DNA of 64,000 bases from NCBI GenBank assembly GCA_023663905.1, contig JAMPGO010000004.1, positions 1 to 64,000 on the forward strand. Reading direction: 5' to 3'. The notes under the pieces were generated by a model. That model was not told the DNA's origin. It saw only the letters and a program-made list of their open reading frames with translations, and did no database searches. This document shows, in pieces, positions 1-64,000 of the stretch. Each line of letters begins with the position of its first letter. Positions within the stretch are counted from its first letter, which is position 1. A program made the translations under genes and the position numbers. Source of the DNA: Ruminococcus flavefaciens. GTDB lineage: Bacteria; Bacillota; Clostridia; Oscillospirales; Ruminococcaceae.

Positions 1-1
1 A

Positions 2-571
2 GAGAAAGCATCCTTGATTCTGATTCAGGCGAATGGTGTTACCCGTCAGTTTTGGCATGGTATTACAGATAAGAAGATTTCTGAATATCCCATGAAAGAG
101 GACTATATACCGGAGAAAATAGACATTGGAACAAAGGAAAATTCTTATTTGAAAGACTTCGGTTCTACGGCGCTTAGAATTATGCGAATCAGAGAAAATC
201 GGAGTACACATGAAGTGCCTGACTATTACACAGAGCAAAAAGAAACAGGGGAACATATTTCATCCAGCGGTATCTATCAACATAAAAAAGTATTCTGGGC
301 ATTGGAAAGCCGTCCGAACAACAAAGAATATAAATACAGCTATCTGCGGTCAAAATTTGAGAATCCCACATGGGGATTTGATGAATGCGGGCTAGTAGAG
401 TTCTTTCCGATTCAGCTTCAGCAAGGTGATTTGGCATCGCAATGGGTTGTATTTTCAAACTATCTTCGGGAAGTCATGCCTGAAGCAAATCGTCAGGCAG
501 TCCGACTACCTGCCCCGCTTCATTTTGCGGAATTAATGAAAGAATATTTGTTGCTTACTTCACATAAATAA
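2..571 (+). CDS. C-terminal end of a probable pPIWI_RE protein (RNaseH-like module), partial
   Basis: The reading frame is open to the left edge (codons for E-K-A-S precede a TTG at 14), so this is the tail of a larger protein and the TTG is not its start. About 189 residues are visible. The order of signals fits the C-terminal RNaseH-like module of prokaryotic PIWI proteins with conserved R and E (pPIWI_RE, DUF3893): a hydrophobic strand ending in N-G-V-T-R, then R-I-R-E-N, a Gly-rich G-I-Y turn, a Phe-Trp strand, and an L-P-A-P-L-H-F-A helix start near the end. Family knowledge: pPIWI_RE genes normally sit with a DinG-like helicase and a restriction-endonuclease-fold gene in a proposed anti-plasmid/phage locus. 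Those partners would be upstream, outside the window. The call comes from remembered family motifs without a search. Confidence 0.62.
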   Translation, partial: EKASLILIQANGVTRQFWHGITDKKISEYPMKEDYIPEKIDIGTKENSYLKDFGSTALRIMRIRENRSTHEVPDYYTEQKETGEHISSSGIYQHKKVFWALESRPNNKEYKYSYLRSKFENPTWGFDECGLVEFFPIQLQQGDLASQWVVFSNYLREVMPEANRQAVRLPAPLHFAELMKEYLLLTSHK

Positions 572-710
572 TTAAATATAACAGTGGATTTTAACTGTGG
601 CATTTGGTGCGATTTGAAAATTTCCTACTCCACACTTTCATTGGATTGAGTGCGTGGTTTTGATGTCGAGGGTAGAAAAGCAGATATAAGAAAAGTGCTG
701 ATTAAATCAG

Positions 711-745
711 AAAACCGCCTGTGAAAATATCACAGACGGTTTTTG
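711..745. terminator. Bidirectional terminator between the pPIWI_RE end and the minus-strand DUF6483 gene
   Basis: An imperfect 12-bp stem (713-724 with 730-741, one mismatch, 5-nt loop) is followed by a T run on the plus strand and preceded by an A run, so it can end transcription from either side. It lies 142 bp after the plus-strand stop and just past the minus-strand stop at 747. The rest of 572-710 holds no ORF I can support. Confidence 0.7.
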
Positions 746-746
746 T

Positions 747-1124
747 TTAACTGAAGAATATGTCAGCCATAGTTTCCAGACCGTATTCTGAAAGCAGGTA
801 CTTTATACCGTTTTCGATACTGTCACGGCTGAAGCCGTTGGTTTCAAGATAATCGTCATCTTTTTCGTTAAGGTACGAGTAGAATACTATTCCGATTAAG
901 AGATTATCCATTGTTTCGTTTTTTACCAGCTCAGACAGTTCACTCACAGCTTCGGCGATATTTCCGTAATCAGCCTTGCGTAACAGATTTCCGGCAGTTT
1001 CCTTTGCTTCCGTGTTCTGGATTAACGATAATGACGGAGTTTCATCATCAACATTAAACAATACTCTGACTAATATTTTTATCATCTGATGAATCTGGCG
1101 CATAATATAATCCTGTTCAAACAT
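747..1124 (-). CDS. DUF6483-like small cytoplasmic protein
   Basis: This 125-residue protein is preceded by a strong AAGGAGG site. It starts MFEQDYIMRQI and is predicted all-helical, with a hydrophobic N-terminal helix and an acidic middle. This opening is what I remember from the DUF6483 family of Firmicutes, which has no known function. It is likely cotranscribed with the small gene upstream (1165-1368), since no separate promoter is visible in the 40-nt gap. There are no catalytic motifs, no signal peptide and no clear membrane segment. The existence of the gene is well supported by ribosome binding site, length and terminator; the family name is less certain. Confidence 0.75.
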   Translation of the reverse strand: MFEQDYIMRQIHQMIKILVRVLFNVDDETPSLSLIQNTEAKETAGNLLRKADYGNIAEAVSELSELVKNETMDNLLIGIVFYSYLNEKDDDYLETNGFSRDSIENGIKYLLSEYGLETMADIFFS

Positions 1125-1164
1125 TGAAATCCTCCTTTTTGCAAAGAATGTTTGCAGAAAGGAA

Positions 1165-1368
1165 TCAATTATTCATTCTCACTTTATAATCCACAATCGT
1201 ATTTATTTTCTGATTGAAATTCAGGGTATTTTCATAAAGGCAGAATATATTTTTAACAGGAATATAAACAAACAGTTTTTCGGCTGAAATCACTATTAGG
1301 CGCACACAAAGAATAACAGGCAGTAACAGCCATTTCAGGAACATACTTTTTACACATATTTTATTCAT
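1165..1368 (-). CDS. Small hypothetical protein with an N-terminal hydrophobic segment
   Basis: About 67 residues from the ATG at 1368, chosen because an AGGTGA site lies 6 nt upstream; the frame also has GTG and ATG further up (1377, 1374), but these fall inside that site. Residues about 8-30 form a hydrophobic stretch, possibly one membrane helix, followed by a polar tail. A well-formed minus-strand promoter lies directly upstream, which is the main reason to believe the gene. I do not recognise it. It would form a two-gene transcript with the DUF6483 gene. Confidence 0.4.
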   Translation of the reverse strand: MNKICVKSMFLKWLLLPVILCVRLIVISAEKLFVYIPVKNIFCLYENTLNFNQKINTIVDYKVRMNN

Positions 1369-1398
1369 AAGCATCACCTGTTGAATTTATTGCTTATT

Positions 1399-1427
1399 AT
1401 TATATCATAACATTCTGCAAAAGTCAA
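1399..1427 (-). promoter_or_regulatory. Sigma-A-type promoter for the 1368-747 transcript
   Basis: Read on the minus strand: TTGACT (1427-1422), 17-nt spacer, TATAAT (1404-1399). It lies 31 bp before the ATG at 1368 and points toward the two small minus-strand genes. Confidence 0.75.
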
Positions 1428-1504
1428 GCGATAAATCTGATTTAATATAGTTGAATACAACAAAAAAATTCGGAAATAATAATTATGATTTTTCATCCAG
1501 GCTA

Positions 1505-1533
1505 TTGACAAACGAAAAAAAATATGATATACT
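1505..1533 (+). promoter_or_regulatory. Promoter of the copy 1 rfbA operon
   Basis: TTGACA (1505-1510), 17-nt spacer, TATACT (1528-1533). The 118-nt leader to the rfbA ATG is purine rich and ends in a GGAGG site (1640-1644). It contains very short overlapping frames (for example an 11-codon one from 1571), which may be leader peptides or chance. The only differences between the two repeat copies inside the repeat are two bases immediately upstream of the -35 box. Confidence 0.85.
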
Positions 1534-1651
1534 TTTAACGAGCAAGCATAGCTGAAAATAGGAAAAAAGAATGGAGACAGAGAGAATTGAGGAAAGAAAA
1601 AGATGAAAAAATAACAGTTATTGCGGGAACGCAAATACTGGAGGTAATAAT

Positions 1652-2533
1652 ATGAAGGGAATAATACTGGCAGGCGGAGCCGGGACGAGGCTGTATCCGT
1701 CCACAATAGCGGTAAGCAAGCAGATGCTGCCGATTTTTGATAAACCACTGATATACTATCCGCTGTCAATGCTGCTTCTGGCGAAAATCAGGGAAATACT
1801 GATAATCTCGACGCCGAGGGACATCGAAGGATTCAGGCAGTTATTGGGAGACGGTTCGGAAATAGGAGTGCATTTCGAGTACGCTGTGCAGGAGACACCG
1901 AGAGGACTTGCGGACGCATTTATAATCGGCGAGGAGTTCATCGGGGACGACAGCGTGTGCCTGGTTTTGGGCGACAACGTATTTTACGGAGCGGCGATGT
2001 CGGATATACTCGAGCAGGCGAAGGAGACGATAAAGGACGGCGGAGCGGCAATTTTCGGGTGTTTTATGAAAAATCCGCAGGAGTTCGGAGTGGTGGAGTT
2101 TGATTCCGAAAAGAAGGTGATTTCGATTGAGGAAAAGCCGAAAAAGCCGAAGTCGAACTACGCAGTGCCGGGACTTTATTTTTACGACAACAACGTTGTT
2201 GAAATCGCAAAGAATGTGAAGCCGTCGGCGAGGGGCGAAATCGAGATTTCGTCGATAAATACGGCATATCTCGAGCAGGGCAGGCTTCACGTAACGCTTA
2301 TGGGAAGAGGCGTGACGTGGTTTGACACAGGCTCGCCGAAAGGGATGTACAAGGCGAGCGGATTTGTTAAAACATTGCAGGAAATGCAGGGATTCTACAT
2401 TTCGTGCATAGAAGAAATCGCCTGGCGCAAGGGATTTATAGACGACGAACAGCTCAGAAAATGCGGCGAAAAGCTGAAAAATACTGAATACGGCAAATAT
2501 CTGCTGTCACTGCTGAACAGCGAGGAGGAGTAA
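1652..2533 (+). CDS. rfbA: Glucose-1-phosphate thymidylyltransferase (copy 1)
   Basis: RmlA/RfbA makes dTDP-glucose from dTTP and glucose-1-phosphate, the first step of dTDP-deoxysugar synthesis in the cytosol. The 293 residues match the usual length. The nucleotide-binding signature AGGAGTRLYP is at residues 7-16, followed by the SKQMLPIFDKP segment with the catalytic-region lysine near residue 23, and later LGDNVFYG, EEKP and the Trp-Phe-Asp-Thr-Gly sugar-binding motif. The start has a GGAGG site 7 nt upstream. rfbB follows after a 2-nt gap and uses a ribosome site inside the end of this gene, so the two are translationally coupled. The protein is identical to copy 2 at 27147. Confidence 0.96.
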   Translation: MKGIILAGGAGTRLYPSTIAVSKQMLPIFDKPLIYYPLSMLLLAKIREILIISTPRDIEGFRQLLGDGSEIGVHFEYAVQETPRGLADAFIIGEEFIGDDSVCLVLGDNVFYGAAMSDILEQAKETIKDGGAAIFGCFMKNPQEFGVVEFDSEKKVISIEEKPKKPKSNYAVPGLYFYDNNVVEIAKNVKPSARGEIEISSINTAYLEQGRLHVTLMGRGVTWFDTGSPKGMYKASGFVKTLQEMQGFYISCIEEIAWRKGFIDDEQLRKCGEKLKNTEYGKYLLSLLNSEEE

Positions 2534-2535
2534 AC

Positions 2536-3564
2536 TTGACGATTTTTGTAACAGGCGGTGCGGGATTCATCGGCGGAAATTTCGTACATTATATGCTCGG
2601 AAAATACCCGAATTACCGCATAGTGTGCCTTGACAAGCTGACGTATGCGGGAAATCTGTCAACGCTGGAGCCTGTGATGAGCAATGCGAATTTCAGGTTC
2701 GTTAAGATAGATATATGCGACAGAACGGCTATTTATAGCCTTTTTGAGGAGGAAAAGCCCGATATTGTCGTGAATTTTGCGGCGGAATCACACGTTGACC
2801 GCTCGATTGAGAACCCCGAAATTTTTCTCCAAACAAACATTCTCGGAACGCAGGTACTTATGGATGCCTGCCGAAAATTCGGGATAAAAAGGTATCATCA
2901 GGTATCGACGGACGAGGTTTACGGCGACCTTCCGCTTGACCGCCCTGACCTTTTCTTCACGGAGGAGACTCCGATTCACACGTCGAGTCCCTACAGTTCG
3001 TCGAAAGCTGGTGCAGACCTGCTTGTGCAGGCATACCACAGGACTTATGGGCTTCCCGTGACGATTTCGAGGTGTTCGAATAACTACGGACCGTACCATT
3101 TTCCCGAGAAGCTGATTCCGCTGATGATTGCGAATGCGCTTGCGGACAAGTCTCTTCCTGTTTATGGCGACGGTCTGAATGTGCGTGACTGGCTGTATGT
3201 TGAGGACCACTGCCGTGCGATAGACCTGATAATCCACGAGGGAAAAATCGGCGAAGTGTACAATGTTGGCGGACATAATGAGATGAAAAATATCGAAATT
3301 GTCAAATTAATCTGCAAGCACCTCGGCAAGCCCGAGAGCCTGATTACGCACGTTGAGGACCGAAAAGGTCACGATATGAGGTACGCAATCGACCCGACGA
3401 AGATTCACAGCGAGCTTGGCTGGCTTCCCGAAACGAAGTTCGAGGACGGCATAAAAAAGACGATTCAGTGGTATCTGGACAACAAATCCTGGTGGGAGGA
3501 GATTATTTCCGGAGAGTACCAGAATTATTACGAAAAAATGTACGGAGGCAGGGAAATTCTCTGA
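2536..3564 (+). CDS. rfbB: dTDP-glucose 4,6-dehydratase (copy 1)
   Basis: RmlB/RfbB converts dTDP-glucose to dTDP-4-keto-6-deoxyglucose. It is an extended SDR of 342 residues: NAD-binding TGGAGFIG at 6-13, the Thr125-Asp126-Glu127 triad of RmlB in STDEVYG, and the catalytic Tyr153-xxx-Lys157 pair. Translation starts at TTG 2536, placed by the GAGGAGGAG site that overlaps the rfbA stop; no ATG fits this spacing. tmk follows with 1 nt between. No rfbC or rfbD is present, so the pathway here should not continue to dTDP-rhamnose but branch at the 4-keto intermediate to the aminotransferase two genes downstream. Confidence 0.96.
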   Translation: MTIFVTGGAGFIGGNFVHYMLGKYPNYRIVCLDKLTYAGNLSTLEPVMSNANFRFVKIDICDRTAIYSLFEEEKPDIVVNFAAESHVDRSIENPEIFLQTNILGTQVLMDACRKFGIKRYHQVSTDEVYGDLPLDRPDLFFTEETPIHTSSPYSSSKAGADLLVQAYHRTYGLPVTISRCSNNYGPYHFPEKLIPLMIANALADKSLPVYGDGLNVRDWLYVEDHCRAIDLIIHEGKIGEVYNVGGHNEMKNIEIVKLICKHLGKPESLITHVEDRKGHDMRYAIDPTKIHSELGWLPETKFEDGIKKTIQWYLDNKSWWEEIISGEYQNYYEKMYGGREIL

Positions 3565-3565
3565 A

Positions 3566-4237
3566 ATGAGCGGAAAATTAATTGTTATCGAAGGACTTGA
3601 CGGAAGCGGAAAGGCGACGCAGGCACAGAGATTGTATGAATATTTAAAAAATGTTTGTGCAAATGTCACAAAAGTTTCGTTTCCCGATTACGAAAGCAAC
3701 TCATCGGCACTTGTTAAGATGTATCTTGCGGGCGAGTTCGGCACGGAGGCTGATTCCGTGAATCCGTATGCCGCCTCGAGTTTCTATGCGGTTGACCGTT
3801 TTGCGAGCTACACGAAGAACTGGAAAGATTTTTACTGCAACGGCGGAATTGTAATATCCGACAGATATACCACCTCAAATGCGGTGCATCAATGTGCAAA
3901 ACTGCCAAAAGAAGAGTGGGACGGATTTATAAAATGGCTGTTCGATTACGAGTACAGGCTTCTCGGGATTCCCGAGCCGTACAGGACGATATATCTGCGT
4001 GTTGACCCCGAAATGAGCCAGGAATTGATGACGAAGCGTTATGAGGGCAACGAATCGAAAAAAGACATTCACGAGGCAGATGTCGATTATCTCAGGCGCT
4101 CACGTCAGGCTGCGGACTACTGTGCCGCTGCGCTCGGCTGGAACGTCGTGGAGTGCGTAAAGGACGGAAAAATGCGTGAAATCGGCGATATTTCGGCGGA
4201 AATCCTGCGCATAGTGTCGGAAGGGGAAATGGAATGA
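3566..4237 (+). CDS. tmk: Thymidylate kinase-like protein (copy 1)
   Basis: Phosphorylates dTMP to dTDP with ATP. The 223 residues have the P-loop GLDGSGKAT at 10-18, the DR pair of the dTMP site at 99-100 followed by YTTSNAVHQ, and an Arg-rich lid region near 145-170 (DVDYLRRSR). It overlaps the next start by 4 nt (ATGA), so all four genes of the unit are coupled. A Tmk inside a dTDP-sugar operon may supply thymidine nucleotides for RfbA; whether it is the only tmk of the cell cannot be seen here. The Asp in the P-loop fits a dTMP kinase better than other NMP kinases. Confidence 0.88.
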   Translation: MSGKLIVIEGLDGSGKATQAQRLYEYLKNVCANVTKVSFPDYESNSSALVKMYLAGEFGTEADSVNPYAASSFYAVDRFASYTKNWKDFYCNGGIVISDRYTTSNAVHQCAKLPKEEWDGFIKWLFDYEYRLLGIPEPYRTIYLRVDPEMSQELMTKRYEGNESKKDIHEADVDYLRRSRQAADYCAAALGWNVVECVKDGKMREIGDISAEILRIVSEGEME

Positions 4238-5340
4238 GCATTTTTGTTACAAGGTCGTCAATGCCCGATTACGAGGAGTACATAGAGGAAATCAAGCCGA
4301 TTTTCGAGAGCCGTCACCTCACGAATATGGGACCGATTTACAAGAAGCTCCAGCACGGCTTGATTGATTATCTCGGTGTTCCGCAGCTGTCGATGTTCGT
4401 GAACGGACATCTTGCGCTCGAGACCGTGTTTCAGGCTATGGGACTGAAAAACAGCGGCGGTGAAGTTATCACCACGCCGTTCACGTTCGTCTCAACGGTT
4501 CACGCAATTTCTAGGAACGGTCTGAAGCCTGTTTTCTGCGATATAAAGCCAAATGACTTCACTATTGACCCTGAAAAGATAGAGGCGCTGATTACCGAAA
4601 AAACGGTTGCGATTGTGCCTGTCCACGTTTACGGTTCAGTCTGTGATGTTGAAAAGATTGGTGAAATTGCACAAAAGCACGGACTTAAGGTTATATACGA
4701 CGCTGCGCACGCATTCGGAGTGCAGTACAAGGGCAGGGGAATCGGCTGTTACGGCGATGCATCGATGTTTTCGTTCCACGCAACGAAGGTGTTCCACACG
4801 ATTGAGGGCGGAGCGGTTGCGTTCAGCGACGAGGCAATCCGTGAGAATATGCACAGCCTGAAAAATTTCGGAATCAAGTCCGAGGATGTGGTTGACGAAA
4901 TCGGCGGAAACGCTAAAATGGACGAGTTCCGTGCGGCTATGGGTATCTGCAATCTCAGGCATATCGGCGAATACATCGAATCCCGTGGGGTCGCATTTAA
5001 AAGGTACAACGAACGGCTTGCGGACGTGAAGGGTATCAGGCTTATGGCTGAACAGAAGGACGTTGTGCCGAATTATGCCTATTATCCCGTTATTTTCGAC
5101 GAAAATGAGTTCGGCGAATCCCGAGACAGCGTGTACGAGCGACTTAAATCGCACGATATTTTTGCAAGAAAGTATTTCTACCCGGCAGTGAACGAGATGG
5201 ATTGCTACAAGATTAACAATCCCGAATCTACTCCGATTGCTGCCGAAATCTCACGCAAAGTCCTTACTCTGCCTATGTACTCGGATTTGTCCGTTGGCGA
5301 TGTTGACCGTATTTGCGACATTATTCTTAAAAAAGCTTAA
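4234..5340 (+). CDS. DegT/DnrJ/EryC1 aminotransferase, VioA-like dTDP-4-keto-6-deoxyhexose transaminase (copy 1)
   Basis: A PLP-dependent sugar aminotransferase of 368 residues. The Schiff-base lysine is Lys185 in SFHATKVFHT, the PLP-ring aspartate is Asp156 in YDAAHA, and the N-terminal half has the usual Asn-Gly substrate loop. With RfbA and RfbB upstream, the expected product is a dTDP-4-amino-4,6-dideoxyhexose (dTDP-viosamine type); 3-amino regiochemistry would normally need a keto-isomerase, which is absent. This is inference from the family and neighbours. This copy ends Lys-Lys-Ala, while copy 2 ends Lys-Lys-Ile-Gln; the identity between the copies stops 12 nt before the stop codon. 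The next gene begins 19 nt downstream. Confidence 0.9.
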   Translation: MSIFVTRSSMPDYEEYIEEIKPIFESRHLTNMGPIYKKLQHGLIDYLGVPQLSMFVNGHLALETVFQAMGLKNSGGEVITTPFTFVSTVHAISRNGLKPVFCDIKPNDFTIDPEKIEALITEKTVAIVPVHVYGSVCDVEKIGEIAQKHGLKVIYDAAHAFGVQYKGRGIGCYGDASMFSFHATKVFHTIEGGAVAFSDEAIRENMHSLKNFGIKSEDVVDEIGGNAKMDEFRAAMGICNLRHIGEYIESRGVAFKRYNERLADVKGIRLMAEQKDVVPNYAYYPVIFDENEFGESRDSVYERLKSHDIFARKYFYPAVNEMDCYKINNPESTPIAAEISRKVLTLPMYSDLSVGDVDRICDIILKKA

Positions 5341-5359
5341 TATATAAGGAGTTGTTGAA

Positions 5360-5593
5360 ATGAATCCATTTGGAATGTTGAAAATCAAGCCTCTTTTTGA
5401 GACTTTTTGTCAGGACCACCCGAAAATTCTGATGTTTTTCGTTGCGGTTGCAGGCGCTATTGATAAGGACAGCGTTCTTGAAATTTCGCTGAAAACTTCA
5501 AAAGGGCAGACGATGAAAACAAATATTCTTGTGAATGACAACGACGTTGCACTTTTTGATGAAATGAAGAAAATGATTGCAAAAGGGAAATAA
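5360..5593 (+). CDS. Small conserved-looking protein of unknown function
   Basis: 77 residues preceded by AAGGAG at good spacing. It has a hydrophobic central stretch (about 23-36) and a charged end. It lies 19 nt after copy 1 of the aminotransferase and just before a strong terminator, so it is the last gene of that transcript. It has no counterpart after copy 2. I do not recognise a domain; the length and pattern do not suggest a membrane protein or DNA-binding protein. Confidence 0.6.
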   Translation: MNPFGMLKIKPLFETFCQDHPKILMFFVAVAGAIDKDSVLEISLKTSKGQTMKTNILVNDNDVALFDEMKKMIAKGK

Positions 5594-5599
5594 TCTGAA

Positions 5600-5631
5600 A
5601 TCAGCGTATAATACATACGCTGATTTTTTTT
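5600..5631 (+). terminator. Rho-independent terminator of the copy 1 operon
   Basis: A perfect 10-bp stem (5600-5609 with 5615-5624), 5-nt loop, then eight T. It separates the rfbA copy 1 operon from csoR. Confidence 0.9.
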
Positions 5632-5653
5632 GCGGATTTTTTCTGAAAAGCAC

Positions 5654-5713
5654 TTGACAAATACTCCATAGGGATATATAATATTATATGTAATAAATAC
5701 TCCACAGGGGTAT
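5654..5713 (+). promoter_or_regulatory. csoR promoter with two CsoR-operator-like sites
   Basis: Promoter: TTGACA (5654-5659), 17-nt spacer, TATAAT (5677-5682). Two related 17-bp imperfect palindromes of the form ATACTCC-N3-GGGRTAT lie at 5661-5677 (filling the spacer) and 5697-5713 (between the -10 box and the start). G-tract-flanked sites of this type are the known CsoR operator style. The first would block RNA polymerase directly when bound, and copper would release it. The operator assignment is inference from sequence form and from the csoR gene 17 bp downstream. Confidence 0.8.
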
Positions 5714-5729
5714 ATGGAGGTGCTGGATA

Positions 5730-6035
5730 ATGGATGATTCAGAGAAGTGCTGTTGCCATTTCAAAAATACGCCGAGAAGCGAGGAGACTTCCCGACAGCT
5801 CAGAAACCGTATTAACCGCATAACGGGTCAGCTGAACGGCATTCAGAAAATGCTTGACGAGAACAGATACTGCGGTGACATCCTCAACCAGATTGCGGCG
5901 GTTGAAAGTGCGTTGCAGAGCGTGGGATATATTATTCTCGAGGAACATATGCAGACCTGCGTGATTGAGGAGATAAAAAACGGCAATACTGATATTGTGA
6001 CTGAAGCGGTTGAGCTTATGAAAAAATTGAAATAG
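5730..6035 (+). CDS. csoR: Copper-sensing transcriptional repressor CsoR
   Basis: A 101-residue all-helical repressor of the CsoR/RcnR family. The Cu(I) ligand set is complete: Cys48, His73 and Cys77, in the family positions (NRYCGDIL and EEHMQTCV). The DNA-facing RNRINRITGQ segment is at 25-34. The N-terminus carries an extra Cys-Cys-Cys-His cluster at 7-10, which could also bind metal. The GGAGG site is 5' of an ATG at 5730. Two operator-like sites in its own promoter point to autoregulation. The expected partner, copA, lies 1.7 kb downstream on the same strand, split from it by an IS110 element. Confidence 0.95.
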   Translation: MDDSEKCCCHFKNTPRSEETSRQLRNRINRITGQLNGIQKMLDENRYCGDILNQIAAVESALQSVGYIILEEHMQTCVIEEIKNGNTDIVTEAVELMKKLK

Positions 6036-6158
6036 TCCAGCTAAGAAAAGTCAATAGGCAGAAAGTTAAATTCACAAAAAGTTCACAATTGGCGATAAAG
6101 TATAGCAAAGCAGACCTTCACGATAAGATGAAAGTCTGAAAAGCTATGTAATGACAGC

Positions 6159-7447
6159 TCAGACAGCAGAAAAATGATTCAGGTGGTAAGAAAAATTATG
6201 TTGTTCAGGAGGGATAATTTCAAAATGTTTGTTATCTCTGAGAACGGCAAAAATTATGTTACAGAGCTTGTGAATAACGGCAGATAAGGCAATCATCTTA
6301 GGCTTTGAAAGACACTTCTTGTCGTAATATTTACGCAATACGTGATTTTTGGGAGAACCGTCACGTTTAAGTCCGATATTGTTGAGAGCCATCATATGAA
6401 AAACTCTTCTTGCAAGTTTTGAACCTCTTTTAGACAGCTTGACATTCGTAGCGCTGAACTTTCCTGATTGTTTCACAGCAGGGTCAAGACCCAGATAGGC
6501 ATAGAGCTTTTTAGGCGAAGAAAATACGCTGAAATCACCAATCTCGCACATCAGAGTGACAGCGGAAAGAAATCCGCAGCCTTTAATTGTTTCAAGCAGT
6601 CTGACCTGTTTAACAAACGCTTCATCAGAATTAGAATCAACGATGTTTTGGATTGAATCCATAATGCTGTCAGTGGCGTTATCATAAGTTTTGATTAATG
6701 ATATATACAGCCTGATAAGCTCAGCATCACTTGGCAGAGAATAACCGAATACTTTCGAAGAATTTGCAGCGGCAAGCAATTTCTCATATTGTTTTTCAGC
6801 ATAAGTTTCACCGAAGCGTGCGTTTTTTCTGATGAGCTTAATAACGCTTGATTTTCTTGCCGAAAGAAAAGAATCGGGCGATGGATATTTGTATAAAAGA
6901 GCGAGGGAGGTGTTTATTGTGATTTTAGAAAAAACGCTGAGATATTCGGGAAAAGAAACTTTGAGAACTGCGGTAAGCTTAGTAACATAAGCTGTTCTTT
7001 TATCTTTTAAACGATAATATTCTCTGACAAGATTTCTGATGTTCAGAACGAAGTCAGACGGCATAACAGAAGTTTTTAAGTCAGGCTTTAAAGCAATTAA
7101 AGCCAGCTTTTTGAATCAAATTTATCATTATGCACTTTACGAATGTTCAAATTTGTGCTATTATTAGTAATGATAGGATTAATGACAGCAACATTGAATT
7201 CCTTATCACGAAGATAGCAGAAGAGTGGGTAGTGATAAACTCCCGTAGATTCGAGAAAGATGCGAGCTTTCAAAGAATTTGATTCTTCTGCTTCTTTTAT
7301 TTTTGAAACAGCAGCTTCAAGAGAGTTCAGATTCGAGTGGGTAATTTTAAAGGGCTTACCCACAAAAGTCTGGTTCGGCAGAGCGATGGACATAAAGCTG
7401 AAATCAGCTCCAACATCTATGCCGACAGAAATATACAAATCAGTCAT
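6159..7447 (-). pseudogene. IS110-family transposase, broken by a frameshift
   Basis: The N-terminal part (from ATG 7447, AAAGGAG 7 nt upstream) has the DEDD RuvC-like start, with the first Asp in SVGIDVG and the Glu in FLESTGVYHYP, then runs out of frame near 7112-7117 after V-H-N-D-K. The rest resumes in another frame (F-K-K-L-A-L-I-A-L-K-P-D upstream of 7064) and carries the Transposase_20 domain with the conserved Ser region A-V-K-Q-S-G-K. Joined, the two would make about 420 residues, normal for the family. A single indel explains the break, so the element is probably recently inactivated; programmed frameshifting is not usual for IS110. Confidence 0.88.
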
Positions 7448-7449
7448 AA

Positions 7450-7626
7450 AGACTCCTTTCCGATAGGCATCCATTCCATTTCAATGAATACACAGCCTAG
7501 CATGTGATACAGGTATAGCCGACAAGACGGCTCCCAACCAGCCTAATCATAATTCTTCATTGGATGGACTAATTGACTATATAGCAGGTATCAGCCGATG
7601 AAAATCGGCTTCCCGAGGAGTGATAC
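7450..7626 (-). ncRNA. Candidate IS110 bridge RNA region
   Basis: IS110-group elements encode a bridge RNA in the noncoding end upstream of the transposase. Here that 180-nt stretch is clearly structured when read on the minus strand: a two-tier hairpin at 7626-7588 (outer GTATC/GATAC, inner AGCCGAT with loop GAAA on the plus strand), then a GC-rich AGCCG-6 nt-CGGCT hairpin near 7525-7540, and a long-range pairing of CATCC-AATGAA with a TTCATT/GGATG segment close to the transposase start. Size and place match known bridge RNAs of about 180 nt. Target- and donor-binding loops were not assigned. Confidence 0.5.
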
Positions 7627-7726
7627 ATTTTTTGTCCTATCCTCTTTATTTTACCTTATTTTCGTCTGGTTGTCTATTGCTGAGCCGTCTTTGGACTATA
7701 TCATTATTATACTAGGAGTGATTCTG

Positions 7727-10255
7727 TTGAAAAAAGTAAAATTTGACGTGACGGGAATGACTTGTTCCGCTTGTCAGGCTCACGTTGAAAAGGCTGTCCG
7801 AGGTGTTGTGGGAGTTTCAATGGTCAACGTAAATCTTCTCCAGAACTCGATGCAGGTTGAGTTTGACGAAAGTGCAACAGGTTCGGCACAGATTATTTCA
7901 GCGGTTGAGCGTGCAGGCTATGGAGCTTCCGAAAAGGGCGCAAAATCGGAAAAAACGGCTGATTCAGGTTCGGAGCAGATTAAAAAGATGAAGCACAGGC
8001 TGATTGCCTCCGTTTGCTTCCTGATACCGCTGTTCTATATCTGTATGGGACATATGTTCAACGCTCCTGTTCCTGCGATTTTCAGCGGTCATCAGAATAT
8101 GATGATTTTCGCCCTCACCCAGCTGTTGCTTACCTTCCCGATTATCGCCCTGAATTTCCACTTTTTCCGCAACGGCTTCAAAAATCTGCTTCACTGTTCG
8201 CCGAATATGGACAGTCTTATTGCGCTTGGAGCTTCGGCGGCATTCATATACAGCCTTTACGGTACGTATATGATGGCTTACTATATGGGCAGAAACGAGC
8301 TTGCGACGGCTCATAATTATATGATGAACCTATATTACGAGTCGTGCGGAACGATTTTAACGCTTATTACGGTCGGCAAGTATCTTGAAGCCAAAAGCAA
8401 GCGTAAAACTTCCGACGCTGTTAGCAAGCTGGTGAATCTCGCACCGAAAATGGCGGTTGTTATCCGTGACGGCAGGGAAATGGAAATACCTGTATCTGAA
8501 ATAGTGGTTGGCGATATTTTTCTGCTGAAGGCAGGAGCTTCTGTGCCGTGCGATGCGACTGTAATCGAGGGAAACTGTTCCGTAGACCAGTCGGCACTTA
8601 CAGGCGAGAGCTTACCTGTTGAGAAAAATATCGGCGATACGCTTATGAGTGCGAGCGTTTCCACAGGCGGATTTGTAAAATGCCGATGTGACAGGGCTGA
8701 AAAGGATTCAACATTATCGCAGATTATTGCCCTTGTGGAAGAAGCCTCCGCCACAAAAGCACCGATAGCAAGGCTTGCGGACAAAATCAGCGGAATATTC
8801 GTTCCCGTAGTTATAGCAATCGCAGTTGTATCGACTGTAATCTGGCTTCTCGTGACGAACGATTTCGCCGCCGCACTTAAAGCAGGAATATCCGTCCTTG
8901 TAATTTCCTGTCCCTGCTCTTTGGGACTTGCAACGCCGACGGCTATTATGGTCGGAACAGGAAAGGGCGCATCCAACGGCATTCTGATTAAATCCGCCGA
9001 AAGTCTCGAAACGGCTCATCACATAAGTGCGGTTGTACTTGACAAAACGGGAACTTGTACCGAAGGCAAGCCGTCCGTGCGTGAAATATCGGTGCTGAAC
9101 GGCATTGACGAGCGTGAATTTCTTAAGCTTGTCGGTTCGGTTGAAGTCAATTCCTCGCACCCTTTGGCTAAATCAATTATCGAATACTGTTCAGCTCAAA
9201 AAATCGCCCTGAATCCATGTACCGATTACACAGAGACGGAGGGCGGTGGACTGTCGGGAACGGTAAACGGCAGTAGTATAATAATCGGCAACCGTCGCCT
9301 TATGGAGCAGAATAAGATTAACATTTCCGCAATTGTTTCAAAGGCGGAGGAATCGGCAGAAAGCGGTGCGATTCCGCTGTATACGGCAATCGACGGAAGA
9401 TGTGCGGGTATTATTTCAGTTGCCGACCCTGTCAAGAAAACGTCAAAAGAAGCTGTGGATTCCTTGAAATCAATGGGCATAAAGACGATTATGCTTACAG
9501 GCGACAATGCAAGGACTGCCGAGACAATCCGCCGTGAGCTTGGAATTGACAAGGTTTATGCGGAATTGCTTCCGCAGAATAAAACATCCAAAATTCAGGA
9601 ATTGCAGGAAAAAGGCGAGCGTGTTGCAATGATTGGCGACGGAATAAATGACGCTCCTGCGCTTGCCGTTGCCGATGTCGGAATCGCAGTCGGGGCAGGG
9701 CAGGACATCGCAATTGAATCGGCGGACATTGTGCTTATGAAAAACGACCTGCGTGACGCAGTTGAGGCAATCCGCCTGAGCAAGGCGACAATCCGCAATA
9801 TAAAGCAGAATCTCTTCTGGGCATTATTCTACAACGCACTTGGAATCCCACTTGCCGCAGGACTTTTCTACCCGATTTTCCACTGGCAACTCAACCCGAT
9901 GTTCGGTGCGGCAGCGATGAGCCTGAGTTCCGTGTGCGTGGTTACGAATGCCCTGAGACTGAATTTTTTCAAAACCATAAAAAATACTGCGGAGATTCCT
10001 GCTGAACCGCATACCGCAGTTGAAATTCATCGGGAGGAGGTGAATGTGATGAAAAAGACAATGAAAATTGAAGGTATGATGTGCAGTCACTGTACAGGAA
10101 TGGTTACTAAGGTGCTGAACGCTATTGACGGTGTTTCCGCTGAGGTTTCGCTTGACGACAAGTGCGCCTACATCGAGCTTTCAAAGGATGTTGCAGACGA
10201 AGTTCTGACGAAGGCTGTAACCGACGCAGGTTATGATGTAATCGGTCTGGAATAA
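7727..10255 (+). CDS. copA: Copper-exporting P1B-type ATPase CopA with C-terminal CopZ-like domain
   Basis: Exports Cu(I) across the cytoplasmic membrane. The start is set at TTG 7727 (AGGAG 8 nt upstream; 842 residues); the frame is open further up, but that part derives from IS-flanking sequence. Order: N-terminal HMA domain with Cys13-x-x-Cys16, membrane helices from about 85, actuator TGES, Cys395-Pro-Cys397 metal site, phosphorylated Asp439 in DKTGT, the HP motif SSHPLAK, GDGIND from 637, two last helices, and then an extra HMA domain with Cys786-x-x-Cys789. The extra domain has its own ribosome site. Regulation by the upstream CsoR is likely in origin, but no operator is seen directly in front of this gene. 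Confidence 0.95.
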   Translation: MKKVKFDVTGMTCSACQAHVEKAVRGVVGVSMVNVNLLQNSMQVEFDESATGSAQIISAVERAGYGASEKGAKSEKTADSGSEQIKKMKHRLIASVCFLIPLFYICMGHMFNAPVPAIFSGHQNMMIFALTQLLLTFPIIALNFHFFRNGFKNLLHCSPNMDSLIALGASAAFIYSLYGTYMMAYYMGRNELATAHNYMMNLYYESCGTILTLITVGKYLEAKSKRKTSDAVSKLVNLAPKMAVVIRDGREMEIPVSEIVVGDIFLLKAGASVPCDATVIEGNCSVDQSALTGESLPVEKNIGDTLMSASVSTGGFVKCRCDRAEKDSTLSQIIALVEEASATKAPIARLADKISGIFVPVVIAIAVVSTVIWLLVTNDFAAALKAGISVLVISCPCSLGLATPTAIMVGTGKGASNGILIKSAESLETAHHISAVVLDKTGTCTEGKPSVREISVLNGIDEREFLKLVGSVEVNSSHPLAKSIIEYCSAQKIALNPCTDYTETEGGGLSGTVNGSSIIIGNRRLMEQNKINISAIVSKAEESAESGAIPLYTAIDGRCAGIISVADPVKKTSKEAVDSLKSMGIKTIMLTGDNARTAETIRRELGIDKVYAELLPQNKTSKIQELQEKGERVAMIGDGINDAPALAVADVGIAVGAGQDIAIESADIVLMKNDLRDAVEAIRLSKATIRNIKQNLFWALFYNALGIPLAAGLFYPIFHWQLNPMFGAAAMSLSSVCVVTNALRLNFFKTIKNTAEIPAEPHTAVEIHREEVNVMKKTMKIEGMMCSHCTGMVTKVLNAIDGVSAEVSLDDKCAYIELSKDVADEVLTKAVTDAGYDVIGLE
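10049..10255 (+). CDS. Possible independently translated CopZ-like copper chaperone (internal start within copA)
   Basis: Inside copA and in the same frame, GGAGGAGG (10033-10040) precedes an ATG at 10049 by 8 nt (a GTG lies directly before it). This is as good as any gene start in the window. Translation from here gives a 68-residue HMA protein starting MKKTMKIEG with a Cys-x-x-Cys metal site, the size of a normal CopZ. Either one gene yields both a fused and a free chaperone, or copA and copZ fused recently by loss of a stop and the old start is a relic. The sequence cannot tell which. Confidence 0.5.
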   Translation: MKKTMKIEGMMCSHCTGMVTKVLNAIDGVSAEVSLDDKCAYIELSKDVADEVLTKAVTDAGYDVIGLE

Positions 10256-10261
10256 GCAAAA

Positions 10262-10297
10262 AATCCCTCGTGAAAAGCGAGGGGTTTGACTTTTTTT
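10262..10297 (+). terminator. Terminator of copA
   Basis: A 9-bp stem (10262-10270 with 10278-10286, one G-T pair), 7-nt loop, then GACTTTTTTT. The 3' flank also forms the -35 box of the next promoter. Confidence 0.75.
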
Positions 10298-10314
10298 GCA
10301 GGAAGTGGTATAAT
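10286..10314 (+). promoter_or_regulatory. Promoter of the TrmH-family methyltransferase gene
   Basis: TTGACT (10286-10291), 17-nt spacer, TATAAT (10309-10314), 25 bp before the ATG. The -35 box overlaps the copA terminator stem. Confidence 0.8.
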
Positions 10315-10339
10315 TATAAAAAACGCAGGGAGGATTTTT

Positions 10340-11152
10340 ATGCCTGTTATTGAAATAAAAGATTTAACCATTCCCGAGCTTATGCCGTATGTTGCAAGCA
10401 ATGAAATTCAGCTGAAGCGGTATTTTGAGCCTGATTTGGGAATATTTATTGCCGAAAGCCCGAAAGTGATACGGCTTGCGCTTGAAGCTGACTACGAGCC
10501 GATTTCGCTTCTTATTGAGCGGAAATATATCAGCGGACAAGCGAGCGATATAGTTGAGAAGTGCGGAAATATCCCGATATATACCGCCGACAGCAGTCTG
10601 CTCACACAGCTTACGGGATTCAGGCTTACGCAGGGTGTGCTTTGTGCGATGAGACGTAAAGAACTGCCCTCTGCCGATGAAATCTGCCGAAATGCGACAA
10701 GAATTGCGGTGCTGGAGGATGTAATGAATCAGACGAACATCGGTGCGATTATCCGTTCGGCGGTGGCGCTGGATTTCGATGCGGTTCTGCTGACTTCCGC
10801 AAGCAGTGACCCATTGTACAGACGTTCTGTCCGAGTGAGTATGGGCAATGTTTTCAAGATTCCGTGGAGCTATATAAACGGCGATTCACCCGATTATGTC
10901 GATTATCTCAGAAATATGGGCTTCACAACAGTGGCAATGGCTCTGCACAGCAATACTGTTGATATTGATAACCCTGTACTTAAAAATCAGCCGAAAATAG
11001 CCGTTATTCTCGGAACAGAGGGCGACGGTCTTAAGGAATCAACCATAGAATCGTGCGATTTTACTGCAAAAATCCCGATGGCGAACGGTGTTGACTCTCT
11101 TAATGTTGCGGCGGCGAGTGCGGTCACATTCTGGGAACTGAGAAAAAAATAA
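10340..11152 (+). CDS. SpoU/TrmH-family RNA 2'-O-methyltransferase
   Basis: Transfers methyl from SAM to a ribose 2'-OH of rRNA or tRNA; the exact target is not visible. 270 residues from ATG 10340, chosen for its GGGAGGA site; the frame is open upstream across the promoter. The N-terminal substrate-binding domain (1-105) is followed by a SPOUT knot with motif 1 NQTNIGAIIRSA (catalytic Asn and Arg), motif 2 ILGTEGDGL and motif 3 IPMANGVDSLNVAAA. It is single-gene: its own promoter in front and a terminator behind. It is distinct from the rlmB-like gene at 42367. Confidence 0.92.
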   Translation: MPVIEIKDLTIPELMPYVASNEIQLKRYFEPDLGIFIAESPKVIRLALEADYEPISLLIERKYISGQASDIVEKCGNIPIYTADSSLLTQLTGFRLTQGVLCAMRRKELPSADEICRNATRIAVLEDVMNQTNIGAIIRSAVALDFDAVLLTSASSDPLYRRSVRVSMGNVFKIPWSYINGDSPDYVDYLRNMGFTTVAMALHSNTVDIDNPVLKNQPKIAVILGTEGDGLKESTIESCDFTAKIPMANGVDSLNVAAASAVTFWELRKK

Positions 11153-11155
11153 CAG

Positions 11156-11186
11156 TCTGCCTGATTCAGTCAGGCGGATTTTTTTT
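11156..11186 (+). terminator. Terminator after the TrmH-family gene
   Basis: A 9-bp stem (11156-11164 with 11170-11178, one T-G pair), 5-nt loop, then eight T. Confidence 0.88.
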
Positions 11187-11192
11187 GCTTTA

Positions 11193-11246
11193 TAGTCAAC
11201 TTTATTTCAAAAAACAGTTGACAAATCAATTTAATTGTGATATAAT
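11193..11246 (+). promoter_or_regulatory. bioY-bioB promoter with BirA-operator-like inverted repeat
   Basis: Promoter: TTGACA (11218-11223), 17-nt spacer, TATAAT (11241-11246). An inverted repeat TAGTCAAC (11193-11200) and GTTGACAA (11217-11224), 16 nt apart, overlaps the -35 box. The half-sites and spacing resemble the BirA operators of biotin genes in Firmicutes, so biotinyl-AMP-loaded BirA would repress. The operator call rests on form and on the two biotin genes behind it. Confidence 0.75.
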
Positions 11247-11267
11247 ATTTTACAAAGAGGTGACAAT

Positions 11268-11813
11268 ATGAAAACAAAAGATTTAATTTTAATTGCGATG
11301 TTCTCGGCGCTCTCAGCCGTAGGAGCTTTTATAAAAATCCCTATGCCGTTCTGCCCAATAACACTGCAAATCCTGTTCACAACTCTCTCGGGCGTACTTC
11401 TCGGAGGTCGCAACGGAGCAATCAGCGTGGGAATATACGTTCTGCTCGGACTTATGGGTGTTCCTGTATTCACAGGCGGAGGCGGTATATCGTATCTCCT
11501 GCACCCGACTTTCGGCTTCCTCATCGGATTTATCATCGGTGCGTATGTTACGGGCAGGATATGTCATTCAGGCGAGCCGACGATGAAAAGGCTTTTTCTT
11601 GGAAGTCTGGCAGGATGTATACCGATTTTTCTGATAGGAACACTATACGATATTGCGATTACGTTCCTCTATCTCAAATCGGACGCAGCAGTATTCACAG
11701 TGGCATTCCAGTGCCTGCTTCCGCTGACGTGGGACGTATTTCTGTGCGTACTTACGGCATTTCTCGGCAAAAGACTCATCCCGATATTAAAGAAAGAAGG
11801 TCAATTAGCGTGA
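11268..11813 (+). CDS. bioY: Biotin transporter BioY (ECF S component)
   Basis: Substrate-binding membrane subunit of an energy-coupling-factor transporter for biotin. 181 residues, almost wholly hydrophobic with about six helices. The BioY signature is clear: the N-terminal ALSAVGAFIKIP segment, P-I-T-L-Q in the first loop, and the G-V-P-V-F-T-G-G-G-G and H-P-T-F-G-F-L stretch around 65-90. The start has a GAGGTGA site. The energizing EcfA/T subunits are not in the window and are usually encoded elsewhere. The stop overlaps the bioB GTG start. Confidence 0.95.
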   Translation: MKTKDLILIAMFSALSAVGAFIKIPMPFCPITLQILFTTLSGVLLGGRNGAISVGIYVLLGLMGVPVFTGGGGISYLLHPTFGFLIGFIIGAYVTGRICHSGEPTMKRLFLGSLAGCIPIFLIGTLYDIAITFLYLKSDAAVFTVAFQCLLPLTWDVFLCVLTAFLGKRLIPILKKEGQLA

Positions 11814-12760
11814 ATATTACGACATTAGCTGATAAAATAATCAACGGTTTCCGTCTGGAGCGCAGTCAATACCCCGATTTTCTGATAACTGCCGACCTTG
11901 CGGAACTCTGCGAGGGTGCGGACAGAATCCGTTCTGCACTTTGCGGAAATTTCGTTGAGCTGTGCAGTATAATCAATGGCAGGAGCGGAAAATGCTCGGA
12001 GGACTGCAAATTCTGCGCACAGTCCGCTCATCACTGCACTTCAATTGAATCCTATGATTTTTTAGACGAGAGTAAAATAATTGACGAGTGTCGATATAAC
12101 GAATCTAAAGGTGTTCACCGCTTTTCAATTGTTACAGCAGGGCGAACCCTTAGCGGAAGCGATTTCGGCAAGGCACTGTCAGCCTATCGGAATATGGGCG
12201 GAAAAATTGAGCTTTGCGCCTCACACGGACTTCTTACGGACGAGCAGTTAAGACAGCTCAAAGAAGCGGGAGTGAGCCGTTATCACTGCAATATCGAGAC
12301 TTCCGAGCGATTTTTTCCGCAGATATGCACAACGCATACCTATGCCGATAAAATTGCTTGTATCAGGAATGCCAAGAAAAACGGACTTGAAGTCTGTTCG
12401 GGCGGAATTATTGGTATGGGCGAAAACTGGAATGATAGGATTGATATGGCGCTTACTCTGTCCGAGCTGGAAATACGTTCAATCCCGATAAATTTACTTA
12501 TTCCTATAAAAAACACTCCGCTTGAAAATGCCCGAAAACTGTCTGACGATGATATTTTCAGGACTGTTGCAATATTCAGGTTCATCAATCCGACTGCGTA
12601 TATCAGGCTTGCAGGAGGAAGGAATATTCTTGAAAATTCGGGCGAAAAGCTTTTCAAATCGGGAGCTAATGCCACAATAACAGGCGATATGCTGACGACT
12701 TCGGGAAATAATATTGATTCCGATGTGCAGATGCTGACCCGAAACGGATTTGAGATATAA
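11810..12760 (+). CDS. bioB: Biotin synthase
   Basis: Radical-SAM enzyme inserting sulfur into dethiobiotin. 316 residues from a GTG that overlaps the bioY stop (GTGA); this start gives the usual BioB length, whereas the open frame reaches back into bioY. The radical-SAM cysteines are Cys62, Cys66 and Cys69 in CSEDCKFC. Later motifs typical of BioB include HRFSIVTAG, Y-H-C-N-I-E-T and GGIIGMGE, and the Arg of the C-terminal IRLAGGR. No bioA, bioD or bioF lies nearby, so with bioY the cell may import either biotin or a precursor; that is inference. Confidence 0.95.
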   Translation: MNITTLADKIINGFRLERSQYPDFLITADLAELCEGADRIRSALCGNFVELCSIINGRSGKCSEDCKFCAQSAHHCTSIESYDFLDESKIIDECRYNESKGVHRFSIVTAGRTLSGSDFGKALSAYRNMGGKIELCASHGLLTDEQLRQLKEAGVSRYHCNIETSERFFPQICTTHTYADKIACIRNAKKNGLEVCSGGIIGMGENWNDRIDMALTLSELEIRSIPINLLIPIKNTPLENARKLSDDDIFRTVAIFRFINPTAYIRLAGGRNILENSGEKLFKSGANATITGDMLTTSGNNIDSDVQMLTRNGFEI

Positions 12761-12761
12761 A

Positions 12762-12792
12762 AAAAGACCGACGTGAAAACGTCGGCTTTTTT
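12762..12792. terminator. Bidirectional terminator between bioB and nadE
   Basis: Stem CCGACGT (12768-12774) with ACGTCGG (12779-12785) and a 4-nt loop, flanked by A and T runs, placed between two convergent stop codons. Confidence 0.85.
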
Positions 12793-12794
12793 GC

Positions 12795-13550
12795 TTATAT
12801 AGTCGGAATCTCGGACTTGAACTGTGGCATAAGCTGGAGCTTGTGCAGGTTATTTCTGTGCATTCTGTCGATTTTCTCCTTCAGCTCGGGATTATCGGCA
12901 AGGTCGGTAATACCACGGATATAGCGGTCAAGCTCGGCATAAGTGAATCCGAGATTTTCCTCGTCGGTTTTTCCGCAAAGACCGTCAATCGGGACTTTGT
13001 GTACAAGCTGATACGGCAGACCGATATAGTCGCCGATTTTCAGGACTTCCGTAACCGTAAGAGTTGACAGCGGAGAGAAATCGCCTGCTGAATCGCCGAA
13101 TTTTGTGGAATATCCCACCCAGTCCTCAGAGAGATTGCAGGTATTCACAACTCTGCCGTTGAGACAGGCGGCGACAGCATAAACCGTAGTCATACGGATT
13201 CTTGCAGGAGTATTTATAACCGCCTGATTTGTAAGTGCAATGTGCTTTTCAAGCTCATTGGTAAAAGAATTTACAGTTTCGCCGATATTAATCGTGTAAT
13301 TCTCAATGCCGAGAGTATTCACGAGAAGCTGACTGCAATCGATGTCCGCCTGTTCACCCTTGGGCATAAGAACGCCGACAACTCTGTCCTTGCCGAGAGC
13401 CTTGACGCATATTGCCGCCGCAACGGAACTGTCTTTTCCGCCTGAAATGCCGAGAACAGCCTTGGTATCAGGTGAAGCCGTCTGCTCAAAGTAATCTCTT
13501 ACCCATTTTATCAGGTCGGCTGTAATTTTCTCCGTATCGAACTTATACAT
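12795..13550 (-). CDS. nadE: NAD synthetase (ammonia-dependent type)
   Basis: Converts nicotinate adenine dinucleotide to NAD with ATP and ammonia. 251 residues, without the glutaminase domain of the long form. The ATP-pyrophosphatase P-loop SGGKDSS is at 36-42; the segments with Asn-Leu-Ser-Glu-Asp-Trp-Val-Gly and K-x-G-D-x-x-x-D-F-S-P match the substrate-binding region. It is last in a minus-strand run greA-lysS-(13556)-nadE with a 5-nt gap to the gene upstream, and ends at a shared terminator. Confidence 0.93.
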   Translation of the reverse strand: MYKFDTEKITADLIKWVRDYFEQTASPDTKAVLGISGGKDSSVAAAICVKALGKDRVVGVLMPKGEQADIDCSQLLVNTLGIENYTINIGETVNSFTNELEKHIALTNQAVINTPARIRMTTVYAVAACLNGRVVNTCNLSEDWVGYSTKFGDSAGDFSPLSTLTVTEVLKIGDYIGLPYQLVHKVPIDGLCGKTDEENLGFTYAELDRYIRGITDLADNPELKEKIDRMHRNNLHKLQLMPQFKSEIPTI

Positions 13551-13555
13551 ACATA

Positions 13556-14464
13556 TTACTCCGTTTCTGTTAAATCTTTGATTATCGAATCAAATACGGC
13601 AAAATCCTTGTCGTATGTCTCCTGCATTTCATCGAGGTCGGAATACAGAAGCTTTTTCGGTGTGCGTATTGATATAAACCAGTCGTCGGAAATCTGACTT
13701 TTCTGTAGTCCGATTTTCTCGGCAAAGTCAGTTTCACTGAGCATAAATTTATCTTTGCTGATATATTGGTTATCGGGATATATTTCCGACAAATCGACGA
13801 GCGAATCATCAAAAAGAACGTTTTTAGTCAGCTTGTTGCCGATGAGTATAACACCGTGAGCCGAGTTAAGCTCCGTTGTAAGATTGGTATCCACACCGTT
13901 TGCGTAGTCTTTTGTTTCAATTCCTGTGTATGGAATATAGTAGACCGAAACAAGCGTTTCGCCGTTGCCGTTATAGTCATCCGCAAAGGAAGCGACATAC
14001 TCGTCAAGGCTTGATTCCTCGCTTATCGCATAGCTTTCGCCGATTACAAGCACAATAACGTCGGGTCGGGGTCTGTTAATAAGATTAACTGTAAGGACGG
14101 TCGCCATTATTACGAAAACCAAAGCTATACCCATCCACCACTTGTTTGAGTAGAAGAAATCGCCGATTTTCTGGAAGAAATTCCGCCTGATTTCCTCTTC
14201 CTGTTCCTCGTGGATAGTCTCGCTCTCCTCAATTACGCCCTGCTTGAGCCTGATAAGCTCAAGACGTTCAGCTTCAAGACGTCTGTCGTGTTCTTCCTGT
14301 TCCCTGCGCTGATTTTCAGCCTCAATGCGTTCAGCTTCAGCCTGCCTCAGACGTTCTTCCTCGGCAGACTTTTCACGCTGTTCTCTTGAAACTTCAAAGA
14401 TATTCTTGGTGATGTGAAGCTTGTCGTCGTCGGTATTTTCCTGCCTTTTATCCTTATCGCTCAA
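13556..14464 (-). CDS. Coiled-coil, single-span membrane protein of unknown function
   Basis: 302 residues. Residues about 28-95 are a highly charged helix rich in Glu, Arg, Gln and Ala (likely coiled coil). One membrane segment follows at about 110-130 (WWMGIALVFVIMATVLTV), then a soluble domain of about 170 residues, which the N-in orientation would place outside. No signal peptide. The C-terminal domain has strands and acidic loops but no motif I know. It sits 3 nt after lysS and 5 nt before nadE, so it is cotranscribed with them. The link may be only positional. Function not assigned. Confidence 0.75.
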   Translation of the reverse strand: MSDKDKRQENTDDDKLHITKNIFEVSREQREKSAEEERLRQAEAERIEAENQRREQEEHDRRLEAERLELIRLKQGVIEESETIHEEQEEEIRRNFFQKIGDFFYSNKWWMGIALVFVIMATVLTVNLINRPRPDVIVLVIGESYAISEESSLDEYVASFADDYNGNGETLVSVYYIPYTGIETKDYANGVDTNLTTELNSAHGVILIGNKLTKNVLFDDSLVDLSEIYPDNQYISKDKFMLSETDFAEKIGLQKSQISDDWFISIRTPKKLLYSDLDEMQETYDKDFAVFDSIIKDLTETE

Positions 14465-14467
14465 CGC

Positions 14468-16075
14468 TTATTCCTCATCTTCCTTGACAGGACGACCGCT
14501 GTTTGCGGGAATCGGCTTCATAGTCGGGAAGAGAAGTACGTCCCTGATAGAAGCGCTGTCAGTGAGAAGCATAACAAGTCTGTCGAGACCGAATCCGAGA
14601 CCGCCCGTAGGAGGCAGACCGTATTCGAGTGCGGTAACGAAATCCTCATCAACTTCGGCATTTGCACCCTGCGCACGCTTAGCTTCAACCTGCTTTACGA
14701 AGCGCTCCTTCTGGTCAATCGGGTCATTGAGTTCGGAGAAAGCGTTGCCCATTTCACGGCAGTACATAAAGTATTCAAAACGCTCGGTAAATGCAGGGTC
14801 GTAAGGCTTTCTCTTAGCGAGAGGAGAGTTCTCCACAGGGTAATCGTAGATAATAGTCGGCTGAATGAGCTTGTCCTCAACGAATGCGTCAAAGAATGCG
14901 ATAAGAACGTGCCCCTTTGTAGCAGAATCGCCCTCTTCAACTTCAACACCCTTTTCCTTTGCACAGGCTCTTGCCTGCTCATCGTCAGCCCAGTCATTGT
15001 AATCAACACCCGCATACTTCTTGACGGATTCAATCATAGTAAGGCGCTCCCACGGCTTGCCGAGGTCAATTTCAACACCCTGATACATAATCTTTGAAGT
15101 ACCGCAGACCTTTTCTGCAATAGTTCTGTACATATTTTCAATCAAATCCATCATACCGATGTAATCAGTATAAGCCTGATACATTTCAACGGAAGTAAAT
15201 TCAGGGTTGTGGGAAGTGTCCATACCTTCGTTTCTGAAAATACGTCCTACTTCATAAACCTTGTCAAATCCGCCGACAATAAGCCTCTTAAGGTAAAGCT
15301 CGGTCTCGATACGGAGGTACATTTCCATATCAAGTGTATTGTGGTGCGTAATGAACGGACGTGCGGAAGCACCGATTTCGAGCGTATGGAGAACAGGTGT
15401 ATCAACCTCGATATAGCCGAGACTGTCGAGATAGTTTCTTACTTCACGGATAATCTGGCTTCTCTTTACGAAAGTATCCTTGACTTCGGGATTTACAATC
15501 AAGTCAACATAGCGCTGTCTGTAGCGCATATCCTGGTCTTTGAGACCGTGCCACTTTTCGGGAAGCGGAAGAAGCGACTTGGAAAGGAGCTGGATTTTCT
15601 GTGCGTGGATAGAAATTTCGCCCTTCTTGGTTCTGAAAACAAAGCCCTCAACACCGATAATATCGCCGATGTCCCACTTTTTCTTAAATTCCTTGAACAG
15701 GTCAGCACCGACATCGTTTGAGCGCACATAAACCTGAATGCGGTCTGTAGCGTCACGGACATCGATGAAGTTAGCCTTGCCCATATCTCTCCAGCTCATA
15801 ATACGACCTGCAATGCGGACAATATTGCCCTTGAGCGCTTCAAGACCTTCGGCAACCTTTTCCTCATCGCCGTCTGCGGAAGCGATTATCTCGGCTTCCT
15901 TTGCCTCATACTCAGCTTTAAGCTCGCCTGCCTTGCCCGTAACATCGTACTTTGTAGTCTGATAAGGGTCAAATCCGCCCTCACGGAGAGAAGCAAGCTT
16001 GTCAAGGCGGTCCTTCTTTAATATGTTAATGTCCTGCTCTTCAACAGGAGCATTTGCCTGATTATTGTTACTCAT
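14468..16075 (-). CDS. lysS: Lysyl-tRNA synthetase, class II
   Basis: Charges tRNA-Lys. 535 residues, slightly longer than the usual 490-505. The N-terminal OB-fold domain covers about 60-180. Class II motif 2 is seen as F-R-N-E-G-M-D with the following H-N-P-E-F-T, and motif 3 as GLGFGLDRL near the C-terminus followed by IRDVLLFP. GASARPF precedes the Lys-recognition region. A 35-residue polar N-terminal extension precedes the normal LysS start. It lies 25 nt after greA, a common arrangement, and probably uses the greA promoter. Confidence 0.97.
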   Translation of the reverse strand: MSNNNQANAPVEEQDINILKKDRLDKLASLREGGFDPYQTTKYDVTGKAGELKAEYEAKEAEIIASADGDEEKVAEGLEALKGNIVRIAGRIMSWRDMGKANFIDVRDATDRIQVYVRSNDVGADLFKEFKKKWDIGDIIGVEGFVFRTKKGEISIHAQKIQLLSKSLLPLPEKWHGLKDQDMRYRQRYVDLIVNPEVKDTFVKRSQIIREVRNYLDSLGYIEVDTPVLHTLEIGASARPFITHHNTLDMEMYLRIETELYLKRLIVGGFDKVYEVGRIFRNEGMDTSHNPEFTSVEMYQAYTDYIGMMDLIENMYRTIAEKVCGTSKIMYQGVEIDLGKPWERLTMIESVKKYAGVDYNDWADDEQARACAKEKGVEVEEGDSATKGHVLIAFFDAFVEDKLIQPTIIYDYPVENSPLAKRKPYDPAFTERFEYFMYCREMGNAFSELNDPIDQKERFVKQVEAKRAQGANAEVDEDFVTALEYGLPPTGGLGFGLDRLVMLLTDSASIRDVLLFPTMKPIPANSGRPVKEDEE

Positions 16076-16100
16076 TTAACAAAACGTCCTTTCGGGAAAA

Positions 16101-16568
16101 TTACTTTGAGATTTCAAGAATCTCGAAACGAAGCTCGCCGGCAGGAGCTTCAACGATAAATATGTCGCCGACCTTTTTCTTCATAGCAGCCTTGCCGATA
16201 GGTGATTCGTCGGAAATCTTGCCCTCTTTTACATTGACGTGATTGGTGCTGACGATGTTGAAGGTCTCGATTTTCTCTGTGCCGATTCTTTTGATTTTGA
16301 TAACAGAACCCATTCCGACCTCGTCAACGGAGATATTGGAATCCTCAATAATCTCGGCATTATCTATAGTATACTGGAGTTCGGAAATTTTAGCCTCAAG
16401 AATAGCCTGTTCGTTTTTAGCTTCATCATACTCGGCATTCTCTGAAAGGTCGCCGTAAGAACGTGCAACTTTAAGGCGCTCTGCAACCTCTCTTCGCTTA
16501 TTGACCTTAAGGTCGTCAAGCTCAAGAACGAGCTTTTCATAGTTTGAACGTGCCATTTGTTTACCCAT
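16101..16568 (-). CDS. greA: Transcription elongation factor GreA
   Basis: Rescues backtracked RNA polymerase by stimulating transcript cleavage. 155 residues, the normal length. The N-terminal coiled coil carries the acidic tip GDLSENAEY; the C-terminal FKBP-like domain ends in the usual P-A-G-E-L-R-F-E-I-L-E-I. The start at 16568 is supported by an AAGGAG site; an internal ATG at codon 5 is an alternative. First gene of the run into lysS. Confidence 0.96.
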   Translation of the reverse strand: MGKQMARSNYEKLVLELDDLKVNKRREVAERLKVARSYGDLSENAEYDEAKNEQAILEAKISELQYTIDNAEIIEDSNISVDEVGMGSVIKIKRIGTEKIETFNIVSTNHVNVKEGKISDESPIGKAAMKKKVGDIFIVEAPAGELRFEILEISK

Positions 16569-16604
16569 AAAAAAACACTCCTTAGAAAAAATATTATATT
16601 TATC

Positions 16605-16633
16605 ATTATAATATATTTTCTTTTATTTGTCAA
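16605..16633 (-). promoter_or_regulatory. Promoter of the greA-lysS run
   Basis: Minus strand: TTGACA (16633-16628), 17-nt spacer, TATAAT (16610-16605). It is back to back with the promoter of the SWIM gene at 16683. Confidence 0.85.
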
Positions 16634-16682
16634 TAGCATATCGGCAAATTTGATTTTTACGAAACAAATGTTTGATTAGCTA

Positions 16683-16711
16683 TTGACTTTTGGCATACAA
16701 TGTGTTAAAAT
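16683..16711 (+). promoter_or_regulatory. Promoter of the SWIM/MoxR/vWA operon
   Basis: TTGACT (16683-16688), 17-nt spacer, TAAAAT (16706-16711), 32 bp before the first ATG. No other promoter is evident before the later genes of the operon, whose gaps are 17 nt or less. Confidence 0.7.
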
Positions 16712-16743
16712 AATATTAACATTCTACGAAAGGATTATCAGAA

Positions 16744-18177
16744 ATGGCGACTATAAAAAATATAACTGAGGATTTTATAATAAGTTCCGCTCCGAACAGT
16801 ACAGCTGTTGCAAATGCGAGAAAAATTTCACGTACAGGCGGATTCTACAGCCTGAAGAAAACTGCGGACGATACTCTTATCTACGGAGAGTGCAAGGGAA
16901 GCAGTGCGAAGCCCTATTATACATCGGCTGATTTTATGGGCGAAACACCTGTTTTCCGCTGTTCCTGTCCGAGCAGACAGTTTCCGTGCAAGCACAGTAT
17001 CGCAATTATGTTCGACTGGCTCGCAGGCAAGGATTTTGAAACAGGCGAAGTCCCTGACGATATAGTTTCAAAGCGTAAGAAGATTGAGGACAAGGCGAAG
17101 AAGGCTGAAAGCGGTGAAGCTCCGAAGCCGAAGAAGCCCAATAAATCCGCAATTACCAAGAAGCTTAAAAAACAGCGTGAGGGACTTGAACTTGCGGAGA
17201 GATTTGTTAACGACATTCTCTCAAGAGGTGTTTCGTCCGTCAACAGCGCTTCCTGCTCGCAGTATCAGGCGCTTGCAAAACAGCTGGGCGACTATTATCT
17301 TCCCGAACCGCAGGCTATAATGCTGGAGATTATCTCGCTTTCCCGTAATCTCTCCGAAAAGCCCGATGACAAACAGCTCAGCGATTTCACACAGCTCTGT
17401 GTAAGATTATCATCGTCCGTCAGAAAAAGTATGGACTACATTGACAAGAAGCTTGAAAGCGGTGAAGTTATGCCCGAGAATAATATTCTCTATGAAGCAA
17501 TGGGCAATGTCTGGAAGCTCACACAGCTTAAAGAACTCGGACTCTGCAAGCAGGATTCCGAGATATTACAGCTCTTCTTTGCGGTTCTGGAGGACAGAGT
17601 CCACAATATGTACATCGATACAGCATATTGGATTGACCTTACCGACGGCGAAATCTGCAAGACCGAAAACAAACGTCCGTTCCGTGCAGTGGACTATATA
17701 AAAGAGGAGGATAGCTTTTTCGGCGTGTATCAGATTCCCGAACTCTGCCTTTATCCCGGCGGTCTCAACAGACGTGTGCGCTGGGACGTTGCAAATATAA
17801 GAAGCAGGTCGCAGGCTGATTTGACAAAAGCCGTATCTTTTGCGGAAGATTCTCTTGCAGAGGCAGTGAAGAAGGCTAAAAATGAACTCAAAAACACACT
17901 CTCGAATCCGACTGTGGCAATGCTTATAAAGTACGACAGCATCGAGTTTGCTGAGGACGGTCACGGTGTGCTTAAACTGGGCGACGAGACAATCTCGCTT
18001 AAAGCAAGTGCGGATTATCCCGATGTTATTAACGTTCTGAAAATACTGGGCTGTGGTAAATACAACCGTGAGGGCTGTGCGGTTATGGGCGAGCTTTTCT
18101 ATGAATTTTCCGACCGAAAAATCTATCTCTGTCCGCTCGCAATCATAACACCTGAACAGTTAATCAGACTTTGGTAA
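16744..18177 (+). CDS. SWIM zinc-finger protein (first gene of a MoxR/vWA operon)
   Basis: 477 residues. A SWIM zinc finger is complete: Cys73-x-Cys75-x6-Cys82-x-His84. SWIM domains bind DNA or protein. A Lys/Pro-rich linker follows (about 110-145), then a long helical region and a mixed C-terminal domain with no known motif. A SWIM protein next to MoxR-type ATPase, DUF5682 and vWA genes is a known association, comparable to E. coli yehQ with yehL, yehM and yehP. The role is unknown; it may be the nucleic-acid or substrate-recognition part of a chaperone-like complex (inference). AAAGGA precedes the ATG at about 10 nt. Confidence 0.88.
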   Translation: MATIKNITEDFIISSAPNSTAVANARKISRTGGFYSLKKTADDTLIYGECKGSSAKPYYTSADFMGETPVFRCSCPSRQFPCKHSIAIMFDWLAGKDFETGEVPDDIVSKRKKIEDKAKKAESGEAPKPKKPNKSAITKKLKKQREGLELAERFVNDILSRGVSSVNSASCSQYQALAKQLGDYYLPEPQAIMLEIISLSRNLSEKPDDKQLSDFTQLCVRLSSSVRKSMDYIDKKLESGEVMPENNILYEAMGNVWKLTQLKELGLCKQDSEILQLFFAVLEDRVHNMYIDTAYWIDLTDGEICKTENKRPFRAVDYIKEEDSFFGVYQIPELCLYPGGLNRRVRWDVANIRSRSQADLTKAVSFAEDSLAEAVKKAKNELKNTLSNPTVAMLIKYDSIEFAEDGHGVLKLGDETISLKASADYPDVINVLKILGCGKYNREGCAVMGELFYEFSDRKIYLCPLAIITPEQLIRLW

Positions 18178-18189
18178 GGAGGTAAAAAA

Positions 18190-19965
18190 ATGAATATATC
18201 ACTTTTCTATCAGCTTCGTGAGAGACTTTGTGCGGCGGCAATATCGGGCTGTGATGTAATCGGCGAGGATTTCCGCCTTAAGCGTGCCGTTGAGGAATTT
18301 GAACCGCTCGCAAAGGCTAACAAGGTTTTCGCCAGGCTATATGCGATGTGCAGTGAGCTTCTGACGAGCGCTAAACCTGCGCTTCTTGCGGACTGCATTG
18401 CCCTCTGCGACGCTCTTGCCGTTACACAGAGTACATTCAGGGATAACAGCGAGACTGCTGAAAATACAGGTTTTGCAGACTGTGAGCCGTCCGACATACA
18501 TTATTCAATGCTTTATGACAGTATTGAGAATGTCAAATCAAAAGACCCACGCATTATAAATGATTATCTCGGCAAGCTCAAAGAGAATACTTCAGGATAT
18601 GCAAAGCTGATTGCAGAGCAGTTTGTTACTAATTGTGGCAGAGGATTAGTTCCCTTGCTTAAACAGCGTGTTGACCTTACAAATCCGAAAGAGAACGGCG
18701 CAATTGTTAAATGGGTCGGTCAGCTTGCAGGAGCGGACGAGAATGACTGGTATCTGTCGCTTATCGAAAAAGAAGATAATCCGCAGGCAGTGAGAAGCGA
18801 AGCGGTTGCTAATCTTGTGTATGACGAATCCAATGCGGAGCGCCTTCTTGAGCTTTACAAGACGGAGAAGGCTAAAATAAAGGATTCCGCAGGAATGGCG
18901 CTTGTCAGGCTCAATGTACCCGAGTGCGAAGTTGTACTCAAAAAGATTACATCGGGCAAATTTGCAAGGAAGAACGCTGTGCTGATTTCGGCTTCGCAGA
19001 ATAAAATTGCCGTTGATTTTGCTGTTGACTACGCTGAAAAAGCTTTTGAGGATTTAAATAAAACAGCCTCAGAGAAAAAATATGACATTGATTTGGCTAT
19101 AGATATGCTTTCAAATAAGCCCGAAGCCGAGGACGTTCTTTATTATCTCTCCAATCAGGACAGTAAGATAATAAGAATGTATTATGCCAATAATATGCTT
19201 TTTCATAATTTCGCTGACAATAAGGATGAGAAATTCCGTGTGCTTATTGAAAATCTCTACAGAAGAAATCCCGAATATTTTAATGGTGCATATTTTGTAA
19301 TGAATGCGTTTGAAAACAGAGGTGTGAAAATTGCTGATTTACCTGAAATAGCTGACAAACACCGTGACCAGTTTATCAGATTATTTAATGAGGTGGAATA
19401 CAACGATGTAAAGAACTGCTATATGTGTATGGACAATACCATTGACGACGGCAGAATTTATGATATTCTGGAATTTGTTACCGATACATCGTATCTTGCA
19501 AAATCAAGTATTCTGCTTGCTTCCAAGAGGAAAGAGGAAGAACGTTTCAGAGAAATATGTTCCGAACTGGCTTGCCGTGCTGTTAATAAAATCTTTGAAT
19601 CATCAGCCGAGCAGGACAGGGACAGAATATCTGCATACAGACTTGATTTCTTCAAGGCTGTTGTGAACACAAGACCCAATACAATTGCTTTTTACGCATT
19701 ATGTAAGAATGAACCGCAGTATATTACGGAAAATCCGCACCTGTTTGAAGATTTGATTATGTACAATCTGGCTAAAAGCTGGATTTATATAACTCAGGAT
19801 TTGCCGACGGATATTATTAATACAGCGGTAATCCCTGTTTATAAAAAGCTGAAAAAGTGGGAAACGCTGAAGGGCGGTAAATATCCGAGCGGTAATGTTC
19901 ATAATCAGATTAAATTTATCGAGTCTTATTTGCAGGATAACGGCTATGATGTATCCGCAGTTTAA
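18190..19965 (+). CDS. HEAT-like helical repeat protein of the MoxR/vWA operon
   Basis: 591 residues, almost all helical, cytoplasmic. The part from about 100 to 330 reads like degenerate HEAT repeats (pairs of amphipathic helices such as A-V-R-S-E-A-V-A-N-L-V and I-K-D-S-A-G-M-A-L-V-R-L), and the rest is similar in composition. This points to a scaffold or substrate adaptor. It has a strong AAGGAGG site and lies 12 nt after the SWIM gene and 17 nt before the MoxR gene. It is an extra member compared with the four-gene yeh set of E. coli. No enzymatic motif is visible. Confidence 0.75.
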   Translation: MNISLFYQLRERLCAAAISGCDVIGEDFRLKRAVEEFEPLAKANKVFARLYAMCSELLTSAKPALLADCIALCDALAVTQSTFRDNSETAENTGFADCEPSDIHYSMLYDSIENVKSKDPRIINDYLGKLKENTSGYAKLIAEQFVTNCGRGLVPLLKQRVDLTNPKENGAIVKWVGQLAGADENDWYLSLIEKEDNPQAVRSEAVANLVYDESNAERLLELYKTEKAKIKDSAGMALVRLNVPECEVVLKKITSGKFARKNAVLISASQNKIAVDFAVDYAEKAFEDLNKTASEKKYDIDLAIDMLSNKPEAEDVLYYLSNQDSKIIRMYYANNMLFHNFADNKDEKFRVLIENLYRRNPEYFNGAYFVMNAFENRGVKIADLPEIADKHRDQFIRLFNEVEYNDVKNCYMCMDNTIDDGRIYDILEFVTDTSYLAKSSILLASKRKEEERFREICSELACRAVNKIFESSAEQDRDRISAYRLDFFKAVVNTRPNTIAFYALCKNEPQYITENPHLFEDLIMYNLAKSWIYITQDLPTDIINTAVIPVYKKLKKWETLKGGKYPSGNVHNQIKFIESYLQDNGYDVSAV

Positions 19966-19982
19966 CGAAAGGAATTAATGAA

Positions 19983-21065
19983 ATGAGCGAAATATTAAGA
20001 TTACCTGCTGAAAAGCAGTTTCAGCACGAGATTGAAGCACTTATTGCGAACGAGAAAAATCCGATACCGTCAGGCTGGAAGATGTCGCCTAAGTCCGTTC
20101 TTACCTATATTATGGGAGGAAAATCGGGCGGAACTGAAATCTCGCCTAAGTATATGGGCGACAAGCGCATTGTTGAAATCTGTATCGCAACCCTTGTTAC
20201 AGACCGTGCATTGCTTCTGATAGGCGAACCGGGTACGGCTAAATCGTGGCTGTCGGAACACCTTACAGCTGCCATAAACGGCGATTCCTCGCTTGTTATA
20301 CAGGGTACGGCAGGAACGACCGAGGAGCAGATTCGCTATTCGTGGAATTACGCTATGCTTCTTGCAAAAGGTCCGTCGTTTGAATCGCTTGTAAAAAGTC
20401 CCGTGTATACCGCTATGGAACGTGGCTCAATCGCACGTATCGAGGAAATCTCACGCTGTGCAAGCGAGGTGCAGGACGCTTTAATCTCGATGCTTTCGGA
20501 GAAGAGAATCACTATTCCCGAACTCGGCGAGGAAGTTCCTGCGAAAAAGGGTTTTTCCGTAATCGCCACCGCAAACACCCGTGACAAGGGCGTTAACGAG
20601 ATGTCATCGGCACTTAAAAGACGTTTCAATATCGTCGTACTTCCTGCGCCCGATGATATGGAGACCGAGATTGAAATCGTCAGCACACGAGTTGCACAGA
20701 TGTCAAAGGATTTCGGGCTTAATTCAGAGCTTCCGAAGCGTTCGTCGGTTGAAAAGGTCGTGACCGTATTCCGTGAACTCCGTTCGGGGCATTCTCTTGA
20801 CGGCAAAACAAAAATCAAGCCGACTACAGGTGTACTCTCATCGGCTGAGGCAATCTCACTCCTCGTTAATTCTATGGCGCTGGCAGGAAGCTTCGGCAAC
20901 GGCAAAGTAACCGATGTGGAGCTGGCAAGCGCATTGCAGGGTGCTGTTGTAAAGGACGACGACAAGGATAAAGCCGTGTGGACGGAGTATCTTGAAAACG
21001 TTATGAGAAAAAAGGGCAGGGATTTTTCATCGCTTTATGCAGAATGTAAGGAGATAAACAAGTAA
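19983..21065 (+). CDS. MoxR-family AAA+ ATPase (YehL-like)
   Basis: 360 residues. Walker A GEPGTAKS at 81-88; the Walker B position reads IARIEEI (150-156), with Glu where the metal-binding Asp normally is; sensor 1 has the form ATANTRD; the Arg-finger region is ALKRRFN. MoxR ATPases act as chaperone-like hexamers that work with vWA proteins on metal-dependent or membrane-linked assemblies. Here a vWA gene lies two genes downstream. Length and partners fit the YehL subgroup. It overlaps the next gene by 1 nt, so translation is coupled. Confidence 0.92.
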   Translation: MSEILRLPAEKQFQHEIEALIANEKNPIPSGWKMSPKSVLTYIMGGKSGGTEISPKYMGDKRIVEICIATLVTDRALLLIGEPGTAKSWLSEHLTAAINGDSSLVIQGTAGTTEEQIRYSWNYAMLLAKGPSFESLVKSPVYTAMERGSIARIEEISRCASEVQDALISMLSEKRITIPELGEEVPAKKGFSVIATANTRDKGVNEMSSALKRRFNIVVLPAPDDMETEIEIVSTRVAQMSKDFGLNSELPKRSSVEKVVTVFRELRSGHSLDGKTKIKPTTGVLSSAEAISLLVNSMALAGSFGNGKVTDVELASALQGAVVKDDDKDKAVWTEYLENVMRKKGRDFSSLYAECKEINK

Positions 21066-23296
21066 TGGCTGAGTATTTCGGAGTCAGACATCTTTCTCCG
21101 TCGTGTGGATTCTATGTTGAGCAGTTCCTTGATAAAACCAAGCCCGATGTGGTGCTTATTGAAGGACCTGCCGATTTGAATGAGCTTATTTCTCCGCTGT
21201 GTTCGGTACGTGCGGATATGCCTGCGGCGATTCTTGCATACACCACTGAAGCTCCTGTGCGAACGGTTATGTATCCTCTTGCGGAATTTTCGCCTGAATA
21301 TAGGGCAATGCTGTGGGCGGACAGAAATAATATCCCTGTAAAATTCTGCGATTTACCGTCGGGCTGTGTGCTTGCCGATGATAATGACGACGACGAATAT
21401 CAGGACGGCAAATCAAAGGGCGAGAGTGTTTACGAAAAGCTCGAAAAGATTTCGGGGCTTGATAACGATACTTTCTGGGAATACAATTTTGAACACTGTC
21501 AGGACTACAGCGATTTTATTTCAGCTGTTGAGGAATACGGCAAGTCCCTGCGTGAGCTTTCGGAGAGCGATTCTTACAACGAACTCCGTGAGGCTTTTAT
21601 GCGCAGGACAATCCACGAAGCGGAGCAGGAATATAATCAGGTTGCAGTTATAACAGGTGCGTTCCATACATACGGACTTAAAGATAAAACATTTACCAAA
21701 TCCGACGAAAAGCTTATAAAGAAGCTGAAAACTGTCGATACCAAGGCGACCCTTATGCCGTATTCCTACTACAGGCTGTCGTCACGTTCGGGCTACGGAG
21801 CAGGAAGCAAAGCGCCTGCGTATTACGAGATTCTCTGGAAAAACAGGGTAAACGGTACTCTTGCGGACGCAAAGACCGAGTATCTCTCACGCATTGCTTC
21901 ATATCAGCGTGAAAACGGATTTTCGGCTTCATCGGCGGAAGTCATAGAGAGCGTTCGGCTTGCGGAGACTTTATGCGCTATGCGTGGCGGAAATATGCCG
22001 TCAATGGCTGATTTGCGTGATTCTGCCGTAACCTGTATGGGTCACGGAAGCTTCGGCGAAATCTCGCTTGCCTGTGCCGATGTTGAAATCGGTACTAAAA
22101 TAGGCACGCTTCCCGACGGCACAGTCTGCACTTCTGTTCAGGAGGATTTCACCCGTCAGCTCAAAGAGCTTAAGCTTGACCGTTTCCGCAAAGTAACAGG
22201 CGAGGAACTTGAGCTTGATTTGCGTGAGAATCTGCGTGTGAAGTCCGAAAAATCGGCATTTCTTGACCTCAACCGCTCATTTTTCCTGCACAGGCTGAGG
22301 GTCTGCGGAATTAATTTCGGCGAAAAGACCCACAGACAGCAGGAGAATGCTACGTGGGCTGAAAAATGGGTTCTGAGCTGGACTCCGGAGACGGAAATAC
22401 AGATTGTTGAAGCCTCGCTTAACGGCGATACTGTTGAAGCGGTGGCGGATTATGTACTCAACAGCAGGCTTCTGATGGCGGAAAAGCTGTCTGATACGGC
22501 GCAGGTACTTTCGGAAGCCTTTGAATGCGGACTTGCCGACTGCCTTAAAACAGCCGTAAAAGCTGTGCAAAGGCTTGCCGTTGACTGCGCTTCCGCTGTT
22601 GATTCGGCAAAAACTATCAGCACGCTTTCGGGAATCGTGCGCTTCGGAAATATCAGGAGAATAGATACAGAACCGCTCGTTCCGCTTATTCAACAGCTGT
22701 TTCTGAGATTCTGTTTGCAGGCTGATTCCGCTTCCATATGCGATTCGAGCGCAGGAAATGAGCTTGTAACGGCAATCGCAGGAGTGAACGACGCTTGTCT
22801 TGCGCACGATTTTCTTGAAACGGAAAAATTTACTGCGCTCCTTGATGAGCTTGCCGACAACGACAGGGTAAATCCGCTTGTATCGGGATTTGCCTGTGCC
22901 GTGCTGATAGAGCGTGGCAGGATTGGTTCGGAGAAGCTGTCGGAGCTTATTTCGAGACGTATGTCAAAGGGAAATCCTCCGACGGAAGGTGCGTTATGGT
23001 TTGAGGGTCTCAGCAAAAGGAACAGACGTTCGCTTATAAGCCGTATCAGTGTATGGGAAAAGCTTGCGGAGTTTATTGCAGAGCTTGACGACGATGAGTT
23101 TAAGCCCGTGCTTATCTGTCTGCGACGTACTTTCGGCGATTTCTCACCGTCCGAAAAGTCCGATATTGCTGAAAACATAGGCGAGGTACTTGGAATTTCG
23201 GCTGAACAGGCTTCGGAATTTGTTATGGCGGATATGACCGAAGAGGAGCAGGAAGCTGTTGATTCCCTTGACGACTTTGATTTTGGAGATATTTAA
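21065..23296 (+). CDS. DUF5682-family protein (YehM-like)
   Basis: 743 residues, about the length of E. coli YehM. The N-terminus starts with a compact domain in which Y-F-G-V-R-H-L-S-P and V-L-I-E-G-P-A-D are conserved-looking motifs; a His and Glu in these could be functional. An acidic Asp/Glu patch is near 105-115. The C-terminal two thirds are helical. Family knowledge: DUF5682 proteins are found next to MoxR, vWA and SWIM genes; biochemical function unknown. It starts 1 nt inside the MoxR stop and ends directly before the vWA gene. Confidence 0.85.
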   Translation: MAEYFGVRHLSPSCGFYVEQFLDKTKPDVVLIEGPADLNELISPLCSVRADMPAAILAYTTEAPVRTVMYPLAEFSPEYRAMLWADRNNIPVKFCDLPSGCVLADDNDDDEYQDGKSKGESVYEKLEKISGLDNDTFWEYNFEHCQDYSDFISAVEEYGKSLRELSESDSYNELREAFMRRTIHEAEQEYNQVAVITGAFHTYGLKDKTFTKSDEKLIKKLKTVDTKATLMPYSYYRLSSRSGYGAGSKAPAYYEILWKNRVNGTLADAKTEYLSRIASYQRENGFSASSAEVIESVRLAETLCAMRGGNMPSMADLRDSAVTCMGHGSFGEISLACADVEIGTKIGTLPDGTVCTSVQEDFTRQLKELKLDRFRKVTGEELELDLRENLRVKSEKSAFLDLNRSFFLHRLRVCGINFGEKTHRQQENATWAEKWVLSWTPETEIQIVEASLNGDTVEAVADYVLNSRLLMAEKLSDTAQVLSEAFECGLADCLKTAVKAVQRLAVDCASAVDSAKTISTLSGIVRFGNIRRIDTEPLVPLIQQLFLRFCLQADSASICDSSAGNELVTAIAGVNDACLAHDFLETEKFTALLDELADNDRVNPLVSGFACAVLIERGRIGSEKLSELISRRMSKGNPPTEGALWFEGLSKRNRRSLISRISVWEKLAEFIAELDDDEFKPVLICLRRTFGDFSPSEKSDIAENIGEVLGISAEQASEFVMADMTEEEQEAVDSLDDFDFGDI

Positions 23297-24457
23297 ATGG
23301 AAAATATTGATGCTAAACAACAGCTTAAACGCTGGCGACTTGTTTTGGGCGAGTCTGCGGAAGATAAAATAAATTCGCTTGGCGGAGGAAGTCCGTTATC
23401 GGCGGAGGAAATGCTTATGGATTCAGCTCTTGCCCAGATTTATGGTGCGGACGGATTTTCGGGCGGTGGTGCAGGTCACGGAGCAAGTTCGCCGAAGCTT
23501 ACAAAATGGCTGGGCGATTTGCGAAGCCTGTTTGCGCCTATGGAAATAAAAGTAATCCAGCGTGACGCTATCGAGAAAAAGGGTCTCCGACAGCTTCTGT
23601 TTGAGCCTGAAATGCTTGACGGTCTCGAGCCTGATATATCCACAGGAGCGTTGCTTCTTATGCTTAAAGACCAGATACCTGCGAAAGCAAAGGAAAATGC
23701 AAGGGAATTTATCCGCAAAATCGTGGAGGACATCAACAGGCGCATTTCCGACGATTTGAAGCGTTCTGTAACTTCCGCACTCAACAGGCGAGAGCATTCG
23801 CCGATACCGTCGGCAGCCGCATTGGACTACCGCCTTACCGTGAGACGTAATCTCCAAAATTACAATCCCGAGCTTAAAACGATTCTGCCCGAGAAATTCT
23901 ATTTCTTTGAACGTGCAGGCAAATCGGCTTCAAGGACTGTTATTCTTGACATAGACCAGAGCGGTTCAATGGGCGAATCGGCGATTTATTCGTCGGTTAT
24001 GGGCTGTATACTGGCGAGTATGAATGCGCTGAAAACGCACGTGGTTGCTTTTGATACTCAGGTAAATGATTTAACGGAATTATGCACAGACCCTGTTGAT
24101 TTGCTTTACGGAATCCAGCTGGGCGGAGGTACTGACATAGAAAAATCGGTTGCGTACTGTTCGGGGCTGATTACCGAGCCTGCAAAGACGACTATGTTTC
24201 TTGTCACGGACTTGTACGAGGGCGGAAACAGGAGCGGTCTTATAAGACGGCTTTCGGAGCTGAAATCTTCGGGTGTGAATGTAATTGTACTGCTTGCGAT
24301 TTCCGACAGCGGTAAACCGTGCTATGACGAGAGCCTTGCCCAAAAAATAGCGGAATTTGATATACCCTGTTTTGCCTGTCCGCCCGAAAAGCTTCCCGAG
24401 CTTCTTGAAAGAGCCTTGAAGCACCAATCTTTGCAGAGTATGGCAGGTAAAAAGTAA
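23297..24457 (+). CDS. vWA-domain protein (YehP-like)
   Basis: 386 residues. The C-terminal vWA domain (about 212-375) has a full MIDAS: Asp220-x-Ser222-x-Ser224 in DQSGSMGES, the Thr of GGGTDIEKS and the Asp of LVTDLYEGG, so it should bind a divalent metal. The N-terminal 200 residues are helical. It starts directly after the DUF5682 stop. MoxR ATPases typically load or remodel targets through such vWA partners. No signal peptide or membrane helix, so cytoplasmic. Its stop overlaps the start of the DUF1294 gene by 1 nt. Confidence 0.92.
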   Translation: MENIDAKQQLKRWRLVLGESAEDKINSLGGGSPLSAEEMLMDSALAQIYGADGFSGGGAGHGASSPKLTKWLGDLRSLFAPMEIKVIQRDAIEKKGLRQLLFEPEMLDGLEPDISTGALLLMLKDQIPAKAKENAREFIRKIVEDINRRISDDLKRSVTSALNRREHSPIPSAAALDYRLTVRRNLQNYNPELKTILPEKFYFFERAGKSASRTVILDIDQSGSMGESAIYSSVMGCILASMNALKTHVVAFDTQVNDLTELCTDPVDLLYGIQLGGGTDIEKSVAYCSGLITEPAKTTMFLVTDLYEGGNRSGLIRRLSELKSSGVNVIVLLAISDSGKPCYDESLAQKIAEFDIPCFACPPEKLPELLERALKHQSLQSMAGKK

Positions 24458-24735
24458 TGGACAAGATTTTTCTGCTGTATATTGCATTTCTGATTGTTAT
24501 GAGTATAATAGCCTTCGCTTTATACGGTGCGGATAAAGCAAAGGCTAAACGTAAACAATGGAGGATAAAGGAATCAACACTTCTCAGTGTGGGATTTTTC
24601 GGCGGAGCGTTCGGGGCAATCGCAGGAATGAAGCACTTCCGCCACAAAACGAAGCACAATTACTTCTGGGCTGTGAATTACACAGGACTTGTATGGCAGA
24701 TTGGATTATTGATTTTTCTGTTTTTTAAGACCTGA
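24457..24735 (+). CDS. DUF1294 small membrane protein
   Basis: 92 residues with three hydrophobic helices (about 4-24, 44-60 and 70-90) and the DUF1294 hallmarks: Y-G-x-D-K-x-x-A, W-R-I-x-E-x-x-L, G-G-x-x-G-A and M-x-x-F-R-H-K-T. Function unknown. It is the last gene of the plus-strand run and overlaps the end of pflA tail to tail by 30 nt. Whether it belongs functionally to the MoxR operon is doubtful; this family usually stands alone. Confidence 0.9.
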   Translation: MDKIFLLYIAFLIVMSIIAFALYGADKAKAKRKQWRIKESTLLSVGFFGGAFGAIAGMKHFRHKTKHNYFWAVNYTGLVWQIGLLIFLFFKT

Positions 24736-25455
24736 TTTCAGACCCGACATTATAATATCCCTTGCTTTTACTGCGCCCTCCTTGGACATAGGCGGAATAT
24801 CGGGCAGGGGATATTCTATACCCAGATTCTTGTACTTCGCTTTTGCCATATCGTGGTAGGGCAGAACGTCAAGGGCTTTGAGATTATCAAGATTGGAGAG
24901 AAATTCGCCCAGACGGAAAAGGTCGTCCTCGGAATCGGTAATCCCGGGTACAACTACGTGGCGAATCCACACAGGGATATTCAAATCCCTGAGATGTTCC
25001 GCAAACGCAAGAATATTCTTGTTGTTAACACCTGTAAGCTGTTTGTGCTTATCGCTGTCGATGTGCTTTATATCGAGCATAACAAGGTCGGTATATTTAA
25101 GCACCTCGTCAATTTTTCCGTGATTATCGGGATTATACACAGCTCCTGACGAATCGAGGCAGGTGTGGATTCCTTTGGATTTTGCGAGCGAAAAGAGTTC
25201 CGCTAAAAATTCGGGCTGAGCGAGAGGTTCACCGCCTGTTGCGGTAATTCCGCCCGATTTCAGAAATTCCTTGTAAGAATCATATTCCCTGATTAGTTCC
25301 TCCGCCGTTTTTTCCGTACCCTTTTTAAATTCCCACGTATCGGGATTATGGCAGTATCTGCACCTTATCGGACAGCCCTGAAAGAACACTACAAAACGGA
25401 CTCCCGGACCGTCAACCGTACCGAAGCTTTCGGTTGAATGAATATATCCTATCAT
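24706..25455 (-). CDS. pflA: Pyruvate formate-lyase activating enzyme
   Basis: Radical-SAM glycyl-radical activase, 249 residues. The cluster motif is Cys28-x3-Cys32-x2-Cys35 in GCPIRCRYCHNP; G-T-V-D-G-P-G-V-R is the typical PflA N-terminus, and T-G-G-E-P follows in the SAM-binding region. No pyruvate formate-lyase gene is in the window, so the partner is encoded elsewhere. It overlaps the cca stop by 4 nt and probably shares its promoter. Its 3' end overlaps the convergent DUF1294 gene. Confidence 0.94.
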   Translation of the reverse strand: MIGYIHSTESFGTVDGPGVRFVVFFQGCPIRCRYCHNPDTWEFKKGTEKTAEELIREYDSYKEFLKSGGITATGGEPLAQPEFLAELFSLAKSKGIHTCLDSSGAVYNPDNHGKIDEVLKYTDLVMLDIKHIDSDKHKQLTGVNNKNILAFAEHLRDLNIPVWIRHVVVPGITDSEDDLFRLGEFLSNLDNLKALDVLPYHDMAKAKYKNLGIEYPLPDIPPMSKEGAVKARDIIMSGLKSGLKKQKNQ

Positions 25456-26819
25456 TTTTCAAGCATCTCCTTTGCATAGTCAATAAGTTGGTGATGATTA
25501 TTTTCAAGCCTGCCGTCCATTACCATATCAAGAAGCCGTGCGAGACAATCGCCTATTGCACGTCCGCTGAATCCCAGAGATTTCAGGTCGTTGCCGTTTA
25601 TGGCGAGCTGTGCGAGGGACATACAGCAGTTTTCTGAAATAAGACGGCGGGCTGTTTCTGCGATTTTGTCAATCTCATTGTTTTCATCAAGTACAAAGTC
25701 GTTTTTGGCGGAATTATCCGCCTTTTTTAATTTAAGGAGCAGGAAAAAATTATCCGCACCGATTTTTGAAATCATATGTTTTATTTCATTTACAGGCATA
25801 TTTTTTCTGTCCGAGCCACCGAAATCGAACGTATCGCCGTGCATTGCAACAATCGTGCAGACCGTCTCAATAGTCTTGTTGTCAAATTTAAGACGGCGCA
25901 TTATTTTTTCCGCCATATCGGCACTTACTCCTGCGTGACCCTTGAAATGCCCTCTGCCGTTTGTATCGGGCTTGAAGGTCTGCGGTTTGCCTATATCGTG
26001 GAAAAGCAGGGCAGTACGCAGAATTTCGGTATCAGGCAATCCCGTCGGTATATTGTCAACCGCACGGACGATATGCTCATAAACGTCGTATTTATGGTAT
26101 GGTGAATGCTGGCTGAAATCGAAACATACTCTCATTTCGGGAATAATCTGCCCTATAATTTCACGGTATTTCAGCATAATATCGGCGGAATTGATACCGC
26201 AGATGAGCTTGACAAGCTCGCTCCTTATGCGTTCAGCCGAAACAAATTCAAGCCGTTCTTTAAGTGCAACAGCGGATTCAGCGGTGCGTGAATCTATTTC
26301 AAATCCCAGCACGGAAGCGAATCTTACGGCACGTAAAATGCGGAGAGCGTCCTCCGTAAACCGCTTTTCAGGGTCGCCGACGCACCTTATAATATGGTTT
26401 TCTATGTCGGAAACTCCGTTGAAATAGTCAAAAACATTGCCATTGGAATCAACGGCAATTGCATTCATAGTAAAATCACGACGGGAAGCGTCCTCTTTAA
26501 GGGACGAGGTAAATTCCACGCTGTCGGGTCGCCGAGAATCGCTGTATTCGCCGTCAATTCTGAAAGTCGTAATTTCAAAAGGTTCGTTTTCGTACAGAAC
26601 AGTAACAGTTCCGTGCTTTATTCCTGTGGCGATGACTTTTTCGCCCGGAAAAGTGTCGATAATCTGCTGTGGAAGAGCGTTTGTGGTAATGTCAAAATCG
26701 TGGACTTCACGACCCATAATCATATCACGCACACAGCCGCCGATGATATAAGCCTGAAAACCTGCTGATTCAAGTGCTGTGAGGATGTGCATACATTTTT
26801 TTGTTATATTGAATTTCAT
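25452..26819 (-). CDS. cca: CCA tRNA nucleotidyltransferase
   Basis: Adds or repairs the CCA 3' end of tRNA. 455 residues. The polymerase-beta-type head carries GGCVRD (27-32) and the catalytic Asp41-x-Asp43, then R-R-D-F-T-M-N-A and the E-D-A-L-R-I-L-R-A-V-R-F template motif. An HD domain follows (LLFHDIGKP and later His-Gly-Asp). The long form with HD domain is common in Firmicutes. AAGGTGGTGA precedes the start. Confidence 0.95.
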   Translation of the reverse strand: MKFNITKKCMHILTALESAGFQAYIIGGCVRDMIMGREVHDFDITTNALPQQIIDTFPGEKVIATGIKHGTVTVLYENEPFEITTFRIDGEYSDSRRPDSVEFTSSLKEDASRRDFTMNAIAVDSNGNVFDYFNGVSDIENHIIRCVGDPEKRFTEDALRILRAVRFASVLGFEIDSRTAESAVALKERLEFVSAERIRSELVKLICGINSADIMLKYREIIGQIIPEMRVCFDFSQHSPYHKYDVYEHIVRAVDNIPTGLPDTEILRTALLFHDIGKPQTFKPDTNGRGHFKGHAGVSADMAEKIMRRLKFDNKTIETVCTIVAMHGDTFDFGGSDRKNMPVNEIKHMISKIGADNFFLLLKLKKADNSAKNDFVLDENNEIDKIAETARRLISENCCMSLAQLAINGNDLKSLGFSGRAIGDCLARLLDMVMDGRLENNHHQLIDYAKEMLEK

Positions 26820-26841
26820 TGAGTTTCACCACCTTTATAAT

Positions 26842-26870
26842 ATTATACATCATTTTTCCTGAAATTGCAA
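26842..26870 (-). promoter_or_regulatory. Promoter of cca-pflA
   Basis: Minus strand: TTGCAA (26870-26865), 17-nt spacer, TATAAT (26847-26842), 22 bp before the ATG. Confidence 0.75.
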
Positions 26871-26999
26871 CAAAAAAATCAAATTTAACATAACTATCCG
26901 AAATGACTTTTTCAGGAATTTTACATCTTTTTACTTTTATTAGGCTAACAAAAAAAAGTAAAAAAATGAAATAATAATTATGATTTTTCATCCAACCTA

Positions 27000-27028
27000 T
27001 TGACAAACGAAAAAAAATATGATATACT
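27000..27028 (+). promoter_or_regulatory. Promoter of the polysaccharide operon (copy 2)
   Basis: TTGACA (27000-27005), 17-nt spacer, TATACT (27023-27028). Only the two bases at 26995-26996, just 5' of the -35 box, differ from copy 1. Confidence 0.85.
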
Positions 27029-27146
27029 TTTAACGAGCAAGCATAGCTGAAAATAGGAAAAAAGAATGGAGACAGAGAGAATTGAGGAAAGAAAAAGATG
27101 AAAAAATAACAGTTATTGCGGGAACGCAAATACTGGAGGTAATAAT

Positions 27147-28028
27147 ATGAAGGGAATAATACTGGCAGGCGGAGCCGGGACGAGGCTGTATCCGTCCACA
27201 ATAGCGGTAAGCAAGCAGATGCTGCCGATTTTTGATAAACCACTGATATACTATCCGCTGTCAATGCTGCTTCTGGCGAAAATCAGGGAAATACTGATAA
27301 TCTCGACGCCGAGGGACATCGAAGGATTCAGGCAGTTATTGGGAGACGGTTCGGAAATAGGAGTGCATTTCGAGTACGCTGTGCAGGAGACACCGAGAGG
27401 ACTTGCGGACGCATTTATAATCGGCGAGGAGTTCATCGGGGACGACAGCGTGTGCCTGGTTTTGGGCGACAACGTATTTTACGGAGCGGCGATGTCGGAT
27501 ATACTCGAGCAGGCGAAGGAGACGATAAAGGACGGCGGAGCGGCAATTTTCGGGTGTTTTATGAAAAATCCGCAGGAGTTCGGAGTGGTGGAGTTTGATT
27601 CCGAAAAGAAGGTGATTTCGATTGAGGAAAAGCCGAAAAAGCCGAAGTCGAACTACGCAGTGCCGGGACTTTATTTTTACGACAACAACGTTGTTGAAAT
27701 CGCAAAGAATGTGAAGCCGTCGGCGAGGGGCGAAATCGAGATTTCGTCGATAAATACGGCATATCTCGAGCAGGGCAGGCTTCACGTAACGCTTATGGGA
27801 AGAGGCGTGACGTGGTTTGACACAGGCTCGCCGAAAGGGATGTACAAGGCGAGCGGATTTGTTAAAACATTGCAGGAAATGCAGGGATTCTACATTTCGT
27901 GCATAGAAGAAATCGCCTGGCGCAAGGGATTTATAGACGACGAACAGCTCAGAAAATGCGGCGAAAAGCTGAAAAATACTGAATACGGCAAATATCTGCT
28001 GTCACTGCTGAACAGCGAGGAGGAGTAA
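27147..28028 (+). CDS. rfbA: Glucose-1-phosphate thymidylyltransferase (copy 2)
   Basis: Identical in protein sequence to the product at 1652 (293 residues, AGGAGTRLYP at 7-16). It is the first gene of the operon that runs to 39767 and should supply dTDP-glucose for the nucleotide sugar used by the downstream phosphoglycosyl transferase or the GT56-like transferase. The start, ribosome site and leader are the same as in copy 1. Confidence 0.96.
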   Translation: MKGIILAGGAGTRLYPSTIAVSKQMLPIFDKPLIYYPLSMLLLAKIREILIISTPRDIEGFRQLLGDGSEIGVHFEYAVQETPRGLADAFIIGEEFIGDDSVCLVLGDNVFYGAAMSDILEQAKETIKDGGAAIFGCFMKNPQEFGVVEFDSEKKVISIEEKPKKPKSNYAVPGLYFYDNNVVEIAKNVKPSARGEIEISSINTAYLEQGRLHVTLMGRGVTWFDTGSPKGMYKASGFVKTLQEMQGFYISCIEEIAWRKGFIDDEQLRKCGEKLKNTEYGKYLLSLLNSEEE

Positions 28029-28030
28029 AC

Positions 28031-29059
28031 TTGACGATTTTTGTAACAGGCGGTGCGGGATTCATCGGCGGAAATTTCGTACATTATATGCTCGGAAAAT
28101 ACCCGAATTACCGCATAGTGTGCCTTGACAAGCTGACGTATGCGGGAAATCTGTCAACGCTGGAGCCTGTGATGAGCAATGCGAATTTCAGGTTCGTTAA
28201 GATAGATATATGCGACAGAACGGCTATTTATAGCCTTTTTGAGGAGGAAAAGCCCGATATTGTCGTGAATTTTGCGGCGGAATCACACGTTGACCGCTCG
28301 ATTGAGAACCCCGAAATTTTTCTCCAAACAAACATTCTCGGAACGCAGGTACTTATGGATGCCTGCCGAAAATTCGGGATAAAAAGGTATCATCAGGTAT
28401 CGACGGACGAGGTTTACGGCGACCTTCCGCTTGACCGCCCTGACCTTTTCTTCACGGAGGAGACTCCGATTCACACGTCGAGTCCCTACAGTTCGTCGAA
28501 AGCTGGTGCAGACCTGCTTGTGCAGGCATACCACAGGACTTATGGGCTTCCCGTGACGATTTCGAGGTGTTCGAATAACTACGGACCGTACCATTTTCCC
28601 GAGAAGCTGATTCCGCTGATGATTGCGAATGCGCTTGCGGACAAGTCTCTTCCTGTTTATGGCGACGGTCTGAATGTGCGTGACTGGCTGTATGTTGAGG
28701 ACCACTGCCGTGCGATAGACCTGATAATCCACGAGGGAAAAATCGGCGAAGTGTACAATGTTGGCGGACATAATGAGATGAAAAATATCGAAATTGTCAA
28801 ATTAATCTGCAAGCACCTCGGCAAGCCCGAGAGCCTGATTACGCACGTTGAGGACCGAAAAGGTCACGATATGAGGTACGCAATCGACCCGACGAAGATT
28901 CACAGCGAGCTTGGCTGGCTTCCCGAAACGAAGTTCGAGGACGGCATAAAAAAGACGATTCAGTGGTATCTGGACAACAAATCCTGGTGGGAGGAGATTA
29001 TTTCCGGAGAGTACCAGAATTATTACGAAAAAATGTACGGAGGCAGGGAAATTCTCTGA
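28031..29059 (+). CDS. rfbB: dTDP-glucose 4,6-dehydratase (copy 2)
   Basis: Identical to the protein at 2536: 342 residues, TTG start, NAD site 6-13, catalytic Thr125/Asp126/Glu127 and Tyr153/Lys157. In this locus too, no rfbC or rfbD follows, which supports 4-amination of the keto sugar instead of rhamnose synthesis. Confidence 0.96.
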   Translation: MTIFVTGGAGFIGGNFVHYMLGKYPNYRIVCLDKLTYAGNLSTLEPVMSNANFRFVKIDICDRTAIYSLFEEEKPDIVVNFAAESHVDRSIENPEIFLQTNILGTQVLMDACRKFGIKRYHQVSTDEVYGDLPLDRPDLFFTEETPIHTSSPYSSSKAGADLLVQAYHRTYGLPVTISRCSNNYGPYHFPEKLIPLMIANALADKSLPVYGDGLNVRDWLYVEDHCRAIDLIIHEGKIGEVYNVGGHNEMKNIEIVKLICKHLGKPESLITHVEDRKGHDMRYAIDPTKIHSELGWLPETKFEDGIKKTIQWYLDNKSWWEEIISGEYQNYYEKMYGGREIL

Positions 29060-29060
29060 A

Positions 29061-29732
29061 ATGAGCGGAAAATTAATTGTTATCGAAGGACTTGACGGAA
29101 GCGGAAAGGCGACGCAGGCACAGAGATTGTATGAATATTTAAAAAATGTTTGTGCAAATGTCACAAAAGTTTCGTTTCCCGATTACGAAAGCAACTCATC
29201 GGCACTTGTTAAGATGTATCTTGCGGGCGAGTTCGGCACGGAGGCTGATTCCGTGAATCCGTATGCCGCCTCGAGTTTCTATGCGGTTGACCGTTTTGCG
29301 AGCTACACGAAGAACTGGAAAGATTTTTACTGCAACGGCGGAATTGTAATATCCGACAGATATACCACCTCAAATGCGGTGCATCAATGTGCAAAACTGC
29401 CAAAAGAAGAGTGGGACGGATTTATAAAATGGCTGTTCGATTACGAGTACAGGCTTCTCGGGATTCCCGAGCCGTACAGGACGATATATCTGCGTGTTGA
29501 CCCCGAAATGAGCCAGGAATTGATGACGAAGCGTTATGAGGGCAACGAATCGAAAAAAGACATTCACGAGGCAGATGTCGATTATCTCAGGCGCTCACGT
29601 CAGGCTGCGGACTACTGTGCCGCTGCGCTCGGCTGGAACGTCGTGGAGTGCGTAAAGGACGGAAAAATGCGTGAAATCGGCGATATTTCGGCGGAAATCC
29701 TGCGCATAGTGTCGGAAGGGGAAATGGAATGA
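29061..29732 (+). CDS. tmk: Thymidylate kinase-like protein (copy 2)
   Basis: Identical to the 223-residue protein at 3566, with P-loop at 10-18 and DR at 99-100. The genome therefore has at least two identical tmk genes, both tied to dTDP-sugar genes, which makes a role in nucleotide-sugar supply more likely than simple housekeeping (inference). Confidence 0.88.
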   Translation: MSGKLIVIEGLDGSGKATQAQRLYEYLKNVCANVTKVSFPDYESNSSALVKMYLAGEFGTEADSVNPYAASSFYAVDRFASYTKNWKDFYCNGGIVISDRYTTSNAVHQCAKLPKEEWDGFIKWLFDYEYRLLGIPEPYRTIYLRVDPEMSQELMTKRYEGNESKKDIHEADVDYLRRSRQAADYCAAALGWNVVECVKDGKMREIGDISAEILRIVSEGEME

Positions 29733-30838
29733 GCATTTTTGTTACAAGGTCGTCAATGCCCGATTACGAGGAGTACATAGAGGAAATCAAGCCGATTTTC
29801 GAGAGCCGTCACCTCACGAATATGGGACCGATTTACAAGAAGCTCCAGCACGGCTTGATTGATTATCTCGGTGTTCCGCAGCTGTCGATGTTCGTGAACG
29901 GACATCTTGCGCTCGAGACCGTGTTTCAGGCTATGGGACTGAAAAACAGCGGCGGTGAAGTTATCACCACGCCGTTCACGTTCGTCTCAACGGTTCACGC
30001 AATTTCTAGGAACGGTCTGAAGCCTGTTTTCTGCGATATAAAGCCAAATGACTTCACTATTGACCCTGAAAAGATAGAGGCGCTGATTACCGAAAAAACG
30101 GTTGCGATTGTGCCTGTCCACGTTTACGGTTCAGTCTGTGATGTTGAAAAGATTGGTGAAATTGCACAAAAGCACGGACTTAAGGTTATATACGACGCTG
30201 CGCACGCATTCGGAGTGCAGTACAAGGGCAGGGGAATCGGCTGTTACGGCGATGCATCGATGTTTTCGTTCCACGCAACGAAGGTGTTCCACACGATTGA
30301 GGGCGGAGCGGTTGCGTTCAGCGACGAGGCAATCCGTGAGAATATGCACAGCCTGAAAAATTTCGGAATCAAGTCCGAGGATGTGGTTGACGAAATCGGC
30401 GGAAACGCTAAAATGGACGAGTTCCGTGCGGCTATGGGTATCTGCAATCTCAGGCATATCGGCGAATACATCGAATCCCGTGGGGTCGCATTTAAAAGGT
30501 ACAACGAACGGCTTGCGGACGTGAAGGGTATCAGGCTTATGGCTGAACAGAAGGACGTTGTGCCGAATTATGCCTATTATCCCGTTATTTTCGACGAAAA
30601 TGAGTTCGGCGAATCCCGAGACAGCGTGTACGAGCGACTTAAATCGCACGATATTTTTGCAAGAAAGTATTTCTACCCGGCAGTGAACGAGATGGATTGC
30701 TACAAGATTAACAATCCCGAATCTACTCCGATTGCTGCCGAAATCTCACGCAAAGTCCTTACTCTGCCTATGTACTCGGATTTGTCCGTTGGCGATGTTG
30801 ACCGTATTTGCGACATTATTCTAAAGAAAATTCAGTAA
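29729..30838 (+). CDS. DegT-family VioA-like sugar aminotransferase (copy 2)
   Basis: 369 residues, identical to the protein at 4234 except for the last residues (Lys-Lys-Ile-Gln here). PLP lysine Lys185, Asp156. The last shared codons before the divergence are synonymous, not identical (CTA AAG here, CTT AAA in copy 1), which suggests that both copies have a natural gene end and that the identity has been imposed up to that point. Predicted product: a dTDP-4-amino-4,6-dideoxyhexose, matching the WecF-like transferase at 35257. Confidence 0.9.
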   Translation: MSIFVTRSSMPDYEEYIEEIKPIFESRHLTNMGPIYKKLQHGLIDYLGVPQLSMFVNGHLALETVFQAMGLKNSGGEVITTPFTFVSTVHAISRNGLKPVFCDIKPNDFTIDPEKIEALITEKTVAIVPVHVYGSVCDVEKIGEIAQKHGLKVIYDAAHAFGVQYKGRGIGCYGDASMFSFHATKVFHTIEGGAVAFSDEAIRENMHSLKNFGIKSEDVVDEIGGNAKMDEFRAAMGICNLRHIGEYIESRGVAFKRYNERLADVKGIRLMAEQKDVVPNYAYYPVIFDENEFGESRDSVYERLKSHDIFARKYFYPAVNEMDCYKINNPESTPIAAEISRKVLTLPMYSDLSVGDVDRICDIILKKIQ

Positions 30839-30877
30839 ATTTTCACATATAAGTATTCAGGATAAAGGATGGTTTTA

Positions 30878-31681
30878 ATGATTACAACTGGAGATTTGAC
30901 AAAAGAAGAGCGCTGGAGAATTGCTGACCGTCTGGCATCTGATGTACTGCCTGTTATCAATCCGACGTTGGATGAGGTAAAGCCCAAAAATTCTTTTTAT
31001 GTTAAATATGTTAAGCGTTTTCTGGACATAATTATCTCGCTGATTGTCCTGATAATCACTCTTCCGTTGAATTTGATAATTGCAGTTATTACTTTTTTTG
31101 ATGTGGGTCGCCCGATTTTTTTCTTTCAGGAACGACTTGGCAAGGGCGGTAAGCTGTTTAAAATCGTGAAATTCAGAAATATGCGTAATACGGTTGACGA
31201 AAACGGCGAATTACTGCCTCCTGCACAGCGTGTTACGAAAATCGGCAAGTTTATGCGCAAGTATTCGCTTGATGAGTTCCTGAATTTCTGGAGCATTCTT
31301 AAAGGCGATATGAGCCTTATAGGTCCTCGTCCGCTTCTTCCTGAGCATTATAACCGCTATAATCAGCGTCATCTTAATCGCCTTGCGGTTCGCCCGGGAC
31401 TGGAATGTCCTCCGCCGACGGTTAAACATCAGATGTTTTCGTGGCAGGACAGGTTTGAGAATGATGTATGGTATGTCGAGAACGCAAGCTTCCTGTTGGA
31501 CTGCAAGCTTGTTATCAACGTAGTCAGGATTGCGCTTGACAGAAAAAGTGCGGCTGCACGTGCGGATGTGTCCCGAGGAATGTTTATGGGCTATAATCTT
31601 GAAGGAACTGCTATCACTCTTGACGAAGTTCCGCAGAAATATCTTGATGAAATCGAGATTGACCGTAAAGTAAACGTCTGA
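30878..31681 (+). CDS. Initiating phosphoglycosyl transferase (bacterial sugar transferase, PglC/WcaJ-like)
   Basis: Transfers a sugar-1-phosphate from a nucleotide sugar to undecaprenyl phosphate, starting glycan assembly at the inner face of the membrane. 267 residues from ATG 30878, chosen for AAAGGA 8 nt upstream; an ATG at 30869 lies inside that site. A single hydrophobic N-terminal segment (about 45-70) is the re-entrant membrane helix of monotopic enzymes. Then come E-R-x-G-x-x-G-K-x-F-x-x-x-K-F-R-x-M, the catalytic Asp-Glu dyad in S-L-D-E-F, and G-D-M-S-L-I-G-P-R-P-L. The sugar used cannot be told. Confidence 0.93.
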   Translation: MITTGDLTKEERWRIADRLASDVLPVINPTLDEVKPKNSFYVKYVKRFLDIIISLIVLIITLPLNLIIAVITFFDVGRPIFFFQERLGKGGKLFKIVKFRNMRNTVDENGELLPPAQRVTKIGKFMRKYSLDEFLNFWSILKGDMSLIGPRPLLPEHYNRYNQRHLNRLAVRPGLECPPPTVKHQMFSWQDRFENDVWYVENASFLLDCKLVINVVRIALDRKSAAARADVSRGMFMGYNLEGTAITLDEVPQKYLDEIEIDRKVNV

Positions 31682-31721
31682 TTCAGACGTGTTTATATAA
31701 AGTTGTATACGAAAGGAAATT

Positions 31722-33023
31722 ATGAATATGACCAAAAAATTCAACGGCAAAAAATTGCTTGTACTGGGTAGCAATGTTGGTGCTACAGACATCGTTCAGT
31801 ACGCTCGTGAAAATGGAGCTTATGTAATAGTTGCGGATTACTTCCCGCCCGAGAAGTCGCCTGCCAAGCGTATCGCTGACGAGGGACTTCTTATCAGCAC
31901 TGCGGAAGTTGACGAGCTTGAGCGCATTGTCCGTGAAAGAAATATTGACGGAATCCTTGCCGGTATCAGCGAATTTAATCTGTTGAACGCAGAGAAAATT
32001 TCTGCGAGAGTTGGTCTGCCTTTTTATTTCACCCGTGAACAGTGGGATATGATAGAAAATAAGGGCAATTTCCGTTCAGTCTGTGAGAAATACGGTGTTC
32101 CCTGCCCGAAAACTTACTTTGTCGGCAGTGAAATTCCCGACGAGCTGTGGGATGAGCTGACATACCCTGTTATGATAAAGCCTGTGGATTCAAGTTCCTC
32201 AAAGGGTGTGTACCGTTGTGAAAACAAGGACGAGGTTCTTGCACGCTACGACGACGCAATTTCCAACTCGGAGTGCAGAAATATCATCATCGAAAAATGC
32301 GTGGTCGGCGATGAATTTTCCGCTCATTATACAATTGCAAACGGCGTTGTATCGCTTGCCAGCGTTGATAACCGCTATCCGATAAAGGTTCACGAGGAGG
32401 ACCAGACTTCCATTCCTGTTGCAAGAATATATCCCTGCATTTATTTTGACGAATATATGGAAAAAGTCCACCCTTCTATGCTTCGTCTTTGCGAGGGACT
32501 GGGTATACAGGACGGTATTCTTTTTATACAGGGCTTGTATGATTCGGCAACCAAGGAATTTAATGTGTTTGAAGCAGGACTCCGAAGTGCAGGAGAAGCG
32601 CCGTACAGATTTATTAAAAAAATCAACAATGTCAATGCTATGCACGTTCTTGTTGACCACGCACTCAGTGTGCCTTCCGATTTTGAATCCGAGAAAGAGG
32701 ATGCTACAATGAAGGGCAAGTGCTGTGGAATTGTTTCATTTGTTACAAAGGGCGGTATTGTCGGAAAAATTGAGGGTCTGGAGGAAGCTACATCAGAACT
32801 TCCGAGCGTTGTGGAATACGAATGCCGTTATCCTGTCGGCTCTGAAACTCCGAACGGCAGAACGCTCCGTCAGCTTATGATTCGCTTTGTTATGATTTGC
32901 GAAAGCCGTGAGCAGATGGCAAAGGACATTGAGTATCTCAATTCCCATATTACCGTTCTGAACGACAAGGGCGAGGATATGGTTCTTAAAATGAATCCTT
33001 CGAGAGTTTTCGGCACAGAATAA
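31722..33023 (+). CDS. ATP-grasp ligase in polysaccharide locus (first of two)
   Basis: 433 residues. The N-terminal pre-ATP-grasp Rossmann-like part starts K-K-L-L-V-L-G-S-N-V-G-A; the ATP-grasp core follows with P-V-M-I-K-P (ATP-binding Lys), S-S-S-K-G-V near 155-165, and later metal-site acidic residues. The family resembles PurK, BioC-like biotin carboxylases and carbamoyl-phosphate synthase-like proteins, which join a carboxylate to an amine through an acyl phosphate. In a sugar locus with an amino sugar, amide formation to an amino acid is plausible. Not assigned further. Start: ATG 31722 or 31728; both share the AAAGGA site. Confidence 0.82.
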   Translation: MNMTKKFNGKKLLVLGSNVGATDIVQYARENGAYVIVADYFPPEKSPAKRIADEGLLISTAEVDELERIVRERNIDGILAGISEFNLLNAEKISARVGLPFYFTREQWDMIENKGNFRSVCEKYGVPCPKTYFVGSEIPDELWDELTYPVMIKPVDSSSSKGVYRCENKDEVLARYDDAISNSECRNIIIEKCVVGDEFSAHYTIANGVVSLASVDNRYPIKVHEEDQTSIPVARIYPCIYFDEYMEKVHPSMLRLCEGLGIQDGILFIQGLYDSATKEFNVFEAGLRSAGEAPYRFIKKINNVNAMHVLVDHALSVPSDFESEKEDATMKGKCCGIVSFVTKGGIVGKIEGLEEATSELPSVVEYECRYPVGSETPNGRTLRQLMIRFVMICESREQMAKDIEYLNSHITVLNDKGEDMVLKMNPSRVFGTE

Positions 33024-33037
33024 TTATGGAGAGAGAT

Positions 33038-33925
33038 ATGAAAAAAATTGCAATTACAGGTGCAGGCGGATTTCTCGGAACTGCACTTATGAATAGACTT
33101 GTAGTTAGAACAGATGTTCTTGTTTATGCTTTTTCGTTCGATTTTGAAAGAAGCCGTGAGACTTTTGTCAGGGGCGAAAATATAATCCCTGTTGATAACA
33201 GCGAGGTCGGTTCGTTCGATTTTTCGGACATAGACGTTGTAATTAACTGTGCGTTCCCACGAAATGCGGCGAGCGATATAATTGCCGACGGTCTTGATTT
33301 TATGGCTGAGGTACTGCGAAAATCAGCCGTTTCAGGAGCTGTGATTAACATTTCTTCGCAGTCCGTCTATAATACCCACCGCACCGAGCCTGCAAAGGAG
33401 ACTGACAAGTGCTGTCTTGAAACGAAGTACGCTGTCGGAAAATACGCTTCTGAGCTGATGAACAACACGCTGTGCGGTAATATTCCGCATACAAATATCC
33501 GTATGGCGAGCCTTATAGGACCTAAATTCGACCAGCGTGTTACAAACAAGCTCGTGGAAACAGCTCTTAAAACAGGCAAGCTGACGGTAAACGACGATAA
33601 TCAGTTTTTCGGCTATCTCGATATCGAGGACGCTGTGAGCGGTATTCTCAGTCTGCTGGAAATTCCTGCCGAGAACTGGAAATCGGTTTACAATCTCGGC
33701 GATTCGGCAACCTACTCCCTTAAGATGATTGCGGAGACGATTGCGGAAGTTGTGTACGAAGAATGCGGAAAAACCGTTGAAATCAGCCTGCAACCTGCCG
33801 ACCTCACTCTCAATTCCGCACTTGACGGCAGTCTGCTTGAAGCCGATACAGGATTCAGACCGTCTGTTGCTTTTAAGCAGAGCATACAGCGCATAGTGTA
33901 TGAAAAACTTCAGAAAAACTGTTAA
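33038..33925 (+). CDS. NAD-dependent epimerase/dehydratase (extended SDR)
   Basis: 295 residues from ATG 33038, chosen because GGAG lies 6 nt upstream; an earlier ATG (33026) overlaps that site. NAD(P) site I-A-I-T-G-A-G-G-F-L-G at the N-terminus. The catalytic Ser is in INISSQSVY; the Tyr of Y-x-x-x-K is seen in K-Y-A-V-G-K-Y, where the pair is Tyr-Ala-Val-Gly-Lys. It would modify a nucleotide sugar in the locus: epimerization or 4-keto reduction. The substrate is not visible. Confidence 0.82.
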   Translation: MKKIAITGAGGFLGTALMNRLVVRTDVLVYAFSFDFERSRETFVRGENIIPVDNSEVGSFDFSDIDVVINCAFPRNAASDIIADGLDFMAEVLRKSAVSGAVINISSQSVYNTHRTEPAKETDKCCLETKYAVGKYASELMNNTLCGNIPHTNIRMASLIGPKFDQRVTNKLVETALKTGKLTVNDDNQFFGYLDIEDAVSGILSLLEIPAENWKSVYNLGDSATYSLKMIAETIAEVVYEECGKTVEISLQPADLTLNSALDGSLLEADTGFRPSVAFKQSIQRIVYEKLQKNC

Positions 33926-33957
33926 ATGCCATTCCGTTATGTCTGAGGAGGTGCTTT

Positions 33958-35232
33958 ATGCAGGCTTTAATTGAACGTCTGACCAACAAGCCGAAGGGAT
34001 TCCGTCTCAACACGTTTCTTAACATTGCGTGCGTACTTTGGGTTAGCAATACGGCTGTAAGAATGATGATTGCAAAGGTACTGTCTTTCGGCGGTTTACA
34101 GCAATATGCGGAATATGTACTGACAGCGCTGATATATATTCCGCTGATATTGTACGTTTTCATTTCGCATAAATTAATCGGCAGGCGGTTTATATGCTTT
34201 CTGTCAGCCTGCGCCCTGTTTTTCGGTATCACGTATTTTTTCCACCCCGAGTACAAGCACTGGTTTACCCGAGATTCATTCGGAATATGGGATACAATTT
34301 TTCGTCCAGATAAAGGAGCAATCTGGGCTTTTTTGATGATTGAAATTGTCGCCGACGAAAAAGAGCTTTGGAAAAACTTCAAGGTATCAGCAGGAATCAC
34401 ATTCTTCTACAACCTATATATGTGGGTCAAGGCGAAAAGGGTCGGCTACTGGATATACGTCGGGGCGTCGGGACTGGAGGAGAAGCGACAGTATTCCCTT
34501 GATTTCGGCTACAGTATGATGTTTGTCCTGCTTGTCGCCGTGTTCTGCTATATGTTTGAGCGGAAACGCTGGCAGCTGCTTTTCACGATACTTGTGTTCC
34601 TGCTTATCCTCGATTCAAGTTCCCGTGGAGCTTTTGCGGTCGTTCTTGTTGCGGCGGCACTTGTGTTAATCGACAGCAGGTGGAAAATGTCTAAAAAAGT
34701 CAGAAACGTTACCGTAATCGCTATAGCAGGTGGATTGGTGCTTCTGCTGTGGAAACATCTCCTGCGGTTGTTGATTAGCGTTATGAAGAAGTTCTCAATC
34801 AATTCAAGAACGCTGACAATGCTTGTCAACGGCGAAATGACTGACGATAACGGACGAGATATTATTCACAAGATTATTCTGAAAAGGATATGGCAGAAGC
34901 CGTTGACAGGTTACGGCGCATACGGCGACCGCCAGTTTATCGGTCCGAGATTCAACTGGGGATATTCGCACAGCATATTATACGAAATGTGGGCGGATTT
35001 CGGCGTAATTCTTGGTACGCTGTTTCTTGGTCTGCTGGTATTTCTTGCAATAAGGACGGTTCTGACTGAAAAAAACCGCACGAAAAATGCCATTTTCATA
35101 ATCGTTCTGGCACTCGGCTCACGACTGGCTTTTTCAAATACTTTCTGGGGCGACCCGTATTTTTGGATGATGGTAGCCCTTATAATTAAATGGCCTGTAA
35201 AATCACGCATTAAATTTCAGTATGAGATTTAA
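33958..35232 (+). CDS. Wzy-like O-antigen/polysaccharide polymerase or ligase
   Basis: 424 residues, very hydrophobic, about ten membrane helices, with a large outside loop before the last helices containing G-Y-G-A-Y-G-D and H-S-I-L-Y-E-M-W-A-D-F-G. That H-S/N-x-x-L-x-x-x-x-x-x-x-G signature and the Arg-rich S-S-S-R-G-A segment are typical of the Wzy_C / O-antigen ligase superfamily. With a Wzx flippase three genes on, polymerase is the best call. Start ATG with GGAGGTG site. Placement 32 nt after the SDR gene. Confidence 0.82.
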   Translation: MQALIERLTNKPKGFRLNTFLNIACVLWVSNTAVRMMIAKVLSFGGLQQYAEYVLTALIYIPLILYVFISHKLIGRRFICFLSACALFFGITYFFHPEYKHWFTRDSFGIWDTIFRPDKGAIWAFLMIEIVADEKELWKNFKVSAGITFFYNLYMWVKAKRVGYWIYVGASGLEEKRQYSLDFGYSMMFVLLVAVFCYMFERKRWQLLFTILVFLLILDSSSRGAFAVVLVAAALVLIDSRWKMSKKVRNVTVIAIAGGLVLLLWKHLLRLLISVMKKFSINSRTLTMLVNGEMTDDNGRDIIHKIILKRIWQKPLTGYGAYGDRQFIGPRFNWGYSHSILYEMWADFGVILGTLFLGLLVFLAIRTVLTEKNRTKNAIFIIVLALGSRLAFSNTFWGDPYFWMMVALIIKWPVKSRIKFQYEI

Positions 35233-35256
35233 AATGACATAAGAGGAGGAAGTGTA

Positions 35257-36354
35257 TTGTTTCTTCATATTCTTGGTGCAGAATCAATGTTTACAAAAGG
35301 TTTTTTCAGAATGCTCAGCAACGATTTTAATCCGTCGGAGCATACCTTTGTCGGACGTTACCCTGACGAGGCAAAATACGCTGAAATAGATCAATGTAAA
35401 ATAGTCCAGTCAAGGTCGCCCGCAATGTTTTTCAGCCTTTACAAAGCCGACCATATCATTGTTCACGGACTTTTCAATAAGGCGGTAATTCTTGCCCTGT
35501 TTCTCCAGCCGTGGCTTGTTAAAAAATGTAACTGGGTTGTGTTCGGAGCTGATATTTATTCGCACAAAAAAGCCAATCCGAGCTTTACGGACAGGCTTTT
35601 TGAAAAGATGAAGATGAAAATCGCACCGAAATTCCCATATATATCTACTTTTTCCGACGGCGACTGGGCATTGGTTCAGGAATGGTATGGTGCAAAGGGC
35701 AAGAATCTCAAGGTATCGTATCCGCTTGCAGGCTGTAACAAGGAGCTTGTTAACGAGCTTCAGAGTGTGCAGAAATCGGACGATTCAATCCACATAGTCA
35801 TCGGAAACAGTGCGACTGCCACAAATCAGCACATTGAAGCTCTGGACTGGCTTGCACGCTTTAAGGACGAGAATATCAGAATACATCTTCCGCTGAATTA
35901 CGGTCTCGGCGATTACAAAGCCTATGCCAAAAAAGTAACCGACTATGCGGTGAAGATTTTCGGCGAGGAAAAAGTTGTACCGCTGACGGAAAAGCTGTCG
36001 GGCGAGGAGTATCTCAGATACCTGAACTGTATGGACGTGGGCTTGTTCAACAACAACAGACAGCAGGCAATGGGCAATATTACACAGGCTGTACTTTGCG
36101 GTGCGAAAGTCTATATCCGCAAGGATACGAATATGTGGGAGCATTACCGCAAGCTTGGCTGTAATCTCTATGATATTGAGGAAATCAGGCAGATGAAGTC
36201 TGTTGACGAGCTGGTTGAAGAGAATCCCGAGCAGAAAAAATCCAACCGTCTGGCGATGTCTGCCCGTCAGGATATGGGGCTTAAAATCAGCATATGGAAG
36301 AATATTTTCGATACGATGTCGGGCAAATCTCAGGAAAGGGCGGATAAAGGATGA
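35257..36354 (+). CDS. WecF-like (GT56) 4-amino-4-deoxysugar transferase
   Basis: 365 residues, soluble. It resembles the Fuc4NAc transferase family: N-terminal L-H-I-L-G, the central I-G-N-S-A-T-A-x-N-x-H-I-E-A-L block, L-P-L-N-Y-G, and R-Q-Q-A-M-G-N near 275. WecF uses dTDP-4-acetamido-4,6-dideoxygalactose in the enterobacterial common antigen pathway, a good match to the predicted dTDP-4-amino sugar of the operon. The start is TTG at 35257 with AGGAGGA 6 nt upstream. The next gene overlaps by 4 nt. It is the only recognisable glycosyltransferase beside the initiating enzyme, so the repeat unit may be short. Confidence 0.82.
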   Translation: MFLHILGAESMFTKGFFRMLSNDFNPSEHTFVGRYPDEAKYAEIDQCKIVQSRSPAMFFSLYKADHIIVHGLFNKAVILALFLQPWLVKKCNWVVFGADIYSHKKANPSFTDRLFEKMKMKIAPKFPYISTFSDGDWALVQEWYGAKGKNLKVSYPLAGCNKELVNELQSVQKSDDSIHIVIGNSATATNQHIEALDWLARFKDENIRIHLPLNYGLGDYKAYAKKVTDYAVKIFGEEKVVPLTEKLSGEEYLRYLNCMDVGLFNNNRQQAMGNITQAVLCGAKVYIRKDTNMWEHYRKLGCNLYDIEEIRQMKSVDELVEENPEQKKSNRLAMSARQDMGLKISIWKNIFDTMSGKSQERADKG

Positions 36355-37766
36355 ATAATACTTCACGTGAAAAGAATTTCGCAAAAAGCACGTTTATACT
36401 TGCGTTCGGTACTTTTCTTCCCAAATTTGCCTCGTTCATAACCCTGCCAATCTACACGGGTTATCTTACCAAAGAGGAGTACGGCACTTACGACCTCATC
36501 ACGATTCTCTGCACGCTTCTTCTGCCGATTGCAACGTTGCAGATACAAAGTGCGGTGTTCCGATTCCTGATTGACAACAGGGACAAGAATGAGGAAAAAA
36601 AGGCGATAATCACGACTTTATTTGCGTTCGTCGTACCTGTATCGGTGGTTGTGCTGACGGTTCTGTTCTTTGTGCTATACAAGCTGGATATTCTGCTTAG
36701 ATTATTGATTGTTGTATACTATTTTGCGGACATTCTGCTTGTGGTAACACGTCAGGTGGCAAGGGGTATGTCCAAAAATCATATGTACTCGGTCAGTGCG
36801 GTTATCAACTCGTTCCTGAATATGGGACTTGTCGTGCTGTTCCTTATGGGATTCAAAAGCGGACTCAACGGACTTGTTGCGAGCCTTACGATTGCAACGA
36901 CAGTATCGTTCCTGTATATATTCATCGCCCTTAAAACGTGGCGATATATCGATGTAAAAACGCTCAACAAACAGCTTTTCAAGGAAATTATCAGCTATGC
37001 GTGGCCTATGGTTCCCAACTCGATTTCGCTGTGGATAATGCGACTTTCCGACCGCCTTATTATCTCCGCCGTTATGGGTACGGCTGCGAATGCGGTGTAT
37101 GCGGTTGCAAACAAGATACCCACACTGCTACAGCTTGCGCAGAATACGTTTTCAATGGCTTGGCAGGAATCCGCATCGCTCACGGTCAAGGACAGCGACG
37201 CAGAGAAATACTATTCCGATATGTTCAAAACGCTGTACAGGGTTATGGCTGGATTTACTGCGCTTCTTCTGGGATTTCAGCCGATTATATTCAAAATTTT
37301 AATCAAAGGCGAATACGAAGAGTCCTATATTCACATATCGATACTCACTATGGGACTGTTTTTCTCCAATATAGCGACATATCTCGGCGGAATCTATGTG
37401 GCGAATATGCGCACCAAGAGTATCGGAGTTACGACAGTTATCGCCGCTGTGCTGAATTTCCTGATAAATATTGTATTCATTAACTTCATCGGGATTTTTG
37501 CGGCTTCACTGTCTACGGCAATAAGCTATTTTTTCCTTATGATGTACAGACTGATTGATATTCAGAAGTTCCAGAAAATCAAGTATCCATTGAAGGAAAT
37601 GGTGATTGTAACCTTAATTCTCATTGCTATGTGCGTGGCGTGTACGTTCAGAAATATGCCTGTTTATATTATAAATCTTGTTGTGGGAAGCGTGATATTC
37701 GGCATACTTAACAAAAATCTCGCTGTCAGCACTGTTAAAGCTGTTAAAAATAAAATAATAAAATAG
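36351..37766 (+). CDS. Wzx-type flippase (MOP superfamily)
   Basis: 471 residues, 12-14 hydrophobic helices, no signal peptide. The N-terminal T-F-I-L-A-F-G-T-F-L-P-K and Y-T-G-Y-L-T-K-E-E-Y-G-T-Y-D are characteristic of polysaccharide_synt/MVIN-like exporters. It moves undecaprenyl-linked repeat units to the outer face for the Wzy-like enzyme. Coupled to the WecF-like gene by ATGA overlap. Confidence 0.93.
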   Translation: MNNTSREKNFAKSTFILAFGTFLPKFASFITLPIYTGYLTKEEYGTYDLITILCTLLLPIATLQIQSAVFRFLIDNRDKNEEKKAIITTLFAFVVPVSVVVLTVLFFVLYKLDILLRLLIVVYYFADILLVVTRQVARGMSKNHMYSVSAVINSFLNMGLVVLFLMGFKSGLNGLVASLTIATTVSFLYIFIALKTWRYIDVKTLNKQLFKEIISYAWPMVPNSISLWIMRLSDRLIISAVMGTAANAVYAVANKIPTLLQLAQNTFSMAWQESASLTVKDSDAEKYYSDMFKTLYRVMAGFTALLLGFQPIIFKILIKGEYEESYIHISILTMGLFFSNIATYLGGIYVANMRTKSIGVTTVIAAVLNFLINIVFINFIGIFAASLSTAISYFFLMMYRLIDIQKFQKIKYPLKEMVIVTLILIAMCVACTFRNMPVYIINLVVGSVIFGILNKNLAVSTVKAVKNKIIK

Positions 37767-37788
37767 ACAGAAAGGAAGAGTCAGAAAA

Positions 37789-38745
37789 GTGAAACAATTT
37801 ACACCTATCGTTTCTCTCGGCGATATTGACGGAAATCATATCAGTATCAAGCGTGATGACCTGCTGCCGTTCTCGTTCGGAGGCAATAAAGTCAGGATTG
37901 CGCAGGAATATTTTACTGATATGGAGCAGAAGGGCTGTGATTACCTTATCGGTTACGGCAATGCGAGGTCGAATCTCTGCCGTGTTCTTGCGAATATGAG
38001 TGCTTCAAGGAATATTCCCTGTACGATTATTTCGCCCAACGACGACGACGGAACACGAGTATTCACGATGAACAGCAAGATGGTTGAAATCTGCGGTGCG
38101 GAAATCGTTACCTGTCAGAAGGACTGCGTTGCCGAGACTGTGCAGGACGTGATAGACAGGTGCAGAGAAAACGGCTATAATCCGTACTATATCTACGGCG
38201 ACAAGTACGGCAAGGGCAATGAAGCTGTGCCTGTGCGTGCCTATGCAAAGGTGTTCCACGAGATACTTGAGCAGTCGGAAAAGCCCTATGATACGATTTT
38301 TCTGCCGACCGGTACGGGAATGACTCATTCAGGACTGCTTGCGGGAGCTGTTGAGGCGAATGTGAAGCAGGAGATTGTGGGCATATCCGTTGCACGCAGT
38401 GCCGAGCAGGAAAAACAGGTTCTTGAAAATTATCTCAGTGCGTATCTCGCTGACAAAAACATCGCAGACGAGGTACACAACCCGATTAATATCACTGACA
38501 AATATCTGTTCGGCGGTTATGGCAAGTATAATGCCAAAATCCGTGAGACCATTGAAACGGTTTACAGGAATTACGGTTTTCAGCTCGACCCGACTTATAC
38601 CGCAAAGGGCTTTTATGGTATGCTCCAGTGGCTGAAATCCAACGAAATATCGGGAAAAAATATCCTGTACATCCATACAGGCGGTTCACCGCTTTTCTTC
38701 GATTTTTTGGGTCAGTTTATCATTAAAAGAGGAGATAGTTTATGA
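37789..38745 (+). CDS. PLP enzyme of the ACC deaminase/D-cysteine desulfhydrase family
   Basis: 318 residues, fold type II PLP enzyme. The PLP lysine is Lys34 in SFGGNKVR. Y-G-N-A-R-S-N-L follows as the substrate-carboxylate loop, and L-P-T-G-T-G-M-T-H-S-G as the phosphate-binding loop. Known members act on ACC, D-cysteine or 2,3-diaminopropionate-like amino acids. Translation begins at GTG with an AAAGGAAG site. It lies between wzx and the second ATP-grasp gene, overlapping the latter by 4 nt, so a joint role in making and attaching an unusual amino acid to the glycan is conceivable. Exact reaction not assigned. Confidence 0.85.
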   Translation: MKQFTPIVSLGDIDGNHISIKRDDLLPFSFGGNKVRIAQEYFTDMEQKGCDYLIGYGNARSNLCRVLANMSASRNIPCTIISPNDDDGTRVFTMNSKMVEICGAEIVTCQKDCVAETVQDVIDRCRENGYNPYYIYGDKYGKGNEAVPVRAYAKVFHEILEQSEKPYDTIFLPTGTGMTHSGLLAGAVEANVKQEIVGISVARSAEQEKQVLENYLSAYLADKNIADEVHNPINITDKYLFGGYGKYNAKIRETIETVYRNYGFQLDPTYTAKGFYGMLQWLKSNEISGKNILYIHTGGSPLFFDFLGQFIIKRGDSL

Positions 38746-39767
38746 AAAAAATGTTGAATTTGCTTTTTACATCGGTCGGACGACGCAGTTATTTGGTTGA
38801 ATTTTTTAAGGAAGCTCTCGGCGAAAATGGTTCTGTTTACGTCGCAAACAGCTCCAGCAATTCGCCCGCATTCAAAGTTGCGGATTATTCCGTTGTAACG
38901 CCGTTGATTTACGATGAAAATTATATTCCTTTTCTGTGCGATTACTGCTCGGAGAATCACATTGACGCAATAATTTCGCTGTTTGATGTGGATTTGCCTG
39001 TTCTTTCCGCAAACAAGGAGAAGTTTGCGGAAATCGGCACGACTGTTGTTGTATCTGCTCCCGAAGTTGTTGACCGCTGTAATGACAAGTGGAAAACGTT
39101 CCAGTTTTTGTCCGAAAACGGATTCAATGTTCCGCTGACTTTTCTGGAACTTGATAAGGCGCTTGAAGCTGTCCACAGCGGTGAAGTTGAGTTTCCGCTT
39201 TTTGTGAAGCCTCGCTGGGGTATGGGTTCAATCGCCGTGTTTGAAGCTGAAAACGAAGAAGAATTGGTTGTTTTCTACAATAAGGCGAAGCGTAATATTA
39301 TGAACACCTACCTGAAATATGAATCCAATCAGAATGCCGAGCAGTGCGTACTGATTCAGGCGAAGATTAAGGGGCAGGAGTACGGACTTGACATCATCAA
39401 CGACCTTGACGGCAATTATCAGAATACTATCTGCAAGATGAAGTATGCGATGAGGTCGGGCGAGACTGACTGTGCGGTTACTGTTGACGATTCGGGACTC
39501 AAGGAAATCGGCGCAAGGCTCAGCAGTGTTATGAAGCATATCGGCAACCTTGACGTTGACGTTTTCAAGGACGGCGATATGTACTATATACTTGAGATGA
39601 ACGCACGTTTCGGCGGAGGTTATCCGTTCAGCCACGTTGCAGGCGTAAATTTACCGCTGGCTATTGTAAACTGGCTCAGAGGCGAGCAGGTTGCCCCGTC
39701 GCTTCTTAGCGAGACTGTCGGTGTTATGGCGCAGAAAGATATTGATTTGGTAATTCTTGACAACTGA
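38742..39767 (+). CDS. ATP-grasp ligase in polysaccharide locus (second), CarB-like
   Basis: 341 residues. N-terminal L-L-F-T-S-V-G-R-R-S-Y-L, then D-A-I-I-S-L-F-D-V-D in the pre-ATP-grasp domain. ATP-grasp core with F-V-K-P-R-W-G-M-G-S (about 149-158), Q-x-x-I-K-G-Q-E-Y-G-L-D, and metal ligands in L-E-M-N-A-R-F-G-G-G-Y-P. This is the group often labelled carbamoyl-phosphate synthase-like and found in capsule loci. It is the last gene, followed by a terminator. It is different in sequence from the ATP-grasp enzyme at 31722 and so probably has another substrate. Confidence 0.87.
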   Translation: MKKMLNLLFTSVGRRSYLVEFFKEALGENGSVYVANSSSNSPAFKVADYSVVTPLIYDENYIPFLCDYCSENHIDAIISLFDVDLPVLSANKEKFAEIGTTVVVSAPEVVDRCNDKWKTFQFLSENGFNVPLTFLELDKALEAVHSGEVEFPLFVKPRWGMGSIAVFEAENEEELVVFYNKAKRNIMNTYLKYESNQNAEQCVLIQAKIKGQEYGLDIINDLDGNYQNTICKMKYAMRSGETDCAVTVDDSGLKEIGARLSSVMKHIGNLDVDVFKDGDMYYILEMNARFGGGYPFSHVAGVNLPLAIVNWLRGEQVAPSLLSETVGVMAQKDIDLVILDN

Positions 39768-39772
39768 ATTGA

Positions 39773-39806
39773 AAAAAAACTCCTGTGAAAATCACAGGAG
39801 TTTTTA
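39773..39806. terminator. Bidirectional terminator at the end of the polysaccharide operon
   Basis: Stem ACTCCTGTGA (39779-39788) with TCACAGGAGT (39792-39801) and a 3-nt loop, between an A8 and a T5 run. It separates the plus-strand operon from the convergent VanY genes. Confidence 0.92.
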
Positions 39807-39808
39807 AT

Positions 39809-40816
39809 TTACTGGTAAACAGAAGTAATATTGAGGTATTCCTCTAGTGTAAGGGTCGGGTCGCCACAGGCAACGGAAGCGTCGTGAATCTCTTGGGCAA
39901 CATCCTTGCCGACATAGCGGATGTGCCACGGTTCGTACTTATAGCCTGTAATTCCGTCCTTGCCCTTCGGGTAGCGGATAATAAAGCCGTACTCAATGCA
40001 GTGTTCTTCCAGCCATATCGCTTCGGGTGTACCTGCAAAGCTGTCGTCAATGGTATTCACATCGATAGCAAGACCCGACTGGTGTTCGGAATGACCCGGG
40101 CGAGCCGAAAAAGTATCAGCCGTTTCCTGACCGTAAACCGCAACATAGTTGGTATAAATTTCGTTCTGATATTCATAGGAGCGGAATCCCGAAGAAAGAT
40201 AGATGTCAAGTCCGTCGTCAGCAGCCGCACTGGACAGCTGTTCAAATGCGGAGTAGGTGGCATCCGTAAGTCCTCCAGGATTGTAATCGGGCGGAAGTTC
40301 ATACGTTTTGTTGGCGATGAGAATACCGTTGACGTAGGTGATTCCGTCAATCTGCTGAATACCCTCCGCCTTGCTGACAGTAACCTTAACTTCCGCAAAA
40401 ACACCGCTGTCGGCTTCGGAAGCCACTTTTATTATACATACACCCTCGCCGACACCTGTGATATTGCCGATTGTATCGACGGTTGCAACGTTCTCGTCGG
40501 AACTCGTCCACACTTCGGGAATGGTTTCAGCGACTTCTGGATATTTTATCGTCTGCCCTGCAATAACCTCCGCTTCGTTGTAGCTCAAAGTCACACCCGA
40601 GGCGGACGGAATCAGCAAATCTGCGCTGTTATCAGTCGTTTCGGCGGTTGTTTCGGGGATTGTGCTGACATCTGTCTGCGGAGTATCTGAAACAGCGGGA
40701 TTTTCAGGTATAATGACATCATCATCACTGCTGACGGTTTTTCCGCAGGAACTCATAGAAACGGCACAGATTAAAACAGCTGCAAACGCTTTGATTTTTA
40801 CTGATTTTTGGTTCAT
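39809..40816 (-). CDS. VanY-like D,D-carboxypeptidase lipoprotein with Big_2-like domain (downstream paralogue)
   Basis: 335 residues from ATG 40816, chosen because GGAG ends 9 nt upstream; the in-frame ATG at 40825 directly abuts that site. Lipoprotein signal ending M-S-S-Cys, a short Thr/Asp/Pro linker, a bacterial Ig-like (Big_2) domain at about 65-150 with W-T-S-S-D-E-N-V-A-T-V, then the VanY/LAS peptidase: S-G-F-R-S-Y-E-Y-Q, the zinc motif H-S-E-H-Q-S-G-L-A-I-D and the catalytic E-P-W-H-I-R. It trims terminal D-Ala of peptidoglycan outside the membrane. It follows its paralogue after 21 nt. Confidence 0.93.
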   Translation of the reverse strand: MNQKSVKIKAFAAVLICAVSMSSCGKTVSSDDDVIIPENPAVSDTPQTDVSTIPETTAETTDNSADLLIPSASGVTLSYNEAEVIAGQTIKYPEVAETIPEVWTSSDENVATVDTIGNITGVGEGVCIIKVASEADSGVFAEVKVTVSKAEGIQQIDGITYVNGILIANKTYELPPDYNPGGLTDATYSAFEQLSSAAADDGLDIYLSSGFRSYEYQNEIYTNYVAVYGQETADTFSARPGHSEHQSGLAIDVNTIDDSFAGTPEAIWLEEHCIEYGFIIRYPKGKDGITGYKYEPWHIRYVGKDVAQEIHDASVACGDPTLTLEEYLNITSVYQ

Positions 40817-40837
40817 TAACGTCATCTCCGTAATTTA

Positions 40838-42109
40838 TTATTGATAAACGGACGTAATACCGAGATATTCCTCGAGTGTAAGGGTCGGGTCACCGCAGGC
40901 AACAGCAGCGTCGTGAAGCTCCTGTGCGACATCCTTGCCGACATAGCGGATGTGCCACGGTTCGTATTTATAGCCTGTAATGTCGGATTTGCCCTTCGGA
41001 TAGCGGATAATAAAGCCGTACTCGTAGCAGTGTTCCTCTAGCCATATAGCTTCGGGCGTACCTGCAAAGCTGTCATCGATAGAATTTACGTCAATAGCAA
41101 GACCTGTCTGGTGTTCGGAATGACCCGGGCGAGCCGAGAAAGTATCAGCGGTTGCCTGACCGTAAGCCCATACATAGTTGTTGTAAATCTCATCCTGATA
41201 TTCATAGGAACGGAATCCCGATGAAAGATATATGTTAAGTCCTGCGTTTGCTGCGTCAGCGGAAAGCTGTTCAAATGCGGATGAAGTATCGTATGTAAGT
41301 CCGCCCGGATTGTACGTTGCGGGAAGTTCGTAGGTTTTGTTTGCAATAAGAATATCGTTGACGTATGTAATGCCGTCAATTTCCTTGATTTCGGAAGCCT
41401 TTTTAACAGTAACCTTAACTTCCGCACCCATATCGCTATTGTCGTCGGAAACAACTCTGATTATGCATTCGCCCTCGCCTACACCTGTGATATTGCCGTC
41501 GCCGTCAACAGTTGCAATACTTTCATTGGAGCTTGTCCAGATTTCCCTGATAACCTCGGAAACAACAGGGTACTGCAAAGTCTGTCCGACAGTAATATTG
41601 GCGCTGTAATAGCTGAGCGTGATACCGCTGAGGGATGAAGTTGTAACGGATGTGGCTGTAGTGGTTACAGTAGGTGCGTTTCCTGTGATTATGGAGCTTG
41701 TGGAGTTATTAACAGGTGCGTTCGGTACTGCAACGGTTGTCCTCGTTGCTGAACCATTAGGAGTTGCAGGAGCGTTTGTTACAACGGGCTTTTTGGTAGT
41801 CGCAAGTACGGCAGGGTCTCTTGTCTCGAATGAATAGTTAGCCGTTGTTGTAGCAGTTGTAGTCTCTTCTGTATCTGTCGAGCCTGCTGTTGTGGTACTC
41901 TCTGAGGAATCGGTATTTTCATCCGCCTCTGAGGATTCGTCTGTCTGATTATCGTCATTGCCTTCAACTGTATCGCTGGTAATGCTGAATCCACCTGAAG
42001 CACCTGAATTTTCAGCCTGCGGAACAACGTCATTTCCACAGGAAGCGAGAGCGGTGATACAGGTTAATGCGGTCAGAAAGGCTGTAAGTCTTGTCATTTT
42101 TCTACTCAT
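40838..42109 (-). CDS. VanY-like D,D-carboxypeptidase lipoprotein with Big_2-like domain (upstream paralogue)
   Basis: 423 residues from ATG 42109 (GGAGATGATG upstream); a longer open frame exists but crosses the promoter. Lipobox L-A-S-Cys. The linker is much longer than in the sister gene: about 110 residues rich in Ser, Thr, Glu and Asp, then a Thr/Ala/Pro/Asn part, suited to cross the wall. From the Big_2 domain to the end the two proteins are near-identical, and even the last codons and ribosome sites agree, so the pair arose by tandem duplication. Zinc motif H-S-E-H-Q-T-G-L-A-I-D, catalytic E-P-W-H-I-R. Confidence 0.93.
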   Translation of the reverse strand: MSRKMTRLTAFLTALTCITALASCGNDVVPQAENSGASGGFSITSDTVEGNDDNQTDESSEADENTDSSESTTTAGSTDTEETTTATTTANYSFETRDPAVLATTKKPVVTNAPATPNGSATRTTVAVPNAPVNNSTSSIITGNAPTVTTTATSVTTSSLSGITLSYYSANITVGQTLQYPVVSEVIREIWTSSNESIATVDGDGNITGVGEGECIIRVVSDDNSDMGAEVKVTVKKASEIKEIDGITYVNDILIANKTYELPATYNPGGLTYDTSSAFEQLSADAANAGLNIYLSSGFRSYEYQDEIYNNYVWAYGQATADTFSARPGHSEHQTGLAIDVNSIDDSFAGTPEAIWLEEHCYEYGFIIRYPKGKSDITGYKYEPWHIRYVGKDVAQELHDAAVACGDPTLTLEEYLGITSVYQ

Positions 42110-42169
42110 TTTTTCATCATCTCCGTAATTTTTTAAAGGCAAGAAAATTGTTTTTCTGTCTAGGATAAT

Positions 42170-42198
42170 ATTATAACATATTTTTTTCAAAATGTAAA
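42170..42198 (-). promoter_or_regulatory. Promoter of the tandem VanY genes
   Basis: Minus strand: TTTACA (42198-42193), 17-nt spacer, TATAAT (42175-42170), about 60 bp before the ATG. Confidence 0.75.
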
Positions 42199-42291
42199 GA
42201 GAATTTGCAAAGTAATTGATAATTTTATAAGCAGTAATTTTATATGACAAAAATTTCCATAGATATTTTTGCAATTTTTACATAAATCCCC

Positions 42292-42320
42292 TTGAATTTC
42301 CTGTATTAAAATGATATAAT
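42292..42320 (+). promoter_or_regulatory. Promoter of rlmB
   Basis: TTGAAT (42292-42297), 17-nt spacer, TATAAT (42315-42320), 46 bp before the ATG; AAAGGAG lies in between. Confidence 0.75.
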
Positions 42321-42366
42321 GTATTTGTGATATTATTCAGAACAAAAGGAGACCAAAGAAATAAAT

Positions 42367-43131
42367 ATGGAAAATAAAAATGATTTTACAAATGACTTTG
42401 AGAATGTGATATGCGGTAGAAATCCCGTCACAGAGGCGCTTAAATCAGGTGCGAATCTTGATACAATCTATATGAACGGCGAGGGCGGAAGCCTTAATCT
42501 GATACGTCGCCTTGCCAAGGAAAAGGGCATTCCTGTTAAGGATGCACAGGATGTCAAGCTGTCCAAGCTGTCGGGCGGAGCTTCTCATCAGGGTGTTGTT
42601 GCGGTCGGTGCTTGCGGTGAATACGTCGATATTGACGATATTCTTGCCGTATCGGAAAAAAAGGGTACTAAGCCGTTCATCATCATCTGCGATGAAATAG
42701 AAGACCCGCACAATCTCGGCGCAATAATCCGTACAGCTGAAACTTCAGGAGCTGACGGTGTTATTATTCCCAAGAGAAGAAGCGCAGGGCTGAATGCCAC
42801 TGTATTCAAAACATCGGCAGGTGCGGCGAGCTATGTTCCTGTGGCTAGGGTTTCAAATCTTGCTTCGGCTATTGATAAGCTCAAGGAAAGAGGAGTGTGG
42901 ATTTACGGCACTGACGCTTCGGGAAGCGATTACACGCAGACCGATTTCACAGGAAGCTGTGCGCTTGTTATCGGCTCGGAGGGCTTCGGCATAAGCCGAC
43001 TGATTCAGAAAAAGTGCGACTTTATGATTAAGCTTCCGATGATGGGTAAAATAAACTCGCTCAATGCCTCTGTTGCGGGCGGAATCTTTATGTATGAGGT
43101 TCTCCGCCAGCGTAATTCAATGGGAAGCTGA
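42367..43131 (+). CDS. rlmB: 23S rRNA (guanosine-2'-O-)-methyltransferase RlmB/TrmH group 3
   Basis: 254 residues. N-terminal substrate domain opening with V-I-C-G-R-N-P-V-T-E-A-L (typical of RlmB), then the SPOUT knot: motif 1 DPHNLGAIIRTAE, motif 2 L-V-I-G-S-E-G-F-G-I and motif 3 LPMMGKINSLNASVA. RlmB methylates G2251 of 23S rRNA in E. coli; some group-3 members modify tRNA, so the target is not certain. The next gene starts 10 nt downstream. Confidence 0.93.
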   Translation: MENKNDFTNDFENVICGRNPVTEALKSGANLDTIYMNGEGGSLNLIRRLAKEKGIPVKDAQDVKLSKLSGGASHQGVVAVGACGEYVDIDDILAVSEKKGTKPFIIICDEIEDPHNLGAIIRTAETSGADGVIIPKRRSAGLNATVFKTSAGAASYVPVARVSNLASAIDKLKERGVWIYGTDASGSDYTQTDFTGSCALVIGSEGFGISRLIQKKCDFMIKLPMMGKINSLNASVAGGIFMYEVLRQRNSMGS

Positions 43132-43141
43132 GGAGGTTATT

Positions 43142-45649
43142 ATGCCTGATAACAAATTGTCACTTGAAGATATTCTTGAAGAATATTCCTCCGATTCCGA
43201 AAACGGCACTGTTCCGCATATCGGCAGAAGAGATGCGCAGAAGATTATAATTTCAACGCTTCCCTCTTCAAAACCTCCGAAAAAGGATGATACTCCGAGA
43301 CCTGCCGTATCGCACGAGAAAAACGACCTGTTTGATACGGATGATGAAGAAAACCCCGAGATTCAGCCGAATCCAAGAGACCTGTCGCTGAAAAAAGTTG
43401 TTTCTGCCGGTTCAGACGGATTGAGCGAGGTACAGCTACGACAGCCCGAGCGAGTGATTGAGGAGAGAGCGGGAGCAGGTTCAACCAAAATCCGCAGAAT
43501 GTCCGATTCCACGAGAGCTAGGGAAGCAGGGCGCAAAAACAAGAGGAAGAATCGTGGCTCGGCAAAAAGTAATAAGACCTATTCCAAGGAGACTCCTGAC
43601 GGCGAATATATGTACACTCCTCCGCAGTTCAAGAAAAAAAAGCGTACCCGCAACGAGATTCTCAGCGAGGTTGAAGGCGAGGGACGAAAATACACCACTG
43701 ATATTGTACCGTCTCCTGAATCCGTAAAGCCTCCGAAGCCTGCTAAACCTGCCCCGAGAGCTAAAAAGACCAGTATCAACCTTAGCAGTAAAAGGGCGAT
43801 GAAGCCCAGCGAGCTTGATATTAAGATAGAACCCGAAAAGGACGATTATGAGCAGTCGCAGTACCAGACCGAGCGCACGAAGCGTATTGTTGATTTCAAC
43901 TACTACGGCGATGTGCAGGACGTGGGACGTGATATTTATGAGCTGAAAGAGATTATCTCGGCAAGGGCGGTGATTCTCGGACTTATAGCGTTTCTTAGCC
44001 TGTATATTACCGTTTGCAGTCGATTTAATTTCCCGATTGCGGATTTCCTGAGCATAAAGCAGATTTACTCGTACCTTACGGCACATCTTCTGCTCGGACT
44101 TCTTGCGATGTTCTATTCCGCACCTGTAATCTCAAAGGGAATTGCAAATCTGTTCAGGCTTAAGGCGGACAGCGATTCTATGACGGCGGTGACGGCGATA
44201 ACGTGCCTTTTGTCAGTAGTTGTAGCGTTCTTCCAGCCCGATATGGCTAGCGGAGAGGTAATACACATATATATGCCCGTCGGAATCCTGTCAATGCTGT
44301 TCAATTCGTTAGGCAAGCTGTTGATTCTTAAGCGTGCGAAAAGAAATTTCAAGTTCGTCTCACAGAATTTCGACCGCCACGCTGTTGTTTACGTCAAGGA
44401 CGAGGAACGTGCCGAACGTCTTACACGAGGAACACTCGGGGATTTCCCGATTCTTGCGGCAATGCGTAAAACGGATTTCCTTACGGATTTTCTGCGATAC
44501 AGCTACTCTTCCGACATCACGGACAGCTTCTGCCGAAGAGCAGTGCCGTTGTGCCTGATAATTTCCATTGTTATATCAGTGCTTATGACGTTCGTCAGAA
44601 CAGGTACGCTCCTGTCAGTACAGTCGCTCGCATTCGGCTTTTCGATTTTCAGTATGCTCATATGTGCAACCTGCTGTATGGCTCTGCCGTTTACCGCAAA
44701 CATACCGCTTGAAAAAATCTCGAAGCAGACCCTGCGAGGAAAGGGAATACTTCTGGGCTATCAGAGTGTTGACGACCTTTATGATACAAACTCGATTCTC
44801 GTTGAAGCCGATACGATTTTTCCCGAAGGAACTGTAAAGCTCGGCGGAATCAAGGTATTCTCCAATACCAAGCTTCCCGAAGCGCTTCTCGACGCAGCAA
44901 GTCTTACATATAATTCAGGAAGCGTATTGCAGAAGCTTTTCGATGATATAATAATAGGGCGAGAAAAACTTCTTTACCCTATCGAGAACTTCTCCTACGA
45001 GGAAGATATGGGCTTGTGCGGTTGGATTAACAACAGGCGCATTCTTCTCGGTACTCGTGAGCTTATGGAATCCCACAATATCGAGGGCATTCCCACAAAG
45101 GCGCAGGAAGCTGAACACGCAGGCGGAGGAAGTCCCGTGTATCTGTCAATCTCGGGAAATCTTGCGGCTATGTTCGTCGTTGACCTCACAACAGACAGGT
45201 ATATCAGGAGATGGGCTGACAGGCTTGTCAAGAAGAAAATCTGCATTATTATCAGAAGTATTGACCCTTTGATTACGAGAGAGAAAGTCTCGGAAGTTTT
45301 CGGCATACCGCAGGAATTAATAAGAATCCTGCCAAAACGTCTGCACGATGATTTCAACGAGGAGACGAAAAAGACAGTCCGTATGAGTGCTTCTATGGCT
45401 TGTACAGGACGTTTTACATCGATGATACAGCTTATTCTCGGAATAAAAGTAATACACTCCTCAGCCATAACAGGTCTTATTGTACAGACGGTATCTGTCC
45501 TGCTCGGCTTGGTATTATCCATAATGCTGATAATCTCCAAAGCGTTTGAATTTGATTATATTTATATGTCGTCAACCGCTATGGTGATATATAATCTCAT
45601 CTTCACAGCCGTTACTTGTATCGCAGTAAATGCCAGAAAACTGAAATAA
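43142..45649 (+). CDS. P-type-ATPase-like membrane protein lacking the catalytic aspartate (pseudoenzyme)
   Basis: 835 residues from ATG 43142 (GGAGG upstream). The first 270 or so are disordered, rich in Lys, Glu, Pro and Ser. Then pairs of membrane helices (about 280-340, 345-400, 465-530) and, after the last pair, a stretch that aligns with the P-type ATPase phosphorylation site: S-I-L-V-E-A-D-T-I-F-P-E-G-T-V-K-L at 551-567, where the motif D-K-T-G-T-L-T is replaced by E-A-D-T-I-F-P. An N-domain-like region and V-V-D-L-T-T-D-R-Y follow, but no GDGxND. Two membrane helices close the protein. It cannot be phosphorylated in the usual way. Role unknown. Confidence 0.78.
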   Translation: MPDNKLSLEDILEEYSSDSENGTVPHIGRRDAQKIIISTLPSSKPPKKDDTPRPAVSHEKNDLFDTDDEENPEIQPNPRDLSLKKVVSAGSDGLSEVQLRQPERVIEERAGAGSTKIRRMSDSTRAREAGRKNKRKNRGSAKSNKTYSKETPDGEYMYTPPQFKKKKRTRNEILSEVEGEGRKYTTDIVPSPESVKPPKPAKPAPRAKKTSINLSSKRAMKPSELDIKIEPEKDDYEQSQYQTERTKRIVDFNYYGDVQDVGRDIYELKEIISARAVILGLIAFLSLYITVCSRFNFPIADFLSIKQIYSYLTAHLLLGLLAMFYSAPVISKGIANLFRLKADSDSMTAVTAITCLLSVVVAFFQPDMASGEVIHIYMPVGILSMLFNSLGKLLILKRAKRNFKFVSQNFDRHAVVYVKDEERAERLTRGTLGDFPILAAMRKTDFLTDFLRYSYSSDITDSFCRRAVPLCLIISIVISVLMTFVRTGTLLSVQSLAFGFSIFSMLICATCCMALPFTANIPLEKISKQTLRGKGILLGYQSVDDLYDTNSILVEADTIFPEGTVKLGGIKVFSNTKLPEALLDAASLTYNSGSVLQKLFDDIIIGREKLLYPIENFSYEEDMGLCGWINNRRILLGTRELMESHNIEGIPTKAQEAEHAGGGSPVYLSISGNLAAMFVVDLTTDRYIRRWADRLVKKKICIIIRSIDPLITREKVSEVFGIPQELIRILPKRLHDDFNEETKKTVRMSASMACTGRFTSMIQLILGIKVIHSSAITGLIVQTVSVLLGLVLSIMLIISKAFEFDYIYMSSTAMVIYNLIFTAVTCIAVNARKLK

Positions 45650-45654
45650 ATAAG

Positions 45655-45694
45655 AGCCTGCTGTCTGCTGAATAAACAGGGAGCAGGCTTTTAT
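45655..45694 (+). terminator. Terminator/attenuator between the pseudo-ATPase gene and the LCP gene
   Basis: Stem AGCCTGCT (45655-45662) with AGCAGGCT (45682-45689), then TTTT only. It overlaps the leader of the next gene, whose GGAG site starts 10 nt later, so partial read-through is likely. Confidence 0.65.
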
Positions 45695-45709
45695 GAAAGG
45701 AGCAACTTT

Positions 45710-47068
45710 ATGTCAGACAGAAAAAAATCAAACAACACAGATAATCAGGACACCAGAACGACATATATTCCGCCGGAGGTGAGGGAGCAGTATAAGCAGT
45801 CTGTCCAGCGACCACAGCGACCCAGCCCTCCGCAGAATCCGCAGTCCTATAATCCTCAGCATCAGCAGTACCAGCCACCTCCGTATCAGAATCCACAGCA
45901 GTACCAACAGCAACAGCAGTACCCGAATCAGCCCTATAATCCGTATCAGCAATACCAGCAACCGCAACAATATCAGCAGTATCAGAACCCTCAGCCTTAT
46001 CAGAATCCTCCGCAATATCAGCCACAGCAACAGTATCAGCCATATCAGCCTCAGAGACCGCCTAAGAAAAAACCGCAGAAAAAGCGTACTTCTGCTCCGA
46101 AAAAAAAGAAGAAGTCGGGATTTTCAAGGTTTATAGGCAGATTTATTGCCATTCTGTTTATTATTCTGCTTCTGCTCTTCGGAATATACTCCTGCACGGT
46201 CTATAAGCTTATCGGCAAAATGGACTACTCCGAGACAGGAAGCCGTACACGTACAGACTATGCGCTGTCGGAAAGCTATGTTAAAAGCGTGCTTCTTATA
46301 GGTACGGACGGCAGAAGCAACGAGGAGCGAGGTCGTTCCGATACGATGATGTTGCTGTCGCTCAACAGCCGTGCCGATACAATAAATCTGACATCGTTTA
46401 TGCGTGACTGCTATGTTGAAATTCCGGGCTACGGCTGGGACAAGCTCAATTCCGCTTATTCATACGGCGGTGCGGAGCTTCTTATGGATACTATCGAGCA
46501 TAATTTCGGCGTGAAGATTGACGACTACGTTTCGGTCAACTTTGTATCGTTCGCCAATATCATCGATTCTGTCGGCGGAATCGATATTGACGTATCTGAC
46601 GCAGAGGCGCAGGAAATCAACACGATTTTGCAGGCGGAAGTCAACGAAATTATGGGCGATGATACGTTTGCGGATTTGCTTACAGGCGGTGGAAAACTTC
46701 ACCTCAACGGCAAGCAGGCTCTTTCCTATGCACGCATACGCTATGTTGGCAATGCCGATTTCGAGCGTACCGAGCGACAGAGACGTGTTATGGAGCTTGC
46801 CGTGAATAAGATTAAAACGTTTGTGCCGTCGGCGATAAGCAATATATCGGACAGCGTTATGCCGAATGTTACGACGAATATGACTTCACAGGAACTTTAT
46901 CTGCTGTCGCTGAGAGTACCGCTTCTGGTTGGCTATGAGACAAAACAGCTCCAGATTCCTGCTGAAAATACCTACTACGGCGATTACAGAGAGGGGAGCG
47001 GAGATTCTTTAATCGTGGATTTTGATTCCAACTATAATATTATAAAAGAGAATGTTTTTTCTGAATAA
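45710..47068 (+). CDS. LytR-CpsA-Psr (LCP) family glycopolymer transferase with Gln/Tyr/Pro-rich tail
   Basis: 452 residues. The first 20 are polar; about 25-120 are a Gln/Pro/Tyr/Asn repeat tract (units like Q-Y-Q-Q-P), then a Lys-rich stop-transfer stretch and one membrane helix (about 145-165). The outer LCP domain has L-L-I-G-T-D-G-R, R-S-D-T-M-M-L-L-S, M-R-D-C-Y-V, L-N-S-A-Y-S-Y-G-G, V-G-G-I-D-I-D and A-R-I-R. LCP enzymes attach wall teichoic acids or capsules to peptidoglycan, so the glycan made by the 27-39 kb locus is a possible substrate. The Gln-rich tail lies on the cytosolic side. Confidence 0.93.
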   Translation: MSDRKKSNNTDNQDTRTTYIPPEVREQYKQSVQRPQRPSPPQNPQSYNPQHQQYQPPPYQNPQQYQQQQQYPNQPYNPYQQYQQPQQYQQYQNPQPYQNPPQYQPQQQYQPYQPQRPPKKKPQKKRTSAPKKKKKSGFSRFIGRFIAILFIILLLLFGIYSCTVYKLIGKMDYSETGSRTRTDYALSESYVKSVLLIGTDGRSNEERGRSDTMMLLSLNSRADTINLTSFMRDCYVEIPGYGWDKLNSAYSYGGAELLMDTIEHNFGVKIDDYVSVNFVSFANIIDSVGGIDIDVSDAEAQEINTILQAEVNEIMGDDTFADLLTGGGKLHLNGKQALSYARIRYVGNADFERTERQRRVMELAVNKIKTFVPSAISNISDSVMPNVTTNMTSQELYLLSLRVPLLVGYETKQLQIPAENTYYGDYREGSGDSLIVDFDSNYNIIKENVFSE

Positions 47069-47073
47069 TAAAA

Positions 47074-47106
47074 AAACGGAAAGCCGATAATGACTTTCCG
47101 TATATT
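47074..47106. terminator. Bidirectional terminator between LCP and the minus-strand aminotransferase operon
   Basis: Stem ACGGAAAG (47076-47083) with CTTTCCGT (47094-47101) and a 10-nt loop between A and T-rich flanks, placed between convergent stops. Confidence 0.8.
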
Positions 47107-47107
47107 T

Positions 47108-47434
47108 TTATTCTGATTTGATTACTGCGGGATAGCTTGGAACTCTGAAACCGCCTTTAGTAGTTATGCAAAAGCTGTATTCAGTGCGTTCAGGATTCAG
47201 AGTAATTTCCTCCGAAGTTAAGCCGTCCGCATTCATAACAAAAAAAGTGTTAACATCGTCATCAAGTTCAATTTCAAGACTCTGACCGTTCATTATTCTT
47301 ATACCCAAATCATCGGGACTGTGTTTTTCAGGAATATAATTTCCCTTTATTGTCTGCACAGAACCGCCGATAATCCAGTAAGGCATAAGACAGGATGCAA
47401 ATTTTTTTATACGACGGATTTTAAGAATCCTCAT
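47108..47434 (-). CDS. Hypothetical protein downstream of the aminotransferase
   Basis: 108 residues. The ATG overlaps the aminotransferase stop (ATGA), so it is translationally coupled, and a terminator follows. The N-terminal 25 residues are basic and partly hydrophobic; the rest has beta-strand character with G-I-R-I-M-N-G-Q-S-L-E-I-E-L-D-D-D. Family not recognised. Confidence 0.6.
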   Translation of the reverse strand: MRILKIRRIKKFASCLMPYWIIGGSVQTIKGNYIPEKHSPDDLGIRIMNGQSLEIELDDDVNTFFVMNADGLTSEEITLNPERTEYSFCITTKGGFRVPSYPAVIKSE

Positions 47435-48711
47435 TTCATATCGCTGAGAAGCTTTTCTGCACTTGCAAGCTTAACGCTGATAATAAACAGCTCCATAGCC
47501 TTTGCCAAATCCTCAATCGAAGGATATGTAGGAGCGATTCTGATGTTTCTGTCGTTCTTGTCAACACCGTACGGGAATGTTGCGCCAGCACCTGTGAGCG
47601 TTACACCTGCTTCACTGCAAAGCTTTACAATACGCTTTGCACAGCCGTCCATAGCATTGAATGATACGAAATATCCGCCCTCGGGTTCTGTCCATTCGCC
47701 GATTCCGAGAGGTGCAATCTCAGCCTTGAGCATATCGCATACAAGCTTGAACTTCGGTGCGATGATTTCCATATGCTTCTTCATATGCTCTTTCATATTC
47801 TCAAAAGTGCCGAAGAATTTTACGTGGCGGAGCTGGTTCATCTTATCGTAGCTGATAATGCTGATACCAAGGTGCTTTTTGAGGTCATCGACATTCTTCT
47901 TGCTTGCGCCCATAACGGCAATACCTGCACCCGGGAATGTGATTTTTGAAGTTGAGCCGAAGATATAAACTATATCCTCGTTGCCGACTTTCTTTGCTTC
48001 ATCAAGAATATTGAGAATATAAGTCGGGTTATCTGTGAGATGATGAATACAGTATGCGTTGTCCCAGAAAATGCGGAAGTCCTTAGCCTTTGGTCTGAGG
48101 TTTGCAAATCTCTTTACCGTTTCATCGCTGTATGAAATGCCGTCGGGGTTGGAATACTGCGGTACGCACCAGATACCCTTGATGTCCTCGTCATCTGCGA
48201 CAAGCTTTTCAATCATATCCATATCAGGACCTGTTGCTGTCATCGGGATGTTTATCATTTCAACACCGAAAAATTCAGTAACCTTGAAATGTCTGTCATA
48301 TCCGGGAACAGGACAGAGGAACTTCACCTTGTCAAGCTTTCCCCACGGAGTACAGCCGTTTACACCCTTGTTGTATGCAATCTGAACTGCCCAGTACATA
48401 GCGTTGAGACTGGAATTGCCGAATATAATAACTTCATCCTCATCAACACCAATCATATCGGAAAACAGCTTCTTAGCTTCGGGAATGCCGTCCAGCAAGC
48501 CGTAGTTTCTTACATCAACACCATTTTCGCTGACAAAATCGTTATCATCGAACACACTGAGCATATCGAGGCTAAGCTCAAGCTGTTCTTTGCAGGGATT
48601 GCCTCTTGACATATTGAGACAGAGACCCTGAGATTTAAAGTCATTATAGAGAGCTTCGGTTTCTTTCTTAAAGCCGAGGAGCTGCTCCTTATTCATTTCT
48701 GATAAATTCAT
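47431..48711 (-). CDS. Class I aminotransferase, MSMEG_6286-like (Asp/Ala aminotransferase group)
   Basis: 426 residues from ATG 48711, which has an AAAGGTGATG site; the frame is open further up but without a site. N-terminal L-N-M-S-R-G-N-P-C-K-E-Q-L-E-L-S is the signature of the aspartate-aminotransferase-like group PF12897. The PLP lysine is in FGSTSKITFPGAG; Y-S-N-P-D-G and F-W-D-N-A-Y mark the cofactor pocket. It likely transaminates aspartate or alanine with 2-oxoglutarate. Own promoter upstream. Confidence 0.9.
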   Translation of the reverse strand: MNLSEMNKEQLLGFKKETEALYNDFKSQGLCLNMSRGNPCKEQLELSLDMLSVFDDNDFVSENGVDVRNYGLLDGIPEAKKLFSDMIGVDEDEVIIFGNSSLNAMYWAVQIAYNKGVNGCTPWGKLDKVKFLCPVPGYDRHFKVTEFFGVEMINIPMTATGPDMDMIEKLVADDEDIKGIWCVPQYSNPDGISYSDETVKRFANLRPKAKDFRIFWDNAYCIHHLTDNPTYILNILDEAKKVGNEDIVYIFGSTSKITFPGAGIAVMGASKKNVDDLKKHLGISIISYDKMNQLRHVKFFGTFENMKEHMKKHMEIIAPKFKLVCDMLKAEIAPLGIGEWTEPEGGYFVSFNAMDGCAKRIVKLCSEAGVTLTGAGATFPYGVDKNDRNIRIAPTYPSIEDLAKAMELFIISVKLASAEKLLSDMK

Positions 48712-48772
48712 TTGCGGAACATCACCTTTCAAAATTTTCCGTATCGTTTCGGGAAAATCTCCCGATAATTTA

Positions 48773-48801
48773 AGTATACCACAGAGAAGAAATAATTTCA
48801 A
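48773..48801 (-). promoter_or_regulatory. Promoter of the aminotransferase operon
   Basis: Minus strand: TTGAAA (48801-48796), 17-nt spacer, TATACT (48778-48773). Confidence 0.7.
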
Positions 48802-48925
48802 GTGACAATATAACAAATAATATGGCTATTTTTCGCATTTTTTTAGTATTTTCATCAAAAAGTGTTTTTCTGTCACGGCAAGATGTATATGAACGGCGGA
48901 CAGAATTTATTTTTATATAAGATTA

Positions 48926-48954
48926 TTGACAAATAGTGAATTATATTGTATAAT
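48926..48954 (+). promoter_or_regulatory. Promoter of the transglutaminase-dockerin gene
   Basis: TTGACA (48926-48931), 17-nt spacer, TATAAT (48949-48954), 55 bp before the ATG. The rest of the 298-bp gap 48712-49009 has only the divergent promoter. Confidence 0.85.
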
Positions 48955-49009
48955 AATTATTACAGACAGATAAAAACGGGGAACTGGAATAAAAGAGGAG
49001 GTTTTTTAA

Positions 49010-50512
49010 ATGAAAAAATTTTTACGCCCGGCGTTGTCCGTCCTGACTTCGCTTGCGGTACTTGCGGGAACGGTATCTTTCTCCACGGCATTCGCTGATA
49101 TGCAGAATATTGAAACAGGTGTGGTTGATATGTCAGACGAACAGCTGTTCTTTGATGAAACAAACGGCTTTTCCCTTGATTTTTCAGCGTTTCCAGATAT
49201 TCTCGCAGGTTCAGGCACAGACGGCTGGCTTCTCGGCGATTACCTTGACGCTAACAATAAAGCAGTATATGATGCCCTTGCCGAACTTGTTACTCCGTCG
49301 ATTGACAAAATAACCGTTAAGCTTCCCGAGCCTGTAAGCTTCACGGCTTCGGAAATCTCGTCGAGCGACCCGAATTTTTATAATGCCCTTTTCGGTGCGT
49401 GCGGAAGTGCTATGGACGCTGTTACGTTCGATATGCCTGAGATTTTCTGGCTCAATAAAAATACAATGGCAGTATCACCCGACAAGCTGACATACACCTA
49501 CAGCTGGCGCACAAAGCTCTATACATATACTATTGAATCTATCACGTTTACACCGTCCTATTACAGCGGTTTTGCCGATTTCAATGAGATTTTTGAATAC
49601 AAGAATCTTCTAGAACAGGCTGTTGAGGATTTTGTTGTCGAAGGCGAGACAAATGCCGAAAAACTGAAAGATATTCACAATAAAATCGCCCTGTTTACTT
49701 ACTATGACCTGAATGCACAGTTCTCGGGTTCTGCACTCGGCTCGCTGGTAACATCGGGCTCGGTCTGCGAAAGCTACTCAAAGGGCTTTAAAATGATTTG
49801 CGACCGTATAGGCATTCCCTGTATCTGCGTTTTCGGAAATTACAACGAGAGCGAGCAAGCCGCTCATATGTGGAATTACGTTCTTATGGAGGACGGCTAC
49901 TGGTATGCTATTGACCTTACGTGGGATGATTTGGACGGCGAGAACGGTTTTGAGTACAAATCGAGCTATTTCCTCAAAGGCTCGGACTATTTCAATCTTA
50001 ACCACACACCCTGCGAGGAATATTCCGTAGTTAAGCTGAAATATCCCGAGCTTGCAAGCTGGAATTACGGCGAAAATCCTGCATACACCACGACTTCAAC
50101 CACTTCGGCAACTACAACATCCACGACTGCAACGTCAACTACTTCCACAACAACGTCCACAATAACAACCACAATCACAACATCAACTGCTTCTACGACA
50201 ACAACTACGACCACGACAACCACTACAGCTACTACTACATCAACCACGACCCGTACAACCGCAAAGACGACTACAACCTCATCTACATCTACAACTACAA
50301 CGACGGAAGCTCCTGTGGAATACCGCTACGGCGACCTTAATCACGACGGCAAGATTTCCATTGCCGACCTCGTTTACTGCACCAGCTACGTCCTTGCAAT
50401 CGAAAAAACCGAGTATTCCTGCGACCTCAACGGCGATAACAAAGTTGATGTTGTTGACGTTATAATTATGCGAGAGATTATTGACGACCTGATTTACGGA
50501 AGACTGGACTAA
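49010..50512 (+). CDS. Secreted transglutaminase-like protein with Thr/Ser linker and type I dockerin
   Basis: 500 residues. Sec signal peptide (K-K-F-L-R-P then a hydrophobic core, cleavage near A-F-A-D at about 30). A transglutaminase-like fold at about 200-320 carries the Cys in S-V-C-E-S-Y-S-K-G, His in A-H-M-W-N-Y and Asp in A-I-D-L-T-W, the papain-like triad. About 360-430 is an almost pure Thr/Ser/Ala linker. The C-terminal dockerin (about 437-500) has two Ca-binding repeats, D-L-N-H-D-G-K-I-S and D-L-N-G-D-N-K-V-D. It should dock on a cellulosomal cohesin. The substrate of the transglutaminase-like part is unknown. AGAGGAGGT precedes the start by 8 nt. Confidence 0.93.
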   Translation: MKKFLRPALSVLTSLAVLAGTVSFSTAFADMQNIETGVVDMSDEQLFFDETNGFSLDFSAFPDILAGSGTDGWLLGDYLDANNKAVYDALAELVTPSIDKITVKLPEPVSFTASEISSSDPNFYNALFGACGSAMDAVTFDMPEIFWLNKNTMAVSPDKLTYTYSWRTKLYTYTIESITFTPSYYSGFADFNEIFEYKNLLEQAVEDFVVEGETNAEKLKDIHNKIALFTYYDLNAQFSGSALGSLVTSGSVCESYSKGFKMICDRIGIPCICVFGNYNESEQAAHMWNYVLMEDGYWYAIDLTWDDLDGENGFEYKSSYFLKGSDYFNLNHTPCEEYSVVKLKYPELASWNYGENPAYTTTSTTSATTTSTTATSTTSTTTSTITTTITTSTASTTTTTTTTTTTATTTSTTTRTTAKTTTTSSTSTTTTTEAPVEYRYGDLNHDGKISIADLVYCTSYVLAIEKTEYSCDLNGDNKVDVVDVIIMREIIDDLIYGRLD

Positions 50513-50517
50513 AACAA

Positions 50518-50545
50518 AATCCGCCATATACGGCGGATTTTTTAT
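50518..50545. terminator. Bidirectional terminator after the dockerin gene
   Basis: Stem ATCCGCC (50519-50525) with GGCGGAT (50532-50538), flanked by A and T runs, between convergent stops. Confidence 0.85.
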
Positions 50546-51316
50546 TTAAAATACAGCTTTTTTTATCATCATCAGCTCGTCATAGCTGATACAGTTCGTG
50601 AAGTTGTTGTTATCAAGCGAAACAAGAATCTCGTCAAGCTCCGCCCACGCAACTCCCTCGACTTCCGACTTCTGAAGCACGAGATTATCAGCGTCAATTT
50701 TTTCTTTGCAGAGATAAACCGCACGGATTTCGTTGTCGTGAACTTCACCGCAATTGTAACTGCTTCTGTAGAGGCTCAGAAATTCAAGATTGCCCTCCTG
50801 CAACTCGATTCCAAGCTCCTCCTGTACCTCACGGACTGCGGAAATGCGGAACTCCTCGCCCTGCGGAACGTGACCTGCGGAGGAAACATCGTAACAGCCC
50901 GGATTTATCAGCTTTTCTGCGGAACGCTTCTGCAAAAGAAGATACACGCCCATATCCTTTTCCCTGATAATCCACACGTGTACGGCAGGGTGCAAATCGC
51001 CGTCACGGTGAACCAGACAGCGTGGCTTTGCCTTTGCAAGGATATGATTTTCCTCGTCAATCAGGTTGAGGAACTCGTCTGTGATAAACTCGCAGTTGTC
51101 CTTGCAGAGCTTCCCGAAAATGCCCGTAACCTCGCTGACCGTGCTGTTTTCCTTGTTTTCATCTGAGATATACAGTCTGAAATGCGCCTGATTATTGAGC
51201 AGATATTCGGAGAGTACGTCGGCATTGTCAATTTCAGCTCCTGTTTTTGCGGATATTTCAGCGTAAATGCTTTTTCCGTCCGCAAGTTTGTTAAGATAAA
51301 TTTCAATGGTTTCCAT
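50546..51316 (-). CDS. Nudix hydrolase, isopentenyl-diphosphate-isomerase-like
   Basis: 256 residues. A complete Nudix box spans 148-170 (Gly148, Glu154, Arg162-Glu163, Glu166-Glu167, Gly169). The preceding R-D-G-D-L-H-P-A-V-H-V-W segment and the Q-K-R-S stretch are typical of the Nudix proteins similar to IPP isomerase that are widespread in Firmicutes; the N-terminal 90 residues form an extra domain. The substrate is a nucleoside-diphosphate-linked or similar compound, unknown. Own promoter; single gene. Confidence 0.9.
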   Translation of the reverse strand: METIEIYLNKLADGKSIYAEISAKTGAEIDNADVLSEYLLNNQAHFRLYISDENKENSTVSEVTGIFGKLCKDNCEFITDEFLNLIDEENHILAKAKPRCLVHRDGDLHPAVHVWIIREKDMGVYLLLQKRSAEKLINPGCYDVSSAGHVPQGEEFRISAVREVQEELGIELQEGNLEFLSLYRSSYNCGEVHDNEIRAVYLCKEKIDADNLVLQKSEVEGVAWAELDEILVSLDNNNFTNCISYDELMMIKKAVF

Positions 51317-51352
51317 AAAAAATCTCCCACAAAAAAATTTTTACCAACGGTT

Positions 51353-51381
51353 ATTATATACCCTTTGTGAGAAAAAGTCAA
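51353..51381 (-). promoter_or_regulatory. Promoter of the Nudix gene
   Basis: Minus strand: TTGACT (51381-51376), 17-nt spacer, TATAAT (51358-51353). Confidence 0.8.
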
Positions 51382-51400
51382 GAGATTTCTGAAAAAAATT

Positions 51401-51805
51401 TCAGCATTTATGAAATCCCACCGTTTTAACGTCGGCGACTATATTTCCGAGATTGTCTTTCACTGTGATGTGATAGCAGTTGACGGAGCGACCGTCCTTG
51501 ACGAGTTCAGCCACAGCCGTAAGACTGTCGCCCTTTACTGCGCCGATGAACGCAATATCAGTGCTGAGTGCGACTGTACCCATATGCTGCCAGTTTGAAG
51601 CAACGGCAAAGGCGAAATCCGCAAGCGTGAAGTGTACTCCGCCCATAACACCGCCCATTGCGTTGCGGTGAACGTCGCTGAGCTGTACACTGCACTTTGC
51701 GTAGTGGTCGCCGATTTCGTCAATCACCATACCGTTTTCGGTTGCGAACCTGTCGCCCTTGAAGATTTCACGGACTTCCGCAAGTTTTTCCTCATAATTC
51801 TCCAT
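51401..51805 (-). CDS. PaaI/YbgC-type hotdog thioesterase
   Basis: 134 residues, one hotdog domain. N-A-M-G-G-V-M-G-G-V-H-F-T-L-A-D-F-A is the long helix with the active-site Asp/Gly region of PaaI-like acyl-CoA thioesterases; the C-terminal strands include V-K-D-N-L-G-N-I-V-A. It cleaves acyl-CoA esters. Third in an operon with an acyl-CoA ligase, which could act on the same substrate. Confidence 0.9.
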   Translation of the reverse strand: MENYEEKLAEVREIFKGDRFATENGMVIDEIGDHYAKCSVQLSDVHRNAMGGVMGGVHFTLADFAFAVASNWQHMGTVALSTDIAFIGAVKGDSLTAVAELVKDGRSVNCYHITVKDNLGNIVADVKTVGFHKC

Positions 51806-51811
51806 AATACA

Positions 51812-52216
51812 TCATTCCTTGATTAAATATTCTTCCAGACCTGACGGCGAATGCTCATTGCTCATAATGAATTTTTCGGGATATGAAGATAATTTTGCCG
51901 AGACAAGCTCCTGTACTGTATAAAATTTCTCGTCTTTTTCGGGATTGTACTGACTGTTGTGATTGACAAATATAAGTATTCCGCTGAGGTTTTCCTCGGA
52001 TTCAAGCGGATTTTCGCACGGTGCGTCATAGTTGATGATTATAACGTGAAGTCCGTCGGAATTTATATCAGGGAACAGAAAAAATTCATCAACGAATGAG
52101 AGATTCTCTTCTTTAGCAAATGCAATCGATTCGTTAACATAATTTACCAGAATGTCTCTGTCAATACAATATTCAGCACTCCGAAAAAATTTTTTAATAA
52201 GCCCTAAAAATCCCAT
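51812..52216 (-). CDS. Hypothetical acidic cytoplasmic protein
   Basis: 134 residues, rich in Glu, Asp and Asn, no membrane segment. It starts 1 nt inside the acyl-CoA ligase stop and ends 6 nt before the thioesterase gene, so it is in that operon. Not recognised. Confidence 0.65.
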   Translation of the reverse strand: MGFLGLIKKFFRSAEYCIDRDILVNYVNESIAFAKEENLSFVDEFFLFPDINSDGLHVIIINYDAPCENPLESEENLSGILIFVNHNSQYNPEKDEKFYTVQELVSAKLSSYPEKFIMSNEHSPSGLEEYLIKE

Positions 52217-53850
52217 CAGTTTTTAATCTGTGCGACAACGAGGCTCTCTCCGCAGTAAATCTCACGGAGCTTTGGCTTTTCTATCTTGCCTGTCGGATTC
52301 CTCGGAACATCGGCAAAAATAATTCTGTGCGGTCTCTTGTATCTCGGCATTTTCTGGCAGAATGCGTTGATTTCCTCTTCCGTGCAGGTCATACCGTCCT
52401 TGACAGCAATAATCGCAGCGGCAATTTCGCCAAGTCGCTTGTCGGGTAGACCGATAACGGCAACGTCCTTGACAGCAGGGTGCGAGCGGAGGAAGTCCTC
52501 AATCTGTACGGGATAGAGATTTTCACCACCGCTTATAATAACATCCTTTTTGCGGTCAACAAGGTAAATAAAGCCGTCCTCGTCCTCCTGCGCCATATCG
52601 CCTGTGAGAAGCCAGCCGTCCTTAAGAGTCTCGGAAGTAGCTTTTTCGTCACGGTAATAGCAGGTCATAACACCCGAACCTTTGACGTAAAGTTCGCCGA
52701 CCTGTCCACGCTCAACAGCATTGCCGTTTTCGTCGGCAATTTTAACTTCCCAGCCGAAACCTGCCTTGCCGATTGCGCCGACCTTGTGGATATTGTCCAT
52801 TCCGAGATGAACACAGCCCGGTCCTATGGATTCGCTCAGACCATAGTTTGTATCGTACTTATGGTGCGGGAATCGTTCTTTCCAGCGTGAAATAAGCGAC
52901 GGCGGAACAGGCTGTGCGCCGATGTGCATAAGTCGCCACTGCGAGAGTTCATAGTCATCGGGATTTATTTCGCCTCTGTCAATTGTGTCAAGTATATCCT
53001 GCGCCCACGGTACGAGAAGCCATACTATGGTACACTTTTCGTTTGAAACAGTCTCGATGATAGACTTCGGCTTTACACCTTTTAAAAGTACAGCCTTGCT
53101 TCCCGACTGGAGACTGCCGAACCAGTGCATTTTAGCTCCTGTGTGGTAAAGCGGAGGAATGCACAGAAAAACATCGTCACGGGTCTGCTGGTGGTGATTC
53201 TGCTCCACTTTTGCGGAATGCACAAGACTTTCGTGATTGTGCAGGATAGCTTTCGGGAAGCCTGTAGTACCCGACGAAAAATAGATAGCTGCGTCGTCCT
53301 CGTCCGTAAGCTTTACGTCAGGAGCATCGCCCGAGCAGTTTGAAGCGTGACTGTCATAATGCTCGGCAAAAGAGGGACAGCCTTCGCCGACATAGAAGAG
53401 AAGCCTGTTACGGCTGATTTCCTCGGCGATTTCCTCGATACGTCCGATAAATTCAGGACCGAACATAAGCACGTCAACTTCTGCGAGGTCGAGGCAATAC
53501 TTTATTTCGTCAGCAGTATAGCGGAAATTCAGCGGAACAGCCAGCGCACCTGTCTTGAGGATTCCGAAATAAATGGGAAGCCATTCAAGGCAGTTCATAA
53601 GCAGTATGCCGACCTTATCGCCCTTCTTTACACCTCTTTCGAGGAGCATATTGGCGAATCTGTTGGCTTTCTCGTTGAAAACCTTCCACGTAATCTCACG
53701 GCGGTAACAGCAAACAGGGTCAGGCTCGATGAGTTCATATTCACGCCACGTCACACGTCTTGTCTCGGTAATTTCGGGGTTGACTTCCACAAGAGCGACC
53801 TCGTTTCCGTAAAGCAGAGCGTTTCTTTCAAGTAATTCTGTAATAGGCAT
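52216..53850 (-). CDS. AMP-forming acyl-CoA ligase
   Basis: 544 residues from ATG 53850 (AAAGGA upstream); the open frame reaches to 53898. Adenylate-forming enzyme: phosphate loop Y-F-S-S-G-T-T-G-F-P-K, A5-like T-N-Y-G-L-S-E-S, A7 L-L-T-G-D-M-A, A8 V-D-R-K-K-D-V-I-I-S-G-G-E-N, and catalytic Lys of P-T-G-K-I-E-K near the end. It activates a fatty or organic acid to acyl-CoA. Substrate not visible. First gene of a three-gene operon. Confidence 0.93.
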   Translation of the reverse strand: MPITELLERNALLYGNEVALVEVNPEITETRRVTWREYELIEPDPVCCYRREITWKVFNEKANRFANMLLERGVKKGDKVGILLMNCLEWLPIYFGILKTGALAVPLNFRYTADEIKYCLDLAEVDVLMFGPEFIGRIEEIAEEISRNRLLFYVGEGCPSFAEHYDSHASNCSGDAPDVKLTDEDDAAIYFSSGTTGFPKAILHNHESLVHSAKVEQNHHQQTRDDVFLCIPPLYHTGAKMHWFGSLQSGSKAVLLKGVKPKSIIETVSNEKCTIVWLLVPWAQDILDTIDRGEINPDDYELSQWRLMHIGAQPVPPSLISRWKERFPHHKYDTNYGLSESIGPGCVHLGMDNIHKVGAIGKAGFGWEVKIADENGNAVERGQVGELYVKGSGVMTCYYRDEKATSETLKDGWLLTGDMAQEDEDGFIYLVDRKKDVIISGGENLYPVQIEDFLRSHPAVKDVAVIGLPDKRLGEIAAAIIAVKDGMTCTEEEINAFCQKMPRYKRPHRIIFADVPRNPTGKIEKPKLREIYCGESLVVAQIKN

Positions 53851-53888
53851 TATATAAAATCCTTTCGTTATTTTAATCAGATATATTA

Positions 53889-53917
53889 ATTTTACCACAA
53901 AAAAGCGGAAAAGTAAA
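53889..53917 (-). promoter_or_regulatory. Promoter of the acyl-CoA ligase operon
   Basis: Minus strand: TTTACT (53917-53912), 17-nt spacer, TAAAAT (53894-53889). Confidence 0.65.
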
Positions 53918-53979
53918 CAGATTTTATAAGATTATTATCCACAAAATTACCTGACGATTATTGTGAAATTGCACAAAGG

Positions 53980-54243
53980 CTATTTGTCCCTGTAATGTGA
54001 ACCGCATTGGATTATCTGAATTGTATCGCCTGTAATACGATAGACAATACGGTTTTTATCGTCAATTCTCCTGCTCCAGTAAGACGAGAGGTCGTTTGAC
54101 AGACGTTCAGGCTTGCCGATTCCCTCGTAGCCGTTGCGGTCAATATCAGCTATAAGCTAGTGAATACGTTTCAGCGTTTTCTTATCCTGCTTCTGCCAGT
54201 AGAGATAATCTTCCCACGCATCGTCCGACCAAGATTTAAACAT
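53980..54243 (-). pseudogene. YoeB/Txe-type toxin interrupted by an in-frame amber codon
   Basis: Reading from ATG 54243, the 88-codon frame gives M-F-K-S-W-S-D-D-A-W-E-D-Y-L-Y-W-Q-K-Q-D-K-K, then R-I-H and a TAG at 54159-54157 (codon 29), and continues in the same frame with L-I-A-D-I-D-R-N, G-I-G-K-P-E-R-L-S, W-S-R-R-I and a C-terminal G-S-H-Y stretch, all as in YoeB mRNA interferases. The codon at this place is usually Glu or Lys, so GAG-to-TAG would explain it by one change. It overlaps the antitoxin stop by 8 nt, the normal arrangement. Too short in either half to show as an intact gene. Confidence 0.88.
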
Positions 54244-54493
54244 CTTCATCTACCTCGATGTTATGAATCGTACCGCCTGTCTGTTCCATTTGAAGTGCCG
54301 AACGTCGGAGGCGCTCAATATTTTCCCTTGAATAAAAAGGGTCTGTCGTAATTTCAAAAGGGATACGCTGTTCCCTGCAAACAGTCCTGAGAAAAATGGT
54401 GATAGCTGTGGACATTGACATACCGATTTCCGAGAAAAACTTTTCTGCGGATTCCTTTGTATCTTCATCAATTCTGAAATTAATCTGTGCCAT
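54236..54493 (-). CDS. RelB/DinJ-family antitoxin
   Basis: 85 residues from ATG 54493, chosen for AAAGGAG 8 nt upstream. The N-terminal ribbon-helix-helix is M-A-Q-I-N-F-R-I-D followed by S-M-S-T-A-I-T-I-F-L-R, then a toxin-binding tail ending D-E-D-V. It binds the toxin and represses its own promoter. The gene is intact although the toxin is interrupted. Confidence 0.93.
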   Translation of the reverse strand: MAQINFRIDEDTKESAEKFFSEIGMSMSTAITIFLRTVCREQRIPFEITTDPFYSRENIERLRRSALQMEQTGGTIHNIEVDEDV

Positions 54494-54513
54494 AAAATCA
54501 ACTCCTTTATTAT

Positions 54514-54542
54514 ATTGTATCACATTGTAAAGAATCTGTCAA
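54514..54542 (-). promoter_or_regulatory. Promoter of the toxin-antitoxin pair
   Basis: Minus strand: TTGACA (54542-54537), 17-nt spacer, TACAAT (54519-54514). Confidence 0.8.
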
Positions 54543-54560
54543 GTGGTTGCTATACAAGAG

Positions 54561-54881
54561 CTATTTATTTTTCCTCATTTCTTCGGCGACTTTAAGAATA
54601 AGTTCCTGCTGTTCGGGCGAGAGTTCCTTGACCGTGCTAAGAATATCAAGGCAGACAGCAGGACAATCATTTTCAGAGAAAAATTGAGCAGGAGATATAT
54701 GCAGATAGTCGCAAATGTACAGAAGCATAGGCACGGACGGCAGAGTTCTTTTATTTTCAATATTATTAATGTAACCTTCACTCTGTCCCAATGATAAACT
54801 CATATCACGAGCCGAAATCCCTCTTTCGTATCGTAATTTTGAAATTTTTTCACATATAAAGAAAAATTCACTATCTATCAT
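54561..54881 (-). CDS. XRE-family transcriptional regulator
   Basis: 106 residues. A Cro/C1-type helix-turn-helix spans about 10-65: I-S-K-L-R-Y-E-R-G-I-S-A-R-D, L-G-Q-S-E-G-Y-I-N-N-I-E-N and L-P-S-V-P-M-L-L-Y-I-C-D-Y-L. The C-terminal 35 residues are an amphipathic helix, possibly for dimers. GGAGG precedes the ATG. It is divergent from the 74-residue gene at 55027, whose promoter has a perfect palindrome, a plausible operator. Confidence 0.93.
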   Translation of the reverse strand: MIDSEFFFICEKISKLRYERGISARDMSLSLGQSEGYINNIENKRTLPSVPMLLYICDYLHISPAQFFSENDCPAVCLDILSTVKELSPEQQELILKVAEEMRKNK

Positions 54882-54960
54882 TAATTATACCTCCAAAACT
54901 TTTACGATTATTATATAATAAAAAATTTGGATAATATATAATTTAAGAAGTGATTTTGTA

Positions 54961-54995
54961 TTGACATATATAATTAAAAATGATATACTAGTATA
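54961..54995 (+). promoter_or_regulatory. Promoter of the 55027 gene with a 12-bp palindrome on the -10 box
   Basis: TTGACA (54961-54966), 17-nt spacer, TATACT (54984-54989). The -10 box is the left half of a perfect palindrome TATACTAGTATA (54984-54995). A repressor bound there would block the promoter; the divergent XRE gene is the obvious candidate (inference). Confidence 0.7.
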
Positions 54996-55026
54996 GTAAT
55001 AAACTATATTAAGGAGTAATTTTATT

Positions 55027-55251
55027 ATGACTAACAAAACTTTTTTAAGAAAAATCGCAGAGGAATACAACACCACGCCCGACGAGGTTCTCAGAGAGAT
55101 ACAGCTGGCGATTGACGAGGCAATGAATAATCCCGACCCTGAAATCCGCAGAAACTGGGAAAACATTCCGTGCAAAGGCGACAAGCCCTCGCCCGAGGAA
55201 GTCATTGCCTATATCAGCAGTGAAGTCGGCAAAAGGCGTGGCTTGTCATAA
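55027..55251 (+). CDS. Small cytoplasmic protein, possibly Spo0A-C-terminal-like
   Basis: 74 residues with an AAGGAG site. N-terminal helix-rich part T-F-L-R-K-I-A-E-E-Y-N-T-T-P-D-E-V-L, then N-P-D-P-E and I-P-C-K-G-D-K-P-S-P-E-E-V. I recall similar short clostridial proteins labelled as Spo0A C-terminal-like or sporulation-related, but the match is weak. The promoter palindrome suggests tight control. Function not assigned. Confidence 0.65.
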   Translation: MTNKTFLRKIAEEYNTTPDEVLREIQLAIDEAMNNPDPEIRRNWENIPCKGDKPSPEEVIAYISSEVGKRRGLS

Positions 55252-55315
55252 TCACCAAAAAATCTCCGCTGAAATATGCAATATGACGATTTTTGCATTA
55301 TTCATAATTTTTCCC

Positions 55316-55343
55316 TTGAATTATCTACAAAATGTGTTACAAT
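55316..55343 (+). promoter_or_regulatory. Probable promoter of the GGDEF gene
   Basis: TTGAAT (55316-55321), 16-nt spacer, TACAAT (55338-55343), followed by a 58-nt leader with GGGAGA. Confidence 0.55.
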
Positions 55344-55401
55344 TATAGTATCAGATTCTATCTCTGTTGCACAATAAATTTTTTTAATGGGAGAAGTACC
55401 A

Positions 55402-57303
55402 ATGAATTTAGGAAAAGTAGTAAACATTGCCGTTTTTGTTGCAGGTCTCGATGAAGAATACCAGAATAATATTATTGTCGGTATAAACGATTTTGCTCGC
55501 CGTAACAATGTCAATGTATCTTATTTTGCGGCTTTCGGCGGAATGATTGACAGCAAGCTCTTCGATATAGGCGAATACAGTATCTATGACCTCGCTAATC
55601 TTGAAAAGTTCGACGGTGCGATACTTATGACCAACACTATCAACGATGACGACGCAAAGGGCAAGGTTATCAGCAGAATCAAGGAATCGGGCATTCCTGC
55701 CGTTGTGTTCGACTGCGACGATTTCAGCGAATTTTACAATATCAGCATAAACAATACCATTGCTATGCGTGAAATGGTTCGCCACGTCATTCAGAAGCAC
55801 AATGCTAAAGTCATCAACTATATTTCCGGTCCGATGTCCAACCCCGAGGCTGTTGACAGACTTGAGGCATTCCGTGAGGTTATGGCTGAAAATAATCTTG
55901 AGGTTGACGAGGAGCGCATATATTACGGAGAGTTCCGTACTTTTGACGGCAGAGACGCTATCGAGAAATATATGAAGTCAGGAAAACCGCTTCCCGACGC
56001 ATTTATCTGCGCCAACGATGCTATGGCTCTTACCGCTGTCAGTGCGCTGGAAAAATACGGCTTCTGCATTCCTCTTGACGTAATAGTCACAGGTTTTGAC
56101 TATACCTACAACGCAAGAAATTTCTGTCCTGCTCTTACGACGGTAAAACGTCCGCTTTCACAGATGGGAAGCTATGCGTGCGGAGTTGTCCTCGACCTTA
56201 TTGACGGCAAGAAGCCTGCGAATAACGAGCTTGAAGCCTCCTGCGTATTCACCGAGAGCTGTGGATGTGAAATGCAGACTCCTGACAACTACAGCGAATA
56301 CCGCAAGGTTACATACAACAAGATTGAAAAGACCAACAGCAATATTCAGAAGCTGAATATTCTTGCCGCACGACTTGCCGAAACCGAGCTTGCTGAGGAA
56401 CACTTTGAAGTCATCAGGAATTTCGTCTCGGAGCTTGACTGCGAGAAATTTGTACTCTGCCTGAAAAGCAACTGGCTGGAGACATACAACAGCTCAATGC
56501 CCGACTATGATTTGTTTGACAGTATGACTGCTCCGCTTATATGGTCGGAGGAAAAAACCGAGTCGGTTGAGTATTTCAAGGGAAGCGAAATGAATCCGTC
56601 ACCCTTGAAAACGGGCGGAAATATCAGCTATTATCTTCCGCTCCATTTCAGAAACAAGGTTCTCGGCTACTATATCGTAGTAAACGGCGATTTCCCGATA
56701 GACAGCCTTCTGTGCCACACTTTCTCAATGAACGTAAGCCACTCGATTGAGAATATCCGCAAGCTGTCGCACATCAACAAGGCTATGGACGAGCTTAACA
56801 GAATCTATATAATTGACCCGCTCTGCGATATTTACAACAGAAACGGATTTATCAAGTTCGTCGATGAAACCTTCAAGGACTGCGTGAAGAATAACAAGAA
56901 GATTATGATTACCTTCATTGATATGGACGGACTTAAATTTATCAATGACAACTACGGTCACGACGAGGGCGATTTTGCTATAAAGCACCTTGCAGGCGTA
57001 ATAAAAGAATGCTGTCGTCCGGGCGAGATTTGTGCGAGATTCGGCGGTGATGAATTTGTAATGTTTGACAGCAGTGCTTCCGATTCCTCGGCAGATTCCC
57101 TTGCAAGACGTTTCAATGCCAAGCTGGAGAGCATTAACAGCATTATCAACAAGCCCTACAAGATTTCCGCAAGTCTCGGAAGCTATGTGGCTAAAGTTGA
57201 CGAAAACGACACGCTTTACAGAATCATCAAGCAGGCTGACGAGCTTATGTATGAAGTAAAGAAGAACAAGAGAAATTCACGTGCCGGCTCTGAGAAAAAG
57301 TAA
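55402..57303 (+). CDS. Cytosolic diguanylate cyclase with a sugar-binding (LacI-type periplasmic-binding-fold) sensor
   Basis: 633 residues from ATG 55402 (GGGAGA 7 nt upstream). Residues about 1-285 look like the effector domain of LacI/GalR regulators or ribose-binding proteins (I-A-V-F-V-A-G-L, D-G-A-I-L-M-T-N, F-I-C-A-N-D-A-M-A, V-T-G-F-D-Y), but there is no helix-turn-helix, signal peptide or membrane helix. A linker and GAF-like region follow, then a GGDEF domain with intact GGDEF at 548-552, preceded by D-M-D-G-L-K-F-I-N-D. RPGE stands where the inhibitory RxxD would be. It likely makes c-di-GMP in response to a sugar-like ligand. Confidence 0.9.
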   Translation: MNLGKVVNIAVFVAGLDEEYQNNIIVGINDFARRNNVNVSYFAAFGGMIDSKLFDIGEYSIYDLANLEKFDGAILMTNTINDDDAKGKVISRIKESGIPAVVFDCDDFSEFYNISINNTIAMREMVRHVIQKHNAKVINYISGPMSNPEAVDRLEAFREVMAENNLEVDEERIYYGEFRTFDGRDAIEKYMKSGKPLPDAFICANDAMALTAVSALEKYGFCIPLDVIVTGFDYTYNARNFCPALTTVKRPLSQMGSYACGVVLDLIDGKKPANNELEASCVFTESCGCEMQTPDNYSEYRKVTYNKIEKTNSNIQKLNILAARLAETELAEEHFEVIRNFVSELDCEKFVLCLKSNWLETYNSSMPDYDLFDSMTAPLIWSEEKTESVEYFKGSEMNPSPLKTGGNISYYLPLHFRNKVLGYYIVVNGDFPIDSLLCHTFSMNVSHSIENIRKLSHINKAMDELNRIYIIDPLCDIYNRNGFIKFVDETFKDCVKNNKKIMITFIDMDGLKFINDNYGHDEGDFAIKHLAGVIKECCRPGEICARFGGDEFVMFDSSASDSSADSLARRFNAKLESINSIINKPYKISASLGSYVAKVDENDTLYRIIKQADELMYEVKKNKRNSRAGSEKK

Positions 57304-57306
57304 CAT

Positions 57307-57343
57307 AAAACCCCTGTTTTTCCGATAAAAGCAGGGGTTTTGA
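57307..57343. terminator. Terminator after the GGDEF gene
   Basis: Stem AAAACCCCTG (57307-57316) with CAGGGGTTTT (57332-57341). It also follows the minus-strand small ORF ending at 57346, so it can serve both strands. Confidence 0.88.
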
Positions 57344-57345
57344 TA

Positions 57346-57447
57346 TTATTTTAAAAACGGAAGGATTATAATACCGATAATCATAATTACCGCAACAGCA
57401 AGAACGGCAATTCTCATCCACATCTTCTTTTCGGGCTTATTGCTCAC
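57346..57447 (-). CDS. 33-residue single-span membrane protein
   Basis: Read on the minus strand from GTG 57447, with AGAGGTGATAA just upstream: M-S-N-K-P-E-K-K-M-W-M-R, then a continuous hydrophobic helix of about 20 residues of Ile, Val, Ala, Leu and Gly, ending P-F-L-K. It begins 12 nt after the helicase stop and ends at a terminator. Positive charges before the helix predict an N-in orientation. Such small membrane proteins are often missed; no family is recognised. Confidence 0.65.
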   Translation of the reverse strand: MSNKPEKKMWMRIAVLAVAVIMIIGIIILPFLK

Positions 57448-57459
57448 GTTTATCACCTC

Positions 57460-59184
57460 TTAATGACGTTTTTTCGTGCGTTTTCTGCGTGACGGAGTAT
57501 AGTCGCCGAAAACGTCGGATTTTTTTCTGTTGCCGTAAGCGGATTTCCTGCGGTCGGGCTTGAACGGCTTGTCCTGCTTGCGTGATGACTTCTCGCCGAC
57601 GGATTTGCCCTTATAAAGCTTGATTTCCACCTTATGCCCGTTGATTTTCATCGGGTTGGCACTGTCAAGGATGTAGTCCGTTTCGGCTTCAGGCACTTCA
57701 ACGGTCGTGTGATTGTCAAAAATATCGATTTTGCCGAAATCCTGTCCCGACATTCCTGTTGCGTCAACCAGTGCGCCGAGAATGAAATTGGGAGCGATTT
57801 TCTTGTTGCGACCGATACTTATATCAATCTTGACTGTTTTTGCACCGCTTTTCTTACCCTTTCTGAGCGGTCTGGGCATATCAAACTCGGGAAGTCCCGC
57901 AATTTCCTTCTGGAGACGTTCGTTTATAAGTCTCGAAGCAATCTCACGGTAGCCGATACCCATAGAAGCAAGGCTGTCAAGAATATCGTCGGCATTGTCC
58001 TCTGCGGACGGCATTTCTGCGATTACACGGGCAATATTCTCCTTCTTGACTGCGATTACATCGGACTTGTCAGGCAACGGAAGCTCGGTGATTTCAGCCT
58101 TTGTGTATCTCGCAATATCTTTAAGCTCGTACTGCTGGCGACGGCTTGTAATAAGCGTGTATGCTGTGCCGTCGTGACCTGCACGACCTGTACGACCGAT
58201 TCTGTGAATATAGTACTCGTTATCCTGCGGAATATCGTAGTTGAAAACAGCATCGATTCCGCTTACGTCGATACCACGTGCGGCAACGTCAGTCGCAACA
58301 AGCACGGTTATTGTCTTTGCCTTGAAGCTGTTCATAACCTGAGTGCGCTGAGCCTGTTTCATATCGCCGTGCAGTCCTGCTGCGTGGATACCGCTTTTCA
58401 CTAGTTCCTCCGTGAGTTCGTCAACCATTTTCTTTGTGTTGCAGAAAACCATAGCGGCTTCGGGCGAATAAGCAGAGAGAAGAAGTTTAAGTGCGTCCGT
58501 TTTACGTCCGGAAGCGACCTGAAAGTAATACTGCTTTATTGCCTCAACGGTTTTCTGAGATGATTTTATTTTAATCTGCACAGGGTCACGCTGATATTTT
58601 TCCGTGATTGCAAGAATCTCGGGAGGCATAGTTGCGGAGAAAAGAACGGTCTGTCTCTCTTCGGGAACGTCCGACAGAATTGATTCAATATCCTCACGGA
58701 AGCCCATATTCAGCATTTCGTCAGCCTCATCGAGAATAACGGTACGGAGGTTATCGAGCTTGAGAGTACGTCTGCGGATATGGTCCATAACACGTCCTGG
58801 AGTGCCTATAACGATATTCGCACCACGCTTGAGTTCCATAATTTGGCGCTCCATACTTGCACCGCCATAGACAGCGGAAGTCTTTACGATACGCTTGTAC
58901 TTGGCGAATTTTTTTATTTCCTCGCAAGCCTGCATAGCAAGCTCACGTGTAGGGCAGAGGATGAGAACGGCGACAGATTTTCTGTCAGCTTCTGTAATGC
59001 TCTCAACAGCAGGAATGCCGAAGGCTGCTGTTTTGCCTGTACCTGTATTTGAACGTCCTACAACGTCCATACCCTGCATAAGAAGCGGAATGCTTTCCTG
59101 CTGGATTTCTGTCATTTCCGAGAAACCGAGTTCCTCAACTGCGTTGATTATTTCCTGTGATAAGTTTAATTCATTAAAGTGCAT
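57460..59184 (-). CDS. DEAD-box RNA helicase (DeaD/CshA-like) with DbpA-type RNA-binding domain
   Basis: 574 residues from ATG 59184 (AAGAAAGGA upstream); the open frame runs into the divergent tcdA promoter. Q motif E-I-Q-Q-E-S-I-P, Walker A SNTGTGKT, DEAD box D-E-A-D-E-M, S-A-T, V-A-T-D-V-A-A-R-G-I-D and H-R-I-G-R-T-G-R-A-G are all present. The C-terminal DbpA-like RRM lies at about 470-545, followed by a strongly basic tail of Lys/Arg. It unwinds structured RNA, probably in ribosome assembly or cold adaptation. Confidence 0.95.
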   Translation of the reverse strand: MHFNELNLSQEIINAVEELGFSEMTEIQQESIPLLMQGMDVVGRSNTGTGKTAAFGIPAVESITEADRKSVAVLILCPTRELAMQACEEIKKFAKYKRIVKTSAVYGGASMERQIMELKRGANIVIGTPGRVMDHIRRRTLKLDNLRTVILDEADEMLNMGFREDIESILSDVPEERQTVLFSATMPPEILAITEKYQRDPVQIKIKSSQKTVEAIKQYYFQVASGRKTDALKLLLSAYSPEAAMVFCNTKKMVDELTEELVKSGIHAAGLHGDMKQAQRTQVMNSFKAKTITVLVATDVAARGIDVSGIDAVFNYDIPQDNEYYIHRIGRTGRAGHDGTAYTLITSRRQQYELKDIARYTKAEITELPLPDKSDVIAVKKENIARVIAEMPSAEDNADDILDSLASMGIGYREIASRLINERLQKEIAGLPEFDMPRPLRKGKKSGAKTVKIDISIGRNKKIAPNFILGALVDATGMSGQDFGKIDIFDNHTTVEVPEAETDYILDSANPMKINGHKVEIKLYKGKSVGEKSSRKQDKPFKPDRRKSAYGNRKKSDVFGDYTPSRRKRTKKRH

Positions 59185-59227
59185 TATGTGTCCTTTCTTG
59201 TTTAAAGCGAATAGATTCCTGAATAAC

Positions 59228-59256
59228 ATAATACCACAAATTTTCCGAAACGTCAA
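59228..59256 (-). promoter_or_regulatory. Promoter of the DEAD-box helicase gene
   Basis: Minus strand: TTGACG (59256-59251), 17-nt spacer, TATTAT (59233-59228). Confidence 0.7.
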
Positions 59257-59263
59257 GAATAAC

Positions 59264-59292
59264 TTGAAATTATTTTTCCGATATGCTATAAT
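59264..59292 (+). promoter_or_regulatory. Promoter of tcdA
   Basis: TTGAAA (59264-59269), 17-nt spacer, TATAAT (59287-59292), 33 bp before the ATG, divergent from the helicase promoter 8 bp away. Confidence 0.75.
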
Positions 59293-59324
59293 AAATAAGA
59301 TTTTATTGTTTTTGGGAGGAAAAA

Positions 59325-60026
59325 ATGTCAGAAATATTTTCAAGAACTGAACTTATGTTCGGAAATGAAGCGATGAATAAGCTTGCCGTTTCAAGAGTTG
59401 CAATATTCGGAACAGGCGGAGTGGGAGGATTTGTTGCGGAAGCCCTTGCACGTTCGGGTGTGGGTGCAATAGACCTTATTGACAACGACGTTGTGAGCGA
59501 ATCGAATATCAACCGCCAGATTATCGCACTTCACAGCACCATAGGGCAGTATAAGGTTGACGTTATGAAATCACGCATAGCCGATATAAATCCTGATTGC
59601 AGAGTTACGGCGCACAGGCTGTTTTTTATGCCCGATACTTCTGATAAGCTCGATTTTTCGCAGTACGACTATGTTGTTGACGCTATTGATACCGTTACGG
59701 GCAAGATTGAAATAATCGTTCAGGCAAAGGCGCTTGGCATACCTGTAATCAGCTCAATGGGCGCAGGAAACAAGCTCGACCCGACAAAATTTGAAGTTGC
59801 CGATATATATAAGACTTCCGTCTGTCCTCTTGCAAGAGTTATGCGCCGTGAGATGAAAAACAGGGGAATAAAATCCCTTAAAGTCGTGTACTCAACCGAA
59901 CAGGCGGTACGTCCCGTTTCGGCAGAAACACCCGTCGGAAAGCCTGTACCTGCTTCAACTGCCTTTGTGCCGTCCGTTGCTGGACTTATTATCGCAGGAG
60001 AAGTCGTAAAAGATTTAATCAGATAA
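59325..60026 (+). CDS. tcdA: tRNA threonylcarbamoyladenosine dehydratase (TcdA/CsdL, E1-like)
   Basis: 233 residues of the ThiF/MoeB E1-like fold. Nucleotide-binding G-T-G-G-V-G-G at 29-35, D-x-D of I-D-N-D-V-V, N-I-N-R-Q, and D-A-I-D-T-V-T-G-K. The Q-x-V-R-P region and R-M-R-R-E-M are typical of TcdA, which cyclizes t6A at tRNA position 37 with ATP. No zinc Cys pairs, as expected. A GGGAGG site precedes the ATG. Confidence 0.93.
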   Translation: MSEIFSRTELMFGNEAMNKLAVSRVAIFGTGGVGGFVAEALARSGVGAIDLIDNDVVSESNINRQIIALHSTIGQYKVDVMKSRIADINPDCRVTAHRLFFMPDTSDKLDFSQYDYVVDAIDTVTGKIEIIVQAKALGIPVISSMGAGNKLDPTKFEVADIYKTSVCPLARVMRREMKNRGIKSLKVVYSTEQAVRPVSAETPVGKPVPASTAFVPSVAGLIIAGEVVKDLIR

Positions 60027-60031
60027 AATAC

Positions 60032-60060
60032 TTGCATTTTGCACAGCTTTGTAATATAAT
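60032..60060 (+). promoter_or_regulatory. Promoter of cysK
   Basis: TTGCAT (60032-60037), 17-nt spacer, TATAAT (60055-60060), 35 bp before the ATG. No T-box or other riboswitch-like structure is visible. Confidence 0.7.
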
Positions 60061-60095
60061 AAGATAGATATAATCTGTATGAGGAGAATTTTTAA

Positions 60096-61025
60096 ATGGT
60101 ATATAACAATATTTTAGAAGCAATGGGTCATACTCCTATGATTCGCCTTAATAAGCTCGTAAAGCCCGGCAGTGCGGAGGTTCTCGTAAAATTCGAGGGT
60201 CTCAACGTCGGCGGTTCAATTAAAACACGTACCGCTTTCAATATGATTCGCCACGCTGAAGAAGAGGGTAAAATCACCAAAGATACTGTTATTGTTGAGC
60301 CTACCAGCGGAAATCAGGGTATAGGGCTTGCGCTTGTCGGAGCTGTAAAAGGCTACAGGACTATAATTATTATGCCCGATTCCGTAAGCGAGGAACGCAG
60401 GAAGCTTGTCCGCCACTATGGTGCGGAGGTTATGCTTATTCACGACGACGGCGACATCGGCAGATGTATTCAGGAATGTCTTGATACTGCTCTTAAAATG
60501 GCTGAGGAGGACAAAAACGTATTCGTCCCACAGCAGTTCGCAAACGTAAATAATATCTATGCACACAAGTACCACACTGCCCTTGAAATACTGGAGCAGA
60601 CGGCAGGAAGAATAGACGGCTTCTGCTCGGGAATCGGCACAGGCGGTACTATTACAGGCATAGGCGAGACTCTGAAATCCCAGTATCCCGATATGATTAT
60701 ATGGGCTGTCGAGCCTGAAAATGCCGCTATACTTGCAGGAGGAAACATAGGAACGCATTTGCAGATGGGTATAGGCGACGGCATAATTCCCGATATTCTC
60801 AACCAGAGCATTTACGATGATATTTATATAGTAACCGACGATGAGGCAATCCGAACGGCAAAGGATTTAGCCTGCAAAGAGGGTATAATGTGCGGAATAT
60901 CCAGCGGTACGAACGTTGCGGCGGCACTTAGGCTTGCCGAAAAGCTCGGCGAGGGAAAAACAGTCGTGACGATTCTTCCCGATACGGCTGAGCGCTACTT
61001 CTCAACTCCGCTTTTCGATGAGTAA
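60096..61025 (+). CDS. cysK: Cysteine synthase (O-acetylserine sulfhydrylase)
   Basis: 309 residues, fold type II PLP enzyme. I-L-E-A-M-G-H-T-P-M-I-R-L opening; the PLP lysine is Lys43 in G-S-I-K-T-R-T-A (family usually K-D-R). The substrate loop is T70-S-G-N-Q (usually T-S-G-N-T), and the phosphate loop is G-T-G-G-T-I-T-G. These two small differences are common in the clostridial group; a related reaction on another O-activated serine cannot be excluded. Single gene ending in a shared terminator. Confidence 0.9.
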   Translation: MVYNNILEAMGHTPMIRLNKLVKPGSAEVLVKFEGLNVGGSIKTRTAFNMIRHAEEEGKITKDTVIVEPTSGNQGIGLALVGAVKGYRTIIIMPDSVSEERRKLVRHYGAEVMLIHDDGDIGRCIQECLDTALKMAEEDKNVFVPQQFANVNNIYAHKYHTALEILEQTAGRIDGFCSGIGTGGTITGIGETLKSQYPDMIIWAVEPENAAILAGGNIGTHLQMGIGDGIIPDILNQSIYDDIYIVTDDEAIRTAKDLACKEGIMCGISSGTNVAAALRLAEKLGEGKTVVTILPDTAERYFSTPLFDE

Positions 61026-61030
61026 AATAA

Positions 61031-61057
61031 AAAGGCAGTGTTAAAACTGCCTTTTTT
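61031..61057. terminator. Bidirectional terminator between cysK and the GH9 gene
   Basis: Stem AAAGGCAG (61031-61038) with CTGCCTTT (61047-61054) and an 8-nt loop, A and T runs on the sides, between convergent stops. Confidence 0.92.
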
Positions 61058-61060
61058 ATT

Positions 61061-63499
61061 TTATTTCTCTGAAATTTCAGGAAGGGAACTAATCATCTTA
61101 GCCTTGAGCTTCTGAATTGCGAGTGCGTCCATACCTGTCACGCCGTCGCCGGGATTGTAGCAGTCGGCATTAATCTTGCCCTGCTCGGAAAGTGCGTACT
61201 TGTCCTTGTTGCCGAGAGACTGGATAATAGCAGCGGCATCGGCAATATCAACAATACCGTCCTCATTAGCGTCGCCGAGAAGATTATCGCCCGAAGCAGT
61301 AGGATTTGTGGGTTCGGTTGTCGCTTCTGTAGGCTTCTCCTCAGAAACAGTGGTGCCGTCGGGTTCAGTACCGCCGACAAGAACACCGTTATCGTAAACG
61401 CATATATTGGGAGCAGGCTTTTCATTGCCATTGCCGAAGAAAGCGTCGTCCTGAGTGTATATTTCAAGACCCTGATAGCTCCAGTCGTTTTCGGGATTCC
61501 ACGTATCGCCGTAGTACATACCGACATCGAACTGATATTTCTTGCCTGAATTAGCGATGTAATAGCCGTCCCACGAGATTTCGACATAGTAAGTATCGGG
61601 TGTTTTGTCGTACTTGAACGGTCCGCTTATAACACCGTCAGCGCCCTCAACTTCTGCGGATGACTGGTCGTAAAGCTCCTTGATTTCCGTAACGCTTGCA
61701 ACTCCGCCAGCCATTTCGCTTGTGTTGAAATAATAGCGGACAGAAATCTTGTCAGACGGCTTATTTGAGCCTGTCATTACCTTGAACGATACTTTTGTAA
61801 CACCCGAGCCGTCGCCGTGAAGGTCGTCAATACCGCACGCTTCAATCCACGTTCCGCTTGCGCTCTCTTCGCCCTCAACAGTCTTCTCTTCAGGAGGGAA
61901 ATTTGCGGTTACAGCCATATCAGGAGTGCCGAAGAACTCGTAAAGTCCCGCACAAGCTCCGACAAAAGCAGAGTTGTAGTCAATTGTAACCTCGTTGTAG
62001 ATATAGTCGTTGGTTGTATCATTATGCTGGTCGCTTCCGTCAGGACCGCCTGCCAGTGCGCCCCAGAGAACGTGTCTCTGCTCTCTTGTATCTTCGGCGG
62101 AAAGAAGTCCCGAAGCTGCACGGTGGTGAGGATATTTAACGGAATTTTCGTTGTAGCCGACGATATACGAGCGGTTAAGCGGATTATTTCCCATAATGTA
62201 CTTCATCTGTTCCTGCGCCCAGTTGCTGAACTCGCCAGGCTTGCCGTCGTTGTTGTACTTATCATAGACGAGACCGATAAACTGCATAGCGGTATTGTAT
62301 CTTGCCGAACCCCATTGTGAAAGGAACGCATAGCCTCCGGGTGTTTCGAGACCTTTCCACGTGGTGTAGCACTTATAAACCTGCTCCCAGAAGTCGGCAG
62401 GTTCGTAGATAGTTTTGCCGTTTACTTCACGGTACATATTCTGCAAATCAAGCTCGGGGTGGGTCTGGTCGATGATACCGAGAAGCGAAATTGCACCGCC
62501 CCACATATCGTTCCAGTTATAGCAGTAGCCCGACGGAGCATAGAGGTCAACATAGGGCATTAAATCCTGAAGATACGATTTTTCGCCCGTGCAGAGATAG
62601 AGCCACGCACCTGCCCAGCAGTAGTCATCTTCCCATTTTGAAGAGTTATAGAACTGCATAGGACCGTCGGCATTGTCGCTTAATTCCTTTGGATTATCGT
62701 TTGCGAATTTCCAGAGAGCCTTTGCATAATCAAGCGATTTTTCGGCATATTCAGGGTCTGTATCCTTGAAATTGAGGTAGTTGATTGCGAGCGAGCCTGC
62801 TGCGGAAGCAACATAGTCGGTCTGCGGTTTTTCTGCGGTCAGAAACCACGCAGGGCGAACCATAGTATCAACTTCGGGCGACTGCCAGATTGCGTGGTCA
62901 ATACCGCCCTCGCCGACCTGATAGCAGTGTGCGATAACCGTTCCGTCGCTGTCACGGAAAGTACACTTCATAAGATAGTCGTTGAAATAGCGGAGAATCG
63001 TTTCAATGTGGCTGTCCTGCCCTGTTTTCTTATAGGAATCACGGAACTCATAGTAGCCCCAGCCGAGAGTTGCGGCAGCATAGTTTTCGGGAATACCGAA
63101 CTTTACGTGGTCGCCTGCGTCGTGGAATCCTCCTGCAACGTCAATACATCCGTCGCCGTCAGGGTCGAGAATATCCTTGTACTTGTCCATAAAGCTCTGC
63201 GAAAGGTTCGTGCCGTTCTGATAGCCTTCGCCCGAAATTGCAGACTGCATAGGTACTTTTGAATCGTAAGTATGGCAGTTTCCTCGCCACGAGAGGAGAT
63301 TGTTTTCCTCCACGTCAGTACCGCACATATTAGCGTCATAGAAATAAATCGAATACTGCAATGCACGGGCATAGTCGTAGTCAAGCCCCGAGTTTTCAAC
63401 AGTAGCGTCAGCGCAGTTTGCAGTAAGCGCAACAGGCATTGAAGTGAGAGCCATAGCAGTACACATCACAGAAGCCAGTGTTTTTTTAATGCTGAACAT
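61061..63499 (-). CDS. Cellulosomal GH9 endoglucanase with CBM3c-like module and dockerin
   Basis: 812 residues. Signal peptide with cleavage near the A-N-C-A at 25-30. GH9 catalytic domain (about 38-530): the D-A-G-D-H-V-K-F-G motif with the catalytic Asp pair, P-H-H-R-A-A-S, and the C-terminal E-V-T-I-D-Y-N-S-A-F region with the acid Glu. Then a CBM3c-like module (about 550-700; T-W-I-E-A-C-G and V-R-Y-Y-F-N-T-S-E), a short Thr/Glu/Pro linker, and a dockerin with repeats G-D-A-N-E-D-G-I-V-D and a second, less canonical one. GH9-CBM3c enzymes are processive endoglucanases on cellulose. GGAGGG precedes the ATG. Confidence 0.95.
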   Translation of the reverse strand: MFSIKKTLASVMCTAMALTSMPVALTANCADATVENSGLDYDYARALQYSIYFYDANMCGTDVEENNLLSWRGNCHTYDSKVPMQSAISGEGYQNGTNLSQSFMDKYKDILDPDGDGCIDVAGGFHDAGDHVKFGIPENYAAATLGWGYYEFRDSYKKTGQDSHIETILRYFNDYLMKCTFRDSDGTVIAHCYQVGEGGIDHAIWQSPEVDTMVRPAWFLTAEKPQTDYVASAAGSLAINYLNFKDTDPEYAEKSLDYAKALWKFANDNPKELSDNADGPMQFYNSSKWEDDYCWAGAWLYLCTGEKSYLQDLMPYVDLYAPSGYCYNWNDMWGGAISLLGIIDQTHPELDLQNMYREVNGKTIYEPADFWEQVYKCYTTWKGLETPGGYAFLSQWGSARYNTAMQFIGLVYDKYNNDGKPGEFSNWAQEQMKYIMGNNPLNRSYIVGYNENSVKYPHHRAASGLLSAEDTREQRHVLWGALAGGPDGSDQHNDTTNDYIYNEVTIDYNSAFVGACAGLYEFFGTPDMAVTANFPPEEKTVEGEESASGTWIEACGIDDLHGDGSGVTKVSFKVMTGSNKPSDKISVRYYFNTSEMAGGVASVTEIKELYDQSSAEVEGADGVISGPFKYDKTPDTYYVEISWDGYYIANSGKKYQFDVGMYYGDTWNPENDWSYQGLEIYTQDDAFFGNGNEKPAPNICVYDNGVLVGGTEPDGTTVSEEKPTEATTEPTNPTASGDNLLGDANEDGIVDIADAAAIIQSLGNKDKYALSEQGKINADCYNPGDGVTGMDALAIQKLKAKMISSLPEISEK

Positions 63500-63597
63500 T
63501 TTTGCATCCCTCCATTATAAAATCTTTAAATTCAACATTTGGTATATTAATAATATCATATTTTTCAGAAAAATGCAATAGCTTATTAAAAAAATCT

Positions 63598-64000
63598 TCA
63601 TTTTCTTCTGCTTTTTTTGTGGCACGCAAAAATCATAAGAATAACAATCAGCACCGCACCGCCGATTAAAGTAACGGACGGTATATCGATTCTTTGTCCG
63701 CTTATACGCTTGATTGCAAAAGCGTGGACTGAATCAGAGGCATTTTCAAAGGTGAAGTTGTTTTCGTCGGCATATTTTTCCGCAACGGACTTTTTTGCGC
63801 CGAAAATTGTGAAGTCATCCAGCTTTGAAGCGCCGTCAGCCGTCGGAATAAACCCGAGCGCACAGAAGCCTATTTCCTTGACGGACGGCGGAATATATAT
63901 TCCGCTCATCGAACTGCACATATAAAATGCGCAGTCGCCGATAGTACCTGTTTTTTCGCCCAGCGATACAGCGGAAAGGGACGTACATCCCGAGAAGCAG
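63598..64000 (-). CDS. BspA-like leucine-rich-repeat surface protein, C-terminal part (partial)
   Basis: The frame runs past the right edge: codons before the internal ATG at 63921 read F-S-G-C-T-S-L-S-A-V-S-L-G-E-K-T, a typical LRR_5 (BspA-like) repeat, followed by I-Y-I-P-P-S-V-K-E-I-G-F-C-A-L. So the gene is a 3' fragment of a longer protein. After the repeats, the end has A-E-K-Y-A-D-E-N-N-F-x-F (the common last LRR_5 piece), a hydrophobic helix and a basic K-K-S-R-R-K tail, i.e. a membrane anchor. It is a likely cell-surface protein of unknown ligand. Confidence 0.88.
   Translation of the reverse strand, partial: CFSGCTSLSAVSLGEKTGTIGDCAFYMCSSMSGIYIPPSVKEIGFCALGFIPTADGASKLDDFTIFGAKKSVAEKYADENNFTFENASDSVHAFAIKRISGQRIDIPSVTLIGGAVLIVILMIFACHKKSRRK

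Follow-up and report, generated by a model that had tools for sequence, protein, structure and literature searches.

Two near-identical copies of a putative dTDP-amino-sugar operon with a thymidylate kinase homologue in a draft genome of Ruminococcus flavefaciens

How can two copies of a four-gene operon within one contig of a bacterial draft genome agree at every base except two adjacent ones close to one edge? The case lies in a 64,000-nucleotide stretch of Ruminococcus flavefaciens DNA (hereafter the window), consisting of bases 1–64000 of a 76109-bp contig from a draft of 2.22 Mb in 71 contigs that is 82% complete. The original prediction placed a 3.86 kb direct repeat at 1473..5327 and 26968–30822, and a base-by-base alignment returned exactly these coordinates, with direct copies of 3855 bp that are identical at 3853 of the 3855 positions. 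The sole mismatches form one adjacent pair (1500/26995, G/A; 1501/26996, G/C) and lie, as had been read by eye, beside the –35 box, three bases ahead of the TTGACA beginning at 1505; the predicted 27-bp block of identity to their left is likewise present. From 1502 to 5327 (3826 bp) there are zero differences between the copies, giving by the rule of three a divergence below ~0.08%. A near-identity of 3.8 kb is far beyond chance. The features of the two copies and their surroundings are collected in Table 1.

Table 1. Features of the repeat pair and its neighborhood, in window coordinates.
Feature	Position	Copy 2 position	Strand	Basis or remark
pPIWI_RE protein tail, cut by contig end	14-571		+	PF13032; PADLOC PprPIWI positions 571-710 of 718
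DUF6483 gene, left of copy 1, divergent	747..1124		-	PF20092; matches in 26/59 other genus genomes
Copy 1 of repeat: promoter-like site, leader, four genes	1473..5327		+	apparently the extra, derived copy
27-bp block identical in both copies, left of mismatch pair	1473..1499		.	
Mismatch pair of repeat	1500..1501	26995-26996	.	GG in copy 1, AC in copy 2
Promoter-like site TTGACA-17-TATACT	1505..1533	add 25495	+	consensus scan 11/12; alone no evidence of function
rmlA/rfbA, glucose-1-phosphate thymidylyltransferase	1652..2533	27147-28028	+	TIGR01207 448.4 bits, cut-off 360.65
rmlB/rfbB, dTDP-glucose 4,6-dehydratase	2536..3564	28031-29059	+	TIGR01181 498.9 bits, cut-off 365.1
Thymidylate (dTMP) kinase homologue	3566..4237	29061-29732	+	PF02223 71.3 bits, cut-off 27
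DegT/DnrJ/EryC1/StrS sugar aminotransferase	4234..5340	29729-30838	+	PF01041 328.6 bits; last codons beyond repeat
77-aa gene, right of copy 1, 19 bp behind DegT stop codon	5360..5593		+	matches in 44/59 other genus genomes; no Pfam family
CsoR-type repressor gene csoR, right of 77-aa gene	5730-6035			
IS110-type transposase, two reading frames, between csoR and copA	6159-7474		-	PF01548, PF02371; single copy in draft
copA, heavy-metal ATPase gene	7598-10255			
tRNA nucleotidyltransferase-like gene, left of copy 2, divergent	25452..26819		-	PF01743 and related domains; matches in 55/59 other genus genomes
Copy 2 of repeat, heads polysaccharide gene cluster		26968..30822	+	apparently the resident type
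Polysaccharide cluster behind copy 2	30869..39767		+	Bac_transf sugar transferase, ATP-grasp, epimerase, Wzy-like, Fuc4NAc-transferase-like (PF07429), Wzx-like, PALP enzyme, PylC-like ATP-grasp

The repeat would amount to one whole transcription unit, running from the promoter-like site and a leader through rmlA, rmlB and the dTMP kinase gene to the gene of the DegT aminotransferase. RmlA, RmlB and a sugar aminotransferase occur together in it, the combination of families by which dTDP-4-amino-4,6-dideoxysugar operons are recognized, and judging from these families the product should be a dTDP-4-amino-4,6-dideoxyhexose. Fuc4N is a plausible sugar because the genes behind copy 2 include the relative of TDP-Fuc4NAc transferases. 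WecE and VioA are examples of aminotransferases in known RmlA/RmlB and DegT modules for such sugars. The operon shares with those modules the three enzyme families, their arrangement in one operon and the position beside Wzx/Wzy-type polysaccharide genes, but differs from them in having a dTMP kinase gene built in and in its DegT protein, for which the best NCBIfam model, of DesI type, and every other specific NCBIfam model listed scored below cut-off. Over positions 1504–1553, the promoter and early leader resemble C66:15311-15357, a segment of another contig (82%), and the likeness covers GCATAGCT behind the –10 box. No Rfam family reached the gathering score in the leader or elsewhere in the window.

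The four genes were thus described correctly, but calling all of them dTDP-amino-sugar genes went too far for one, the thymidylate kinase homologue, which is not a sugar-specific enzyme. This protein scored below the NCBIfam equivalog cut-offs (112.1 against 193 and 65.3 against 83.25); its nearest solved structures are thymidylate kinases, and its best named matches come from Ruminococcus and Oscillospiraceae MAGs. A Pfam search of the whole draft, which detected the family in 13 of 14 control genomes, found no thymidylate kinase beyond the two repeat copies; given the completeness of the draft, a further kinase gene may simply be missing from it. Apart from the two copies, the draft holds no rmlB relative above 29% identity. 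Among the literature matches listed, the term thymidylate kinase was absent, and we do not claim that the linkage is unpublished.

Comparison with other genomes of the genus shows in which of the two places the operon usually resides. A close DegT homologue (E ≤ 1e-155) occurs in 6 of 125 genomes including the source, and the five carriers among the 124 others have one match each. A Bac_transf gene directly follows DegT in G066 and G102 and comes after one ATP-grasp gene in G131 and G030, while in G076 an ATP-grasp gene stands behind DegT at the contig end. Genes of the cluster behind copy 2 have homologues behind DegT in G102, where the order is that of copy 2 (DegT, Bac_transf, ATP-grasp, epimerase) until the contig ends, and in G131, which keeps this order up to Wzx and has an additional ATP-grasp gene after DegT. 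G066 and G030 (rmlA-rmlB-tmk-degT) and G102, with its rmlA cut by the contig end, match the repeat in content and order and have polysaccharide genes next to it as in copy 2, but each has only one operon copy that we could find and none away from the polysaccharide cluster. Of 59 other genomes, 31 have the kinase once each, against two matches in the source genome; in G076 the cluster holds no kinase match, and the kinase gene lies on another contig. On contig 10 of G001 (L218, L223), rmlA and a kinase gene stand together, with rmlB (91% identical protein) ~21 kb off on the same contig.

Two copies in the assembly, their content and the resident type in the relatives are observed directly. Because the single DegT of the carriers precedes polysaccharide genes and the kinase is single elsewhere, copy 2 is taken as the resident type and copy 1 as the extra, and by this comparison copy 1 looks like a lineage-specific addition. 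The same pair, sought in relatives to check the proposed age of the duplicates, did not turn up: no second copy of the operon was found in any of the five carriers, which are distant drafts of 60 to 460 contigs. The relatives are nearly all multi-contig drafts in which identical copies could collapse, and single copies there are therefore weak evidence. Third positions at identical residues are 34–56% identical between the source and the five carriers over the genes compared (41–52% for the four operon genes; epimerase of G030 left out), so that the relatives are near synonymous saturation and cannot date the copies. We also considered the repeat borders as boundaries of exchanged modules and dropped the idea: DegT is nearest to G066 (82%) and three genes behind it to G102 (72–77%), but rmlB is about equally close to both (86% for G066, 87% for G102), leaving no clear switch.

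Copy 1, which begins 1472 bp from the contig end, lies in a different setting, in which it would be wedged, as an extra gained in this lineage, between the DUF6483 gene and the 77-aa gene. The gene tail at the contig end is probably a defense gene. Matches of 26–59 bp to positions 645–703, 85–96% identical, occur at one place in G027 and two in G073, and no tRNA was found in the window. The genome G073 ranks first among the matches of the 77-aa gene (75%) and of the tRNA nucleotidyltransferase (69%) and shares first place for DUF6483 (70%). Its 77-aa gene, csoR and copA follow each other in the same order as right of copy 1, and it has two IS110-type reading frames 13 bp apart. The repeat is absent from the ~150 bp ahead of the G073 77-aa gene, which is all that the contig holds there, and from 13 kb upstream of the tRNA nucleotidyltransferase gene. 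The contig that bears the 77-aa gene of G073 starts beside a perfect 11-bp hairpin, read by eye (CATGTTCGAAT; L235, 11–41). In the window, the consensus scan listed no promoter-like site in the gap that separates the 77-aa gene from copy 1, which makes read-through from the operon plausible, and the 77-aa gene may thus ride on the copy 1 transcript. A displaced promoter of the 77-aa gene, suggested by eye from the G073 sequence, was considered and rejected, as the scan of the upstream sequence in G073 lists no plus-strand site wholly ahead of the gene.

The nearness of copy 1 to a contig end in a draft genome raises the suspicion of a wrong layout, with either a single operon or an extra copy put at the end by a misjoin or the resolution of a graph loop. 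The two neighbors of copy 1 are indeed unlinked in relatives: homologues of the DUF6483 and 77-aa genes lie on separate contigs in all seven genomes where DUF6483 is matched at 60% identity or more (one match partial), a count in which six of the seven 77-aa homologues are only 37–40% identical and may be paralogues. We nevertheless regard a layout error as improbable. Four distinct flanks join the repeat, the mismatch pair marks two distinct left arms, and the ordinary chromosomal genes between the copies, such as the tRNA nucleotidyltransferase recognized by Pfam, make the given linear order the simplest path. The same stretch presumably also carries lysS- and greA-like genes.

Transposition of the repeat unit was examined as a route between the two places and rejected, as terminal inverted repeats beyond chance, an exact target duplication and an internal transposase are all lacking. 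The longest exact inverted word between the 60-bp ends of the unit is 6, a length reached in 315 of 500 shuffles, and the window has no inverted repeats of at least 60 nt. Neither copy has an exact target duplication of 2–15 bp at its borders; an 8-bp word, TTAATATA, does recur around copy 1, but close to the borders and not directly at them. The IS110-type genes are 0.8 kb away from copy 1, in a region present only once in the draft.

We favor the explanation, at a probability of about 0.48, that both sequences stem from one recent act of copying, which was either the duplication itself or an ectopic recombination event that replaced an older copy. It agrees with the near-identity throughout, unless this was imposed by the assembler, and with the single copies in five of five carriers, albeit distant drafts. 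The lack of the repeat at the G073 sites described above and the separate contigs of the DUF6483 and 77-aa homologues are counted in its favor as well. As the relatives are distant, the word recent rests on the identity itself, which the assembler may have imposed. Under this explanation copy 2 would be the resident at the head of a surface-polysaccharide cluster, where by its enzyme families it would make dTDP-4-amino-4,6-dideoxyhexose from glucose-1-phosphate and dTTP, the operon kinase helping the dTTP supply. The age of the copies, the copying route and any dosage effect we infer.

Two details at the borders are not predicted by a plain fresh copy. At the left, the copies differ only in a pair of neighboring bases 27 bp from the edge; for one random later change, the probability of landing within 29 bp of either repeat end is ~0.015. 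At the right, the reading frame continues past the border as CTT AAA AAA GCT TAA in copy 1 and CTA AAG AAA ATT CAG TAA in copy 2, and two of the seven bases just past the border differ. The original prediction saw here the same amino acids in different codons, which is true of less than it seemed: both proteins continue with LKK, but any codon that begins with the CT inside the repeat encodes L, and of the two K codons one is shared and just one differs. AAR AAR follows at 39 of 5,092 intergenic positions, our estimate of the chance of a lysine tail past the border; both odds were computed after the pattern had been seen and are generous to it.

These edges had been taken as something that a fresh cut-and-paste duplication does not leave, and as the trace of older duplicates that recurrent gene conversion has kept identical as far as their homology extends. 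The mismatch with its 27-bp island and the differing codon for the same lysine do favor conversion over a plain copy, and the pattern is somewhat unlikely under one clean recent copy; assembler merging, however, would give it as well. The DegT protein ends in LKK in G102, in LK in G066 and otherwise in the other three carriers, so that a tail ancestral to both copies is possible though not general, a partial support from the relatives set against four of five carriers without the LKK end. Duplicated operons of prokaryotes are known to undergo concerted evolution. In the Nitrosomonadales, amoCAB, haoAB and cycAB are duplicated operons with highly similar copies within one genome, and amoCAB duplicates are described at the same places in several species, whereby the authors rule out recent duplication and accept gene conversion (PMC6053082). 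The present copies resemble those described there in their high similarity within one genome but differ in that only a single genome is known to have the second copy, and two copies at shared syntenic places in several species were not seen. Beyond, at most, the LKK at the right edge, the flanks have no further homology: in six flank comparisons the likeness does not exceed that of shuffled sequence (the local score seen is attained in 29–94 of 200 shuffles), leaving nothing outside the borders with which the synonymous divergence inside could be compared, as had been proposed. Two adjoining genes with VanY and Big_2 domains at 39809–42274 on the minus strand form a further duplicate pair in the window. 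Their identity, taken per 100 columns where 50 or more positions are aligned, ranges from 39 to 89% and climbs from ~40% on the 5′ side of the part they share to 89% close to its 3′ end. That this pair has not been homogenized speaks weakly against conversion, which need not act everywhere. On balance we hold conversion to be a credible but rather unlikely explanation of the two operons.

The same edges could also be a product of the assembly. No SSU rRNA was found in the draft, by a search that finds one in 9 of 14 control genomes and so misses some; its absence is usual for short-read MAGs, and a 3.8-kb repeat normally breaks a short-read contig. In a k-mer graph of the sequence, the long repeated node is exactly 1502–5327 at each k of 29, 31, 55, 77, 99, 127 and 141, and at k = 27 the 27-bp island becomes a separate node. 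The unique left arms end with the two mismatching bases, and an island of 27 bp cannot close a bubble at k ≥ 29. As the GG/AC pair lies in the unique arms outside the repeated node, only differences outside the node could survive bubble merging. The draft might thus contain two real, slightly different copies whose internal differences were removed, leaving those within one k-mer of the edges, and graph assemblers such as IDBA-UD and MEGAHIT are described to merge or remove bubbles (PMC7299287). This account is in our view unlikely: both copies are within one contig without N, for which long reads, long inserts or loop resolution would be needed, and the difference in two of seven bases at the right edge exceeds what merging should tolerate throughout. 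Assembler merging and gene conversion predict the same edge pattern, and the sequence alone cannot separate them.

A functional reason for the two copies is conceivable. The draft's only detectable dTMP kinase gene stands in a surface-sugar operon, and this essential nucleotide enzyme and the sugar supply might be dosage-coupled, the two copies being kept identical by ongoing recombination; we consider this a long shot. Direct copies 25 kb apart would likewise permit reversible amplification of the intervening segment.

Near-perfect duplication of an operon is fairly ordinary in kind, and whichever reading holds, the finding is modest and local. An identity created by the assembler would be a useful warning that, in draft genomes, differences confined to the edges of repeats imitate gene conversion. 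Should both copies be real and identical, they show cleanly how a whole sugar operon was copied from a polysaccharide cluster to a second place, along with a dTMP kinase gene that may be the only one in the cell.
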